A DNA stretch of 64,000 bases from Agarophyton chilense (lineage: Eukaryota; Rhodophyta; Florideophyceae; Gracilariales; Gracilariaceae), in assembly GCA_030374765.1 (NCBI GenBank), contig JARGXX010000022.1, positions 930,001-994,000 on the forward strand, written 5' to 3'. How positions within the stretch are numbered: position 1 is the first letter of the stretch; each line of letters opens with the position of its first letter. The translations under genes were made by a program, and so were the position numbers. This document shows positions 1 to 64,000 of this stretch, one piece after another. A model generated the notes under the pieces. That model did no database searches. It worked only from the letters and a program-made list of their open reading frames with translations, and was not told the DNA's origin.

Positions 1-2
1 CT

Positions 3-3000
3 ATGGTTGGCGAGTACCTTGGCGATTCTGGTAGTTTCAACCTCAATGTCATGCATGCATATACGGACATGCATGATTTCACCGATATGACATTTGACGG
101 CGCTCTTCGAATGCATCTCAGCGGCTTTCGTTTACCTGGCGAAGCACAGAAGATTGATCGTATCATGGAAAAGTATGCGTCGCGATATTGTCAGTGCAAT
201 CCTTCAATTTTTGCGAACGCTGATGCTGCTTATGTTCTCGCGTACTCCACCATCATGTTGCACACTGATGCCCATAACGACACTATCAAGAATAAGATGA
301 CCAAGGAGGACTTTATTAAGAACAATCGTGGTATTAACGATGGCGGTGATCTTGATCCCAAATTCTTAGGAAAGCTTTACGACCGTATCACGACCACTGA
401 AATTCGGCTCACGTCGAACAAGAAAGATTCCATCGGAGGAGAGTCCAAGGCCCTAAACGCTGCCACGAATGCAATGGATGCCTCACAGAGAGCAAAGCAA
501 TTTGAAGAGGAGAGTGAAAGGCTCATGGCTCAAACTAAAGTGCTATTTGCGAAGAGTCGTCGTCCTGCGCAAGACTACACTTACTACACCGCGACAAATG
601 TACATTTGGCGCGGCTAATGTTTGAAACAGCGTGGTATCCCGTGCTGGCTGCGATTTCTTTGAACTTGGAAGAAGCACCACCTGCTGATACGAATACAAT
701 AACACTGTGTCTCGACTGCTTCCGCAATGGAATTGCGATTGCGTCGACATTTAGTATCGGGACATCGAAGAGTGCATTTGTGTCCTCCCTGGCGAAATTC
801 ACACACTTGCACAGCATTTCGGAAATGAGACCGAAGAACGTTGAATGTATCCGAATGATTTTGGCGATTGCAGCTCTGGAAGGCAACAACCTTGGGGAGC
901 ATTGGGTTCTAATCGTGCGGGCGATATCGCAATTGGAACAAGTGCGAGCTGTAGCCAATGGGAACCCGAACAAATATATTCTCCAGAAGGAGCCATTGAA
1001 AGGCGTCACGAATACAGCGTTAAGCAACCGCAATGGAACCTTTGATGCGCGCAAGTCCACAGGGGCGATAATAGTAGAAAGTAGAGGGGAAACTGCTGAA
1101 ATGCTGCTCAGCCCGAAGATTAGTGCTAGAAGAAGTTCTGGCACACGACCAAGCGTGTCGGACGGGAACATACAAAGATCCGGAAATCTTGGACTGCGTA
1201 TTGATCCGAAGGCATCATCAATGGCGTGCACGATTGCTGAGAACGAGATCGAACGTATTTTTTCCAATTCATCTCAGCTTTCCCCCAATGGAGTCGCTGA
1301 CTTTTGCACTGCACTATGTACTGTTGCTCTGGAAGAACTGAGTGAGAAGCCAGGGCCTCGAATCTTCTGTGTTCAGAAGATTGTTGAAATGGCTTACTAC
1401 AACATGGAATCTCGCACCCGTCTAGAGTGGGGGAGAATATGGGAACAAATGGGTCGCTTTTTCGCATCAGCAATGTGTCATGCGAACCGCAGTGTCGCAT
1501 TATATGCTGTTGATGCGCTTCGACAACTCTCATCAAAGTTCCTTGAAAAAGACGAGCTTTCTAACTTTTCATTCCAAAGGTCTTTTCTAAAGCCCTTTGA
1601 GACTTGTTTTATGAAGTCTAAGGTAATTCAGATTCGCGAGTTTGTTCTGAACTGTGTTTCCCAATTAGTTCATGCTCGAGCTCGCAATATCAAATCGGGG
1701 TGGCGGTCGGTGTTTGGGGTGTTGGCCTTGGCCGCAGATGACAAGGTTGACAACATCATGAAGAGGGGTTGGGAAATAGTGGATTCTGTTACCCGAAAGT
1801 ACGTCGGTAGCATTGATGAGATCTATGTGGATGCCATCACTGGAATCACAGCCTACACCCGAACCACGATTTCTACCGACGTGCCAATTGCTGCCATAAA
1901 TCTCCTGAGTGGACTATGTGCCACATCTCTGGCAGAAGGAAAGGCCTTGTCAAGCTTGCGAGTTAAAAGATCCCATGGCGAAAACGGAGAAGAACATGGT
2001 GAAGATGGAGAAATATGGTTTACAGCAGACATTGAAGCACATATTGGGAGCTGGTTCCCAATACTTACTGGTCTTGCTACAACACTACAGGATGAACGTC
2101 CGCAAGTGCGTTCGGCAGCAAGTTCTGGTTTATTCAAGGTTCTTGAAAACCACGGCGGGCAGTTCTCTCCAAGTCTTTGGGTCCTTATCTTTCGAGGTGT
2201 GCTGTCCCCAGTCTTTGATGATGTAAGATACTTGTCCTCAAGTAGAGAGAGGACAGAAGGAGCAGCTATCGAAGAATGGGCTACCACAACTGGTTCGGCT
2301 TCGATGAAGTCTCTCGTCGACGTTTTTGTACAACATATAACCGTAACAAGAGAGCTGCTGCAAGATTTGCTGGATATTATTCGCAGTTGGGTTTTACAAG
2401 AAACGGAAATCATCGCTCGGGAAGGAATGTTTGTTCTGGATCGACTACTCCGAGCAGTTGGGCTGTCTCTTATATCTGATGATTGGGATTTGGTCGTTAA
2501 GCACGTTCATTCGCTTTTCGTGGAGACTATACCTCACCAGATTCTTGGGCCGGGTAATTCATCTCCTGTGTCAGAGATTTCTTCGGATCCAAGTGAATCC
2601 AAGGAGACGATTAGTGTTCTCACCAATCCCTCCGGGCGAGGGGAGTCTGAGTATGCGCTAAACGGGGAACTGGATGAGGAAAACGAGGCAAAACCAAGCG
2701 TGACAACTGGAAACGCAGATGATGCACCAGAGCCACGAGTCGATGGTGAAGATAACGAACCTAGGCGAGTTCGATTCAAGGTTGTTCGGGCGAAATGTGT
2801 TGTTCAGTTGCAGCTCATTCAGTTGGCTCAAGAGCTGGTTGTGTGCTTTTACAGGGGTTTGTCAACCTCCAACATTTTGAGTCTGGGAGAGTCTCTTTCT
2901 CTCAGCTATCTTTTCGCCCACAATTTCAACGCAAATATAGATCTACGATTCACACTCTGGAGGACAGGGTTCATGAATCAAGTTCCAAATCTTCTTATGC

Positions 3001-3695
3001 AAGAAACCAAAGGTTTGATGGCTTATTTAAGGCTTATGTTTTGGCTTTACTTGGACTCGAGCAGAACGGAACACAAGGAAACGACAGAAGAGAAAGTAAT
3101 GGATTTGTGCGAGAGTGTGTTGCGGAATTACATTAGCGCTTGTGAAGAATCCCAGCTGAATGCGGAATCGGAAGAGCGTCGTGAAGTGACAGCGTTTTCA
3201 GTCGTGATTTGCTTCATCGTTAATGGGATGATGCAAATGTCATATGAACAGTTTGAGAAGCACTTGTCAAGTCTGTACTCAATCCTTCTTGACTTGCTTG
3301 ATGGTGCGGATGACAATGAAGTGCGCAATTGCGTAACAAGACTGTTCCGAGCGCGAATCGAGCCAACGTCGCGAGAACCGGATATTAACTCACATGGTCC
3401 TGGACACAGTCACTCTCTTCTCGTTGCTCATCCTCAACTACCCGGCGAAAAGAGAGAAAGAGTTGTTCGTACGAAAGTTGGGGTTGGCATTGCACCGAAT
3501 GTGAGTGATGAGATCTGCAAGGCGTTGCGCAAAGTGGGTGGAGTTGACACTGTGGTCCCGATTTCATCGGAAAAGAGCGATTCGTTCAAAGTGGTGTGTG
3601 CGGCACCAGACGAGATGCTGATAGCCGGAGTAATGGGAGTATCTGCCGTCAAAGCGGCATTCGTAGAGCCACCAGATAGCGTTCTACTTGACTGA
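3..3695 (+). CDS. SEC7: Sec7-domain large ARF guanine-nucleotide exchange factor (BIG/Sec7p type), 5'-partial
   Basis: The frame is open at the left edge, so the 5' part of the gene lies outside the window; the visible 1,230 residues are its C-terminal portion. The first ~135 residues are the second part of a Sec7 domain: FRLPGEAQKIDRIME holds the catalytic glutamic finger, and AYVLAYSTIMLHTDAHN is Sec7 motif 2. Residues ~200-315 (AWYPVLAAISLNLEE, then FRNGIAIAS, KFTHLHS, ISQLE) match the HDS1 region of the BIG/Sec7p subfamily, and ~945-1040 matches its C-terminal HDS4 region. By family knowledge these proteins activate ARF GTPases at the trans-Golgi and endosomes. No intron is needed over 3.7 kb. 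An acidic low-complexity linker lies near residues 855-925. The DCB and HUS domains expected upstream cannot be seen. Subfamily placement is secure; orthology to a particular BIG paralogue is not. Confidence 0.93.
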   Translation: MVGEYLGDSGSFNLNVMHAYTDMHDFTDMTFDGALRMHLSGFRLPGEAQKIDRIMEKYASRYCQCNPSIFANADAAYVLAYSTIMLHTDAHNDTIKNKMTKEDFIKNNRGINDGGDLDPKFLGKLYDRITTTEIRLTSNKKDSIGGESKALNAATNAMDASQRAKQFEEESERLMAQTKVLFAKSRRPAQDYTYYTATNVHLARLMFETAWYPVLAAISLNLEEAPPADTNTITLCLDCFRNGIAIASTFSIGTSKSAFVSSLAKFTHLHSISEMRPKNVECIRMILAIAALEGNNLGEHWVLIVRAISQLEQVRAVANGNPNKYILQKEPLKGVTNTALSNRNGTFDARKSTGAIIVESRGETAEMLLSPKISARRSSGTRPSVSDGNIQRSGNLGLRIDPKASSMACTIAENEIERIFSNSSQLSPNGVADFCTALCTVALEELSEKPGPRIFCVQKIVEMAYYNMESRTRLEWGRIWEQMGRFFASAMCHANRSVALYAVDALRQLSSKFLEKDELSNFSFQRSFLKPFETCFMKSKVIQIREFVLNCVSQLVHARARNIKSGWRSVFGVLALAADDKVDNIMKRGWEIVDSVTRKYVGSIDEIYVDAITGITAYTRTTISTDVPIAAINLLSGLCATSLAEGKALSSLRVKRSHGENGEEHGEDGEIWFTADIEAHIGSWFPILTGLATTLQDERPQVRSAASSGLFKVLENHGGQFSPSLWVLIFRGVLSPVFDDVRYLSSSRERTEGAAIEEWATTTGSASMKSLVDVFVQHITVTRELLQDLLDIIRSWVLQETEIIAREGMFVLDRLLRAVGLSLISDDWDLVVKHVHSLFVETIPHQILGPGNSSPVSEISSDPSESKETISVLTNPSGRGESEYALNGELDEENEAKPSVTTGNADDAPEPRVDGEDNEPRRVRFKVVRAKCVVQLQLIQLAQELVVCFYRGLSTSNILSLGESLSLSYLFAHNFNANIDLRFTLWRTGFMNQVPNLLMQETKGLMAYLRLMFWLYLDSSRTEHKETTEEKVMDLCESVLRNYISACEESQLNAESEERREVTAFSVVICFIVNGMMQMSYEQFEKHLSSLYSILLDLLDGADDNEVRNCVTRLFRARIEPTSREPDINSHGPGHSHSLLVAHPQLPGEKRERVVRTKVGVGIAPNVSDEICKALRKVGGVDTVVPISSEKSDSFKVVCAAPDEMLIAGVMGVSAVKAAFVEPPDSVLLD

Positions 3696-4447
3696 AGCGT
3701 GTTAAATGGCGACATAGCTTTGCAGTTTTTGTTCGTTTAGTTGTATCACGCGACAGTGTTTTTGTCTACTACAATGGTGGCTCTGCTGCTAGTCATTCGC
3801 GAAAGGATTTAGATGTTTTTATTGTTGGGTCTTCGTGACGCGTCTCAATAACTTTCCTCGTTTCAGAGGTATCTTTATATTCAGGACCCTCAGATGAGCC
3901 ATCCCAGAATGCTCTCCAAGATTTCCGGAACGGCGGCCGGAACGGCGTCCAGAACGACTGGACCTTTCCGATTTATATCCGCCACAAACAATCTTGAATG
4001 AGTTCTAACCCCTCTCAAAGAAACAAACTGATGATAACTCTTTATGCGCAAAGTCTCCTTTAGTGTTACGTGGGGAAGCTGATCTAGAATACTTTTCCAG
4101 TTTCGGAGGGTGATGTTCCAATGGTGATATGGCCAATATTAGCATAGTCAAGATTGCCAGTTTTACACACATTTGCGCAGCAATCGTATAGAAGTTGCTA
4201 AATTATGTTCTCTGAAGAGAAACAGAGAGGGTTTTCATATGTCCTAGAGGCGTATTCTGAAACCGGTGCATATATCTATCGTGAAGAATTGAGCTTCTAG
4301 GCGAGCGCATAAAAATCTTATTAAGATGTAGCGGGGGTCCGCGAAGGTCAATTGGAAGTTTGACTCGAGATGGCAAGTAGTGATGTGACATCCCATACGT
4401 ATCACAGCCCTCTTCCTCCTCGTAGTGTCAAAACCGAGCATCTCTTT
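3696..4447. other. Intergenic, between convergent SEC7-like and hypothetical genes
   Basis: About 750 bp between two convergent genes. I see no gene. Near 3,930-3,960 there is a short GC-rich direct repeat (GGAACGGCG units). The segment presumably holds the 3' UTRs of both neighbours. Confidence 0.5.
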
Positions 4448-5158
4448 TCACTCGACGCGACGTTTCTTACATTTCTCATTGAGCCCTTCGTCCGCAGCCC
4501 TTTTCCGTTTGCCACAAGGACACCAGTCTGTTTTAGGATCCTTCTCTGGATCTCCAAAACCGTTCTCACAGAGTCTGGCAAAATCTTCAGAGCACACATT
4601 AAGGGCATGCGAGAAGTCATCCAAAGCCCGCTTCAGATCTTTCATTCTTCTCACCAAATTCCTCGCCGCACATCCTTGACAACTCATGTCACAATCCTCG
4701 CACGAAGTATCAACGAGTTTCAGTGCACGTGATACTTGTTCATCAAAGGGCGACTTGGAAGGCTCAAACGATTGAACCAGCCTTTCTACCGCAGCCTGTG
4801 CTCGCACATAGCGGGCGTGCAAAGCGCCACCCCAGTCTACTACTTTGGCGAGACTAGTGCGACCCGTTAAACAACGGAGGTCTTCCATAAAAGAGGCTGG
4901 AAGACCGGGCCAGAAGAAGCTGGTGGGGCATGGCTGCTTAGCACGACCTCTCTCGACACAACGAAGCCAAGAAATGATCTGCCACAGTTCAGCGGCATCG
5001 TCCAGGACCTTGCAGTTAAGCATGCTCATGCAAAACAGCTTTGAACTTCTTCCAGCTGTATGCAGGGACAGCACGAGGAGGTGCACGATGATCAAAATGT
5101 TTTCCACGTACTCAGATCCGGCAATCATGGTGGATAAATCGCTGTACAAGCAAGCCAC
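4448..5158 (-). CDS. Hypothetical cysteine-containing protein with basic C-terminus
   Basis: An open frame of about 236 codons. I do not recognise a family. The N-terminal part is hydrophobic and helical (VENILIIVHLLVLSLH, then AELWQIISWLRCVERG). The middle has closely spaced cysteines (CEDCDMSCQGC) followed by a predicted helix, and the C-terminus has a CPC motif and basic clusters (GKRKR and KKRR) that could be a bipartite nuclear signal. The 5' codon of the open frame at this boundary is GTG; the first ATG is codon 11 (about 5,128). The true start is therefore either there or in an upstream exon. The hydrophobic segments faintly recall PEX11 proteins, but I could not align the diagnostic motifs. 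It is the longest frame in the interval and is convergent with the SEC7-like gene; it could still be spurious. Confidence 0.5.
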   Translation of the reverse strand: MACLYSDLSTMIAGSEYVENILIIVHLLVLSLHTAGRSSKLFCMSMLNCKVLDDAAELWQIISWLRCVERGRAKQPCPTSFFWPGLPASFMEDLRCLTGRTSLAKVVDWGGALHARYVRAQAAVERLVQSFEPSKSPFDEQVSRALKLVDTSCEDCDMSCQGCAARNLVRRMKDLKRALDDFSHALNVCSEDFARLCENGFGDPEKDPKTDWCPCGKRKRAADEGLNEKCKKRRVE

Positions 5159-5240
5159 CGAGAGAAGGATTGCGGTGCGTTTGGCTTGTGTGGAAGGAGA
5201 GCGAGAAGCTATATTGGAACAGCTGGGGTATGAAAAGTAA

Positions 5241-6233
5241 GAAATGGAGACTGCGGGGAGCGGGGAGAAATCGAAGAGTGTGATACTTAATCGTTGACGA
5301 TTTGGTGGGAGCGATGAAGAACCTGAAACACTCCATCGTCGTTACTTTCCACCTTTAAGGCGTCTCAGGTTGCTTGCAGAGCACAACTGGCAGGCTCTCC
5401 TGTGCTTCTGCCGACAACTATCATGGCCGTCACTATCAGGTGCTTCGGTACAAAATATGTTCCGACTGGCTTTTGATAGATCACGTTGCATTGCTGATAC
5501 CATCAAAGCTTGTTGGTGTTCGCATGACACATGTTTGTCGAGCGTTTTTGCACGATGGGCACAGTGTATGCATTTGTGCACTTGCTACGAAGAGAGGTTG
5601 AGGACCGTAGGTGGTGCGACTGACAATCCCTCAATCTTTGAAGTGGTTGAATTGGGTAAGGGTTTCTGCACCGTCTGAAACCGAGACTGTCAAACCTTTG
5701 AGATGGCGTGATGCTTCAACGTGACACCAATGTGTCCGTCCTGGAAACATAGATTATGCTGCACCAATAGCGTCTCCACCTGTGTTCAGGGGGTGAAAAT
5801 ACACGGCGTACGAGTTGTATAAAGACTAGCCAATAAACAAGACGGAAGCCAGTTGCATATGCGCTGAAGATCAATGGTGGATTATTTGTCAAGAAGAACC
5901 GCACAGTTGTGAGTTCCTGTGAGGAGTTGCCGGACATGCAGATGAGGTCCTCGTTTCCGTAGAGAATTATCCACAGGCGATGTCTAAATTCAGCGAACTG
6001 CTTCAGCACAAGGCTTTGCTTTTTTTTCTCTGCCATTCCTTGTTCCGCATCTGGGCTGGATGTCTTTATTATTAGACCTTTCTGTCAGTTATTGACTTCC
6101 AAATGAGTTGATCACAACATTTGGAAAGAGAGGGGTTTATATTTGAAGGAAGGTCGCAGAACAGTTATCACATCATTTCCAAAAAACAGAACAGTAAATT
6201 ATCTAAAAATGTTTTAACCTGATATTCAAAAAA
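5241..6233. other. Intergenic, no recognised gene
   Basis: Only short overlapping frames on both strands (up to ~106 codons), none with a recognisable motif. A/T content rises toward 6,150, where the transposon-rich region begins. Confidence 0.4.
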
Positions 6234-6533
6234 ATGGCGCAAAACGCATCGTTGCCAAAGCACTCTGAATCCGACAAAAACACAGTCATTGACATAAGCA
6301 GAGATTCTTTATTAGAGATGCCATTCATAAGACTTGTATGCGTTTTCTTCATCATGGTATTGGCTCTCAATGAGACCACTGCTGCCCTGCGATTGCTTGC
6401 TTACAAGGCAGCCAAGCGTAGTGCTGAAATTGAAAAGGACAAAATTGCAGAGAGGACTGATGAAAAAACACCGTTTCTTCCATTTTTGATTCATTTTACT
6501 ACAATGATGATAATCAAAGCATTTAAAGTATAA
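6234..6533 (+). CDS. Small ORF (99 codons) preceding a dead transposase
   Basis: Starts at an ATG after an A-rich stretch. It encodes a predicted hydrophobic helix (RLVCVFFIMVLALNE) followed by a charged helical segment. It lies ~110 bp upstream of, and on the same strand as, the DDE transposase remnant, so it may be the decayed N-terminal part of the same DNA transposon. I recognise no domain, and it could equally be a chance ORF in A/T-rich DNA. Confidence 0.25.
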   Translation: MAQNASLPKHSESDKNTVIDISRDSLLEMPFIRLVCVFFIMVLALNETTAALRLLAYKAAKRSAEIEKDKIAERTDEKTPFLPFLIHFTTMMIIKAFKV

Positions 6534-6643
6534 CAAACTTTAAAAAATTTGAATTCAAACGACTTTTTGAATTTTTTGTTACAAATATAAACAAAAATTG
6601 GAATGCTGGACGTCGTAAAATATGTAATTATGGCGAAAATGAT

Positions 6644-7563
6644 TTGTTTTTTATGACATTATCAGTTCTACAACCTGCTGGTCGATGGGACTATATGTCA
6701 GCAATGTTTGGTATAAAGAGCCTTTATTTTGAAAAGATGATAATTTTGCTCGTGATATTAATTTCAGAGCAGTTTTATGGACTTTTTGTTGATGAAATGA
6801 CGAAAAAGTACACTATCAAGCTTTCATATTGAAAAAATCAACCATTTAAAATTTAAAAGTACGTTCTTTACGCTACTGATGTTACTTTTGAACAAACGAA
6901 TGGGTGCCCAGGATATCTACAGAAATTTAAATTATATTACAGTGGCAACCACAAACTGTATGGCGTTAAGGTTGGAGTTAGTCTTCTGCAAAATTAATTG
7001 GCTACAAACTGTGCAAAACATGTACCTGGGACCCTGCCAGACATTGAAATTCTGTCCAAGAATTTGAAGCGTCACAAAAAAGCGTTAAAAATTGGATTAC
7101 AAAAAAGAACTTTTGGATGGAGGAGTTCACTCTAAACACACCTTCATAGCTGGTCAATTCTTCTAGACTAAAGGTATCAAGGGATCCTAGAAATAGTACG
7201 AGCAATTCCTCCAAAAAAACTCGAAATAGCAGCTTAACTGTGCAAAAACGAGGCAAAAATCGAAATATCTTGAGCGACAGGATCATCTTCAAAATGTTTT
7301 TCGGGTTATGTTTCTTTTCGTAGTCGGTGGTTTCCTCGAAATACCAGTAGAAAGACGAAAACTACGACAATTTTTTTCATCTGGCAATTGGTTTGACCAA
7401 CATACACGTGAGATGGCATCCGCTTCGCACCGAGGATTCTGAGTTCTACGGTCAGTACTAATCTCGTCTTTTTTCAATTGGAAATGAACTAGCAGAGAAG
7501 CGCAAAAAGGCGCAAAAACTCTACCGTCAGTGTAAAAAACGTCGCTCTGAGGTGCTTTTTTGA
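6644..7563 (+). pseudogene. DDE-type DNA transposase remnant (IS5/PIF-Harbinger-like superfamily)
   Basis: Several blocks resemble a transposase type common in oomycete and algal genomes. They are GRWDYMSAMFGIK (~6,685-6,725), YATDVTFEQTNG then KLYYSGNHKLYGVKVGVSL (~6,869-6,985), PGTLPDIEIL (~7,028-7,058), and WHPLRTEDSEFYGQY then IGNELAEKRKKAQKLYRQ (~7,410-7,535). The first three blocks share frame 2, with in-frame stops at ~6,830, ~6,850, ~6,988 and ~7,128; the C-terminal blocks are in frame 1, so at least one frameshift lies between ~7,130 and 7,390, and another stop follows the GQY. The final stop is at 7,561-7,563. The D of TDVTF and the D of PDIEI are candidate catalytic positions. This is a plain DNA transposon, long inactive. 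Terminal inverted repeats were not found. The superfamily assignment is tentative. Confidence 0.75.
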
Positions 7564-8260
7564 TCCAGTTCAGCTGCTCGTGACCACCTTCATTCGTATT
7601 CCGACGCCGATCGGGAGGGGATTTAATTCAAAGAGCAGCTTTTAGGTTTACAGGCATCGTTGATAGATCGAAAAGTTTGATCTATACGTACACTTCACAG
7701 CGAGACATCTTGATAAATGATCCAGATCGTGTTGACACAGAAGCGTCATGGATTGAATAATCCCATCGTAGCCGAGAGCTAAACGTTTTTTGCTAGGACT
7801 TCGAATCTTCATTTCCTCTCATTGACTACATGACAGCTCGCTACGCTCGTAATATTACGCTTCGCATTTTTTAACTAAGTACTATTGGCAAGGTAAAAAA
7901 AAGTTTTTTGACAACAACATTTCAATTTTTAATACGAAGCTATAGTGTTTTAAACTACCACGCGATGGCATCCGAGCGACTTAACCAAAAAATAACTAAG
8001 TCCCAGCCAGCTCACCCCCACTCCCCAAAAAACCAATTCTAGACCAAAACCCATTAAATTCCTACAACCAATTCCACTACTACTATCCAAACTAAACTTC
8101 CTTCTGATATAGGTTCCAAGCTCTAAGTTGATATTCCAGGAGACAGTTTTCTGTTATAATGATTTTTTTTCAGAAAACTGATTCCTAGTGTCAGAATTCT
8201 GCGAGTCGGGTGCAGAATTCTGGCGAACTGACTTAAACGAAAAACGATTTTCGGCTTAAG
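7564..8260. other. A/T-rich intergenic between transposon remnants
   Basis: No frame longer than ~60 codons and no recognised motif. It probably contains the 3' end of the DNA transposon and the flank of the tyrosine-recombinase element, but neither boundary can be placed. Confidence 0.4.
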
Positions 8261-11200
8261 TTTCCACATGATAATCCAAACCCCCAGCCCAATCTGGCGG
8301 CGACACGTTGAAAGATGTGTATGCCCTGGTGTAAACCGCCTCTAATGACTGACGTTGGGCCGGGGATAGTTCGTTGAGCGCGTGGTATAATTTGTGTGGT
8401 TGAATATATCCCTTAAAATTCTTATCGCTTTGCCAACGTTTTCGGCATTTTATATCCTGGTCGACGAGACGAGCATAAAGCTTGTCGGTGGTCGCCCCGC
8501 CTTACCTAAGCATGTGTGGAGTGATCGCGAACGGAATCCCTAGACGTTCGACGGCTCTTCGGAGACCGGCCCGAAATCGGGCTGGTTGATACGGGAAAAG
8601 AACTTCTGCTTCTGCCAGCTTTCTTCTTCTAACTAATTTGTTTAACAAAACCGCCAAAAAATACGGCCTTATCGTGACGGATTCATTACGGCCACGTTTT
8701 CCTATCGCAATGTTGAGCATCCCATAGTGCGGCCGCTTTTCGGTTAGTGGCAGCATGGCGACGTCCAATACTTTTAGCTGCAATAAATCCCCTAGCCTGA
8801 GATACCCATCAAACAGCAGCAGTAATCCCACCCCCAGATCCAGATCCCCGTGTTTGAAGAGATCCAATGCCAATCCGTATACAACGATTTCCGGACACAC
8901 GCCAAAGTGAAGGTTAGGGCGCGACGCTGTCCAGCCTTGTATACTTTGTTTTCACGTTTTGGCATCAATACGCCATTTTTCCCGACTTCAATTCCCAAGA
9001 CTTCTGTACTTTCTCCTTCTGCCTGCCATGATGCTTTTGTCGCCTGTGAAGGCAAAGAGCTACGCTCAGACTCCTTTATCACGGCCCGCAGATTTCTTTC
9101 CGACATCTCTTTGCTTGTTCCAAACGAAAAATAATCGTCCACGTAGGCTCCAAATTAATATTCGCCAACGGAAATTGAATCCGCTACCCAGTCGTCCATG
9201 CAGAGCTTAGAGCGAGCTAAGATTTCTAGATGGATTTTCTAAGCCACAAAGACAGAGTGTGACCACCCCATGGGCATTGAGAGCATGACGGGGAATAATT
9301 TTTTCGCTCCAACTTCGATTGGTGGCAAACCAAAATACGTATTCATCCATCCTGGTAATTTCATTCGGTGGTATTGATTGTCCATGTCTGACTTTCCAAC
9401 ATAAAGCGTTCGTCCTTCCGGGATGTGTAATCTCGCCAGATGCCCTGGGTTAGGAAGATCGATTTTTGGTGGATCGGTAAACTGAAGGTTAGCGTTCCGA
9501 GCGTCGATTATGAGCCTTTGTTTTCCCTCTTTTTTAGGAACCGCAAAAACACCATTTACAACTTTCGGTTTTCTTTCCCTCAAATCTACTAACCCCTCTT
9601 CCACCAATTTTCTAATCAGGGCATTGTAATCTTTCGCCTTCACTCCACAAAACGGCTTCTTAGCTCCTTTCAACTCTTCATCTTCTCGGATATTTTTCTA
9701 GTCATATATAGTAGCTGTATATCCCCTGGTAGTAATGAGATAATATCAGCCAAGGCTGCCAGACTTTTTCTGGCAATGATATTCGGTCCGGATTCAGCCA
9801 GACCCATTCGTGTGGGTCACAGTATTCGAACGTAGAATCAACCTCTCCTACGGACTCCTCCGCAACGAAATAATTTCGGCGGTATGAGTCCTCCCCGATG
9901 CCTTGCAATATATTGCTCGCCAGGCTTTGGACAGCGTTCTTCTCTTGTACCGGTAGAAAGGGGTAGACATGCCCGGCATACAAGCAATTAAGCCCACTTC
10001 GAAGTCCCTCAAGTATACTTTGGATTTTCTTCTTGCGTCTCCACTTTTATCGTTGTCGTGCGCTTGCTTTCTTTGTATCCCCGTCCTGTATATCAGACGC
10101 CCCTGACATAGGAAGCACGTCCCGCCTGTCCGTCGAATTAAAATTTGTTGGTGTTGTTGTTGCTGTCGTTGTTTTTATATTAATTATCGTTCCCCTCTCT
10201 TTGCTTTCGCAAGGCAGACTTATCCTTCTTAAACTCCTTACGAAGTTTGGCCGACTTGTGAAGCATTCGCTTCATTGACTCGCTTATCAAATCGTCGTGC
10301 TCCTCTTCGAGTTCTCTGGCCGCTTCCCAGTTGCCAGTCTTATCAACCATTGTCACTGCAGCCAACCTGCGAATTGCCAACTCCAGCGCCAACTCATTTT
10401 TGGCTCTTATTATGCCTAGCGAGCTGATGAGGAAGTCAATAACCCGAGCTAGCGTTGCAGCTTCCCGGCGGTTCCGAATGCCCGTCAAATGACGAGCTTC
10501 AACCCACGCAGAGACCGTCGGATAATTCGTCAGGGCTTTGCGGAGCTTATCTTTCCCTTCAAGACTGTCAACCGAAACATATTGTTCAGGAAACGGTTTG
10601 CTAGCGAAAGCAACCCAGAACTTTTTGTTCGCCTTCTGCCGTTTCGAACTCAAAGCCTTCTTCGCAAGGCTCGAAATCCTCTCGTCTCCATCGTCAGACT
10701 CTGAACCGGAGTCATTGCCAGAATCGACAAACAACTCCTTCCATCGCCTGTCTGATGTCGCCAAGAAAATCGTCCCCCTTTCGCTTATTCTTTGAGTTTT
10801 TTCGCGACTCCTTCAATTCCTTAATGACTTTAGTCATGCGTTTCTGCGCCTTCTCCAACCCCTCCATGAAAGAAAGAATTTTCTGCTTTTCACTGGGGCG
10901 CGTAGTAGCCTCTTCCTCAGAGTCAGAATCCGGAGCGGACTCGGACTCGTATTCACTCGAGGATTCACCCTCTTTGCCCCCCGTCACGCGTTTAGAACGC
11001 CCTCGAGGGTTTTGATCCGAGACGGTTACAACTCGAGTACTCGCTACTCCCTTAGAAGATCCCGCTTCCGACGCACTCCCTCCGACACTTAGTGGGTATG
11101 TTTTATCTTCAATGCAATGAAACAAGACGTCCGTCTCTCCCTCTTTAGGGATTCCCGGAATCTCATTCCTGATTACACGAAGGAGAGCATTTTTGCTCTG

Positions 11201-11330
11201 TGACTTTTCTCCAAGGTAAACTGAAAGCCTACCCCGAAAAGCTTCTCTTACGACGCCCAAGGCCTCTTCCCCCATGCCCTCGATTTTCTGCCCGAGAGCC
11301 CTGTAGCAGGTCAATCACCTTTAAGGACGG
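8260..11330 (-). mobile_element. Tyrosine-recombinase retroelement fossil (DIRS group, PAT/Ngaro-like gene order)
   Basis: Read on the minus strand the visible parts are: two gag-like frames (about 11,314-10,712 and 10,764-10,180) with acidic, serine-rich low complexity and Arg/Lys-rich helices; a reverse transcriptase (about 9,673-9,060) with VPKKEGKQRLIIDARNAN, a KSDMDNQYHRMKLP block and a YVDDY catalytic box; and a tyrosine recombinase (about 8,900-8,330) with the box-I arginine in DGYLRLGDLLQLK and a TPHMLR segment like the HxxR box. RT upstream of the recombinase is the order of PAT/Ngaro-type elements rather than DIRS1. No LTR pair is seen; a GC-rich stretch at ~11,340-11,560 may be part of the element's terminal region. 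It is a broken fossil with several breaks, of moderate to old age. Whether the ORF at 12,160-13,014 belongs to it is undecided. Confidence 0.75.
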
Positions 11331-12159
11331 TCAACCCATTCCGTCCTCGGGACTACTTTAACCCGTAGTGCAGGCTTGCACTTTTAGGAGGGCTGCTCCT
11401 GGCTGAGCGCGCGACCTAAATAGGTCCAGCCGTCACCCGACCCCCATACAAGTGGAATTAGGTCCGGGCCTCTTATCCGCCAGGTTTCTGAGATTCGTGC
11501 CTCGACAACACTACCCACAGTCACTACTGGACAGACCTTGGTGCTTTAAACACCCCCGCCTTATTTCATTACACAAGGCGCATGGTACAGAAATTTGAAC
11601 AATTTTTTTCCAGAAAACCCCTCAAAAACTAAACACCGATTGCGCGGAAACCGTTAATTCCGATATGCAACTTCAAAAAACCTTATAAGACTCGATTAAA
11701 GAACACGCAGAACCCCCAGCCAGATACGACCTTCACGCGAGCTCCCGGATTGCACTGACGATAAACTTGCGCACGTGGGAAAAAAAACCCTGATCACCCA
11801 ATTAAGGAAAGACCTTACATAATTCCGTTTCCGGACTCTAACACAAGCAACGCCAGCAAAGCCCAATGGACAACAACCCATACGGGAACACACTTAAGCT
11901 CTGCATTTCGTCGAACCTAGCCTTAAAAATTTTTTTTCACCAGCATACCGCAATGCCCGGCCCCGAAGTACCGAAAATTTAATTTCCTCATAAAATTGAA
12001 ACAAGTTTCAAGAATTCCGAAAAAACACACCAACTTGATAGGGATCACTGGCCTACGGAGGCCTGATCACTTCCCTCTCCAACAGGGATCCCTCCCTGAC
12101 TTACTCCGTTAGCCAGCTTACGCTGCCCAGTCGACACCATGAGGAGGTGGGGTAAAGCT
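11331..12159. other. Non-coding stretch upstream of the tyrosine-recombinase element
   Basis: No convincing frame. 11,340-11,560 is GC-rich with several short palindromic words (for example around GGTCCGGGCC); 11,580-12,050 is A-rich. It could be the element's leader or terminal repeat. Confidence 0.3.
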
Positions 12160-13014
12160 TTAGTCGACCAAACGCAGAGGCGTCAATTTTTCGTCAAGTC
12201 TCCGGAAATAATAATCCCTACATAGGCTCTGGATTAAAACAAAATCCTCCACGTTGCTTGTAGGGTCCCGTGTGCGGCCCAGTGGTCCCGGTTGCCACTG
12301 TAGTAGCCTGCTTGTTTCCCACGACGATGGCTTCATAAAATACAGTTTTCTCGTCGGGCTGTACCTTAGGGCGGGCGCAACCCGCATGCCGGCAGCTAGT
12401 GGTGGATTGGTGGGTACAGCTGATGCGTAGCTGATGGCAGCTAGTGGGGGGGTGGTGGCTACAGCAGCTGGCGCGTAGTTTCCAGCCAGCCGCGTCAGCA
12501 TCTCTCGCGTGTCCGCTTGAAGAACGACGTCGTAATTTGAAGGCTGCGGCTGTGAGATGGACACATTGCCCGTGCTCAAGGGGCCTACGTTTGCCGGCTG
12601 CTCACCAAGATTTAGCGTCGATCTCGCGCTATAGCCGTTTCCAAAGCCGAGGTGAACTGGTGGCGTGAGGCCTTGGAACATCGAGTGTCCATCAAGCTGA
12701 GAGCCGCCGAACAATCCACGCACGTCTGGCGGTCCAACGGTGTCGTTGGAATGGCTGAGCTGGATAGATTGCCACCCCATCCCAAGCAACGGAGGGTTCC
12801 TATTACGGCTGATGGAATCAATGAAACCGGTCGCTGCTGGGTCAACGATTCTGCCTGGAATGACCATCGGGCCCTCGATTGTCGTGGACGTGGGTGGCGA
12901 GAAAAGCAGTGTCCAGAACAGAGCGTGAAAGATAGAGTTGAACGATGGATTACGCGGCGAATGCAATTGTAAGTCTGGTCGCGCCGCAAGCAAGAGCGGC
13001 CTTCTCGAGGCCAA
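12160..13014 (-). CDS. Hypothetical 284-codon ORF, low-complexity, possibly element-derived
   Basis: An open frame whose 5' codon is TTG; the first ATG would be near 12,867, giving ~235 residues. The protein is rich in Pro, Ser, Ala and Gly (for example TTPPLAAISYASAVPTNPPL, an imperfect internal repeat of PPLAA) and has a charged C-terminus with aromatic and arginine residues. No domain is recognised. It lies on the same strand as, and ~850 bp upstream of, the gag-like frames of the tyrosine-recombinase retroelement, so it may be an accessory or gag-like frame of that element. Alternatively it is an unrelated lineage-specific gene or a chance ORF. Confidence 0.35.
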   Translation of the reverse strand: MASRRPLLLAARPDLQLHSPRNPSFNSIFHALFWTLLFSPPTSTTIEGPMVIPGRIVDPAATGFIDSISRNRNPPLLGMGWQSIQLSHSNDTVGPPDVRGLFGGSQLDGHSMFQGLTPPVHLGFGNGYSARSTLNLGEQPANVGPLSTGNVSISQPQPSNYDVVLQADTREMLTRLAGNYAPAAVATTPPLAAISYASAVPTNPPLAAGMRVAPALRYSPTRKLYFMKPSSWETSRLLQWQPGPLGRTRDPTSNVEDFVLIQSLCRDYYFRRLDEKLTPLRLVD

Positions 13015-13449
13015 GAGTTATCGCCTGTGCTCAATTTTTGGATCAAATGTTACATAATTTGTTGAAAACCAAATGATTGCTTTTTGTCGGACTTCTCAAG
13101 AACAACATTTTTTTTTAGTAAACAGGCCACTTTTTTAATACCATTATTTCAAAACCATTTTGTAACTTAGTTTACTGGGAACACAGCTTTTTTGAAATTC
13201 AATTAGCTTTTGTGATATGGCTTTTCATTTTCGTAATTCGGCAGTATTTGGATTACAGACCTATTGTGCTTGTACCCATTGGCATCGGCTGTGGCTCATG
13301 TTGGAGCGCAGAAAATATCGCTAACAGTATTAACGGGCACTACAGCCCATTGCAGCTTGCATTGTTTAGTGCGGCATGATTCAGGCACATCTCTCTAATT
13401 CAGCAGGATATTATGCAAATCGTCTACGTTAGCTGTATTCACGGTCTCT

Positions 13450-14890
13450 TACACACCCCCTAGTTGCACTACTTTACTGCTCCAACTATGTATAGTCTCT
13501 ACTGCTCACAGAAAAAGAATCAAGGATCTGGGATTGTTATAATACCAGTAACTGCAATTCAAATGAGCAACCAGTACATGGTTGAATTGAATATTGTCCA
13601 TTCGTCAGCGCTGTTGACTTGTTCTTTGGTCCGACCTAGGAAATCTTGTTTTCTAGCTTCAAAAGAATCTATTATACGTTTAACTATTTTCCGTAATCTT
13701 CACTCTTTTCTTACATGTAGCGAAGTAATCGTGTCTAATAAACCATTGGAGTCAACATTGAACATGTCTATAAACGTATATTTAGGCGATATGGATTTTA
13801 AAGCGTTGTCAATGATCAACCCTTTGTCGTCTGACTCGGTGAAAACAAATATTTCTGCGCGGTATGTTAAAAATGACACTATTTGCTTGATGCTTTTCGA
13901 GTCGATCACATTATATATTGTTCCATTTCATTAACCAGTTCTATATTTTATATATGTACCAAACCCCTTTTGACCGTATTTTTGAGTCGGGAAGATGTTA
14001 TAGAAGCATCGGAAAGCAATACTACTTCGTCAGCGATCACTGTATCTTCTGAGAGTCTAAAGCTAAGATCGAAACGTAGTTGCCAAAGTTCTTTTAAGCG
14101 TCTAATGGCTTCTTAAAGGTGTTTACTTTTAGTTGTGAGATCCGTTGTTGCAAAAGTGTTCCAACATATCTCTCTTGGGGTAATGAACCTCTTCCTAGCC
14201 ATATAAGCTAACAAGCAAGGGTTCAATATCTCTGGACTTCATGAGAAGTTTCTAAGTCATTCTGCAAAACTCTGTGCGCCTTGCTGAGGTTGATGGTTCT
14301 AATTCCTTTCAAGTTTTCATTCATGGGCAACTATATACTACAGTGTACAGCCTGTCGCAGTGTGCGTTCGTTAATTTTGATCTCATCGTCCATAATGGTC
14401 GCTCTCATCGAAAACCATTTTGTAATGTCGTTCATGAAAGCCTCTATCTCTGTAACGGTTCCAGAAAACAAAAGCTCGTCCGTCATCTTTGTCAATAATA
14501 TTACTCTCTTTTCATCACGATATCGTCGAATAAAGAGCTGACTTACACCAAAGGCGCGTTCAGTTTTTGCTTTTTTCATCAAATAGCCTTCGGTGACTGT
14601 AGCTTACTTTCTTCAAGCCTTAAAAATGCACTATTATAAATTGAACCGCTTCCAAATGGTGGCACGCTTCTCTTTCCATCCTGGAGAACGATGTAAAAAG
14701 AGGTTCCATGCCATGAAACCACTCTGAAGGTACGGACCTTTGATGTCTTTGCATCCCATCGTGAATCTCAAAATGTTTGAAAATGATATTTGGGTACGAA
14801 TGATATCAAACAGTGCGTTCACTTTGTCGTTTCGTATGTTTCTTTTCTCTTGTTCCCGGTTATTACGAGTAGAAAGACGTGTTTTCAATC
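13450..14890 (-). mobile_element. Ty1/Copia pol fossil (RT and RNase H parts)
   Basis: Minus-strand fragments follow the order of a Copia pol. Near 14,720-14,800 there is an RT-like KDIKGPYLQSG segment. At 14,582-14,331 the later RT region has DELLFSGTVTEIEAFMNDI, comparable to the segment after the Copia YVDD box. At 13,909-13,610 there are RNase H-like segments with the usual spacing. Integrase and LTRs were not found. It is heavily broken and old, and it directly abuts the left LTR of Gypsy A, which probably landed beside or inside it. Confidence 0.6.
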
Positions 14891-14927
14891 GTTTTTATCC
14901 TTCTCTTAGCATTTAACCTTGTATCAT

Positions 14928-16100
14928 TGTATGACGGACCGGTCGTGCACGCGAGGCGTACAGGTGTGCGACCAGCACTGCTGGTCAATTATAAATTTTA
15001 TTATCTGAATTATTGAAGGAGGAACTTTACTGTACTATTCCACACTATATGTGGTATAAACCAAAACGGTAGCAAGCGGTGTAAAACCTGACGCTTCCAG
15101 GGAGCAAGGGATGTGCTCGACCTAGAAGGAGAGGATTGAGGATACCTGTAAGGTGTGGCAGCACCAGCCACTGAAGGGTGCAACAGGAACCGCTGGCTCA
15201 ATGGGACCACGTTGATAGACGATGATGCACAGCGCTCGCAGGTCCGAAAAACCGTGAGGACACTATGCTTACCTTTATGGTCGACTGTAGAGACCAAAAG
15301 GGGTAAAAGTAGTCTAGTAGGTGCTTGTCTTTACAATCGTGACGGAAGTGGCCATGCTTGGTGGAGATATATCTCACCAGCCATCCGACCTTCGGTGGTG
15401 CTCTTCGCCACGTGGCCACAAGGAGGTGCCCTTGAGGTGCGCCTCCCTATTCACCTACTCTTATCTGAATAATTCTAAATTAGCGAAAACTGAGCTAATT
15501 GCTAAATAAACTACTGTCGTACACGGCGCATGCAGGCAACGAGCCAGGTTCACCACGTGGCATAATTTCCTTATCGGTTTAGCTCACTTCACTACACTTT
15601 ACAGTGGCTCGGCGATCTTGCCTTGCCGATCAGTATATATTCCCCAACCGAGTTTCTGTAGCTCTAAGTCTTTTTCGCTGGCATATGCTACGATTCTTTT
15701 CGGAGGTTGTGTCTTGTTATTAATTGTCGATTCACGCACACCGCGTCTTTCAGAGAACTGTCACCGCCATTGACGTGTGTGTTTACTATTTACATCTTCT
15801 GGCCCCTGTATAGAAATGCTCTATTTTGTTTACTTTGGCCCACGTCCGGTGCACCCCGCTCTCCCTACTGCGTGACCTTTTTTCCTCTTTATCCCACTCT
15901 CTTGGCTGAAAACCCCCGTTGCACCAATACTTTTGGACCTACTTCTCCCACTCAACTCTTCCCGCTTGTCGCGCAGCTCCTCATCGGGCTTAAATCCCGA
16001 CTTCGTCCTTCATTCCCGGAGAAGCCCCGTTGCTGTGATACCCTCCAGATGGAAAGATACTGAACATCTCATTTTTGTTTGCTCTCCAAACCTTGAAACC
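14928..16100 (+). repeat. 5' LTR of Gypsy A (interrupted by an insert)
   Basis: Begins near TGTATGACGGACC. Segments 14,930-15,050 and 15,595-16,100 align with 26,025-26,650. Shared words include TCAGGGTT-like promoter-proximal sequence, GTGGCTCGGCGATC and CTTTTCGGAGGTTGTG. The middle, ~15,050-15,595, has no counterpart in the other LTR. Confidence 0.7.
15050..15597. mobile_element. ~550 bp insert inside the Gypsy A 5' LTR, unclassified
   Basis: This segment is missing from the 3' LTR copy, whose sequence runs directly across the site (around 26,145). The flanks on both sides resemble the CTACACT(A/T)TA word that occurs once in the 3' LTR, which suggests a target-site duplication of roughly 10 bp. 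The insert has no coding capacity beyond ~100 codons and ends in an A/T-rich stretch. It could be a non-autonomous element (SINE, MITE or small retroposon). Confidence 0.5.
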
Positions 16101-19100
16101 TGAAGTGGTCTCCTGACTGAGAAGAAGAAACCCCCATCTTTGGTGCTTTGGTCAAAAAGGTGGTCTCCACACTCGTGTGTCAGTTCTCTTCGAAATTTGT
16201 TCCCGGTTTTGTGGTTTGTTAGCCCTTCGTGGAAAGATTTGGTTACCAAGATACCAATGAATTTGTTTATTATGTTACGACGGTCGTCGAATGCCAACCC
16301 CGCCCGAACGCGGAGCCGTTCCGTCCCCGAATTAATCCCCACCGTCGGTTTCCGTTCTTCGAAGAGGTTCGTTTCTGGCTCTTCACCTAAGGTTTACTCT
16401 AAACAAAGGGGTCGGAACCAGGCGTTTCTAAGACTGAAAATCCACCGCCGAAGGCGTCAAATGAGGGACCCATGACCGGAGATGAACCGGATCCTGCTGC
16501 AGACACGCAAGTTTTCAAAGATTTCAGTATGCCACAGAAAGGATAATTTAATATTGAGAATGATGCGAAACGGGAAAAGCAGTTCGCTGAGATGTGCGAA
16601 GCTCATAAAGCTCTCGTGGATGAGTTTGAAGTCTTGCGCATTAGGTTTGATACCTCTCCCGTGAAATCTTTGTTCGAAGATTCCCGTCTTTTACGAGCGG
16701 ATGTCAATACAATGCTGGAATGTTTCGGGGGTTCTGCCGTTTACGTGAAAAACGTTTGAACACGATTTGATCGTGTCAATTCACGTCTGCAGACGTTAGA
16801 GTGTACCATCTTGATGGATGATAACGTTCCGAAGAAGCAGATAGCTGTCTTTAGAAACGCGAGGAACGAAAACAAAAATGACAATCGCTGAAGTCGAATG
16901 GAGCAAGATTATTACGATTCCGATTTCTCTGGTTCCTCCCAGTCTTGAAGTAACTCTCACCATTTGAATTGGACGACTTCATCAGATTTCAAATCTGCTG
17001 ATTGCCATCGAAGGTACTCGTCTCGTTCTAAACGGTCGTCTCCCACCCAAAGTACAATTCGTATCCGTACTACAACAAGGGATCACGCTGGTTTAAAAGG
17101 TCGAAGTTCACCAACCCCATGTACAGGAAACTGGTATCGTAACGATACCATAGGCCGGGAAACACCTCACTGGATCGTATAACCCAAGGCACGGGTAAGG
17201 TGAAGGACTGCATGATGCGTATGCAGCTTTCACTCCGTCACCATTTCTTATCTGGAGACGTCCCCATCTTGGTAATGGATTTTGTTGTACGTTTTGTTGC
17301 AGAAGCTGTCTTACTGGGTATGAATGAGGGTCAAGTTTATATTGCGATACCGTACTTTCTCCATGGTATCGATGAGAATCAGTACAACTCTTTAAGAGGT
17401 TTTTCCTGAGCCTCTGGACCAGGAGTGACTTGCTGGCCCGAATCCTTACAATACATCTTGACGTCCTATGCCACTAATCAAAAGATTCAATCGATTATTC
17501 TCGCTCTTCGCGACATCAACCAGAAACCAAGAAATGTAGAAACTAAGTTCTCGATACGTCTGAACAAGGCTTTCCACTGTAATGGTAATGTTTAATTAGC
17601 TTGAGAGTGCTGCTTCACGTACATCGGGGGATTGGGTCGCTCAATCCATACTCTTGTGGCCAGATACCGAAAAGATAGAAGGAGAAACACTTATTTGGAG
17701 TTAGTAGAGACCGTGTAAGTGAGAGGAAATGCTCTCCGAGCTCATATCTCTAGTCATAAGGCCCATTCTTCATAGGAGTTGATAATTAAACAACTTCAAC
17801 ATCCTTATCACTGGTCGCGAGTGGGCATCCCTAAAAAATTTCGAAACAGTACTATTTGCTTGCAGCGATATACCATCTGTTAGTACAATTGAAATCCCGT
17901 CCAGTACGGATGTCTTTTTTGAAACGGCGTAGGAATAACCTCTGTTCCACGCAGTTCCCCTCCGTGACCGTGGGCCTCAATTGTCCTATGCGAACTCGAG
18001 TACTGAACAGAGTCGTACTGGATCGAATAATACGCTCTATGCAGTGAATTACACGGCTGCTCGTTCCGGGTTGTCCCCTACGCACCCTGTCCTCATATGT
18101 CACATATGTTATGAACATGATCACATTTCTAGGTCTATATTTTCATATCGAGAGAATTCGCCCGAGTGATCGAAACTTATGAGGAATTGACCACTCAGGA
18201 GAAGCACATCATCTACCTGGCTTCGTGTCTTCTGGAGAAAGCAGTATTCACGGAATATCTCGGATATGAAGCAGCGGTATGCGTAGCTTAACCCGTTTTA
18301 TACAACTACCGACCCCCGTTCTGCTCACAAGGACAACATCGCTTTGTCCCTCATTCCGGTGTTCCAGGATTCTGAGACCCCTCCACAGGCGTTATAGGCC
18401 CCGGAAAGCTGAACACGGAAGAATTTCATTTAGGAGAGGCGTTACCAACCGTAAAGCTGTCGAAGCCCCAGGCGTCTCCTCCTCGCTTCCCGGTCAAAAT
18501 CCTTATAATGAAACCGGCCGGCTCAGACGGGGACGATGAACAGTTTGGTGTTCTGCGTCGACCGTGGAAACGGAGTAAAAATAACCGGTTCCGAGATAGT
18601 GTCATGGTGATGGCCAAGCGCAATAACAAGATGTATGCTGATCTTGTTTTTCCACTCTATTTATGGAGCAGGTTATCATGATTTCAAATACAGATGTTGG
18701 CCCGAACTTCACCATAGATTCGCTTTTGTCCCTGCCCCTGCGGCCTCAGATTCGCCTTGGAGTAATACCTGATGTCACAGACGCGAAAAACAACCCGTCG
18801 TAAACGCTAGGAATTTTCGACCTTGCCGTATGTTCTAGCTTCTTCATGGTGAAGATTCATTTCATCGTTTTTCAATAATTGGAAACCCCCGCAATACTGG
18901 GATGTGACTGTTGCGACAGATTTGTTGACGTATTAAGGTTACCCTTAATGCGTGTGGATGTTGAAGACGAATCGGCGGTTCTAATCGTACGTCGTCCGTT
19001 AAGATATGCCTCGAAGAAGCTCCTACTCTTACCGGTGGCGCAAAATGTCCCACAAGTTTTGCATAAGCCTACCAAGCTTCGTGTCAACGCGTCGATACGA

Positions 19101-22100
19101 ATCCCACCTGATTCCCAGGTCTGGGTACGTGTCAACTCCCTTCAACAAAAATTCCGGATTATCCAACCGCTTCCATCGTTCTATGATAAATATCAACTCG
19201 TTGTGGCAAGTGGATTTGCGGAGATTTAGCCTTACTAGTCTTTCACGATTTCGGTTGCCAGTCTGGGCGCCTCACCGAAACTTCTACTGAAAACCCAAGT
19301 TATTGGGTCGGTCATTTTTCACCCCACCGCCATGATCCCTACTCAGTTAGCAGCCACTGAAGTTCTCAACCTTGTTCAATCTGAGAAGGGTCAGGACAAA
19401 GTCACTCAATCACCCGGTAATTTAAACCGAAAACCTGCCTTAACAGAGAAAGACCCCTTTCCAGCAAGCTATAACCAGATACACCCCTAGAAGAAATCGA
19501 GGAACTTCACATCGGCTTTGTACCCGAATCTCGTTGTGAACGTCTCCGGGATATGTTACGAGAGTTTACAAGAATTTGGAATGGATCTTTAGAAGAGATG
19601 ATTACAACAGAACACCGAATAGACTTGCTTCCGAACGCTAGCCTTGTTACTCAACACCCTTACAGGGCCGGCACCAGAAGTAGTGAAGACTAACAGTTGC
19701 AAGTGGACGAAATGCTCCGAGCTGGAGCAATTCAACCGGCTCAATCGTCATGGGCATCCCCCGATGTATTGGTTTCGAAAACCGATGGGGTTTGGCGTTT
19801 CTTTATCGACTTCCGTCGCATGAACAATGTAACCGTTCACGAAGTGTATCCGATTCCACGTAGTGATGACCATATCGATTTACTCGGCAGTGCTACCTTT
19901 TTTTCCATTTTGGTCGCCAAACGAGCGTATTGGGAAGTTCCTGTTAGAAAAGAGTTGCAGAATAACACTGCTTTCGTCTTTTATTCAGAAATCTACCGCT
20001 TCAAACGTATGCCTTCTGGTTGGAAAAATGCACATTCAACCTTTTCAGCGTGCTCTGGATGTTTTACTAGTCCTTTTTAAGTCGCGTACATGGCTTGTCT
20101 ATCTGGATGATGTCATCGTTTTCCCAGGCCAGGGAAATTAATATCACGTCATGGGCAGCTGGAATATCCCTCAAGTTGGGAAAATGCAACTTCTTCACAG
20201 ATATTTTCAAATATCTGTTTCACATTATCCCTTCGAGACAAGTGATGACAGGTTAAGCTCGAGTGAAATAGCTTCCCCTAGTGGTAGAACCTGAGAATCA
20301 GAAGGAACTCCGCTTCTTTTCAGGATTTATCAACGTCTACCGACGATTTACATCGAACTGTTCGGAAATTATAGATCCCTGACGCGCGCTTTTGCCGAAA
20401 AATTGACCACAAAAGTTGGAACCCTTTTCGTGGACCCAGCCGGATTATTTAAATTCCCTTATTGAGGCCGTCATATCACCACTGATCTTATCGTTGTCGA
20501 GACTCGGACTACCGGCTGCAGTCGAAACAGACGCCAGTGAATACCAAGTAGGATGTGCTCTCTTTCAAAAACTTCAGAAGGAAAACGGAAACCCATTGGG
20601 TATGAGTAACGGTGGCTGAATACCCACGAACATAACTACTGCATGTCAATTAAAGAGTACCTCGCCGTTGTGTTGGCTCTCTATACTCTGCGCCACTATC
20701 TTATGGGTGTAAACTTTACTGTTTTTACAGATCGCTCATCTCTAAGATGGATTCTAACCGTGTCAAAACCGTCCAGTTGCCTAATGTTTTGGAGACACCG
20801 CCTAGCGGAATAAGACTTCAAAGCGATCTACAAGAAAGGCACGCACAACGTGGAAGCCGACGCGCTACCACGTTTACCCACGAACAAAGAAGCCCTAAAC
20901 ACCGATGAAGAGGATATACCTTGCTTCACCGTTAGTGATCGAGCACCGGACGACCCAGATTGGATACACGATACGTGGCCTAAAGACCCCGAGTTGGATG
21001 CTGTATGGCATACACATCTCGTCACTGACAAAAATGAGAAGCCCCCATCGAGAAATTTCGTACCGATACACCCAGAGGAGATAGTTAGAGAACAGCAGGG
21101 TGACCCTTTCTGTACGAAAATACGCATTCTCCTTAACGTTGGCGCACAACTCCCATGAGAGATAAATCACATTGGATACCTCGTCGAAACGGTACAGTCA
21201 TCCCTATAAGTAGTCGTGCTGCATACTTTAATATCTATAGAATTGCATATATCTCACTTTTCGAAAAGTTTTGGACACACTGGTGTACGAAAGCCCTATC
21301 TCTCTTTGCGAAGGAACTTTTAATGGCCAGCCATGGCTGTGGATTGCTACGCAACAGTGTGATCTTGAGCCCATTGCGCTGGGAATCTCGTGAAACTACG
21401 CAAACACTCGACGAAGTTGACGCTCTCCTTGCGCGGGCTACACTAGAGTTTTTTCAGTCGACATTCTCGGCCCCGCTACTCATCACCCAACACGGAAACA
21501 AAATTGTACTCGTTTTTACTGATAGTTTCTCAAAATTTGTTCGGAGGGTCCCTTTAAGCAAGATATCTGCTTTGACGGTTGCAAAAGCTTTTGCAACCCT
21601 CGGAATACTTGTCTACAGCCCGTCGGTTCTTTTTCTGTCTGATAACGGAAAGCAATTTGCATCGCACTTCTTTGAGAACGTGTGTTGCACTCTCGATATC
21701 AAGAATCTATTCATCACTACCTACCACCCCCAGTGTAATAGACAAGCCGAAACGTTTAGCCGAACGCTATTGGTCTCTCTCCATTCTTACGTGACTGATC
21801 ATTCCAAACCTTGGGATTTGTGGCCTGACACTTAAGCGTTCGCATACACTAGGCAGGTACTCAATAAAATAATGTGGACTTCATTTGAATTGGTTTTGTT
21901 CCACCTGCCGCCCAGTATCACGTTTGAACCCCAGCCTACGCTGGAAGACTTTCCTTCCGTGAAGGATTACAGCCACAATTGGAAAGAGTACCTGTCAAAT
22001 TTGATTCCAGCTGCTTGCAGTTGAACAGTCGATGCCGAAGCCGCCTCCAAAAGAGATTTTGACTCCCTCCTACGCACAACGGAGCCAACGATAGAGTCAG

Positions 22101-22469
22101 GTGACTAAATTTCATCCGTAAAGAGTACCAGAACCTCGACAAGGAGAAGCGTTGCAAACATTTTCCAATCGCAGCCGAGCCCTACAATGTAATATCTGTT
22201 AAACACGAGGCCATCGTTGAGGAAACAGACGATGCTCAAGAGCGCATCTCCCGGGACTGCGTTGTTATCGCCACACCACCTCCCTCACATAGACTTTCTG
22301 CTGGTGCACAGCCGACTACGGTGGAAATTGATCCGCGTCACACCTCAATGATTCAGCTCACTTCAGTGATTACCAGACTCTCTTTTCTACACTCTACTCT
22401 GGGACTCTTATATTTGCCGCTCTTGTCGGAAACTACTGTAACGCAATGACTGTTGGGTCAGCGTACGGG

Positions 22470-22790
22470 TCTCGACCGGTGGTAGCGTGGTAGAGCGGGT
22501 CCTAAGGTTCGAATCCTTGACGGCGGCACTCCCAGAGTACTTGGTGCAATCGGCTGGCGTTTACTGCGTTTTCCTACAGGTTGGAGCTACGGGAACGATG
22601 TCTTGAAGACCAGAGGGTGGAACTAATATACCAAAGGGGGTTCTTTAGTATCCTAACGGTGCTTACCTTATTCTAAGGGAGAAGCGTTACTCGAGCCAAG
22701 TAAATAGTGCTGGCGAGGCGCAGGGATCTCCCGGGAACTGTAATGCTAAGCTATTACACAAATTAAAATAAATTAATAATCTACATGAGT
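22470..22790 (+). mobile_element. Candidate tRNA-derived SINE
   Basis: A perfect RNA polymerase III B-box (GGTTCGAATCC, ~22,508-22,518) follows an A-box-like word (TGGTAGCGTGG, ~22,482). The spacing is shorter than in a typical tRNA but plausible for a derivative. The unit ends ~250 bp later in an A/T-rich tail (AAATTAAAATAAATTAATAA). It lies inside Gypsy A between the integrase and the chromodomain segment, so it probably inserted there. Not verified against other copies. Confidence 0.4.
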
Positions 22791-25700
22791 CCACATGAGG
22801 TCGACCTGTACACGTGTCGCCTGTAAAATACCTCAGGGCCCGGCGGCGTACAGGGCTCAACCGTTATCATCGATTGTTCACAACTTCCCAGAAAATCCTT
22901 GCTCTCCCGCCGCCGCGTAGTATTTATCGTTTCTGGTTGGGAGGCTCTACCGCCCCCGCCCTCCCGCCGCTTCATCTGAGGACGAGGACGGGGATGTTAA
23001 CGTACACCACAAGAAAGTCGTTAAGGGCAAGTCTGCCACGAACAACTCATACGCCGAAAGCGAAATTAACTCGCTACCAAGTGAAGAGGAAACCTCCACA
23101 AGAATATGCCGCAGCGCCAGTGCACCCTATTGAGATACGTTCCACCCACATTTCCGACACTTGGACGAAAGAAATACCGAGACTTCGGAATAAATCGTTG
23201 GAAGCGGTACTGAAACTGCGGAGCCTTCGAATTCACTGACAACGCTGCTGTGCGAGCCCTCACGTGAGAAGGCGGGACACACCACTGCGCGAGGCACTCT
23301 CAGCAATCAATAAAAACTCGCAAGTGAAGAACCGCCCCCATTTCGTGATACAGACCAATCAGCGCCCAAGGCCGTCAATCTTCTGTTGCACGCCGCAAAG
23401 AGGCACAACCGCCTCCTTCGTGACCTTCTCCACCGTGAGGATGGAGATTATCACGGAATTCCGTGGAGCGCGACCCAAAACTCTATCTTGAAAATGAGTG
23501 TGCGGCACAAACAAAGCCTTGTCGGAATGTCTACTAGCAGGAAGTCGTTATCAACCACTTTGCGGAACACTCATACTATTCCTATGGTGAACGACAGTAC
23601 CTTTTCCGTCGGTACGGCTATGGTTCCGAGGCTGACTGGGATAAACCGATTGAGCATGTTCCACGTTCAAAAGTTGTTTTATATCACCACTGAGCGCGGA
23701 CAGGGATTCTTGCGACGATCTTCAACGCCCAGGTCGGATATGGGAACCACCGTTGGGGAAGAGTACGAAGAACAGAAGAACAGAATACAAAAGAAAGAAA
23801 AATGTTTTAATAATTGAACTAAGAAGTAAGAAGAATGCACGATCAACTTGGTATTTATTCGATTATATCAGTATCAGACCGAGAAATAAGAAACTATCCT
23901 ACATTGAGAAACAGCAATTCTCGTTCGGGATCATCAACACCTTACGGATTAAGATGGTTACCACCTGAGTGGCTGCCTTGAAGGAGGGAATGCAAAGCCA
24001 CTCGCATCTCGAAAACGTCACCGCTGGCAGTGCTATTCCTCAGCCCCACCTCGCGTAAGAACTGAGAGATGAAAATCGCTTGACTCGCCGGGCCGGAACT
24101 TGCCCCGTTTGAAACGGTTTTACCTCAAACCAGGACGCCTACTGGCGAAGCCGGAGGTTTGCAACCCCCTCTTACGGCAGGAGCAGCTTTCGCAATACTA
24201 TCAGCATCCCTTTATGGCATGATAGTGCTTCCTGTATTAGGTTTCTCATCCATAAATTGGGATTCAACAACCTCAGTTGACTCCATACCCTGGTTGGGTT
24301 GATTGTCGCATATCGGCTCCTCACGATGGCAGACGTTATTTACTCGTCCACATCCACCAGTCCGACTGGATGCCTCTAAGATATATCGCTCAGCGATACG
24401 AAGCTCATTAGCTTTCTTCAAAGAGATCTAGTGTCCCTCCCAATGGTTTAAGTATATGAAGTCACCCGCGCGCGGAGCTGAACGCCCTGCTAACAGGTTC
24501 TGCGCCCGGCCACAGGTTGCATGTTCGCTCTTTGAAAGAGGGGCTCACGTCGAATCAACCTGTTCGATGAAATCGAAATGGTTCGGTACCTCTCGGGCGT
24601 TGGTTTCACCATGCAGTGTGATGCGCAAGTCTAAAGCACGAATGCTGACGCAAACCCTCAATGAGATAAAGCACAGTCAGTAAAAGTCGTAAACCTCCCG
24701 GAGAGTGAAGACTGCCCTGCCGATAATTCACTCGGTGACGATGACCGGGCAATTTCCGGACAGGGGATTCTTGAGGAGGTAAGACCTGTAATACTTGATG
24801 ACTGGAGGTACCTCAACGTAGCAACTTTGAAAAGCTTCGATATGAGATCACTGAGATGGTATGGGAACATAATTACTGCGTTGGTCAACCGCGCGAAGGC
24901 CTTCACACTTTTTCATACGGAACCATACACCTGAGCCGGGATCGCGCTCACCGCTCTAAATGGATCATTGCCAAGAAGTTCACACACCCCCACCGTTACA
25001 TGAAGCCGAATTAAGCCCGAATGATCTGCCGGAACAAGCACACGGCGTCGTGGCGCACAAGGGCAAGGCCCCCCCTCTACAAAAAAGTTTGAAACCCCGC
25101 TAGGTGGCCGAGATAGCCAATTGAACCTAAAATGCAGTACAGCATGATGTTAGAGCCCTGTCCATCGGGGATGAGGAATTCAAATAGAGCCCGCCAAGAG
25201 CGTTGATTCCCCGAAAGCACATTAGCGGCATGTGCCGAAGCTACCGATTTGGTCAAGCCGCGACTTAATGTAAAAACCGGAAAAGCTACACGTTTCCTCC
25301 AATCCTTCTAAGTGGTTACATGGACTGGCATATATCTCGGAAGTATTCCATTTTCATAGGTGTACATCGTCAAAAGGGGGTTATTGAACTCCGAAGTCTA
25401 GTGGAACCACGGTCCCAGCCAAAGTATAGAAGCTCCCAAAGTAGGTTGAAGACCGACGAGCCAGGTATATGATGGACGCATCAGAGGTGATTAATGTCCC
25501 ACATGAGAGACTCCTGCGTTCGTGACTGGTGCAATCGGCGATGCCGATGTCGTATCGTTCTGCAGTAAGAGCACTGAATGAAACCCCGAAGAATAGAATC
25601 CGGAGAAATACTCCTGCTGGGTGGTGTTGGTGTGATCGGGGTTTTTGTTGCTGTATTTCTTTGGTTGGAATATAGACCGAAGTTTTGGAGGAGAAAAACG

Positions 25701-26024
25701 GGGGACCGCTAGTGGATAGAGAAGAATCGGAAAAGGTGATCGTAGAATAGCGTACTTCGTGCACCCCAAAATTTGGGATTGTTCGCTGTCATAGGATTCG
25801 AGTTTCGCTGTCATTTGATTGTTACTTCGACTGGAAGAAATAACTGGTGACCCGGATTTTCTTAGATACACGATCTTCGCTGCTTTATCGTCCACCGCCG
25901 ATGTCGTACTCCCAGTTGAGGATGCGAATATGTAGTGCAACCGTCGTAAATGTGGTTTTCTACAACTTAGGATTTGTTTACCGCTCGCGAGTGTTATAGG
26001 TCATGCACCTATCAGGTTGCGTCA

Positions 26025-26650
26025 TTTATCGACGGACTGGTATGGGAATAAAGGTGTACGAGTGTGTGCCCAGCACTGCCGGCTAGTTCTATATTTTATT
26101 GTCTGCAATATTTTAAGGTGGAAAGTTTAATGTAGTTGTCTACACTATAAAGTGGCTCGGCGATCCTGAGTGACCACTTAGTAAATCCTCCCCACAGGGT
26201 TTTTGTGGCTCTTGGTGTTTTCCGTCTGCGCGTGCTACGACTCTTTTCGGAGGTTGTGCCGTGTTATCCACGGTAGACTTATCCTCTTCGTGTATTCGAG
26301 AGAAGTACCACCGTTGCTAGCGTCTGCTTATTACGACTCACGTATTCTCACCCCTGTCTATGGTTTCTCTATTTTGTTTACTTTGGCCTCCGTGCCCTAG
26401 GCCCCGCTCGCTCTATTGCCTGACCCCTTTTCACATTATTCCCACTCTCGTGGTTGAGTACCTTTTTACACCATTAACTTTAGCCTGACTCATTTCAATC
26501 CACTCTCCCCGCTTTTCGCACAGGTTTTCCTCGACCTTTCACCACTACTTCGTCGTACATTCTTGGAGAGGTTCCGTGTCTGTGCTACCCTCCAAAGGGG
26601 AAGATACAGAACGTCTTCGTTTTAATTGGTCTCTGGACCTTGCACCACAA
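26025..26650 (+). repeat. 3' LTR of Gypsy A
   Basis: Colinear with the two outer parts of the left LTR, including AGTGGCTCGGCGATC, CTCTTTTCGGAGGTTGTG and the terminal GGAAGATACAGAACGTC. Its right end abuts the integrase end of Gypsy B1, showing that Gypsy A inserted at or beside that older copy. Confidence 0.75.
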
Positions 26651-29501
26651 TATTTTCATAGTTTTTATGAGCCTTGAACGTCTTGGATGAATCATGAAGG
26701 CGCACTGTTACGCCAAAATCTTGCAAATACATACAGGTTTTCACTCCTTGTGATAACCCAAAGAGGAAGATATCACATGAAAGGTGTCAAAGTCGGGAAC
26801 CATAAAAAAACCTAAGGTATCTCACCATCGAAAGTCGAACCATTAAACAAAACCATCTTTCCAAGAGCTCTTTTAATTGAAGCCTACCCACCATTCTTTC
26901 TGACCTACCATTGGACATCGGTGCGTAAGCTAGAACAGTTCTTCACTTGATTCCTTTCTATTTCATGAGCGATGTGAGTGACCGATATGTGAAAGAAGTT
27001 GCATTGTCGGACACTAGGATATGAGGAATGTCAAACGGAGAGATGATTCCTTTCTTCACGAAATCTAAAACAGATTCCGACGTTGAGTTCTTTCTGGACA
27101 CAGAAATTGGCTAACCAGTGAGATTCTCAACCCAGATCACGAGGAGCTGATTCTCAGCCTTACTCTTTTGGAATGGTACTGAAAAGTATAATCAAAATAT
27201 ACCAAACAAAGAAGTAACCGTTGTACGAAGATTGCTGTAGTACCGTGGAAGTTGGAACATTTATTGACAAGCATCACACGTTTTCCTGTACTCATCGAAC
27301 TGTTGATACGTATTTTGCCACAAAATTGTTTTGGTGATGAATTTTCTTGCTGCTTTCCCATTCCCGAGTCCAATTTTATCATGAGAAAAACTCAGAGTAT
27401 CCATTCTCTGAAAAAGATCTTGCAGGACTCGTAGTTTTTTCGCAGTTATCCGAAACATTTTTGCATCCCCCACCAGGAACTGTTTATCTTAGCGTTTTAC
27501 TGTTAGAAGAACTGGGAAGTCATGTTCATTCATTGTCAACAAACAAAGGCAACGAGAAAAGTTCGCATAAAACGCTTCAAGTCTAGAAAACAGGTCAGTT
27601 TCTGCATTGAAACACACGGGATCTCTATCGTCTTCATTTAACTAGACTTGTGCACTAGTTTCAATTCTTAAAAAATAGTTTGTTGTACCATTGTCTTTTC
27701 CATCGCGATGGACTATCTTAAAGACATACTCGGCCAGAAAGTCAAGCAGTCGAGCTAGACGCACACGTTTGTCTCGTTTCTGGAAATCATACCAAAAGGT
27801 CATATGATTAGTAACATCTTTAAAAGGAATAGATCACAGCAAATTCGCCCTTACCTTGTTCTGTTGAAAAATGACTATTAGAGCTTCTCGTTCAGAGAAA
27901 GAATAATTCTTTTCCGGCGCAGTCACCGTACGACTAGCAAACTGCAATGAGAGGATCTTACCATCTTCTTTCCTCTGCGACAATACGGCTCCCAGCGAGA
28001 AATTTCAAGCGTTTGTGTCCACAACGAAAGTTTTCTCGAACTCGGAAAATAATAAAACTGGTGGTCCAATTAGCTTCTTTTTACAATTCATGGAATTCTT
28101 TCAGCATATCTTTTGTCTTCGTCAGCTTTCCATTTCCGGATGTAACACTGTGAAGCACAGCTGAAGTCTCAGTGAACTTTTTGATGAAACGAAGATAGTA
28201 GCCAGCCGGGCCAAGAAATGACCCGAGTTCAGTGGTTTTTGGGGGGTCAGTGCTTCTTGAATTCTATTAATCTTCTTCTGATCCAAGATAACCACGCTAG
28301 CGTCAAAAAAATTACTGTATAGCGACACTTTCGAAAGAGCAAAGATCATGCTCTTTTATGTTTTTCAAAATGAATTTGATGTGCCTCACATGCTCTCCAA
28401 GAGTTTTCGAGAAAATAATAGCGTAGTTAATATAGACCCGCTGGAAGGGGAGAACGTGGAGGACGAAATCCATCATAAGCAGAAAAGTGAAAGCGTCATT
28501 TATGAGGCAAAATGTCTCAATTTCAACCATGAAAGCTCCACACCTGCCTACAAATGTAGTCATCTCTTTGAATTCTTCTGACATTTTCACTTGCCACTTC
28601 CCAGAGAAAAGATCTTGCGCAGTGAAGAAATAGCATCCTCTTACGTCATAAATGATCTCCTGCATACGAGAAAGTGGCCAACGATCTGCTTTCATAACCC
28701 TCTAGAGTTCGTGGTATTCTACGCGGGATCTGGGACCCCCATTGTTCTTGGTTGCAATAACAACTGGATAGGACTATATTGATGCAGAATGGATAATGAT
28801 ACCAGCATCAAGCAGTAGGTTCATTTAAATCCGTATATTCTTGTTAAGCTTCGGGGACATTCTGCTAGCCCGGGAATGTATAGGCTTGTTGGTCGTGAGC
28901 TCAAAGAAATGTGATACTGGGACTTCAGCAGAAGTAAAATACGTCAGCTTCCAAGCAATTCCGTTAGCATCCATTCAATACAAAATAATTTCTTCCTTTT
29001 GTTCCGTAGGTAAAAGAAACAGTTTGGAAAACAACATTGTCTCCCGAGGATCAGACTCAGTTTTCTTCAATGCAGATTTCATTCCGAATTTTTCACTACC
29101 TGTGAAAGCCACAACCAGTCCTTTGTATTCAGAATCAGACTCTTCGACTACAGCATCAGGATCAGACGTAAATCATCGGTATGTGTTTCAGAGTCTTCTT
29201 CTTCTAAATCCTAAAGACGGTCATAACCAAGTATAACCCTTTATCCGGAAATTTTCATCTTTTCTTGCTCATTCACGAGATCACGGCAGACTTACAACCC
29301 CTACAAATGTGGACACTTAGTTTTGACATCAAACTGTGGTCTTTCAATGACAAGGAAAGGTAGTGGAACTGCTACAACGCCAAATGAAACCGGTATATCA
29401 TGGAGGGCATCCATCCAAAGAGTGCTACCTCCGTTGCATGCAGTGATTTGTTTTGAGCTTTTCAAAGGATACAAGGATAGTGTGCCGCAAAGAATGGTTG
29501 G
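26651..29501 (-). mobile_element. Gypsy B1: degraded Ty3/Gypsy copy (protease to integrase)
   Basis: Minus-strand parts colinear with Gypsy B2: protease region (~29,500-29,300), RT (~28,700-28,300, KADRWPLSRMQEII as in B2's KADRWPLPRMEEIF), RNase H (~28,000-27,700), the integrase zinc-binding part (~27,470-27,260) and the integrase core (~27,150-26,700). It is heavily broken, with many breaks, and looks clearly older than B2. Its 5' side meets the ~260 bp repeat at 29,502-29,765; its other end is cut by the Gypsy A LTR. Confidence 0.8.
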
Positions 29502-29765
29502 TATTTGTGGGCGCCATCATTGGTGTGACGCTGTGGGCTTGACGTTACAGTAAACTTCGGCGTAATAAAGCCTTTTCCTTTACTGAACTGCCCAGATAGA
29601 TGAAATGTGATATAAATATTTTGAAATAGTCTTCTTAAACTTCTTAAACAAACGCAACCGAAGACTTATGTCAATAGTCATTAGGGGTCAGACACCCTGG
29701 CTTCCGGTCAGACACTCCGGATGTGTAACGATTTCTTCAGCCTTCTCACTTCTGCTTTATCCAGA
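29502..29765 (-). repeat. Copy 1 of a ~260 bp LTR/leader repeat
   Basis: Nearly identical to 35,018-35,275 (about 15 mismatches by eye). It sits between the 3' side of Gypsy B2 and the 5' side of B1. Similarity stops sharply at TATCCAGA in both copies. It is best read as the LTR plus leader of this family, shared by two tandem copies. Confidence 0.7.
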
Positions 29766-32700
29766 AGCAGGCGTGTACAATCCCTACAAGGCTTCCCGAG
29801 GAGAGGTAATAACGAAAGGATAAGTTTTCACTCTATACCCGAACCAAGTCTTTACGACCGTCACAGGCTTTTCACCATGGGGGGCTCTCTAGACAGACCC
29901 AGTACCGTTGGTACACACAGACCGTCTCCCGTCCACGACCCCTGTACTGCGGCAAACGCCTCACAGATTTTTTATAATTTATGGGGTTGCTCTTCCAGGG
30001 GCAGTCGCCTCACTGGACCGCAGGCGGCAAACAACTCACCTTTTGATAAAGTTGAAGGGCTTGAAGCCAAAGGAAAATATATTGTTGTTGGGTGTTAATC
30101 GTTTTTTTTTAAGTCGTCCGAGGAAGAACTCGGAGACATCAGAGCCCTTTTTATAGAGATCTAGAACCTCGAAAAAGGAGCTAAAACGCATTAATACTCG
30201 ATAGTTACAACTATGTGCTTCTAGGTTACTCTAATTGCTGCTAGCAGCGATTAAAGCAGCACACTAACCAATAAAATTATAACAACTATATATTTTTCCT
30301 AATGCGCCATTATGGCTTTCGACGCCAGCGTTGAAATACAGAGTGAAGATCCTGCTGGCACTCCATAAACGTGTGTTCCAGCCATTCTGGAACACTTTAC
30401 GCATTACGAGACCCACATTGCCGCATACCTAACGGTTGCTACGCCGTGGCAACCTTAAGTCCTTAGCTTCCAGTAGTTGCGGGATATAGCGCTTTAAACG
30501 ACTTGCATGTATCCCTTGACGAGTGTATCGGTTGTGATGCGAGACCAGAATGTACCTGGGGTGATCTGCTCGAACAACACGGCAAGGTCCATAGAATTTT
30601 GAGGATAAGGCTGGCCATTAGACTGTCGCATTCAGTGATTTCCCCTTTGCTACGAGAACTTGGTGTCCAATATGAAATCTCCTTATCTTCTCCGAGCTCT
30701 CTTTGGTGATTCGTAAATCTGTGCGTCCTGCCCGAGGGTTACATACCGCCAAATTTTCTATAGTCCTGAACGTCTCGGATGAGCTATCAAGGCAGGCTGA
30801 TATGCCAGAGTCTTGTGATGACATACGGGGTTTCACTCCGTAAAGTAACTCAAAGGGCGAGATGCCACATTCAAGGTATCGACGTCGGTAACAATAGAGA
30901 ACTGATGACAATTCGTCATCCCAAGCCGAACCATTGGCCAAAACCTTCTTTCCAAGTGCCCTTTTAAGTGTACCAACCATTCTTTCTGCCCTACCATTCG
31001 ACATTGGTGCTTAAGCTAGAACCGTTCTCCATATGATTCCTTTCTGTTCCATGAATGATGTGAGTGACCGTGATGTGAAGCAGGTTACATTGTCCGACAC
31101 TATGATCCGAGGAAGGCCAAAGGGAAAGATAATTTCCTTCTTCACAAAATCCAAAACAGATTTCGACGTTGAATCCTTTGTTGGTGCAGCAATCGGCCAA
31201 CCAGTGAGATGCTCAACACAGACCAAGAGGAATCGATTCCCAGCCTTACTCTTCTGAAATGGTCCTGCAAAAGTTAATTGAAAATATTTCAAAGAGAGAG
31301 GAGACCGGTTTGCGAAGATTGCTGTAGTACCCGGGGAGTGGAGCCATTCTCTGACAAGCGTCACAACTTTTCACGTATTCACCTACCTCCCGATACATAT
31401 TACACAACCAAAACCTTTCGCTTATGAACTTTCTTGTAGCTTTCACATCCCAGTGCCCAATGTCATCGTGAAAAGATCGCCGAATGTCCTTTCTCTGAAT
31501 AAGATCAGGTACGACTCGTAGGCCATTCGCCGTTCTCCGAAACAGTTTTCCTTCCCAGACCAGGAACTGTTTTGCATTCCGTTTCACAGCTTGAGTAACA
31601 GAGGCGTCGAGTTCATTCAACGGCAACATACAAAGGTAGCGAGAAATGTTCGCATACAATGGTTCAAGTCCAGAAAGCTGGTCGGCGTCTGCAGTGAGAC
31701 AAACGAGGTCTCCTTCGTCTTCGTGTGACCTGATCTGTTCTCCATGTTCAATTCTCGAGAGATAGTCTGCTTCACCATTGTCTTTTCCAGCCCGATGAAC
31801 TATTTCGAAGTCATACTCTGCGAGAAAGTCAAGCCATCGATCCAGACGCCCATGTATGTCACGTTTCTGGAAAGTATATCGAAGGGCCATATGATCGGTA
31901 ACAACTTTGAAATGGATAGATGACAGCAGGTACACCCTAAACTTCTTCAGCGCAAATATGACTGCTAAAGCTTCTCGTTCAGAGACTGAATAGTTCCTTT
32001 CGGCTGCGGTCATCGTACGACAAGCATATTGCAATGGATGGATCTTACCATTCACCTTTTTATGCGACAATACAGCTCCCAATGAAACACTTGAAGCATC
32101 TATTTTCACAACGAAAGGCTTCTCAAACTCAGGAAATGATAAGACCGGTGGTTTGGTTAGCTTCTCTTTCAACTCACGGAAGGCTTCCAGCATATCATTT
32201 GTCCTTGTCAGCTTCTTTTTTCCGGATGTAGCACTGTGAAGCACAGCTGAAGTCTCGGCGAAATTCTTGATAAAACGACGATAGTACCCAGCCAGACCAA
32301 GAAATGACCTCAGTTCAGTGGTCGTTGAAGGTGTCGGTGCTTCTTGGATTCTGTCGATCTTCGATTGATCCACGAATACAACGTTCTTTTCAATGACGTG
32401 ACCGAGTAGCGATACTTTCGAAAGAGCGAAGAAACACTTTGATAAGTTCAGCTTAAGATCATGCTTCCTAATCCTTTTTAATGTGAGTTTGATGTGCTTC
32501 ACATGTTCTTCAAGACTTTTCGAGAAATTTACAACGTCGTCAATATATACCCGGACAAGGGAAAGACCGCGGAGGACAAAATCCATCATACGCTGAAAAG
32601 TGGAAGGGGCATTCATAAGGCCAAACGGCATAACTTCAAACATGAAAGTTCCATATTTACATACGAATGTAGTCATCTCTTTGCTTTCTTCTGAAAATTT

Positions 32701-35275
32701 CACTTGCCAGTACCCAGAGAAAAGATTTAGCGTTGTGAAGAGACAGCATCCTCCTAAGTCATCAAAGATCTCTTCCATACGAGGAAGTGGCCAACGGTCA
32801 GCTTTTATATCCCTCTTGAGTTCCCGGTAGTCCACACAGAATCGGGGACTCCCACCTTTCTTGGTTGCAATTACGACGGGAAAGGACCATGCCGATGCCG
32901 AAGGTGTAATGATACCAGCATCAAGTTGTAGGTCGATCTACTTCCGTATGAAGTCGTTATGCTTCGGAGACATCCTTCTAGCCCTAGATTATATAGTTTA
33001 GCTGGTCGTGAGCTCGAAAGAATGTGATACTGAAACCTCAGCAGAACGTAGATCTGTCAACTTCCAAACGATTACGTTGGCCTCCGTCAGATACGAAACA
33101 ATTTCTTCCTTTCGTTCCGTACGTAAATGAGACAGTTTGGAAAGCAGAAGATTATCCTGAAGATCAGATCCGGGGGCGCCCAGATCTGATTTTATTCTGG
33201 CTTTTGCATTCACTGTAAGAGCTACAACTAGTTCTTCATCCTCAGAATCAGATTCATCAACAGCAACATCAGAATCAGATGTAAATTCATTGCTCTCTGT
33301 TTCAGGGTCTTCTTCCTCTAAAACCTTAACACGGGCATAGTCGTAACCAAGTATAACTCTTTGTTCGGCGATCTTCATCTTCACTTGCTGGTTACCGAGT
33401 TCAAGGCAGGCCTGCAACATTTCCAAAGTTGGACCCCAATTATGACATCGAAAGGTGGTCCTTCTATGACAAGGAAGTCTAGTGGAACTGTCATAGTTCC
33501 AAATGAAACCGGCACATCGTGGAGAGCTCCCATGCAAAGTGCGCTATCCCCATTGGCTACGGTGATTCTTTTTGAAGTTTCGGTTGGATCCAAGGATAGT
33601 TTGTCACATAAGTTTGTTGATATTAAGTTAGTAACAGCGCCGGAATCCAGTAACGCCTCAGTTTCAGTCCCAAAGATTCCAACAGGGACGACTCTAAGAC
33701 GTCTCGGATACTTGCCTACAGGGCCAAGAAAAGGTCGACGAACAGCTTTCTGGAGGCTGATGAGCTTCCTGATTTGTTTCTTAGCATCATCGGCATCTCC
33801 ACGAATCAACTGACCAAACGTGATCTCCGAAGAGGCATTTGCCCATTCCGTTATCACATTATACTTGATTGCATGGTCGGGTATATTTTCTTTCTTCGAC
33901 TTTCTTGGTTTCGGCTTTCTCAGCTTCTTTTCGTCACTCTTCTGATGATGAAGTCTTTCGTGACGAAGCTGGTCCAACAAGAATGTAATGGGAGCTCTGC
34001 CATCCGAGCGGGGTTGCTTTGGGAAGGCTTGTCCGTCCATAGTTCGTTTTGTGGTAGCCACAACATCTGCCGTCTTCAGATTCTCCGTTACAATTGAAAC
34101 AGGCTCGGTCCCGCTTTTTTACTGGTTAGAATGCCCTCTCTTTTTTTCTGAGTCATTGGGTAATCTCCGAGCTTCTTCGGGCCCGATCTTACGCCTACAA
34201 GTCATCTCAGTGTGTCCCATCTTACCAAATCCGTTGCATCTTTTATCACGATGGGGGTTTGAATCACATTGGGAGGAAAAATGTCCAGGCTTTCTGCAGT
34301 ATGAACAGGACTTATCTAGATCCCGGCGGTCCGTTTGGGACTTCTTAACCATAAGAGACAACTATGCCAACTGATCTGCTAACTTGTCGACCTTTGACTC
34401 CAAGCCTTGAGAGGAAGGACTTCCGTTTGGCCTAGGATTGTGGATAATATGCTTGGGCGGTGTCACAAATGAGACATGGTGTCTCATGGTTTTTTTGGCA
34501 GAGTCGAATGCTTTTACTTGAATTATCAACTCATCATAATCCTCTGCACCTCGAAAAACGATGAACTGGGCAAGATCTGCGTATTCCACAACGGCCTTTT
34601 TCAATAAGCCGAACTTTTCTTTGGAATTGAATCCAGCTTTTTCGAAAAGGTTATCCATGAAATTCATAGAACGAACTAGGTCACCGTAATCCAACTTTGC
34701 CGAGATTGCTAATCGGATGTCTTCTTCCGGCTCTTCGACGTCACCAAAACCGTTGATAAAAGTCTTTTTAACAGAATCATAGTCCTTTGCTTCTTCGGAA
34801 AGAGACCCATTGATGGCATTTGTATCATAATAGAACTCGAACGCTTTATTTTCTAAGAAACCGAGTAACTCTAAGGCCATATCTTCTTTGGGTTTTCCTC
34901 TCATGGCGACATTTTCGAAGTAAAAGAAAAACTTAACGACATCAATCGAAGAACCATCATAAGTTGTGTTGGCAGAACCGGGTTCGGAGGAACTCTCTCC
35001 TCGAGAGTACCATGTGGGTGCCATCATTGGTGTGACGCTGTGGGCTTGACGTTACAGTAAACCTCGGCGTAATAAAGCCTTTTCCGTTACTGAACTGCCC
35101 AGATAGATGAAATGAGATATAAGTATTTTGAAATAATCTTCTTAAACTTCTTAAACCAACGCAACCAAAGACTTATGTCAATAGTCACTAGGAGTCAGAC
35201 ACCCTGGCTTCGGGTCAGACACTCCGGAAGTGTAATGATTCCTTCAGCCTTCCCACTTCTGCGTTATCCAGATGC
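29766..35275 (-). mobile_element. Gypsy B2: well-preserved Ty3/Gypsy element
   Basis: Read on the minus strand: gag (35,027-34,362), two CCHC knuckles (34,361-34,119, CSYCRKPGHFSSQC and a second related copy), aspartic protease (34,061-33,381, with the ALLDSGAVTNLIS active-site motif), a linker (33,537-32,998), RT-RNase H and the start of integrase as one long frame (32,835-31,246). That frame contains VYIDDVVNFSKS, VVKIDASSVSLGAVLS, and the HHCC segment FHDDIGHW...CDACQ. The integrase core and C-terminal part follow to ~30,430. It looks nearly whole with only a few breaks, so it is younger than B1 and Gypsy A. 29,766-30,430 holds no recognisable domain and is presumably the 3' untranslated part. 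Confidence 0.88.
35018..35275 (-). repeat. Copy 2 of the ~260 bp LTR/leader repeat
   Basis: The 5' end of Gypsy B2, directly before its gag start. See 29,502-29,765 for the partner. The word GTCAGACACYCYGG occurs twice inside each copy. Confidence 0.7.
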
Positions 35276-36268
35276 GACAGTGGAAAACATTGATACATTG
35301 TTAACGATCTTTCCGTGCAAGTTGGTGCTGCCTTTCTCTTTACGTCTGCTCTACAGTTCCTGCGAGAAACTCATGGCTGGAATATGCTTATTGAATCCAA
35401 ACAGAAATCGAAAAGTGCTCTGCAGAATAATGGGCTTGGAAATGCATCTACCAGTCAGGAGACGTTTGTCGTACAAAGTGACACCAAAAACAGTCCGAAA
35501 AACTGTCAGTTTGCGTTGCAATCAGGTATTTAACAAAATACCTAATTCGGTTTGACGCGAAAAAGCACCCTTTTTGTAAGAAAAGATCACCAGAGCTTTC
35601 CAAGCAGGTTTCAGCATTACATCGAGAAGCAGAAGGTATATGGGTGCTAGCAGAGGCATCCAACAAACGCAAAAAACTGTTTGAAATTATCTTCAAGTTG
35701 AGCAAAAGCAATTTATGGTAAACTTGTTTTCTATGCCTGGTACAGAACCTGGCCTGCGCATAAGGTTTTCAAAAATCACACTGCAGCAAGCCCTTAAGAA
35801 GCTTGAAGTGAACTATATCAATGGCATCTCAATCCACCACGCTTTTTCTTTCGCGGTCTTATACTCCTCTGCAAATATACAACTCACTGTCACACTGAAA
35901 ACCGCTCAAATTAAGAAGGGGAGCGGCGATGTTGATGTTTCTGCTGCTTCAGAAAACCAGGGAGTGATGACTGTCGAGAATGGTAGATAATTTGTCTCTT
36001 TGGACACTGAAAAGGAGGCTGGAAATGCTCTGTTGTCGTTATGTTTCGACGAAGTGAACTTCTCTATATCATTGTTGTGAAATTAGCATGTGGTCCGTTC
36101 AGGAAAACTGGGGTTGGGAAAAAGCCTAGCTCGCTTCGCTATGCAATTTCCATATGTTTCCCAGTAGAGCCTCTTCAAGATTTCTCTGTTGTTCCTTGAC
36201 CTTCACGTCATCTGATATTGTAGCATGAGACTCGAGGTGCTGCGCGACAAAACCATTTCTAATCCGCT
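35276..36268. other. No recognised gene
   Basis: Short frames on both strands (up to ~147 codons, partly overlapping the B2 repeat). No motif is recognised. A 91-codon plus-strand ORF at 35,715-35,990 has no similarity I can name. Confidence 0.35.
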
Positions 36269-37504
36269 CTAGTAAAAATCGGAATCGCCTTGTTTCTCTG
36301 AGTATATTGCGCTACAACCACCTATAAAGTCGATTGAATGAAGATCACGTCGCACCTCGACAGTCATGTTGTGCAAGATGACACGCGTGTTTGCTATAGA
36401 ACGTATTTTTTCAGCAAACCATAATTCGGAGGCCAAAACCAAGTACTTATACCGACGAAAAAGCACACGTTATAACCGTTCCATGGCCTTAAGTGCTCCT
36501 TCCTGTAGACTGTGAAAGGTTTTTGATTTGTTATAGCCATCACCCTGAGCCATTTTGATAAATACCTTCCAATCCGGATATATACCGTCCGTAAAGTAAT
36601 AAAACCACGTGAACAACTTTCCGTTAATGATAAGTGATGGTTGAATTGGAAGGAATGATCCACGTAAAACCTTTGAGAAATTAGAGTTGATCACCATATG
36701 TTTTGGTCGTTGAAGACCGCTTGCAGCCCAAACTGAAATGACTGCACCCATAAATCCATATCACATAAAACCTCCATGCGTAGGGCAGAGACATCTTCTT
36801 TCCAAGTCATAAGCCCTTGGAGTGCCTTAGGGCAGTTTTTACAGGACAACCCAGCTTAATCTAAACACCCTATAAAACCCCCAAAACGACTTCTAGAAAA
36901 CTTCCTCTCAATCCTTTCCAAGGCCAAAGGTGTCGTCTCGCACAGATACTGATCCTTATACTTATCAATCACAGATTTACAGAATTCTTCAAGACATTTC
37001 GCAGCAGTAGTCTCTGAGAAATCCAAGAGGTAATCAGAGAGATCGGGAAGAATTCCATAGACCATCTGTCTTTTTGCCCAGAGCACTTTCAGTAACGGAG
37101 ATCTACCCAAGGAACCAGTAGTGTTCGGCTGCAAACCTTTCCGAAAGTATTGAGAGATTTGTAGAACATCTGGGGAAATTAGATAGAATATTGCACGGGA
37201 CATACAAAACCAGATTTCGAACATTTCCTCATTCTGATGCGGCCGGTATTGCTTAGTTCCAGGTCTTTGCTCGTCCGCGGGCCAAAAATACTTTTGCATA
37301 TAGTACCTATGCAGCAGCCTTATCGCGAAGTATTTTATGGGTTTTTCCAGGGGCGGACCCCACTGCATTCCCTATCGGCACAGTGTCAAACACTACAAGT
37401 TTGACCATCTGTATCCACAAGATTACGCTTATTTCTGCCTCAAGCTCAAACTTGCCTTCCGGTACATATTCTCTCAACATGTTGTATCCCTCTTCTCGTT
37501 GCAA
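36269..37504 (-). pseudogene. PIF/Harbinger-like DDE transposase pseudogene
   Basis: On the minus strand, an N-terminal part (37,368-36,856) has the family's LLRMLAY-like region and a conserved AAKCLEEFCKSVIDKY helix, followed by a GGFIGCLD segment with the first catalytic Asp. A second frame (36,751-36,470) carries the hallmark YYFTDGIYPDWKVF (~36,570-36,605) and LQEGALKAMERL. A third (36,466-36,269) has ELWFAEKIRSIAN, then ILHNMTVE. In intact relatives these blocks lie in one ~400-residue protein; here a stop follows GCLD at ~36,856 and at least two frame changes separate the blocks. Terminal inverted repeats and the usual companion Myb-like protein were not identified. Superfamily confidence is good from the DGIYP and LHNM motifs. 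Confidence 0.8.
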
Positions 37505-38800
37505 AGACTAACTGTCCACGGACGGTAGCTCGATTGGATAGTCCAAGTCAGTTATATCCAAGGCGGAAAGTTTAATATGCCTTATAAACTTACAAATCAG
37601 AGACCGGATCATTATTTTCTGTCGATTTGGTGAGTGCTACGGGAAAGTAGAGACGAGAAAAGAAAGAAACCCGCTTCAGTAGATGGCGTAGATTATAAAA
37701 ATGACAGCAGAGTAAGAAGCAAAAGTGCAATGATAACAATTCATTCGATTGTATTTCTTTGCGTGTTAACAATACATTCGATGGTCTTTCTTTGCGTGTT
37801 CATAAGGTAAATGAAGCGGATTTAGGAATCGAGATTCGTTGAATATGAACGTCTTTCGACATACCAGAAAAGAGTCAAATGTTCTTTGCGAATCGCGCTT
37901 CACTCTCGTAGGGTTTATCGGCCACAGAAAGTACAGAATGGAAGTGGTATCCGTAGGAATACAAGTATAACAACGAAAGCGAAGGACAAGGTGCCTGAAG
38001 AGGATCCTCGCTCTGGGAGATGTTGGAATGGACCTCAACGTCGGTGCCAAAACGATAGGACAGTATTTCTTCCACACGTTCCATACGATATGGATTGAAA
38101 CTATGAATTGGTTGCCATGCTCTAAAAATTGGGATGTGGTCCATAGCTCTTCATCTAATTGCAGAAGATGATTCAATTATGAAAGAGTTTTTTCTTTGCA
38201 GAGAGCAAAAGAACTGTAGGTGACCACAGAGTGATAGGTATTCTTCTTTTCTTCTTAGAAACAGTCCATTTTTTAGTCCAATATGCCTCCCGCGAGGTTC
38301 CGCATCCAGCAGAAACTACGGCCAGCATACGGTCGTGGTCATGATCCCAAAGATAGGTAGGTGGGAGAATTATTTTACGCGTTAGAGCGGACGCGAGAAA
38401 CACATCATGAGAACCATCTACAACGTAGCGCCTTGTTCTTGAGCTAAACATTCGAAGTTCTATATCTCTGGGGGCAAACGAACCCCTTAATTTTTTGTTA
38501 AAGTACGGAATCCCTTCCATCATTTTGCGTCTGACCTTACAATTCATGAGAGGGTAGAGTGGCAGACGAGCATAGATGGCAGTCGCAGAACGAAAGCAGT
38601 CTCACTCGCGGTGATCACGATTCATTTTAGAGTTAATGCAGCTCTCTCTATAGACATATGCTTTACATCACCAGGTGTAATGGATGATGTGAGGCACAGA
38701 ACCATTTTCGTAAAACGCAAAGAAGATCCACCACACAAACCACCTTTAGACACCAGAGAACAAAAGTGCCCCATAAGCTGAAACCGCCTGTACGAGATTT
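37505..38800 (-). other. Cluster of short unassigned minus-strand ORFs
   Basis: Frames of 136 codons (37,766-38,176) and 124 codons (38,173-38,547) overlap by a few bases and are both on the minus strand. The second encodes a charged protein with YLWDHDHDRMLAVVSAG. They may be pieces of one decayed gene upstream of the Harbinger-like pseudogene, but I recognise no family. No claim of function. Confidence 0.25.
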
Positions 38801-41090
38801 GCAAAATTCACATCATATACGCACTACGATAAAGCCTTATTACCTCGTGCTTAAGCAGAGCACAGAATATTTTCCGTGCGTTCCAAAACAGACTAGTCAT
38901 ACGGTATAAAATACTTCAATGAATTAAGTTCACAAGCAGAAAAATTGGCAATAGCCTGAGTAGCGATTGTTTCTGTGTGCAGCTGCAGTGATAGAACACG
39001 GGGTTACCCTTCAACTAAACACAACATGAAAGATCCTCTTTTTAAACGGCATATTGTTCGTCTCGGTTGTGATTTAAGTGAAAGTAGCACAAAAACCCTG
39101 TGAATAAATATTCAGAATATCTCTGAATACTTGTTTGGATGCATTGGAAATCTTGCTACATTTCTGCACAAAAACTTCCCGAAAGTATTCCGTAGACACT
39201 GCGATATGGAAATGGTTTAAATCTCTTTAAGTAGTTCTTTTTTCTTTGTGGAAGTCTTAGAACGCATTATTGATTGTGTATGTTAATCTCTCTGCAATGG
39301 TATCGCAAAACTGTAGAGCAATCCCAAAGGGAGAAATACCTCTCGGGTGTTCGAGTCCCGCTCTCACGAAGAGAGGTAACTCAGCGAACGAGCCTTCGTG
39401 CCATCGATGTGTGGGTGTAAGACCACAGTGGTTCAGGCAATATCTACGAAGGTGATGAACCCAGGAAAAGGGGAAGAATCAAAGGGAGAACCAAGGACAA
39501 GGATATTCCGTGGACAACCGCAAAATGTAGGGCGAAATAGGACGCACGACCAAGCGTACAGACCTATGAAACGGGTATCCACACTGAATAACCGAAACCA
39601 AGACGGAGAAAAATAACACTATACAGGGGCGGTGTACCAGGAAAACCAACAAAAGAAAGAAACACACCAATAACAATGGTAGAGTGACGACTGAGCTTCC
39701 CGAGGGCATAGATTAGACAAACTGGTCGCTGACCCTCCCGTTAAGAGACGGAGCCTCGCGTAGGCGACATAATTTAGACCAAAGCACTCGGTTACCATTA
39801 ACTTGGTGGTAGCAATGGCGGTGAAGCCATCCCTTAAGTCTATTATAGACAGTGAACTACGAGTGTAGACTATAGTAGTGCAAACTAACCCTGGTCCATA
39901 CACGCATCATGTCTGTAACCCCAGCCTTGCACGTCCATCCGTCCACTACGGTTCTACTGTAGAGACTTAAATAACATACCTTCTAAGGTGTCTAAAACAC
40001 TAAAAACTAATATTACCCATAAATGACGTGACGTGGTCTCCAATACATCGGATGCCATATGAATGGTGCCCCGACCGGTTATACACGCACGCGTTGCTCC
40101 ACAAGAACAGACAAAAAACTCTTCTTCATTGTTTTTTTCAATTAAACACTACGAGTGAATGCTGTGCCCGAAGAAACCTATGAGCATATCTTGCATGAAA
40201 TAGTTATGGGTGCCAAATCACAGGCTGTTGTAGTATAGTGGCGGAACCGTGCGGATGAGCGGGAAAGGCGTACCGAACAGACGGCAATGTGGACAAGTCT
40301 GTTAACGGCCACCCGCTCACGTGGGGCTGCCTCCAACCCGAACGGAGATGCTGAGGCTGAACAAGTAGACGATAAGATTGGAAGGAACGCCTCACTGCAG
40401 AAAGAATGACGTAATAACGGCAGAGGTACACGTAGATGAGCACTGGTGCATCATTAGTAGTTGTTTTATTTTTTTAGTTAGACTAGGGTAGGCTTTACAG
40501 TAAGGCCTGTGCTTTGCGGCCCCTTAGTACCCGAGCTCGGCAGCCACCATTGGCAGTAAACGGTAAACACGCCTATCCTTTTGCCTTTGTCGTCTGCGCA
40601 GATCAGTGGCTATTTTGAACGGTCTTAAGACAGGTTACCGAGCCATCCCTCCCCTCCGCACGTCCTTGACCGTGCCTGGCGGCAGCGACCGCCCATTCTA
40701 CCTAGAGCCAATCGGTTCTGTCGTGCTTACGGGTGATACGCTCACACACGACGCTCGACCGCTCGGTACAGTTCTCCTTTTAGGAACTTTCTCACAGCCA
40801 TCCTTTGTTTGCATTTATATTGCGTACAGAGAAAAACTTTAGTGTCCAGGTTAAGATTACACTGAAAAGATGATGAACAATTCTTCAATTGTCGACAGCC
40901 GAGTATGAAAGCTTGTGCAGCAATGCAAAGTGCAATTGTTTGCAAGGCTGATGTAGAGGTTACAACCCAAACGGACATAATTTTATGGGTGTTTCAATGG
41001 TCTGGCTTCAAACAAGAATAAAAGGTGGGCTATAAAGGATCCTGAAATCTTCATAATTGCGTGTTGCACTGACAGATTTTGAAGGACAAT
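38801..41090. other. Long non-coding, repeat-like stretch
   Basis: No frame above ~95 codons and no protein motif. A tRNA T-arm-like word (CGGGTGTTCGAGTCCCG) at ~39,345 could be a pol III B-box of a decayed SINE. 40,480-40,800 is GC-rich and LTR-like in composition but has no partner in the window. Confidence 0.3.
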
Positions 41091-41099
41091 GCCCTTCAA

Positions 41100-41965
41100 G
41101 GGGGTTTCTTCGCAGGACTTAGGAAGTTCGCTGGCTTGAGGACTAGCTTGGTCTATGACAAGCTATACCGCTATTGCGTGCTGACGGCCGGTTAGGACCA
41201 AAAGTGCACACGGATGGAACACGTGGACTGCACGGATGCCAACGCTCGAGTACGAGGCGTGCCACACGTGGCCCGGATTCTACCTAATGGTTAATATTTT
41301 TTAGTAGTTTTTAGTAATTATTTAGCTACGCTATCGCTATTTAGTGTCTATTTTTCGGGCGCGCGCCCACTGTCAGGGGCCGCGCGCCACACTACTTAGG
41401 AGGTTGAGCACTGCTCCCTAGTAAACACCCTCTTGGGAGACGAAGGAGGGAGCCTTGGCTCTGAACTCTTCGCCTTCTGCGCGTCTTCACCGCATACTGC
41501 GTGAGCGCCCGTCGCACGTTAGTTCATCCACCCCTCTGTCGACCAGAGCGCTACCACCACCGTGGGTTCATATTTAATCACCGACACTTGTCGTAGTCTC
41601 GCCCCTGTATAGGGTTTCGCCCCCGTTTCCTTTTGTTCTCCTTTTTGGCTCTCGGGAGTGACCGCCTCACTCACCCCACTCGTCCACCTCATACGAGTGT
41701 TTCCTCGCTCCTTTTCCGACAATCGCCGTGGTACCGCTCCGCCTAGGATTGGTCACACCCCGGACTGTGCCTTGCTAACCTTAACACTCTAGGTATATCC
41801 CGCCGGATTGGCCTCGGTCTTACACCCGACTCCGTCGTGCCTTTCCAGAGTGGCTCTGTTTCTGTGGTCCGCTGGGACGCGTCTCCTCCGCCTAAGGCGT
41901 GTCTCTCAAGAGAGGAAGATCCCGAACATCTTCGTGGTGTCTCCGCTCCAAGCGATGTCCTACAG
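41100..41965 (+). repeat. Solo LTR related to Gypsy A/D LTRs
   Basis: The 3' half aligns by eye with the Gypsy A LTRs: CGGTCTTACACCCGACTCCGTC here against CGGGCTTAAATCCCGACTTC there, and GAAGATCCCGAACATCTTCG against GAAGATACAGAACGTCTTCG at 26,600. Composition and the TTTTTGGCTCTCGGG word resemble the Gypsy D LTR read on its own strand. No gag or pol lies beside it, so it is most simply a solo LTR; the left boundary is uncertain. Confidence 0.55.
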
Positions 41966-42231
41966 ATTTGCACAATTTGTAGACTGAGGATTCTTTTTTT
42001 TTAATGAGGCGTGGGTTAATCGCGTCGCGATAATGTGACGACAGCCAATACGAGACAGAAGGAAATAAAGTCTTTTTCAAAAAAACATATCCGTTGGCCG
42101 GAATTTCTAAAATTTCACGTTTTCACTATAAAAAAGCTATCTAAATCAGTGCGTAAAACATTTGAAGTGAAAATACTTTTTCAAAACATAATAATTATTG
42201 CATCATGTTTATTCTAAGTCTGGTTTATGTT

Positions 42232-43206
42232 TTAGCTTCTGTAGCCTTTAAAACGCATATAAATCGCTGATGTATTGGTTGTTATAGAAAGGTTGACAGC
42301 GTTTCTTTCAATCTTTTCCAAGAAATCTTTGATATTATATTTCAAATAAAAAACTGTATTAAATTGCTTTCCTTGCTTATGATCTGTTCTGGCGAACATT
42401 CCACAAATATGTTCAATAGGGTTTAGAATAGGAGAGTGCGTAAGCCATTCTACAACCGACCTATTTAGACTATTAAACCACTGTTTCATAGAATTAGACT
42501 TACGAAAAGGTGCATTATCTTGCTGAAAAATGAAAAATGAAATCTTCTCCGTGCATGCGATATGCAAAAGGTAGCACATAGTTTGCTAGTATCTCACATT
42601 TCTTTTCAAAGTCAATAATAGTTTTAACAAAAGCCATTTCGATTGCTTCGTTCGTTAGATTTACATCCAAAAACATTAATGATTCTTCTTGTGGATGTCT
42701 GGTCACATTTTTTTGCATAGATCAGGCCAATTCCATTTATAGAAATCTGGGCCATAAAATTTGAAATTTTTTGTCTAAAAAGGTAAAAGTATTCCATTCA
42801 GTTTTTTTGAATTATACTTTAGGCACATAATTCTACACGATTATATTTTCGATTATCTTATAATAACTCTTTCCTTGTTTTCGTGTACTTGAATAAAATT
42901 TGACCGGTGCTTTCATGCTTTAGAGTAAATCACGATAGAGACAAGTTTAGAATTTTACAATTTTCCCGCAAGATAAAGAGTTACGCCATAATTTTTGCTG
43001 TATTACATGCTTATTTGTTAGAGATAGTGACCTAGAATGGCTGGTTGAACGCTTTTTCCGTATATACCGGGGCTTTTTATGAAGTTGCTGATTGTTTTTG
43101 GGCTGCGCTTGAGTTTTCGGACTATATCTGCTGGAACCATACCCTGATTTACTAATTCTATTATTTGCAGCTGTTCAGAACCTGTCAAAGGCGTGCCACG
43201 AGCCAT
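42232..43206 (-). pseudogene. Tc1/mariner transposase pseudogene
   Basis: On the minus strand, 43,206-43,018 encodes an N-terminal helix-turn-helix of the Tc3 type (ARGTPLTGSEQLQIIELVNQ, then VRKLKRSPKTISNFIKSP). Around 42,760-42,700 GPDFYKWNWPDL corresponds to the block after the first catalytic Asp, interrupted by a stop. Then 42,718-42,515 has EILANYVLPFAYRMHGEDFIF and, after a frame change near 42,540, 42,579-42,232 has IFQQDNAPFRKSN with the second Asp and SPILNPIEHICGM with the third acidic residue (normally SPDLNPIE). Total span is about a full-length transposase. Flanking A/T-rich DNA to 42,000 and 43,230 likely includes degraded termini. Inactive DNA transposon. Confidence 0.85.
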
Positions 43207-43723
43207 AATTGAGCTAATGATTGTATAAAGGATATACCTTGTTTTTGACTTCGTGGTTTTTATTTGCTGTGAAATATGCTCTACAGTACGTGAAATGCCT
43301 TTTTGGCGCAGTTTTTGTCAAGGGATATGTTTTTGAAACGCACTGTAACTGTCGCGGTAATCGCGACTTTACCGTTTTGAGATCAACGCGCGCTTTGGTT
43401 GAGAACAGTGCTTGTAAACAAGAGGTACGGGTCGCATCTTTTCGGATATGAACAGATTTTCATATTTATCTGCTGCTTGTCGTTTTGTAGCAAAACCTGA
43501 CCATTGGGTCATGCACAACAGTCCGGGTATCGTCGCGAAACCTTTCTCGAGGAAAAGCGTGCTTCATTTTTGTTGCCAACGCAGGTAAGGAGTTCTTGCA
43601 AGGATTCCGGTAGAGATATATAATCTTCAAAGCGAAGTTTTCAGTTTTCAAAGAACGTGGCTTCGGCGACACCTGCAGATATATATATATATGTACCAGG
43701 AATAAGGCACAGAAAAGCGCACA

Positions 43724-44787
43724 ATGCACTGGAAACAAATGGACTTCAAGACAGGAGCTTTCTGTGAGCCGCCCTTGTCCTGGGCGAAATGTAATGTTCT
43801 TCGTAGCAGAACAAGTACGCATCTTCGACGACGGAGATTCTCATGTCAACAGAACCCCACTTTACCAGACTCGACACGGAAGTCCATGACAAAGCTTGAC
43901 CCTAGAAGTCGAACACGGGAAGAAAACGAAATCAAAGCCCCCAGCGTGAAAGACGTCGTCAGCGAACCTGTTCCGGATCGAATCGATTGGAGATTTGCAG
44001 GACCACCATTACAAAACGGATCGCTGCCAGCTATTTTGTACTTGTCCTTGACCGCTGAGCAGTCTCTGGAACTGGATCCGTTCAACCAATTTGTTAAGTT
44101 TCTCAGTCCTTCCACGCAGTCAAGTTTTCGGGTGTTTTCAGTTACTCTACCGTTCCATACATCAGACATGACAGAAAACGAGGCTGCATTCGAAAAGTGG
44201 GCGGACACGTATAAGGCTGGTGGCGATTTAGTATCCGGATTTGTGCGAAAAGTCAATTCAACTCTTGATACGTTCATCGAGTCGGGGTTCGTTAGCGAGG
44301 GGCGTATCTATGTTGCCGGCCTCAGCCGGGGGGGTCTTCTGGCTGCTCATATTGCCACAGCTAACCGCAACGTTCAAGTGTGTCTCGGATTCGCACCTGT
44401 AACGGTTCTTCACTACCTGGAAGAATTTGCCGATCTGGATCTATTCCCAGAACGGGCCCAACAAAAGATTCATCGTGCATCACTGCTTCATGACCGCGTT
44501 GTGAGAGGATTAGTATCTATTCCATTACGGTTCTATATGGGAAACTCCGATACTCGAGTTGGCACGAAGAATGCGTTCGAATTAGTTCATCTGTTGGCGG
44601 AACGTTCTGTCGAAAAGGGGGTGCGATCACCGCCCCATGAGTTCATTATGTATTGCAGGTACGTTCAAAACGGTAAGAGATGCAAGTTGCGAGATTTGTT
44701 TTTTGTCTAACGGGCTCGTGTGTTTATCTCTTCTTTTTGTTTTATTTAATCAGTGTGGGGAAGCAGGGACATGGTACTCCACCGTAA
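43724..44787 (+). CDS. Alpha/beta hydrolase, two exons (43,724-44,658 and 44,754-44,787)
   Basis: Exon 1 encodes a hydrolase-fold protein with the nucleophile elbow GLSRGG (Ser nucleophile, ~residue 202) preceded by a beta-strand RIYVAG. FAPVT and FYMGNSDTRVG segments follow; the latter normally holds the acid residue (Asp). The catalytic His is absent from the continuous frame, but a 95-nt intron (44,659-44,753; donor GTACGTTC, acceptor TTTAATCAG) joins it to VGKQGHGTPP, which supplies the GHGTPP end typical of the family. This gives ~322 residues. The substrate is unknown; bacterial and algal relatives are annotated only as hydrolases or peptidases. The N-terminus (HLRRRRFSCQQN) is Arg-rich and could be an organelle-targeting sequence. 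A TA repeat at ~43,680-43,692 lies just upstream and could serve as a TATA element. Confidence 0.82.
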
Positions 44788-45139
44788 GTCAACGACGCCA
44801 TTGTGTTGGGTTGCTAGTCGAGGTGTTTTGTGTATTAGTGGAGGAGCTTAGATTGCTGACTGACGTTGTGTGTTTTTCGCGATGCGTGTGTTGGCAGGGA
44901 TGTTTTTCGAGCCGGGGCAGAATACATGCTTTCACAGTTGGGGCAATCTCAACAAAGATAGACATGAACTTTGCAACGAGAGAAGCGGCGTTAGTGTTTT
45001 ACGGTAACAGAATGAGGGGGGGGAGGCTATAAAGCGCCAGCATGGTCAAGTGCAGATAGTAAAAAACAATTGGTGCTCTAAGGCAACATTAAACAGGCGT
45101 TGATGTGGAATGATGCACGAGCAGTAAATATTATAAGGT

Positions 45140-45811
45140 TTAGACATACATGACATTGTTGACGTTACCCTCCGAATCAGTCTCGATAGGTTTAGTAACA
45201 TCGTAAAACCATTTTCCATCCACAATGAACTTGTACAAATGCTTTCCAGGGGGCAAGGGTAAAGCAAGCGCGTAAGACCCATCTGTGGTGCAGAGGGGAT
45301 GGTGTTGCTTCCAATCACAGAAGGAACCGGTGACGAGAACGTTTGTTCCCATGCGAGGAGTCCACTGCAGTGTGACATTTGGGCTTGTATCCGTTTCGAC
45401 AGCCTGTTCCGGGCGGGTAGGGGGTATGTCAGGTTGAGGTGCAGCGTTCTCTTTGGAAATGCGCTCGTCAATTTCCCTGACCTTGTCCTTGACAGAGTTG
45501 GAGGGTTTGATATTGGTGTTGAAAGTAGGGGTGGATTCGGGAGAGATCGGTCGAAGAACTTGATAGGGTTCGTAGGGTGTGTGAGAGACTAGCCGCTGGA
45601 CACCATTAGAGTGTTCTGAGAAGGCTTTGGGGGATTTAAATGTAGGGGTTGTCTTTTTGGGGGTTTTGGATGAAGGCGCTGTGCTGTTGGGGGCTGTAGT
45701 GAGTGAGGGGGGGGCTGCAGTAGCTGCTAGATCGGTAGTGGCGTCGGCAGTGGGTTTGGTAGCGGGTTTGGCATTAGGCTTGGAAGTGGTTTTGGGAGTA
45801 AATCTGGGCAT
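45140..45811 (-). CDS. Glycogen/starch-binding-domain (AMPK-beta type CBM) protein
   Basis: I place the start at the ATG at 45,811 (MPRFTPKTTSKP), giving 223 residues; the frame stays open upstream but would run into the next gene. Residues 1-~145 are low-complexity, rich in Thr, Pro, Lys and Ala. The C-terminal ~78 residues are a carbohydrate-binding module of the AMPK-beta/CBM48 kind: LQWTPRMG, VTGSFCDWK (conserved Trp), LPPGKHLYKFIVDGKW (second conserved Trp) and the ending NVNNVMYV. It has no AMPK-beta C-terminal (ASC) domain, so it is not a conventional kinase beta-subunit. A role in binding cytosolic storage glucan is an inference from the domain. Same strand as the DUF2237 gene ~230 bp upstream. 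Confidence 0.8.
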   Translation of the reverse strand: MPRFTPKTTSKPNAKPATKPTADATTDLAATAAPPSLTTAPNSTAPSSKTPKKTTPTFKSPKAFSEHSNGVQRLVSHTPYEPYQVLRPISPESTPTFNTNIKPSNSVKDKVREIDERISKENAAPQPDIPPTRPEQAVETDTSPNVTLQWTPRMGTNVLVTGSFCDWKQHHPLCTTDGSYALALPLPPGKHLYKFIVDGKWFYDVTKPIETDSEGNVNNVMYV

Positions 45812-46041
45812 GGTTGAAAGGGATGGGCGGAGAACAACGAGGGGGGGAAGAAGGAAGAAAGAAGAAGGCGTTGGGCGGGGGGGGGTGAGGGGCGGGAAGA
45901 AGATGAAAGAATTGAAGGGTGGGTGGTGCGGGGAGCAAGTGCAACAGTTGCAACAGCACGCACAGCACAGTGCGGGGCGTAGCGCGCGCTGTGATTGGCG
46001 CAAAAGGACGCGCAAATGGAGCTTTACGCAGTAAACTAACG

Positions 46042-46671
46042 TCACATCACGTCGCCATCGCGCGCGGCATGCGCCCGCAACTGCTCGATAGAAAGCACGT
46101 CCAAGGCGCTCTGATGCGTGGCGGCGAGCACGACAGGCGGTGCCACGTTCGCGTCCAAAGCCTCCTTCCACCGGCTCACACAAAGGCACCATCGATCGCC
46201 ATGACGCAGTCCAGCAAAGCCCCACTGCGGCGCGGCAGTCTGCAGATCATTGCCACGCGCGCGCGAGAACGTCAAAAAGCTCTGCGTCACAATGGCGCAC
46301 ACGGTGTGTTTGCCCACATCGCGCTCGTCGGTGCGACAGAAGCCGTCGCGAAAGAAGCCCGTCATGGGCGCCGCGCTGCAGCACGGCTGCAACGGCTGCG
46401 CTAGAACGTTGAGCGGTGGCGCGTTTGGGCGCGGGGATGCATTACTCGCGCTCATACGTGCCGGGGGAGAGTGCGCTGCGCGCGGGCACGACGGCTTTAC
46501 GGCGAAGCGACGAAGGTACTGCGCGACGCGCGGCGGCTGCGCGAAGGAAGACGCCAGGAACAGCGGCACGGCAAGCGGTGCGAACAAGATTCGACGAGGC
46601 GCCATGCGTGCCTTTTTGGCTTGGCGTCCGGCGGCAGAGACGAATCGGCGCTTCGAATATCGCCGTTGCAT
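46042..46671 (-). CDS. DUF2237 family protein with N-terminal targeting-like extension
   Basis: Residues ~86-205 match the bacterial and algal DUF2237 family almost throughout: PLQPCC, MTGFFRDGFC, DVGKHTVCAIVTQSFL, FSRARGNDLQT, GDRWCLCVSRWKEAL, VAPPVVLAATHQSAL. The biochemical function is unknown; conserved cysteines are present. Bacterial members are ~120 residues, so this one carries a long N-terminal extension. An in-frame ATG at 46,605 (MAPRRILFAPLAVPLFLASSFA) would begin a signal-peptide-like hydrophobic stretch with an SFA cleavage-like site, so that may be the real start. The GC content is very high. Transcribed divergently from the VIP1 homologue across ~270 bp. Confidence 0.85.
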   Translation of the reverse strand: MQRRYSKRRFVSAAGRQAKKARMAPRRILFAPLAVPLFLASSFAQPPRVAQYLRRFAVKPSCPRAAHSPPARMSASNASPRPNAPPLNVLAQPLQPCCSAAPMTGFFRDGFCRTDERDVGKHTVCAIVTQSFLTFSRARGNDLQTAAPQWGFAGLRHGDRWCLCVSRWKEALDANVAPPVVLAATHQSALDVLSIEQLRAHAARDGDVM

Positions 46672-46820
46672 GGCGCATCTTTCTTTTGCGCTTGCAATTT
46701 GCCGCGCTTAAATTCGGCGGCCCCTTCGCTGCCTTTCACCCTCGCTCTGCAAACGCACCGCACACACCGCACCGCACCGCGCCGCAACCTCCATCGTGCT
46801 CACGCCCACCTGCTCTCGCC

Positions 46821-46926
46821 TTCGTCAGTCCCCTCGTGCTCCCGCCTTCTTCAGTCGCCCTCGTGCCCCCGCCTTCTTCAGTCGCCCTCGTGCTCCCGCC
46901 TTCGTCAGTCGCCCTCGTGCTCCGCC
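46821..46926. repeat. 4-copy ~27 bp minisatellite in the DUF2237/VIP1 divergent promoter
   Basis: Four tandem units of 26, 27, 27 and 26 bp (46,821-46,846, 46,847-46,873, 46,874-46,900, 46,901-46,926), each built as TTCKTCAGTCSCCCTCGTGC plus a C-rich end. They lie just before the chosen VIP1 start. As the period is close to a multiple of three, they would encode a 9-residue repeat if translation began farther upstream. Confidence 0.85.
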
Positions 46927-46938
46927 TCCGGTCAACGC

Positions 46939-48289
46939 ATGCAGCTCTCGTACTCCGCCGCAGCTGCCGCCACTTCCACGGCCGGCTCCGGCACCAGCTC
47001 TAACACCAGCTCCAGCCCCAGCTCCAGCTCCACAGCCGCCGCCGCACTGCCCATGGCCTCGTCCGCCATGCAAATTGTTCTCGGCGTCGTGGGCGTGCGT
47101 CACAAGCTCAACCGCAAGCCCATCACAGCCATTCTGGCCGCGCTGCAGCACGCAGACGCCCGTTTTCATCTGGTAATCATCGATGACGCCACCATGCACA
47201 CCCCCGTGTCAACCTGGCCCGTCGTGCACGTGCTGCTTGCCATGCATTCCTCAGACTTTCCGCTGGATGCAGTGCTCCAGTATGTAGCCTTACGCTCGCC
47301 AGTGCTTGTCAACAACATTCACATGTACCGCTTCTTGATGGACAGAAGAGCGATGCGCCATGTGCTTTCCACCGCCGGCCTTCCTGTTCCTCCAGCTATC
47401 TTTCTCGACCGCTCGGCTGGTGACTATGTTCATCAGCCGGACTCGGATCCGGACACCCTCGTAATACACAGCCCAGCTCGAGCCACCTCCTTCACCATTC
47501 AAAAGCCCTTCGTAGAAAAGCCCACAGCTGCTGGCGACCACAGTACGTTGCTGCCTTTGCCCTTTCTTAAAAGCAAGCCTCCACAACAGCTCACTTTCTT
47601 GTTTGCCTTCACACTCCTTGCTCGCGTCTTCATTTCCCACCTCACTAACCTCATCAATCTTCCATTCTACCTGCAAATCTTCCTTGCCTTTGTCCAAACT
47701 CCAAACAGACGTGTATATATACGACAAAGGTGGTGGTGTCCGACGCATGTTTCGAAAGTCCAAAACCGCCAGTTCAACCTTTGACCCCCATGTCCACAAA
47801 GTTCGCCGCTGTGGTGACTTTATATACGAGCAGTTCTTTCAACCAAAGCACCGTGCAGATGTCAAGGTCTATGTCGTAGGAGATTACATCCACGCAGAGT
47901 CGAGGAAAGCTCCTCATGTTGACGGGCTTGTCGAACGTGATTCTTCTGGCAGAGAAAGGAGAACTGTAGAACGTCTTTCAGAACAAGAGCTTCGCATTTG
48001 CCGAAAAGTATCCGCTGCTTTCAAACAATTTGTCATTGGCTTTGACCTCTTGCGTACCGTTGATTCGCAGTTCTTCATCATTGATGTCAATGGCTGGAGC
48101 GTCGTGAAAAACTCGGATGACTATTCGCTTCGCGCTAGCCAGCTTCTGGCCGCATATATTGTACAAAAGTTTATGGAACACACTTCTGGAGAAGCGTCAT
48201 CTTCGTCTCCCAATCTCATTCTTGATGCATCGAGACGTCCAGACTTGTTCGACCAAAACCACGGTCCCGGGTCGCCGTGTCCTGCTTAA
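46939..48289 (+). CDS. VIP1: PPIP5K/VIP1 inositol-pyrophosphate kinase, kinase domain only, two exons
   Basis: Exons 46,939-47,542 and 47,709-48,289 (166-nt intron, donor GTACGTTG, acceptor CCAAACAG) give ~394 residues. Residues 1-45 are Ser/Ala-rich. From ~46 the ATP-grasp kinase domain matches VIP1/PPIP5K: VLGVVGVRHKLNRKPI, SSDFPLDAVLQYVALRSPVL, KPFVEKP then GDHNVYIYDKGGGVRRMFRK (the intron splits this block), YVVGDYIHAESRKAPHVDG, VIGFDLLR, and the metal-binding FIIDVNGWSVVKN near residue 325. Family members phosphorylate InsP6/InsP7 at position 1. The ORF ends soon after the kinase domain; the histidine-acid-phosphatase-like domain typical of fungal, plant and animal PPIP5Ks is absent. The start at 46,939 is chosen because upstream in-frame ATGs overlap the DUF2237 gene. 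Confidence 0.9.
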
Positions 48290-48863
48290 CTCAGACCCTC
48301 CTCTTCTCACCTTTGCTTGCTAGCAGAAATTACACACACAACTGAACATACTGGCGCGTTACCGCTTACCATCTATTCGCCTGTTTTTACATTGGATGCC
48401 TTTCTTCGTCACTAAAGCATCGTCACATACTTCGCTGAAACCTCGCCTCGCTGATTCTAATGGCTGGCGAAGGTTCCAGATACGTATCCCACATGCTATC
48501 CTGAGCTCCTTGATTTTTCTTCATATAATCGTCCTGTGCGTTATTGATTTACTCGTACTCATCCCTACCCTTCGAAACTATTCTTCTTAGACAAGTCCCA
48601 AACGCGCCACGTAGCATTGACTAGACCAACACGGCTTGAACAACCAGCGGCAACGTGGGTTTTGTTGAAGTACAACATCTTGTTTTCTGGTTACAGTCGT
48701 TCGGTTGCGAGAAGTGTATACGGAGCACTTGTCATTGTTGTGAAGTATGAAACAGGCCTAATCGAAATGATTCGCTGATAATCAACTTTTCGTACTCGAA
48801 AATCTGAGGATTCCCCCGTTGACGTCTATTTGTCCGTGCTTTAACTTCGATTGCTGCACCCCA
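48290..48863. other. Intergenic between convergent VIP1 and NELF-C/D genes
   Basis: 574 bp with no gene; presumably the 3' UTRs of the two convergent genes. No recognisable continuation of VIP1 (no RHG motif of a phosphatase domain) in any frame. Confidence 0.55.
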
Positions 48864-50669
48864 TTACCCCGGTGCGGACGCCTGAAACTCGTTTACCAAG
48901 TCTGAAGCAAGCTTGTCGGACATAATCGCCTTTAATACCCTTTCCTCTTGCAACAGTTCCAGCATTTGTGCGTAAAATACTGGTTGATATGGAGACGATA
49001 TTGTTTGCAGCATTGAAACCACAAAGCGGAGAAGATGCACGATTTCTACAGACTCATCTCGAACCCAATTCACGGTGATTGAATGAATGATCTTTTCACC
49101 CATGTTAAACCTGACCATGCCTGTGATCGAGTTCATCATTACGTTTCGTAGTGCCTCAACTTTAGAGTCGTCTAGATCTGGATAATCACGAACACAAGCT
49201 TCTTCAATCATTTCAAGCACACGATTTTGTAGGGAGCGATGACTGCGCGCGATTACTTCCAAAAAGCCAAGATATCTTGTCAAAGTTATAGTCAAAGATC
49301 GAACATCCTTCCCTCCCCGAAGTCTCTCTTCTGCCCAATACAGGACGCCCCTTGCAATCGTAGTATCCTTGACAGCCTCGACTAGATGTTCGATATGCTT
49401 TCCATTCGCCTTAGATACCAATGATCCAGGTTTAAGTTGGTCACAGATCTTCACAACGTGAGCCAGGTCTCTTCTCGCTCTTCGTACCATATTGTTAAGC
49501 TCCTCGAGAGTTTCGGTGTTGCTCAGTCTACGGAGTATTTCGTCGTGTAAGAGAGGAATAAACGTTTTTGCATACGCGACCAGTAAACACAAACAGCTGC
49601 GTTTCTTCAAGTTGGCTTGCTCAACACTCGAATTGGTGCTCTCCGGGTTGAACAATCTTTTGAGAAGCGTTTCCACAACTTCATTATGACGAAGGGCGAG
49701 AATTAACAACAACTTCTGGTTCGGATCTTCTATGGCATCTGCAAGGCCTGGCTGGTGGCTACGAATAATTCCTATGTGTGGTTGCCCGAGCAAGCTACTA
49801 TACACATGGAGAATTATCTTGAGATCTTTCTCCAAACGAATTCTTGTAGAAGTATGCAGAACGCCAAGAAGAGCCTCAACAATGGTCTCAGACAGGCTTT
49901 GGCCATGATAAGCGCTATCGGAAAGGATAAGCATACGGCAAATCCATATCATCGCCCTTGACTCACTTTCGCCTGATATCTTCATAATGTAGTTCATGGC
50001 TTCTTTTCTCACGGCTTGTGCAACATAACGGTAGCCACACTTTGCGTTCAAATCTGATGTTCGGTGCTCCATCTTCACCAAGAATTGAAGGACTGAGAAC
50101 GTGTAAATTTCATTCGACGTTGCAAGAACAGCAATTTTTCGAGTCGCAGAGTCAATATCTTCATAGGAGTGACCACCAAAGACCATTCCGAGCTGTTCCG
50201 TTATAATATCCAGAACTTCATCTGAAGAACTGATAGAGCTACATGAGTAGCCAACTTCGAGCAGTCGAGCCTCACGATAAATGCGGTCCGCGAGAATCGA
50301 ATGTTTATGTTGTGAAGCGATCTCGTACAAAATGCTCCCCCATCTGGGTGAAACCAGCATTTCGGAGATAAAGGCAGGAGATTCCGCCTCACGAGCCAGT
50401 TCGAAATCTATTGTTGGAATCACGGTATTGACGTTCGAAAGTAAGTGTGATTGCATTGCATCATGCAAAACTTTTTCACCGTCGGAGAAATCATTCATCC
50501 AATCGACCACTGCACGAATCATATCGGGGAAGCCATAGTAATTTTCAGTCAAGGCTTCGCACGCTTCACGAATGTTACCCCCCGCTTTGACAAAGTTTCG
50601 AAGGCGTTCAACACAATCATCTTGGAAAATAGCATCGGGACGTTTGAAGAACGTTAGTGGATCGCCCAT
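48864..50669 (-). CDS. NELFCD: NELF-C/D (TH1 family) negative elongation factor subunit
   Basis: About 601 residues, intronless. The alignment with animal NELF-C/D is clear over the N-terminal half: DPLTFFKRPDAIF...LRNFVKAGGNIREACEALTENYYG, then AESPAFISEMLVSPRW with ILYEIASQHKHSILAD, and the following DEVLDIITEQLGMVF. Helical-repeat character continues to the C-terminus (LLRFVVSMLQTISSPYQPVFYAQMLELL). Length is like that of animals (~590). In animals this subunit bridges NELF-A and NELF-B and helps pause RNA polymerase II. The open frame extends 34 codons farther upstream (to 50,771), but family similarity begins at MGDPLTFF, so I start at 50,669. No other NELF subunit is in the window. Confidence 0.88.
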   Translation of the reverse strand: MGDPLTFFKRPDAIFQDDCVERLRNFVKAGGNIREACEALTENYYGFPDMIRAVVDWMNDFSDGEKVLHDAMQSHLLSNVNTVIPTIDFELAREAESPAFISEMLVSPRWGSILYEIASQHKHSILADRIYREARLLEVGYSCSSISSSDEVLDIITEQLGMVFGGHSYEDIDSATRKIAVLATSNEIYTFSVLQFLVKMEHRTSDLNAKCGYRYVAQAVRKEAMNYIMKISGESESRAMIWICRMLILSDSAYHGQSLSETIVEALLGVLHTSTRIRLEKDLKIILHVYSSLLGQPHIGIIRSHQPGLADAIEDPNQKLLLILALRHNEVVETLLKRLFNPESTNSSVEQANLKKRSCLCLLVAYAKTFIPLLHDEILRRLSNTETLEELNNMVRRARRDLAHVVKICDQLKPGSLVSKANGKHIEHLVEAVKDTTIARGVLYWAEERLRGGKDVRSLTITLTRYLGFLEVIARSHRSLQNRVLEMIEEACVRDYPDLDDSKVEALRNVMMNSITGMVRFNMGEKIIHSITVNWVRDESVEIVHLLRFVVSMLQTISSPYQPVFYAQMLELLQEERVLKAIMSDKLASDLVNEFQASAPG

Positions 50670-51339
50670 ACAGATGCGGTTGACCAAGATCGCTCCAGTT
50701 CCGCAGTGAGGTAGGAAGACAAAAACTTGACAATCACGAACGATGACTGTTGCGGAGTATTCCCGGAGCACCGAGCACGAGCTTCTACAACCTGCTCAAG
50801 AGCGCAGGTTTCGCAAAGAAAAGCGTGGAATGTGAGACAAGTGAACCGTTTTCCTATTTAAGCTCAGTGCACAAGTGAACGGATTTAACTGAGGAATGTA
50901 AATGGCTAGCTAGCTAGGTATCGAGCTTGTCCGGACAAAGGGCTGAACACCATACTTAGATACACCAAGGTTTCTGCAGATACCCTTCGTAAGTTCACTG
51001 CAAAAACCTCTGTCCAGTTTCAGTACTGCAGGAACGAGTTACCTGGGTGTGCTTTGATCCAGGATAAAACAGGAGATCAAATTTTGAAAATACAAATACT
51101 TTTTTTGTACTGAACACTTCAGGTCCATGCCTGGAAAAACACGCAGACCACAGCACTCGAAAGATATGTGAAGTAGATGTTAGAAAAACCCGTTGTTCCG
51201 TTGAAGCTCTTTACAGAAATCTTGTCAAGATAATGCAAGACGTGCAAGAGTACTGCAGGCAACGGATATCCTTCACAACGTTCGTACGAAAACCCCTGCT
51301 TCCATCCCCCAATTAATTTCAGATGTTATCCTCATCTCC

Positions 51340-51377
51340 AATCCGATGGCAATCTTTCGTGAAATCGCCATCGGATT
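51340..51377. repeat. Perfect 11-bp inverted repeat, 16-nt loop
   Basis: AATCCGATGGC and its exact reverse complement GCCATCGGATT. The right arm runs into the palindrome GATTGCAATC. Confidence 0.8.
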
Positions 51378-51442
51378 GCAATCACTCACTAAATCTACAA
51401 TCCAATTGTCACATCTTTGTTGGGAACGCATATAATCAAGAG

Positions 51443-51474
51443 ATGTGCTTTGAAGCATATGTGCTTTGAAGCAT
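51443..51474. repeat. Perfect 16-bp tandem duplication
   Basis: ATGTGCTTTGAAGCAT occurs twice without a gap. Confidence 0.85.
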
Positions 51475-52204
51475 TTGCAGACGGTGTGGAATTACATATC
51501 TATGAAACTATGAGTTGTGACTGCATTGTGATGGAGAACGGTTGGTTTGTGGATATGAATCTGATGGTCTGGTCTAGGGATGAGCAATCCCTGATTTTAA
51601 TTATGAGATTGCCGTCAGGAGGCAATCCAATGGATTGCAACGCACCCCTGGCCTAAAACTGTATGCGTGCAACATGCAATGAGATGTGTTTTTCATTATT
51701 CACAGAGATAGGCTGACTTCCCGTACACAGAATAAAAAACTCCGGAATACACTCAGCGGCTTTCCTCACAAATGCCAACCAACTAAATTTCTCAGCCCTG
51801 CTACATTCATTGAGATACTCTATCATTTCAATAGGATGCTTGGGATGGAGGCGGGTTACATTTTAAAGGTCAACACATTGGGATACTGTCCTGAATTCTT
51901 ACGATAACCCTGTTTTGATAAGATGTGCAGTAACGAACAAGAAAAAAAGCTCACAACCGGGGCTTGGGGCGCGAGGCTTTTTAATGTTTTCATAACACGA
52001 AGTATGAGGCCACTGACGGTGGATCGTGGCATCTACAGAAAAAACAACCTGTATTCTAGAACTGAGATTCTTTACAAACTTGGTTATCTGGCGCCGCAGG
52101 ATAACCCCTTTAACCTGCATTTTGTGCTTACAAAGGTTTCTTTGGTGTCCTTATTACAAATAGGAAACTATTGATAAAATAGGATCCATCTCACATAACT
52201 AAGA

Positions 52205-52591
52205 TTACCTCCTGAAGCGAGGAGGCTTCCTTGGGGGCGGACGCCGTGAAAACGTAGAAGCAATCGAAGAAAAGGTAGAAGAAAATGCATTACGCAACGT
52301 AGGAACCCGAAACGCGAGAAAGGCTGCGGGCACTGTCAGGGCAGCATTTGTTGCTACGGCGCTCATATACTTCGTCTGGAACGATCTCTTCCTTGTCTTG
52401 TGATGTACCAAGTACATGGCCAGAATTCCACCTGCCCATCCCCCTGCAACTGCCATATCACACAGCTTCTTTTCAGGAACACGCCATCCTTTATGGGAGG
52501 CTTGATACTTGTCATAGGCTACCAAACCAGCTGAACTCGTATTTACCCCAACAAAATACATAATCGTTGCCCGTGCGAGTAACCGTGACAT
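52205..52591 (-). CDS. DUF1294 family membrane protein
   Basis: 128 residues starting at an ATG. It matches DUF1294: YFVGVNTSSAGLVAYDKYQA (usually an FxxxNxxxxxxYxxDK pattern), GWRVPEKKLCDMAVAGGWAGG (usually WRIPExxLxxxAxxGGxxG), and HHKTRKRSFQ. Two to three hydrophobic segments suggest a small integral membrane protein. The C-terminus is Arg/Pro-rich (SRRPPPRKPPRFRR). The family is widespread in bacteria and its function is unknown. Divergent from the AT-hook gene. Confidence 0.82.
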   Translation of the reverse strand: MSRLLARATIMYFVGVNTSSAGLVAYDKYQASHKGWRVPEKKLCDMAVAGGWAGGILAMYLVHHKTRKRSFQTKYMSAVATNAALTVPAAFLAFRVPTLRNAFSSTFSSIASTFSRRPPPRKPPRFRR

Positions 52592-53111
52592 TTTGTAGTT
52601 CTAGTGTGTACCAGGAATGTAGATGTATTGGTCCCAGACGAACATGAAATTATATTGAACCTAGATTTGTTGAAGGGTACGGTACCACTTCACTTGTTTC
52701 AGGAATGACGATAGGTGACCACAAGTCGAATTACGTCAAAAGGTCTTTTCGATCCCTAAGTTATGGAAACCAAAGCCTGAATGGTGGTGAGGTTAGCGTA
52801 TCAAACGAATCCGTGAATTGGCAGACAGAACTGAGGAGCAAACCTCGCGCAAACTGAGGTTGGGAGGTGGAGCGAAGTGGCATGGATTTCTGCTTCTCAA
52901 CATCAAAATGAGATGTGCATGTCAAACAGCATTACAGTAAGCCACACAGTAGATGAAGAACGACGGCGAAGTACAGAAGGGTGGCAGTGCCTTGCACTTG
53001 GAGCAGATGGCCACTGACAATCACAACACGAGCAGACTTCGGAAGAAATCAATCGTATTTTGTATTTCTCACAAAAAATCGAGAAAACCGGAACGTCGCT
53101 CACATGAAACT

Positions 53112-53151
53112 CAGTTTTCTGAGATTTTCTGATCAGAAACGCAGAAAACTG
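53112..53151. repeat. Hairpin with nested palindrome in divergent promoter region
   Basis: CAGTTTTCTG pairs with CAGAAAACTG 20 nt later, and the loop contains the perfect 14-bp palindrome TTTCTGATCAGAAA. It sits in the region between the divergent DUF1294 and AT-hook genes. Confidence 0.75.
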
Positions 53152-53372
53152 AAAAGCGCGCCATCTCAGATTTTCAAAAATCACAAGAAACCGACTTCTT
53201 GTGTCGGTGCATACTTCGCCGCGTAAAAGGCTTAGCGCTCGAAGTCTCATCACCTCTACATCTCAGATCTGTAAAGTTAGCCCTTAAGCCAGTAGTGTGG
53301 TTGTTCGAACGGTACGGAAAAACCATAAATTCTTAATCGCCTTGCTTGGTAAAAGCACCCTGTTGTGCAAAC

Positions 53373-55961
53373 ATGTCGTCAAACTCAGATATGGAGTCCG
53401 TTTCGATTTCGGATGTGGAGATGGAGGACGACGAAGATGTACCGGCGGCCGTGTCCCAACCCGTACCTCGTACGTCAACACCGCCCGCCGGGGTATCGCC
53501 TCCAGAATCTTCTTTGTCACAGCCAAATCCGAGACGCATCACTATGCGAGAACGTGCAATAGCTCTACGTGAGGCACGGCTGAGAAAGACTCAAGCTAAG
53601 AACGCCAAAAAACAACAAGAGGATGCCACAGGAAGCAAGCAAAAGCAACCTCTTGATGACGAGGAGCCAGAACACAGCAATGATAACGGAGCTATTGCGC
53701 CACCCTCTCGCCAGGAGCCCAAATATAAAAGGGTCCGTAAGACCAATAGCAATCCTGCATGGGATTCCAACGCGGAGGATACTCAGGAAGATTCCCAAGC
53801 TTTGACATCCAAACGACAAGGTGCAGGTGGAAAAAAAAGGGAAGCCAGTGGAACTGGAAGAGGAAGAAAGGCTCAATCTCGTAAAGAGAAGAGCACTAAC
53901 AAAGATATAGCCCATTCGAAGCTAGCTGTGCGCCACGAAAACTCGAATGACCCCTATCAGAATGAACCTGGAGGAGATGTGCCAAATGGTCAAGATCCCC
54001 CGTCGAATTATGGCTCGAAGGCTCTGAAGGCCGGCCCGACGTCCAGGAAAGACCAACGCAAGAGGAAGTCAACCATAGGCATAGAGCAAGAAAAGGACGA
54101 AAGAAATGATTCTGGAGATGATTCAGACGATGTGGTATTCCTTCAGAGTACAGTCCAAGCTTCCCCCACACCAAGGACGAGAAAGAAGGCCAGGGTTGAA
54201 AAGGCAAAACCAGTGACATCACCAAAGTTAGCATCCAAATCACAGAAAAAGAAAAAACCCGGCCCACAGTCACCTTCAGGGCCTCCTACCAGTGCTCCAA
54301 CCAATCACGCTGATATTGATATGGAGAAAGATGAAATCGAAGTTCAACCCAAAAAGAAGAAAGCTTTGAGGAAAACTACGCCCGCAGCTGTACGATCTCT
54401 CGATGACGACGAGCCGCTTGTGGTGCGAAACAAGAGGGTGGACAACACGCTTTCCTCAAAAGGTCCGCAGGCATCGAGTGTCGCCGAAGAGGAACCGAAG
54501 CCCGTTCCACCTAAACGGCGGCCGGGTCGTCCACGAAAGTATCCAAGGCCCGAAGCTTCGAAGCCCCAACTGCCGCCTAAGAAAATTGTGGAGGACGAAG
54601 ATGAAGTTGGGCCAGTTTCGGAAAAGCAAACTCTGCGACAACCTAAAACCAGGGGTCGAAAACCGAAAATAACCGCCCCCAGTGAAGTAGAAAGTGCGAA
54701 GAAGTCTATTCTTAAAGGTGATGACGATTTAGACGTTTCGAAAGCAAATGCGGCTCCACATCATGCTTCCCGCTCTACTGTTAAGCGAAAGCCGCTTGGA
54801 GAGTCGCACCTTGAACAGAATAATAAGCTTGGGGGCGATCAGGAAGCAACAGACGTCGTCGATGACGAAGAAGTAGCTCCCAAACAAATCTCCGGAGGCG
54901 AAAAAGAAGTGCAAGCGAAAGACGGCGTTGTGAGAACTGAACCCCAAACCCCGATACGGGCGAAACGAGTATCCTATAAAGAACCGGGTTTCCGTTCTGC
55001 CACGAAATTGAAACGTCTTTCGTTCGGCCCATCAGCTTCACGGGACTCTGTGATGATGGCTTCGAGGCGTCAGTCTCTCAGTCACCAAGAAGGTCTTAGT
55101 CGACTGACTTCGGTGGTGGATCAATTACAACGCGAGGGAGAGGCCTTTCTTCAAACACAACAAAGAGTTTGCGATGAGCTGGTACCGCTCTCTTCGGAAT
55201 CCGGAGCCCATATCGTTTCTAATCTTGCGCAAGGGTATCTTGTTAATGCTCCAATATCCGAAGATGATCGTAGGGCAATCGCTGATGCCACGTTACGTGA
55301 TGCAGTGATGCATGCTAAGCTTGCATATCAAGCACTGCATAGAGATGCCATCTCCAGGTTGGCTGAGGATTTGGTGAAAGCGGTGAAGGACTGGAAAGGC
55401 GCAAAGAATGCTGTATTGCGCGATATTATTCCGGATGAACTTCGACCCATGATCGGGACACCTTTGAATAGTATCAAACAGAGTTCGCAAAAAATCACTC
55501 CTGTGACCAGATCACGGATTGCGATAAATGGGAAAGGCGGAGATGTTTCTGAAGCGGAAAATGACGAAGAAATTGGGGAATTGGATGAAAATAGGTTTAG
55601 GACAGAATTCAATGCGAACGGTACCATGACCGATCAGGGGCGGAAATCACGGGATGAAGCTGTTGCTGAAATTCGGTCGTTGGGAAACGTCGATGCCATA
55701 AGGACTTATGTAGGGTCGGCCTATTCCAGGCTGAACCTAAACTGCTATCGATCGTGCGCTATTTTAAAGCTGTGCGAATTTGATGGGGGTCTGACGTACG
55801 ATGAGTTATATAGGATAACTCCGCTTGGAAAGCTGATGTTGAGGAGGAAAATTTCGAATATGGTTTGTGAAAAGTACTTGATGGAAAATCTCGCGGAGGC
55901 CACCTCAGGACGCCCTGTATTGCTTTATGAAACATCACCTCATACTATCAGGATGCGATGA
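53373..55961 (+). CDS. AT-hook chromatin-associated-like protein
   Basis: About 862 residues, intronless, starting at MSSNSDMES; the frame is open nine codons farther upstream but without an ATG. The N-terminal two-thirds is disordered, highly charged and rich in Lys, Asp, Pro and Ser, with two AT-hook-like GRP cores: RRPGRPRKYPRP (~residue 380) and TRGRKPKIT (~residue 428). The C-terminal ~270 residues are helical, ending in a compact, less charged segment (CYRSCAILKLCEFDGGLTYD, then LGKLMLRRKISNMVCEKYLM) that looks like a winged-helix or DNA-/protein-interaction fold, though I cannot name the family. Nuclear, DNA-binding role is inferred from the AT-hooks. Confidence 0.75.
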   Translation: MSSNSDMESVSISDVEMEDDEDVPAAVSQPVPRTSTPPAGVSPPESSLSQPNPRRITMRERAIALREARLRKTQAKNAKKQQEDATGSKQKQPLDDEEPEHSNDNGAIAPPSRQEPKYKRVRKTNSNPAWDSNAEDTQEDSQALTSKRQGAGGKKREASGTGRGRKAQSRKEKSTNKDIAHSKLAVRHENSNDPYQNEPGGDVPNGQDPPSNYGSKALKAGPTSRKDQRKRKSTIGIEQEKDERNDSGDDSDDVVFLQSTVQASPTPRTRKKARVEKAKPVTSPKLASKSQKKKKPGPQSPSGPPTSAPTNHADIDMEKDEIEVQPKKKKALRKTTPAAVRSLDDDEPLVVRNKRVDNTLSSKGPQASSVAEEEPKPVPPKRRPGRPRKYPRPEASKPQLPPKKIVEDEDEVGPVSEKQTLRQPKTRGRKPKITAPSEVESAKKSILKGDDDLDVSKANAAPHHASRSTVKRKPLGESHLEQNNKLGGDQEATDVVDDEEVAPKQISGGEKEVQAKDGVVRTEPQTPIRAKRVSYKEPGFRSATKLKRLSFGPSASRDSVMMASRRQSLSHQEGLSRLTSVVDQLQREGEAFLQTQQRVCDELVPLSSESGAHIVSNLAQGYLVNAPISEDDRRAIADATLRDAVMHAKLAYQALHRDAISRLAEDLVKAVKDWKGAKNAVLRDIIPDELRPMIGTPLNSIKQSSQKITPVTRSRIAINGKGGDVSEAENDEEIGELDENRFRTEFNANGTMTDQGRKSRDEAVAEIRSLGNVDAIRTYVGSAYSRLNLNCYRSCAILKLCEFDGGLTYDELYRITPLGKLMLRRKISNMVCEKYLMENLAEATSGRPVLLYETSPHTIRMR

Positions 55962-57806
55962 ATTGTCGAGAAATTGTTGGCTCAAATTGCTGAGAATATG
56001 TTGGCGCGATTTGTTGGTAGTTTGGATATTGGTCGCTCACGAGTTACAAGAAAGTTATATGAACGTCACTAGAAATGCGTTGTATGGACAAGAACTTGAC
56101 ACAAGAATGTATAGGATAGGGCTACTCGACACGAAGGAGTGTTTAATATGACATCCAGGTATCTTCACTGCAAGCCGGTCTGCCGAAATAAAGGGGAAGA
56201 TAAAATGTTTAAAAAATTGGAGAAAGAAGTAATGTCCTTCGGCCATTAACGGCACTGGGGGCGTTAACCCTTTTGAACCTAAGCGCTAATGTCTACAATA
56301 GTGTAGTAGACATAAGCTGATTATATAATTGGGCAGAGGCACATCACCATCAGCAACAGTTGGCTGTCAGAGTTCCAAGTGTTAAATTTACTTGTGTTTT
56401 TTGTCGTAGACATAAGTGAAGCAATGCCATTTGCTGTTTCTGAATGCAACCATGATTTGACCCAATAGGTACGCCAGTCGTGGCAAACTTTTGATAGCGA
56501 ACGTAATGCGTCACGAGATGGCCCAAGTAGCTTGCACACCATACCGAAGAATGCGCTCGTCAGTTCTATTATCGACTGCGCAAATGTGACATCATAATAT
56601 TTCCTGCGACCTTTCCCTCTATACTCGGTTTGCAAACAGCGGTATTGCCGCCAAAGAGGGGGGCCACTTCCAGATCGTCTGTTCAAACCCTGCTGGTGCG
56701 GTTCATCAGCCTCTTACATGGTACACAAAACTACATTAGCGCAAATCACATGGTCTAGCAAAGATAACGATTTGCATCATGAACACCAAGTTCATGAGTG
56801 TAACTTTAAAATGTCTGGACCCCCTATTTTCGACTAGCTTGACAATGAATACTTCAAAGTTTTTGCATCATGAGCATAAGAAGAAAAAACTTTCTTTTAC
56901 ACCGTGCCGTATTGCGTCAAGTAGTGCGAGCAAAGTGACCTCTTCCTAGGAAAACCACAGCTCCTAAAACGTCTCTACGCACACAAAAAAGCTTGGTTTG
57001 ATTTTTTTGTTCCAAACAGCTTTCACCTTGAATACATGCGATCTTGGACCAGTAAGGAACAACTGCATAAGGGAAAAAATCAAAAGCATTGCGAACGGAT
57101 GAACTATTTTTATACTTTGGTCTCGAGTCGGTCTCTTTCATTCACCGCTTAATTCATCTGCATGATTATTGATGTACCTCAGAGCTACTTGGAAAAGAGT
57201 TCTACAAAGAAAATATCAAAAGATGGTTCTTATAGGCATTCGAGCAGCTCACAAATTGTGCGTTGCGTTTGACCCTGGAATTGCCATCACAGATCTGTTG
57301 TAGCATAGTAGAATAATTTTGAAGCATTTTGAAAATGAAAACAGGTTTTCTGTGTTCCAGTCGGTTTGATTTCTTTAGACGAAAACTGCAACTTACGTTT
57401 CAGTATTGGTCTACAGCGATTGGAGATATTTGGAACGTATTAAAGAGATTGCATATATGCAAAATGCGTGTTCCGAGTGCTGGTATGTAGTGGAGTGGTA
57501 CGAACGCAAGATGTTGCGCAGTCGATGCGGAATTCTACATGTTTTTGACAGCATTATTCGAACCTGCTCTCTCCCGCCATTTCAGGAGAGAGCTGACGCC
57601 CACTAGGGGCTGGAATCAACGCAGACGCTGTGCAGACACCAAGCTTTATCCCTTAAATCGAGGTCTCTGGCAGACCTTCTCTTAGTAGTGTCGAGATATC
57701 AAACTGCCAGCCGTAAAACAAGTACATCGTTAGTTGTCTTTGTTTCATTGGTAGCATCGCTTCTCAAGGTTCCATCAATAACGATAGCGACAGTTCTCAG
57801 GACCGT
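55962..57806. other. Intergenic, no recognised gene
   Basis: The longest frame is 121 codons on the minus strand (56,321-56,686) with no family resemblance. A 7-bp-arm inverted repeat (TGTCTAC/GTAGACA) lies at ~56,290-56,312. The right part presumably contains the leader of the old gag fragment that follows. Confidence 0.4.
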
Positions 57807-58478
57807 ATGACTGATGGAAATGATCGTAGGAATGTTGATCTGTCGATTAATCTAAAGCCGACCAAACCAGAAACGTTTTCAGGAGACCGTGGCTATTTGA
57901 TAGTTAAAAATTTGGTGTATAAAGTTGAACAGTATTTAAATCTTGCACAGCTTGGAAAACAATTGATTATTCCCGATGAAAACAAGTTTACTTATCCCTC
58001 AATTCTGTTGACAAGTACTGCAGCTATATGGTGGAATACAATGTTGAATAATCCGAACAAACCAAACTCTTGGGCGCATTTTGTAATTGCAATGCAGAAG
58101 GAATTTGTTCCTGAGGTCCATGAGAGAATGGCCCAAGATAAGTTGCGCAATTTAAAGAAAAAGTCATCTGTTTCATGCTACTTGTCGGACTTTCGCAACA
58201 TTTCTCTTACCATTCCGGATGTTGGTGCTAATGAGAAGTGAGATATGTTTGTAAGCGACTTGAAGGTGAAATTGAAATTGGAAGTAAAAAAAGCAAATTG
58301 CTGTGACTTTGAAGAAGCGACGGAAATAGCTATACGAATGAAGGCAGAATTCATGGGATCATCGTATGAAGATCATGTCGCTCCTGCAAGGGATGACACA
58401 CATTCTCATTTGATGGAAATTAAAAATGCAGAAGGTCGCTCATGTTTTAAATCTAAAGAGTGCCTGGAAGACATTTAG
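57807..58478 (+). mobile_element. Ty3/Gypsy gag fossil fragment (+), cut by Gypsy D
   Basis: Capsid-type gag similarity: KPETFSGDRG, VYKVEQYLNLAQLGK, LLTSTAAIWWNTML, AQDKLRNLKKKSSVSCYL and FRNISLTIPDV, followed by a segment like the gag downstream helix (DFEEATEIAIRMKAEF). It has at least one break. Similarity stops at about 58,480, where the Gypsy D LTR begins, so this older element was probably split by Gypsy D; its remainder would be beyond the right edge. Confidence 0.78.
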
Positions 58479-58479
58479 A

Positions 58480-59418
58480 ACAACGCCTGCTTTTGTGGAG
58501 CAGAACCCAGCGACGGGAAGTGCTCTCAAGGTGTTCGAAGCCTTGCTCCCTGGGGGAGGCAGACTCAGAGACAGAGCCCTCCGTTCCACCCGTAGTGTGG
58601 GGTGTAACTCCCACGGGGGATTCCGGCAGTACCGACGGAGGTGAGGGGTAGAAACCGTTGGATCGGGAATGGGTATGGGTATCCCAAAGAATGGGGAAAA
58701 TCCGGCGAAGAGGAAAAACGGGGCGAGGGTCGGGTACTACCAGGCACCGGACCCGAGAACCAGAAAAAAGGCGAAACAACAAAAGAAACCCAATAAAGGG
58801 GCGAAAACCTGTCCTCGAAAGGAAACACAAAAAGCACGCAACAAGTAAACAGAACCCCCACGGGGTATCGTGCACGCAGCTCGTCTGAGCGGTCCCAAGG
58901 GGGTGGTTGCACGGAACCCAAACGTAGGCACTCTCCAAGTGGAGTCGTGTCCCTACGCAGGCGTTGCTAACCAGAGCCCGTTCCGGGTTGTAAGGCCGAA
59001 ACGATGGCGACGAAGAACCTCTAAAGGTATCGAAGACCAACCTTGGTTACCATTTACTCTGAGCTTCGGACTGTCAGATCTCGTCTCCCTAAGTAGGGCC
59101 CACTAACTAAACTCTACAGTTGTGCACACCTGCTCAGGGCCATACACGTGGAGATCCCATTGTCAGGGCCCAAAAATCCAACGTTCTAACAAATATCCGA
59201 AAAATCGGTGCCAAAATTAAGCCACGTGTATCACGGGGCCAATCCAACCATGGGCCATCCGAATCTTCACGCCATAGGCGAATTCTAACCAGAAAACAGT
59301 GCCACCTCAGCACACCTTAGAGGGGATAATAGTCATAACCCTCGGAGGGTTCAATCCTCATTCTATGAGTTGCATCTTCAAGTATCCCCTAACTGGGCGT
59401 TGCTCTACATCTCCCCCT
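58480..59418 (-). repeat. 3' LTR of Gypsy D (approximate)
   Basis: On the minus strand it begins TGTAGAGCAACGCC immediately after the polypurine tract AAGGAGGGGGAGA and ends near the border with the older gag fragment. Word similarities to the solo LTR at 41.1-41.96 kb (TTTTTCTGGTTCTCGGG against TTTTTGGCTCTCGGG) support LTR identity. The partner LTR is outside the window, so the ends are approximate. Confidence 0.6.
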
Positions 59419-59430
59419 CCTTAAGACGAG
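59418..59430 (-). promoter_or_regulatory. Polypurine tract of Gypsy D
   Basis: On the minus strand AAGGAGGGGGAGA directly precedes TGTAGAGC, the expected position of the primer for plus-strand DNA synthesis at the internal edge of a 3' LTR. The antisense ORF start lies only ~20-60 bp away on the other strand. Confidence 0.65.
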
Positions 59431-59451
59431 GAAGAACATTCCGAGCCGCGG

Positions 59452-61347
59452 TTGTCTTGCGTTCCGGTCGCCATATATACTGCTCTCCCAATGGGGTCCT
59501 TCACCACTTCTGGGGATCGCCACAAAACCGGCACATCGGTACAACTTTCTTCTACTCCTCCGACTTTCGGCGATAAGCAACTTCTCGCAACAGAAGTCTC
59601 AACCAACCCTCTCAAGGGAATGAACCCATACGTCACCAACCCACTCTCGGGGCCGTCGGCCTCCGCGCCGGCGGACAACGAAACTCCCCAGCAGGGTGGA
59701 TATTTCTCCGGTTTGGATGCGGCTCCGTCAGGTACCGAACCTTCCGCCTCGGCGAGCAACCAACATCCTCAGGAGGATTTGGACATTAACGCGGTGGCGT
59801 GGAACTCCGCTCATGCGATGCCCTTGGTAGCAAACTCCAGAGGTTGGATCTTAAACGAATCCTTTCGAAGGTGGAGTCCCCTTACCGATCCGGTGATATA
59901 TTCCCGCGCTCCGTGGTTCCATCCGACAGCGGTTCGCGACGATGAGCTCATCGACTCCTACGTGGAGGACGGCTTATTGCCGGGTGGCCTTCCTATCGAG
60001 GTTGTACGTTCTCCCGATTGGAGGGCGCGAGTGGCCATAGAGCCTCAGTATCTATACCGCAGTCGCGGGGAGTCCTTGGACAAGGCGCGCGCAGCGATGG
60101 CGGCTCTGGCCTACCAGCGATTGGAGAGGTCACGCTTTGACCATCTGGTTCCCCCGGAGTACGGGTTCGATGTCGCCTATTACCGCACGTACGGTGAGGT
60201 CTCCTACGGGGATAACCTGGCAGCCTTTCCCGAAGCCGAGTTCCGCGGACCGGGTTTTCCTCTCCGAGAAGATATGCTCCAATGGAGTCGTCCTATCCTT
60301 CGGGCTGAATTCAGGTACCTTCAACGGCAGTTTACCCAGTATGGGTTCGATCGACGCGTGCGCTTCGAGCGCCGCTCGCGCTCCCGTTTCGGGTTCCTTG
60401 TCCCGTATCCTCACGTGGAACTGGAGCGTATCCGTAACACGGCGAAGGTTGGGCGATTCGAGCCCCTTCCAGCTTGGTGGAGTAAGGTCGAGGTCCGCCG
60501 ACGGTGCTTTGCTGAACTGCCCCCGTGCATCTACTATATCGGGTCTCGTTTGATGCACGACCCGAACTCGGGATACTGGGCCCTCGTTGCAGCCGAGTGG
60601 GCAGCCCGCGTAGCGGCGCACTTCCTCTGGGATGCCCATGACCATTTCCGTGTCTGGTATATTTCTCCGATGCTACGGACCTTCATGCGTCAGATCGACC
60701 TTTTCCCAGCGTTGGGTTCGGTCAGCAACGTGCAGGACCTGTATCTAATCTTGGACGTGATCGACAACACCCAATGGGATCGAGTTCCGGTGGAAAACCA
60801 GCCCGCAGGGGAAGGATCCGCGCGAGACAAGTCTCCTGGCCGGTACGATCCGGGCTCCGGTATCTGGGTCTATTACAATCCCTTCGAAGGGGTTCGCATC
60901 AGCGCGGCGCAAGCACAGGCGCTGATGGACTCGCCTCGACCGATGCCGGTGGGACACCTGACGGGGTTCATTTATACCGACGATTACGAGTACGAGCCTC
61001 CAGTAGACCTGGACGATCCAGCGTTGGATAACGACATGCCAGCTCCTAGTGGAGTACTCCCTGTGGAGCCATCTGCACCCTTCCAACCAGTGGGAACGAC
61101 CTCAGCTGCGGCGGCGAATGCATCCGGTGGCGGTCCATCTGCTCCCCCCGGGTGGGGTGTGAACACCCTTGCGCCGGCGCCGGTTGCCACTCCGCAAGCG
61201 GATAGTGTGCGACAAGGCCTCGTGAACGCAGGCATTCCGATTCCCCCGGGTATGACGGATGTGAGCCAGATGTTGGCTTTCGCCTCGGCGTACCATCAGG
61301 GTCAGAATCCCAACGGTGGGGCGGGTTCCTCCTCAGGCTTTTCGTAG
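59452..61347 (+). CDS. Conserved antisense ORF of Gypsy D (unknown protein)
   Basis: 631 codons without interruption, on the strand opposite to pol. Two candidate ATGs, 59,452 and 59,491 (codon 14); a TATATA word lies between them at ~59,474. Residues 1-~110 and 520-631 are low-complexity (Ser, Pro, Ala, Gly, Gln). The centre (~130-470) is well-structured in composition, rich in Arg, Tyr, Trp and acidic residues, with PLTDPVIYSRAPWFH, DSYVEDGLLPGGLPIEV, SPDWRARVAIEP, a tract RRVRFERRSRSRFGF, and LVAAEWAARVAAHFLWDAH. I recognise no family: no zinc knuckle, protease or polymerase motif. A decayed homologue sits in the same place and orientation in Gypsy A, so this is probably a genuine element gene rather than a chance ORF or captured host gene. 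Confidence 0.75.
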   Translation: MSCVPVAIYTALPMGSFTTSGDRHKTGTSVQLSSTPPTFGDKQLLATEVSTNPLKGMNPYVTNPLSGPSASAPADNETPQQGGYFSGLDAAPSGTEPSASASNQHPQEDLDINAVAWNSAHAMPLVANSRGWILNESFRRWSPLTDPVIYSRAPWFHPTAVRDDELIDSYVEDGLLPGGLPIEVVRSPDWRARVAIEPQYLYRSRGESLDKARAAMAALAYQRLERSRFDHLVPPEYGFDVAYYRTYGEVSYGDNLAAFPEAEFRGPGFPLREDMLQWSRPILRAEFRYLQRQFTQYGFDRRVRFERRSRSRFGFLVPYPHVELERIRNTAKVGRFEPLPAWWSKVEVRRRCFAELPPCIYYIGSRLMHDPNSGYWALVAAEWAARVAAHFLWDAHDHFRVWYISPMLRTFMRQIDLFPALGSVSNVQDLYLILDVIDNTQWDRVPVENQPAGEGSARDKSPGRYDPGSGIWVYYNPFEGVRISAAQAQALMDSPRPMPVGHLTGFIYTDDYEYEPPVDLDDPALDNDMPAPSGVLPVEPSAPFQPVGTTSAAAANASGGGPSAPPGWGVNTLAPAPVATPQADSVRQGLVNAGIPIPPGMTDVSQMLAFASAYHQGQNPNGGAGSSSGFS

Positions 61348-61800
61348 TCCCGCCTTCGGGCAATTGTAGAGTCTATAGCTTGGCGACAATAGTAAACTTC
61401 TGATATTTGCATAACTTCTTTTCTTCTTCCTTCCTAGGATCTTAACTTCTACTTCTTTTCTTCTTCCTTCTTAGGATCTTCTTCATCTTCGTCTTCATCT
61501 TCTTCCCTTCCTAGGGTCCAATCTTCTTCTTAATCTTCTTCTCCACTTCGTGGGTCTTCTTTTCCTTTTTCATCATAAACTGTCCCTATAACCGGTGTTG
61601 TGTTCCCCGGTTAACGGCGCTAGGCCGAGGGCCAGTAGACCTTCCCTCTCAATACGTGTTCTTCGGGATACTCTCCTCAATTCCTCTTCAGAGGTCCAAC
61701 ATCTTCCTCACTTCGAGGTCCCATCCACACCAGTGGACGTGGTGGCTTACCCGACTTGGGCACGATCCAGATTTGGAGGCAAGGTTACCGGAGCGCGTCG
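61348..61800 (-). repeat. Purine-rich (GAAGAA) tract of Gypsy D and flanks
   Basis: ~61,415-61,575 is almost pure pyrimidine on the plus strand (purine on the element's sense strand), built from CTTCTTC words with two CTTCCTTCYTAGGATCTT repeats. It separates the convergent chromodomain and antisense ORF. No gene. Confidence 0.7.
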
Positions 61801-62037
61801 GTGATAGGATAAAACCTTAGACCTCGAAAGGTGCTCAATGGGTTCCACTGTATCCTCATCAGGCGAGAATCCGTACCATCGGACTTGGTAGCGAACTTCT
61901 CCCTCGGGGGTGTAGATGTGACGCACGATGCGATCAATAACGGATTCCTGCGGGTACCCTTTTCCCTGTTCGGGCTTCTCTTCCATCTTGGAACGCTCTA
62001 GTTCCCTTAAGAGTGTCAACGTAGGGTCTAGACACAC
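61801..62037 (-). CDS. Chromodomain segment of Gypsy D
   Basis: A minus-strand frame with ESVIDRIVRHIYTPEGEVRY, VRWYGFSPDEDTVEPIEHL and SRSKVLSYH. This is the chromodomain pattern (aromatic Y...W, then a W/V-EP-ELL-like end) found at the end of chromovirus integrases, where it guides insertion to chromatin. It lies ~500 bp beyond the end of the integrase frame, so it may be expressed by splicing or as a separate frame. The same segment, decayed, is at ~23,540-23,700 in Gypsy A. Confidence 0.75.
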
Positions 62038-62536
62038 CCCGGTGGGTTCTTTTCCGTGTTGCGAGCGGGTCTCAGCACTTCGTCCAAACGGCGCCGAGTG
62101 GCCTGTGGGCTACGTTGTAACTTCCGTCTACGGAGTCAAAACGGCCCAGTTTTGGGTTCTTCTTAAAGCTGAGATCTTCCCGATAACAACGATGTTCTTA
62201 GATTCCGTGACGGTTGAGAAACCGCGACGCGGTAGCGTCTCCAATCTCAGGGGGGTAAGACTTCAACGTCAACCCGAGCTACGGGGAGGAAGGTTGCTCC
62301 CGTGGAACGCGCCGTGCGACGAAGGCGGTTTGCACGACGGTTGGTCGTCAGAGCCTTTTGATTGGCTCGGTTCCATTCGACGTGGGCCACATAAATGCGC
62401 GGGCGCCGGTTGCCACTCCGCAAGCGGATGTGAGGTGGCGCTTTCCACACGCGCTAGCACTCTCCTGAGCTGTCCCCGACGGGTCTCACTCATTTCTTTC
62501 CCATTCCTGAGGGTTCCAGTGTCTCCATAGGAGTTC

Positions 62537-64000
62537 CTATTCCCATTCCATAACGGAGAGCCAAATTTGGTCAACCTCGTCGTCGAGATCTTCCCCGTGC
62601 GGGTCCGCTGACACAGCTCGTTCCCGAGAAAGCGGGGTTTGAGTGTGCGACACCTCAGTGTCTCGTCCGCGGCGGCGGGTGATCGTCGGCTCTGTAGGCG
62701 TTACGGGTGCGGAGTTCTCCACACGACTCTCCCTAGGCGGGGTTTCGTCATCTTTTCTCACGTCGTGCTCGGCTGGGTCGGCGGTGATGTCGCTACTCAT
62801 ACGCTGGGGTTGTGACTTCTCTGTCGCCGGCTCGGTCGGGCTCGCCGTCTCACTGTGAGAACTAGATTCCCTGTTAGGGCGACTGGCTGACGCCGAAACA
62901 TCGTCCTGCGAAGGAACTAAGTCCTCCTCCCCCTCCTTAGGCGGAGAGCCAGGAGGCTTGATTACCTCCGGTGGGGGAGTAACTCTGTAAGAGTTCGTTG
63001 ACTGGGCCCTTGAGGGAGCGGTCCCAGGTTCGGGAGTATCCGAAGTTTCCGGTAGGTCGGTTAAACCACGTTCCGGGTGCGGAAGTATAACGGGGCGGGT
63101 GTTCGAATCTCCGCTTGACGGGTTAACTTCCGTTGAATCATCCCCTGTGGAGGGCGTTGGTGCCGACACCACTTCCCCATTTGGGTTGGGCGCTCGTGTG
63201 ATGCGGTCCCTGGAGATCCGTTCGTGGCGGTTAGCGATATCCAATACCACCGTGTCCGGGTCTACAGAAACCACACGATAGGGTCCGTCCACAATTGGCG
63301 AAAGCTTGTGCCTACGTTCCTTTTCAGGATTGTAGTATTCCTTTCGAAGGAAGACGAAGTCGTCGGGCTCCACCTGAGGTAGAGGTTTGCGAACCCGATT
63401 GTCAAAGTCCTTCTTGTAGGCGCGTTGAGCTTTATCCATTGCTTTCCGGGCTATCGGCACCATCTTCGTAAGCCACTCCTTCCAGGCTTCTCGGTACAAT
63501 CCCGGTGACGGGTACGTCGACAGCGTCGATTGAGCCTCGATGGCGACCGGCGGCGGTGTCCTCGACAGTACCAGTTCGAATGGGGATAACGATGTAACCC
63601 GATGTACCTGGGTGTTGTATGCATACGTGATAGCGTCTGTGTACAAGTCCCAATTTTTGGGGTGATCCGCAACATACGATCTCAAAGAGTTGAGTATCGT
63701 GCGGTTAAACCTCTCCACCTGGCCATTCCCCTGAGGGTGATACGTAGTAACAAATAAATTCCTTACATCAAGGATTCGACATACATCCTGAAAGAACTTT
63801 GATGCGAATTGCCCTCCGTTGTCGGATAACAACTGCACCGGCGGTCCATATACGAACACCCAATGGGTCACGAACGCTTGCGAAACGGTAGCGGCGGTGA
63901 TCTGCTTCAGCGGCACAGTTCTCGTTAGCTTAGAGAATCTGTCAGAAATGACAAGCAGATACCGATGACCTCGGGGCGTCCTGATAAACTCCCCTAGGAT
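62537..64000 (-). CDS. Integrase of Gypsy D, open at the right edge
   Basis: The frame is open to 64,000. Visible: ISDRFSKLTRTVPL (first catalytic Asp), LLSDNGGQFASKFFQDVCR (second Asp), TTYHPQGNGQVERFNRTI (catalytic Glu), then the GPY-like region (SPIVDGPYRVVSVD). The last ~215 residues are disordered, rich in Pro, Ser, Thr and Glu. Family role: inserts the cDNA into the genome. It looks whole in what can be seen. Confidence 0.9.
   Translation of the reverse strand: MLGEFIRTPRGHRYLLVISDRFSKLTRTVPLKQITAATVSQAFVTHWVFVYGPPVQLLSDNGGQFASKFFQDVCRILDVRNLFVTTYHPQGNGQVERFNRTILNSLRSYVADHPKNWDLYTDAITYAYNTQVHRVTSLSPFELVLSRTPPPVAIEAQSTLSTYPSPGLYREAWKEWLTKMVPIARKAMDKAQRAYKKDFDNRVRKPLPQVEPDDFVFLRKEYYNPEKERRHKLSPIVDGPYRVVSVDPDTVVLDIANRHERISRDRITRAPNPNGEVVSAPTPSTGDDSTEVNPSSGDSNTRPVILPHPERGLTDLPETSDTPEPGTAPSRAQSTNSYRVTPPPEVIKPPGSPPKEGEEDLVPSQDDVSASASRPNRESSSHSETASPTEPATEKSQPQRMSSDITADPAEHDVRKDDETPPRESRVENSAPVTPTEPTITRRRGRDTEVSHTQTPLSRERAVSADPHGEDLDDEVDQIWLSVMEWE

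Follow-up and report, generated by a model that had tools for sequence, protein, structure and literature searches.

Gypsy retrotransposons of the red alga Agarophyton chilense carry a gene that runs against gag-pol and lies between pol/chromodomain and the 3' LTR. Two such elements, Gypsy A and Gypsy D, occur in the window, by which we mean the whole 64,000-nucleotide stretch analysed here (contig JARGXX010000022.1, positions 930,001 to 994,000), and the genome holds at least four element families with the antisense gene (A, D, E and F). The gene, its address, its ancestry and the selection on it are nearly certain. A regulatory or anti-silencing role, suggested by analogy with antisense genes elsewhere, is quite possible if not quite probable. 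Taken jointly, we consider it fairly probable that this is an accessory gene of a chromodomain-bearing Gypsy lineage in Gracilariaceae, ancestral to A, D, E and F, maintained by purifying selection and acting through a regulatory mechanism.

An intact and a decayed antisense gene in one window

Gypsy D lies on the minus strand, and its parts follow one another in the order gag-like ORF (by position) and pol frame (L064 and 64000-62540), chromodomain, antisense gene and 3' LTR; from the integrase onward this is the order found in Gypsy A on the opposite strand.

58494-59409, minus strand: 3' LTR of Gypsy D (partner LTR at C22:999328-1000244, outside the window)
59410-59430, minus strand: purine-rich (polypurine-tract-like) stretch at the inner LTR edge; family E has one too
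59623-61347, plus strand: antisense gene of Gypsy D, 574 codons from a Met common to family E and the homologue P0002; the open frame itself starts at 59425
61747-62109, minus strand: chromodomain ORF of Gypsy D (Pfam PF00385, E 2.3e-08)
62540-64000, minus strand: integrase part of the Gypsy D pol frame, which extends beyond the window

The two LTRs of Gypsy D are 98.69% identical over 917 bp, and the element, flanked by the 5-bp target duplication GCTTT, is a nested insertion. It lies about 250 bp past the plus-strand gag ORF of another element (Retrotrans_gag, E 2.4e-10; both within the stretch that runs from 57717 to the D LTR edge at 58494). Its chromodomain stands in a separate ORF, in a different frame and about 430 nt past the end of the pol frame (61747-62540); the two may be joined by splicing or by a frame shift.

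Gypsy A lies on the plus strand, in the order integrase, chromodomain, antisense remnant and 3' LTR.

15577-16095 (ends approximate), plus strand: 5' LTR of Gypsy A (blastn, 69.4% to the 3' LTR)
19484-20077, plus strand: reverse transcriptase part, 53% identity to D
21479-22335, plus strand: integrase part, 48% identity to D (first piece)
23472-23738, plus strand: chromodomain remnant (tblastn with the D chromodomain, E 1.8e-12, 38.7%)
25652-24906, minus strand: antisense remnant, piece 1, matching D residues 78-331 (tblastn); holds all four anchor motifs; 7 in-frame stops
24910-23957, minus strand: antisense remnant, piece 2, matching D residues 332-632 (tblastn); after a frame shift; 7 in-frame stops
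26125-26642 (ends approximate), plus strand: 3' LTR of Gypsy A (blastn to the 5' LTR)

An earlier note on this DNA had described the two elements as very different in age, which the LTR pairs bear out (69.4% identical in A versus 98.7% in D), and had proposed that the minus strand of Gypsy A holds a decayed homologue of the Gypsy D antisense ORF. Such a homologue is indeed there. Compared with the window, the D antisense protein aligns along most of its length to the reverse strand of Gypsy A, the alignment passing from one frame to a second, with a joint E of 9.3e-36 (tblastn); against the reverse strand of 24400-26189 the joint E is 7.6e-35. As a control, the A region was shuffled 1,000 times with its dinucleotides preserved. 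The best HSP on the real reverse strand scores 88.6 bits, far above every one of the shuffles (maximum 27.7, median 18.5). The four short anchors on which the homology had been proposed exist, within about 20 nt of the positions given for them, and share a single reverse-strand frame (QQEYFSG starting at 25619, GPWFH at 25415, ENGILP at 25355 and KDWRKRV at 25307). Given this score and the shared frame, neither of the two outcomes that the earlier note had named as speaking against homology, a score no better than that of shuffled sequence or anchors in unrelated frames, was thus found. Some of its figures need adjusting. The agreement of anchor spacings between A and D holds, at 204, 60 and 48 nt in A and 219, 57 and 48 nt in D, in place of the slightly different 197, 58 and 51 (A) and 207, 57 and 51 (D) given before; and the remnant, placed at 24430-25940, covers 23957-25652 when delimited by homology.

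With 14 in-frame stops over both pieces plus a frame shift, the A remnant is a pseudogene. It is additionally matched by three protein homologues (P0002, P0003 and P0004), and the same antisense remnant is present in all three further A copies that were read (L061-L063), broken at places other than those in the window copy. At the DNA level, the A region has at least 45 matches, and those listed, apart from the region itself, are 64-84% identical to it. A chance resemblance of two unrelated open frames is a negligible prospect, ruled out by the shuffles, by the matches to the three homologues and by the other A copies.

Copies, address and descent

Searches of the 79.8-Mb assembly show that the antisense gene is present in many copies, as opposed to being a one-off transduction. 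Searching with 36 bases of the D gene's 3' end as a tag finds 299 sites with at most 3 mismatches (control: 0). In the D search, 34 of the 69 best places, out of 1,843 candidates, have no internal stop by hand count, a share that is biased upward because only the best-scoring places are included. Family E occupies at least 75 scored places, typically with 611 open codons; a hand count gives 21 that lack a stop. Searching with the Agarophyton chilense protein P0011 revealed family F, which is about 57-58% identical to E and has 33 places among those listed at 67% or more (hand count). P0011 maps to a family F locus with 100% identity over residues 1-363; in its public annotation the antisense gene of a family F copy is spread over two frames in an intron-like manner, and residues 1-363 and 360-519 form separate matching pieces in many F and E copies. 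Identical scores at four E-family places, on C34, C114 and C115, suggest a recent segmental duplication or a duplication in the assembly.

The address is as stable as the gene. In the window, both D and A have the antisense gene between pol/chromodomain and the 3' LTR. Among D and E loci chosen by their antisense gene (30 of each), a chromodomain on the opposite strand lies past the gene's end in 30/30 D and 28/30 E loci, the orientation being opposite in all 58 that have one; of two F loci, one has the chromodomain opposite the antisense gene. The association also holds when approached from the integrase. There are 88 D integrase places, 46 of them within range of the tag listing, and in 40 of these 46 the gene runs on the other strand, 1.1-1.4 kb away (3 of the 40 rest on scored places of the D search), while the remaining 6 have none among the exact matches listed. 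The gene is not shared by every Gypsy element: at 26000-36000 the window holds two mutually related minus-strand Gypsy elements (repeat families D1-D4) without it, no match to the antisense gene being found there at E up to 1.

The identical order of parts in A and D supports the proposal that the shared address goes back to a common ancestor. Further support comes from comparing the antisense gene with the integrase of the same elements: integrase identity is 57-66% for D-E, 48-54% for A-E and 48% for D-A, where the comparison with E, by tblastn, draws on the only 2 partial E loci usable against D and A (the integrase frame breaks in the L039 copy). For the antisense gene the corresponding values are 35-42% (D-E), 25-30% (E-A) and 26-33% (D-A), and the order of similarity agrees between the two genes.

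The D protein finds 3 homologues and the E protein 9 more; a 6-row profile search retrieved none beyond the 3 found with D. Where a source is named, it is Gracilariopsis chorda or Agarophyton chilense, both Gracilariaceae, and the homologues include Gracilariopsis chorda BWQ96_10156 and hypothetical or unnamed Agarophyton chilense proteins, which by sequence belong to the same protein family and whose records bear no functional name. In a 16-row tree, in which 6 of 13 inner branches are without resolution and the A row is long and of unsure position, D groups with P0002 (support 100/99), and E, F, Agarophyton proteins and P0009 form another group (100/99). P0003, from Gracilariopsis chorda, falls outside a 12-row group that includes E, F, P0004, P0009, P0012 and P0013, with a support of 86/82 that is below the strict mark. 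Judging from these sequences, the split between D and E may predate that between Gracilariopsis and Agarophyton; horizontal transfer may be the alternative to a D-E split older than the two genera.

Where did the gene come from? An ancestral Gypsy might have captured it once, from the host or from another mobile element, and the gene might have played a role of its own ever since. Capture must have occurred at some time. However, none of the 3 + 9 homologues has a name that hints at a host function, Pfam provides no match, and a chromodomain accompanies the gene in all D and nearly all E loci read, so we regard this account as unlikely; it is, moreover, compatible with the accessory-gene reading, which is about present use.

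Selection on the antisense frame

The earlier note had argued that the gene was kept under selection. This holds in comparisons between families, although the argument on which it rested, that two elements share the gene, is no proof by itself. E and F differ by a dN of 0.29-0.31 and a dS of 1.74-1.99; the resulting dN/dS, 0.15-0.18, lies well below 1 but is rough, synonymous sites being near saturation (pS 0.68-0.70). Identity at codon positions 1, 2 and 3 is 0.72-0.73, 0.75-0.77 and 0.46, respectively. The low ratio and the fast third positions together indicate that the protein was under purifying selection. For D versus E, where synonymous sites are saturated, the three positions are 0.56, 0.60 and 0.30 identical. 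Even D and A retain 0.46, 0.54-0.57 and 0.31-0.33, against 0.20-0.29 under random pairing. Because the first two positions have held up better than the third, the frame was under constraint before A decayed.

One might imagine instead that only the antisense transcript matters, as double-stranded RNA or in antisense regulation of gag-pol, and that the open frame is incidental. Non-coding antisense transcripts are known in other elements, as described in the available text of PMC7264820, and the protein is known here from its sequence alone. If the frame were incidental, neither the dN/dS nor the codon-position patterns just given for E-F and D-A would be expected, and the 574 open codons of D stand against 9-19 stops in each of the other five frames over the gene. 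We therefore think a role of the RNA alone very unlikely.

Within families, dN/dS is nearer to neutral (0.88 in one E pair, 0.56 in one F pair) and by itself shows no selection; we rejected it as proof. Across 29 D copies, N/S is 0.83 for singletons (with 12 stops), 0.41 for doubletons (1 stop) and 0.69 for variants present in at least 3 copies (no stops). We read near-neutral change within families, combined with constraint between them, as selection acting on active source lineages while resident, dead copies drift; the contrast among D copies, taken alone, is weak. Since a single 80-Mb genome contains families of very different age, with both open and decayed copies, selection on the protein can be measured.

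The protein, its possible role and known antisense genes

No Pfam family was matched at E up to 10 by any of the 6 members scanned, nor was there a match by sequence in the PDB. The best two matches in PHROGs, each to a single member, have E 0.14 and 0.26, and 3 pattern matches in viral contigs yielded 0 confirmed. Structure prediction from 4 sequences gave a poor model (pLDDT 41), which was left out of the fold searches. An AlphaFold model from 13 sequences, covering residues 132-640, is mostly helical (pLDDT 66, pTM 0.61; 293 of 509 residues at pLDDT 70 or above) and has no match with E < 0.001 in the PDB or BFVD; a second look with VIA-align, comparing one chain, gave no match either. On the strength of this model, a new fold is possible. 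Invariant residues of the D protein (P0001) include E315, R316, R319, G323, P327 and E332.

Might the product be a structural protein, envelope-like or involved in movement or particle formation, expressed from the antisense strand? The gene sits where retroviruses have env, and Pfam shows no nuclear domain. There is also a hydrophobic helix conserved in the protein family, and over 19 residues, where the hydropathy threshold is 1.6, P0004 (2.15, at the N-terminus) and P0012 (1.86) exceed it. However, the D protein reaches a maximum of 1.19 and has no strongly hydrophobic segment, most other rows lie at 1.1-1.5, and the model has no viral fold match. In addition, the env-like genes of plant elements are sense-oriented, at least in the available text of PMC7264820. 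On balance we consider a structural protein unlikely.

We favour an accessory gene with a regulatory function, along the following lines. The ancestor shared by A, D, E and F already had the gene, and purifying selection kept the protein while the lineages were active, resident copies decaying thereafter. Transcription would proceed against gag-pol from a putative promoter in or beside the 3' LTR, and the product would be a soluble, mostly helical protein that may regulate the element's own expression or replication, or blunt host silencing, as proposed for the antisense genes of plant elements and HTLV. We lean towards regulation because a gene conserved for so long, in this orientation and immediately inside the 3' LTR, suits an accessory regulator expressed from an antisense promoter. 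Transcription, promoter and function are all presumed, and the short distance from the LTR edge to the shared start codon (213 nt in D, about 170 nt in E) fits them; across the LTR edge itself, D and E are alike at 18 of 21 bases.

The layout has precedents. In the available portions of PMC7264820 and PMC11963269, the angiosperm Gypsy elements Grande, RIRE2 and Retand are described as having antisense ORFs (aORF-3R) between pol and the 3' LTR, and gene23 of Grande and HBZ of HTLV are discussed as antisense-promoter accessory genes, the antisense promoter of HTLV lying inside the 3' LTR (PMC7264820). As far as these accounts go, the red algal gene resembles the aORF-3R in its position between pol and the 3' LTR, its antisense orientation and its many copies. 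It differs in its red algal hosts and in the chromodomain of its elements, Retand being described as a non-chromovirus lineage. It differs from Retand, too, in that the TRP28 domain (PF04195) is absent from all 6 red algal members scanned with Pfam (0/6). The likeness to HBZ of HTLV-1, as portrayed in the same available text (PMC11963269, PMC7264820), is that of an antisense gene near the 3' LTR, the red algal side being read from DNA. Unlike HBZ, the 6 red algal members have no Pfam domain and hence no bZIP. HBZ of HTLV-1 is a bZIP protein.

By titles and the beginnings of abstracts, the open literature, a scope that leaves most subscription papers aside, holds no red algal report, and the words 'antisense' and 'LTR' are absent from the main text of a paper on Gracilaria sex chromosomes (PMC12502185). 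We accordingly judge the aORF layout in flowering plants and HTLV as known, and as new what appears from sequence comparison to be an unrelated protein in chromodomain-bearing red algal elements. That a red algal antisense regulatory gene evolved independently of angiosperm elements and HTLV, with a fold not seen before, is conceivable, and we would sooner bet against it. If true, LTR elements would have arrived repeatedly at antisense control genes at the 3' end, and the red algal gene would be among the most abundant cases, with copies in the hundreds, four families within a single genome and at least two algal genera. With the present results, antisense accessory genes are known from LTR retrotransposons of red algae as well as from those of flowering plants and from HTLV. 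Some of the orphan proteins annotated in red algae are explained as encoded by retrotransposons, and what antisense extra ORFs do becomes a question that can be tested in red algae.

The window has further features. Minus-strand ORFs at 8502-11314 resemble a DIRS/tyrosine-recombinase retroelement; a match to Phage_integrase at 8502-8951 (E 7.5e-05) is below the curated cut-off, and the neighbouring ORFs are without a Pfam match. At 43706-50795, intronless-looking host genes lie amid the transposons: a Peptidase_S9-like ORF, an AMPK glycogen-binding protein, a PPIP5K-type kinase and a TH1 protein.
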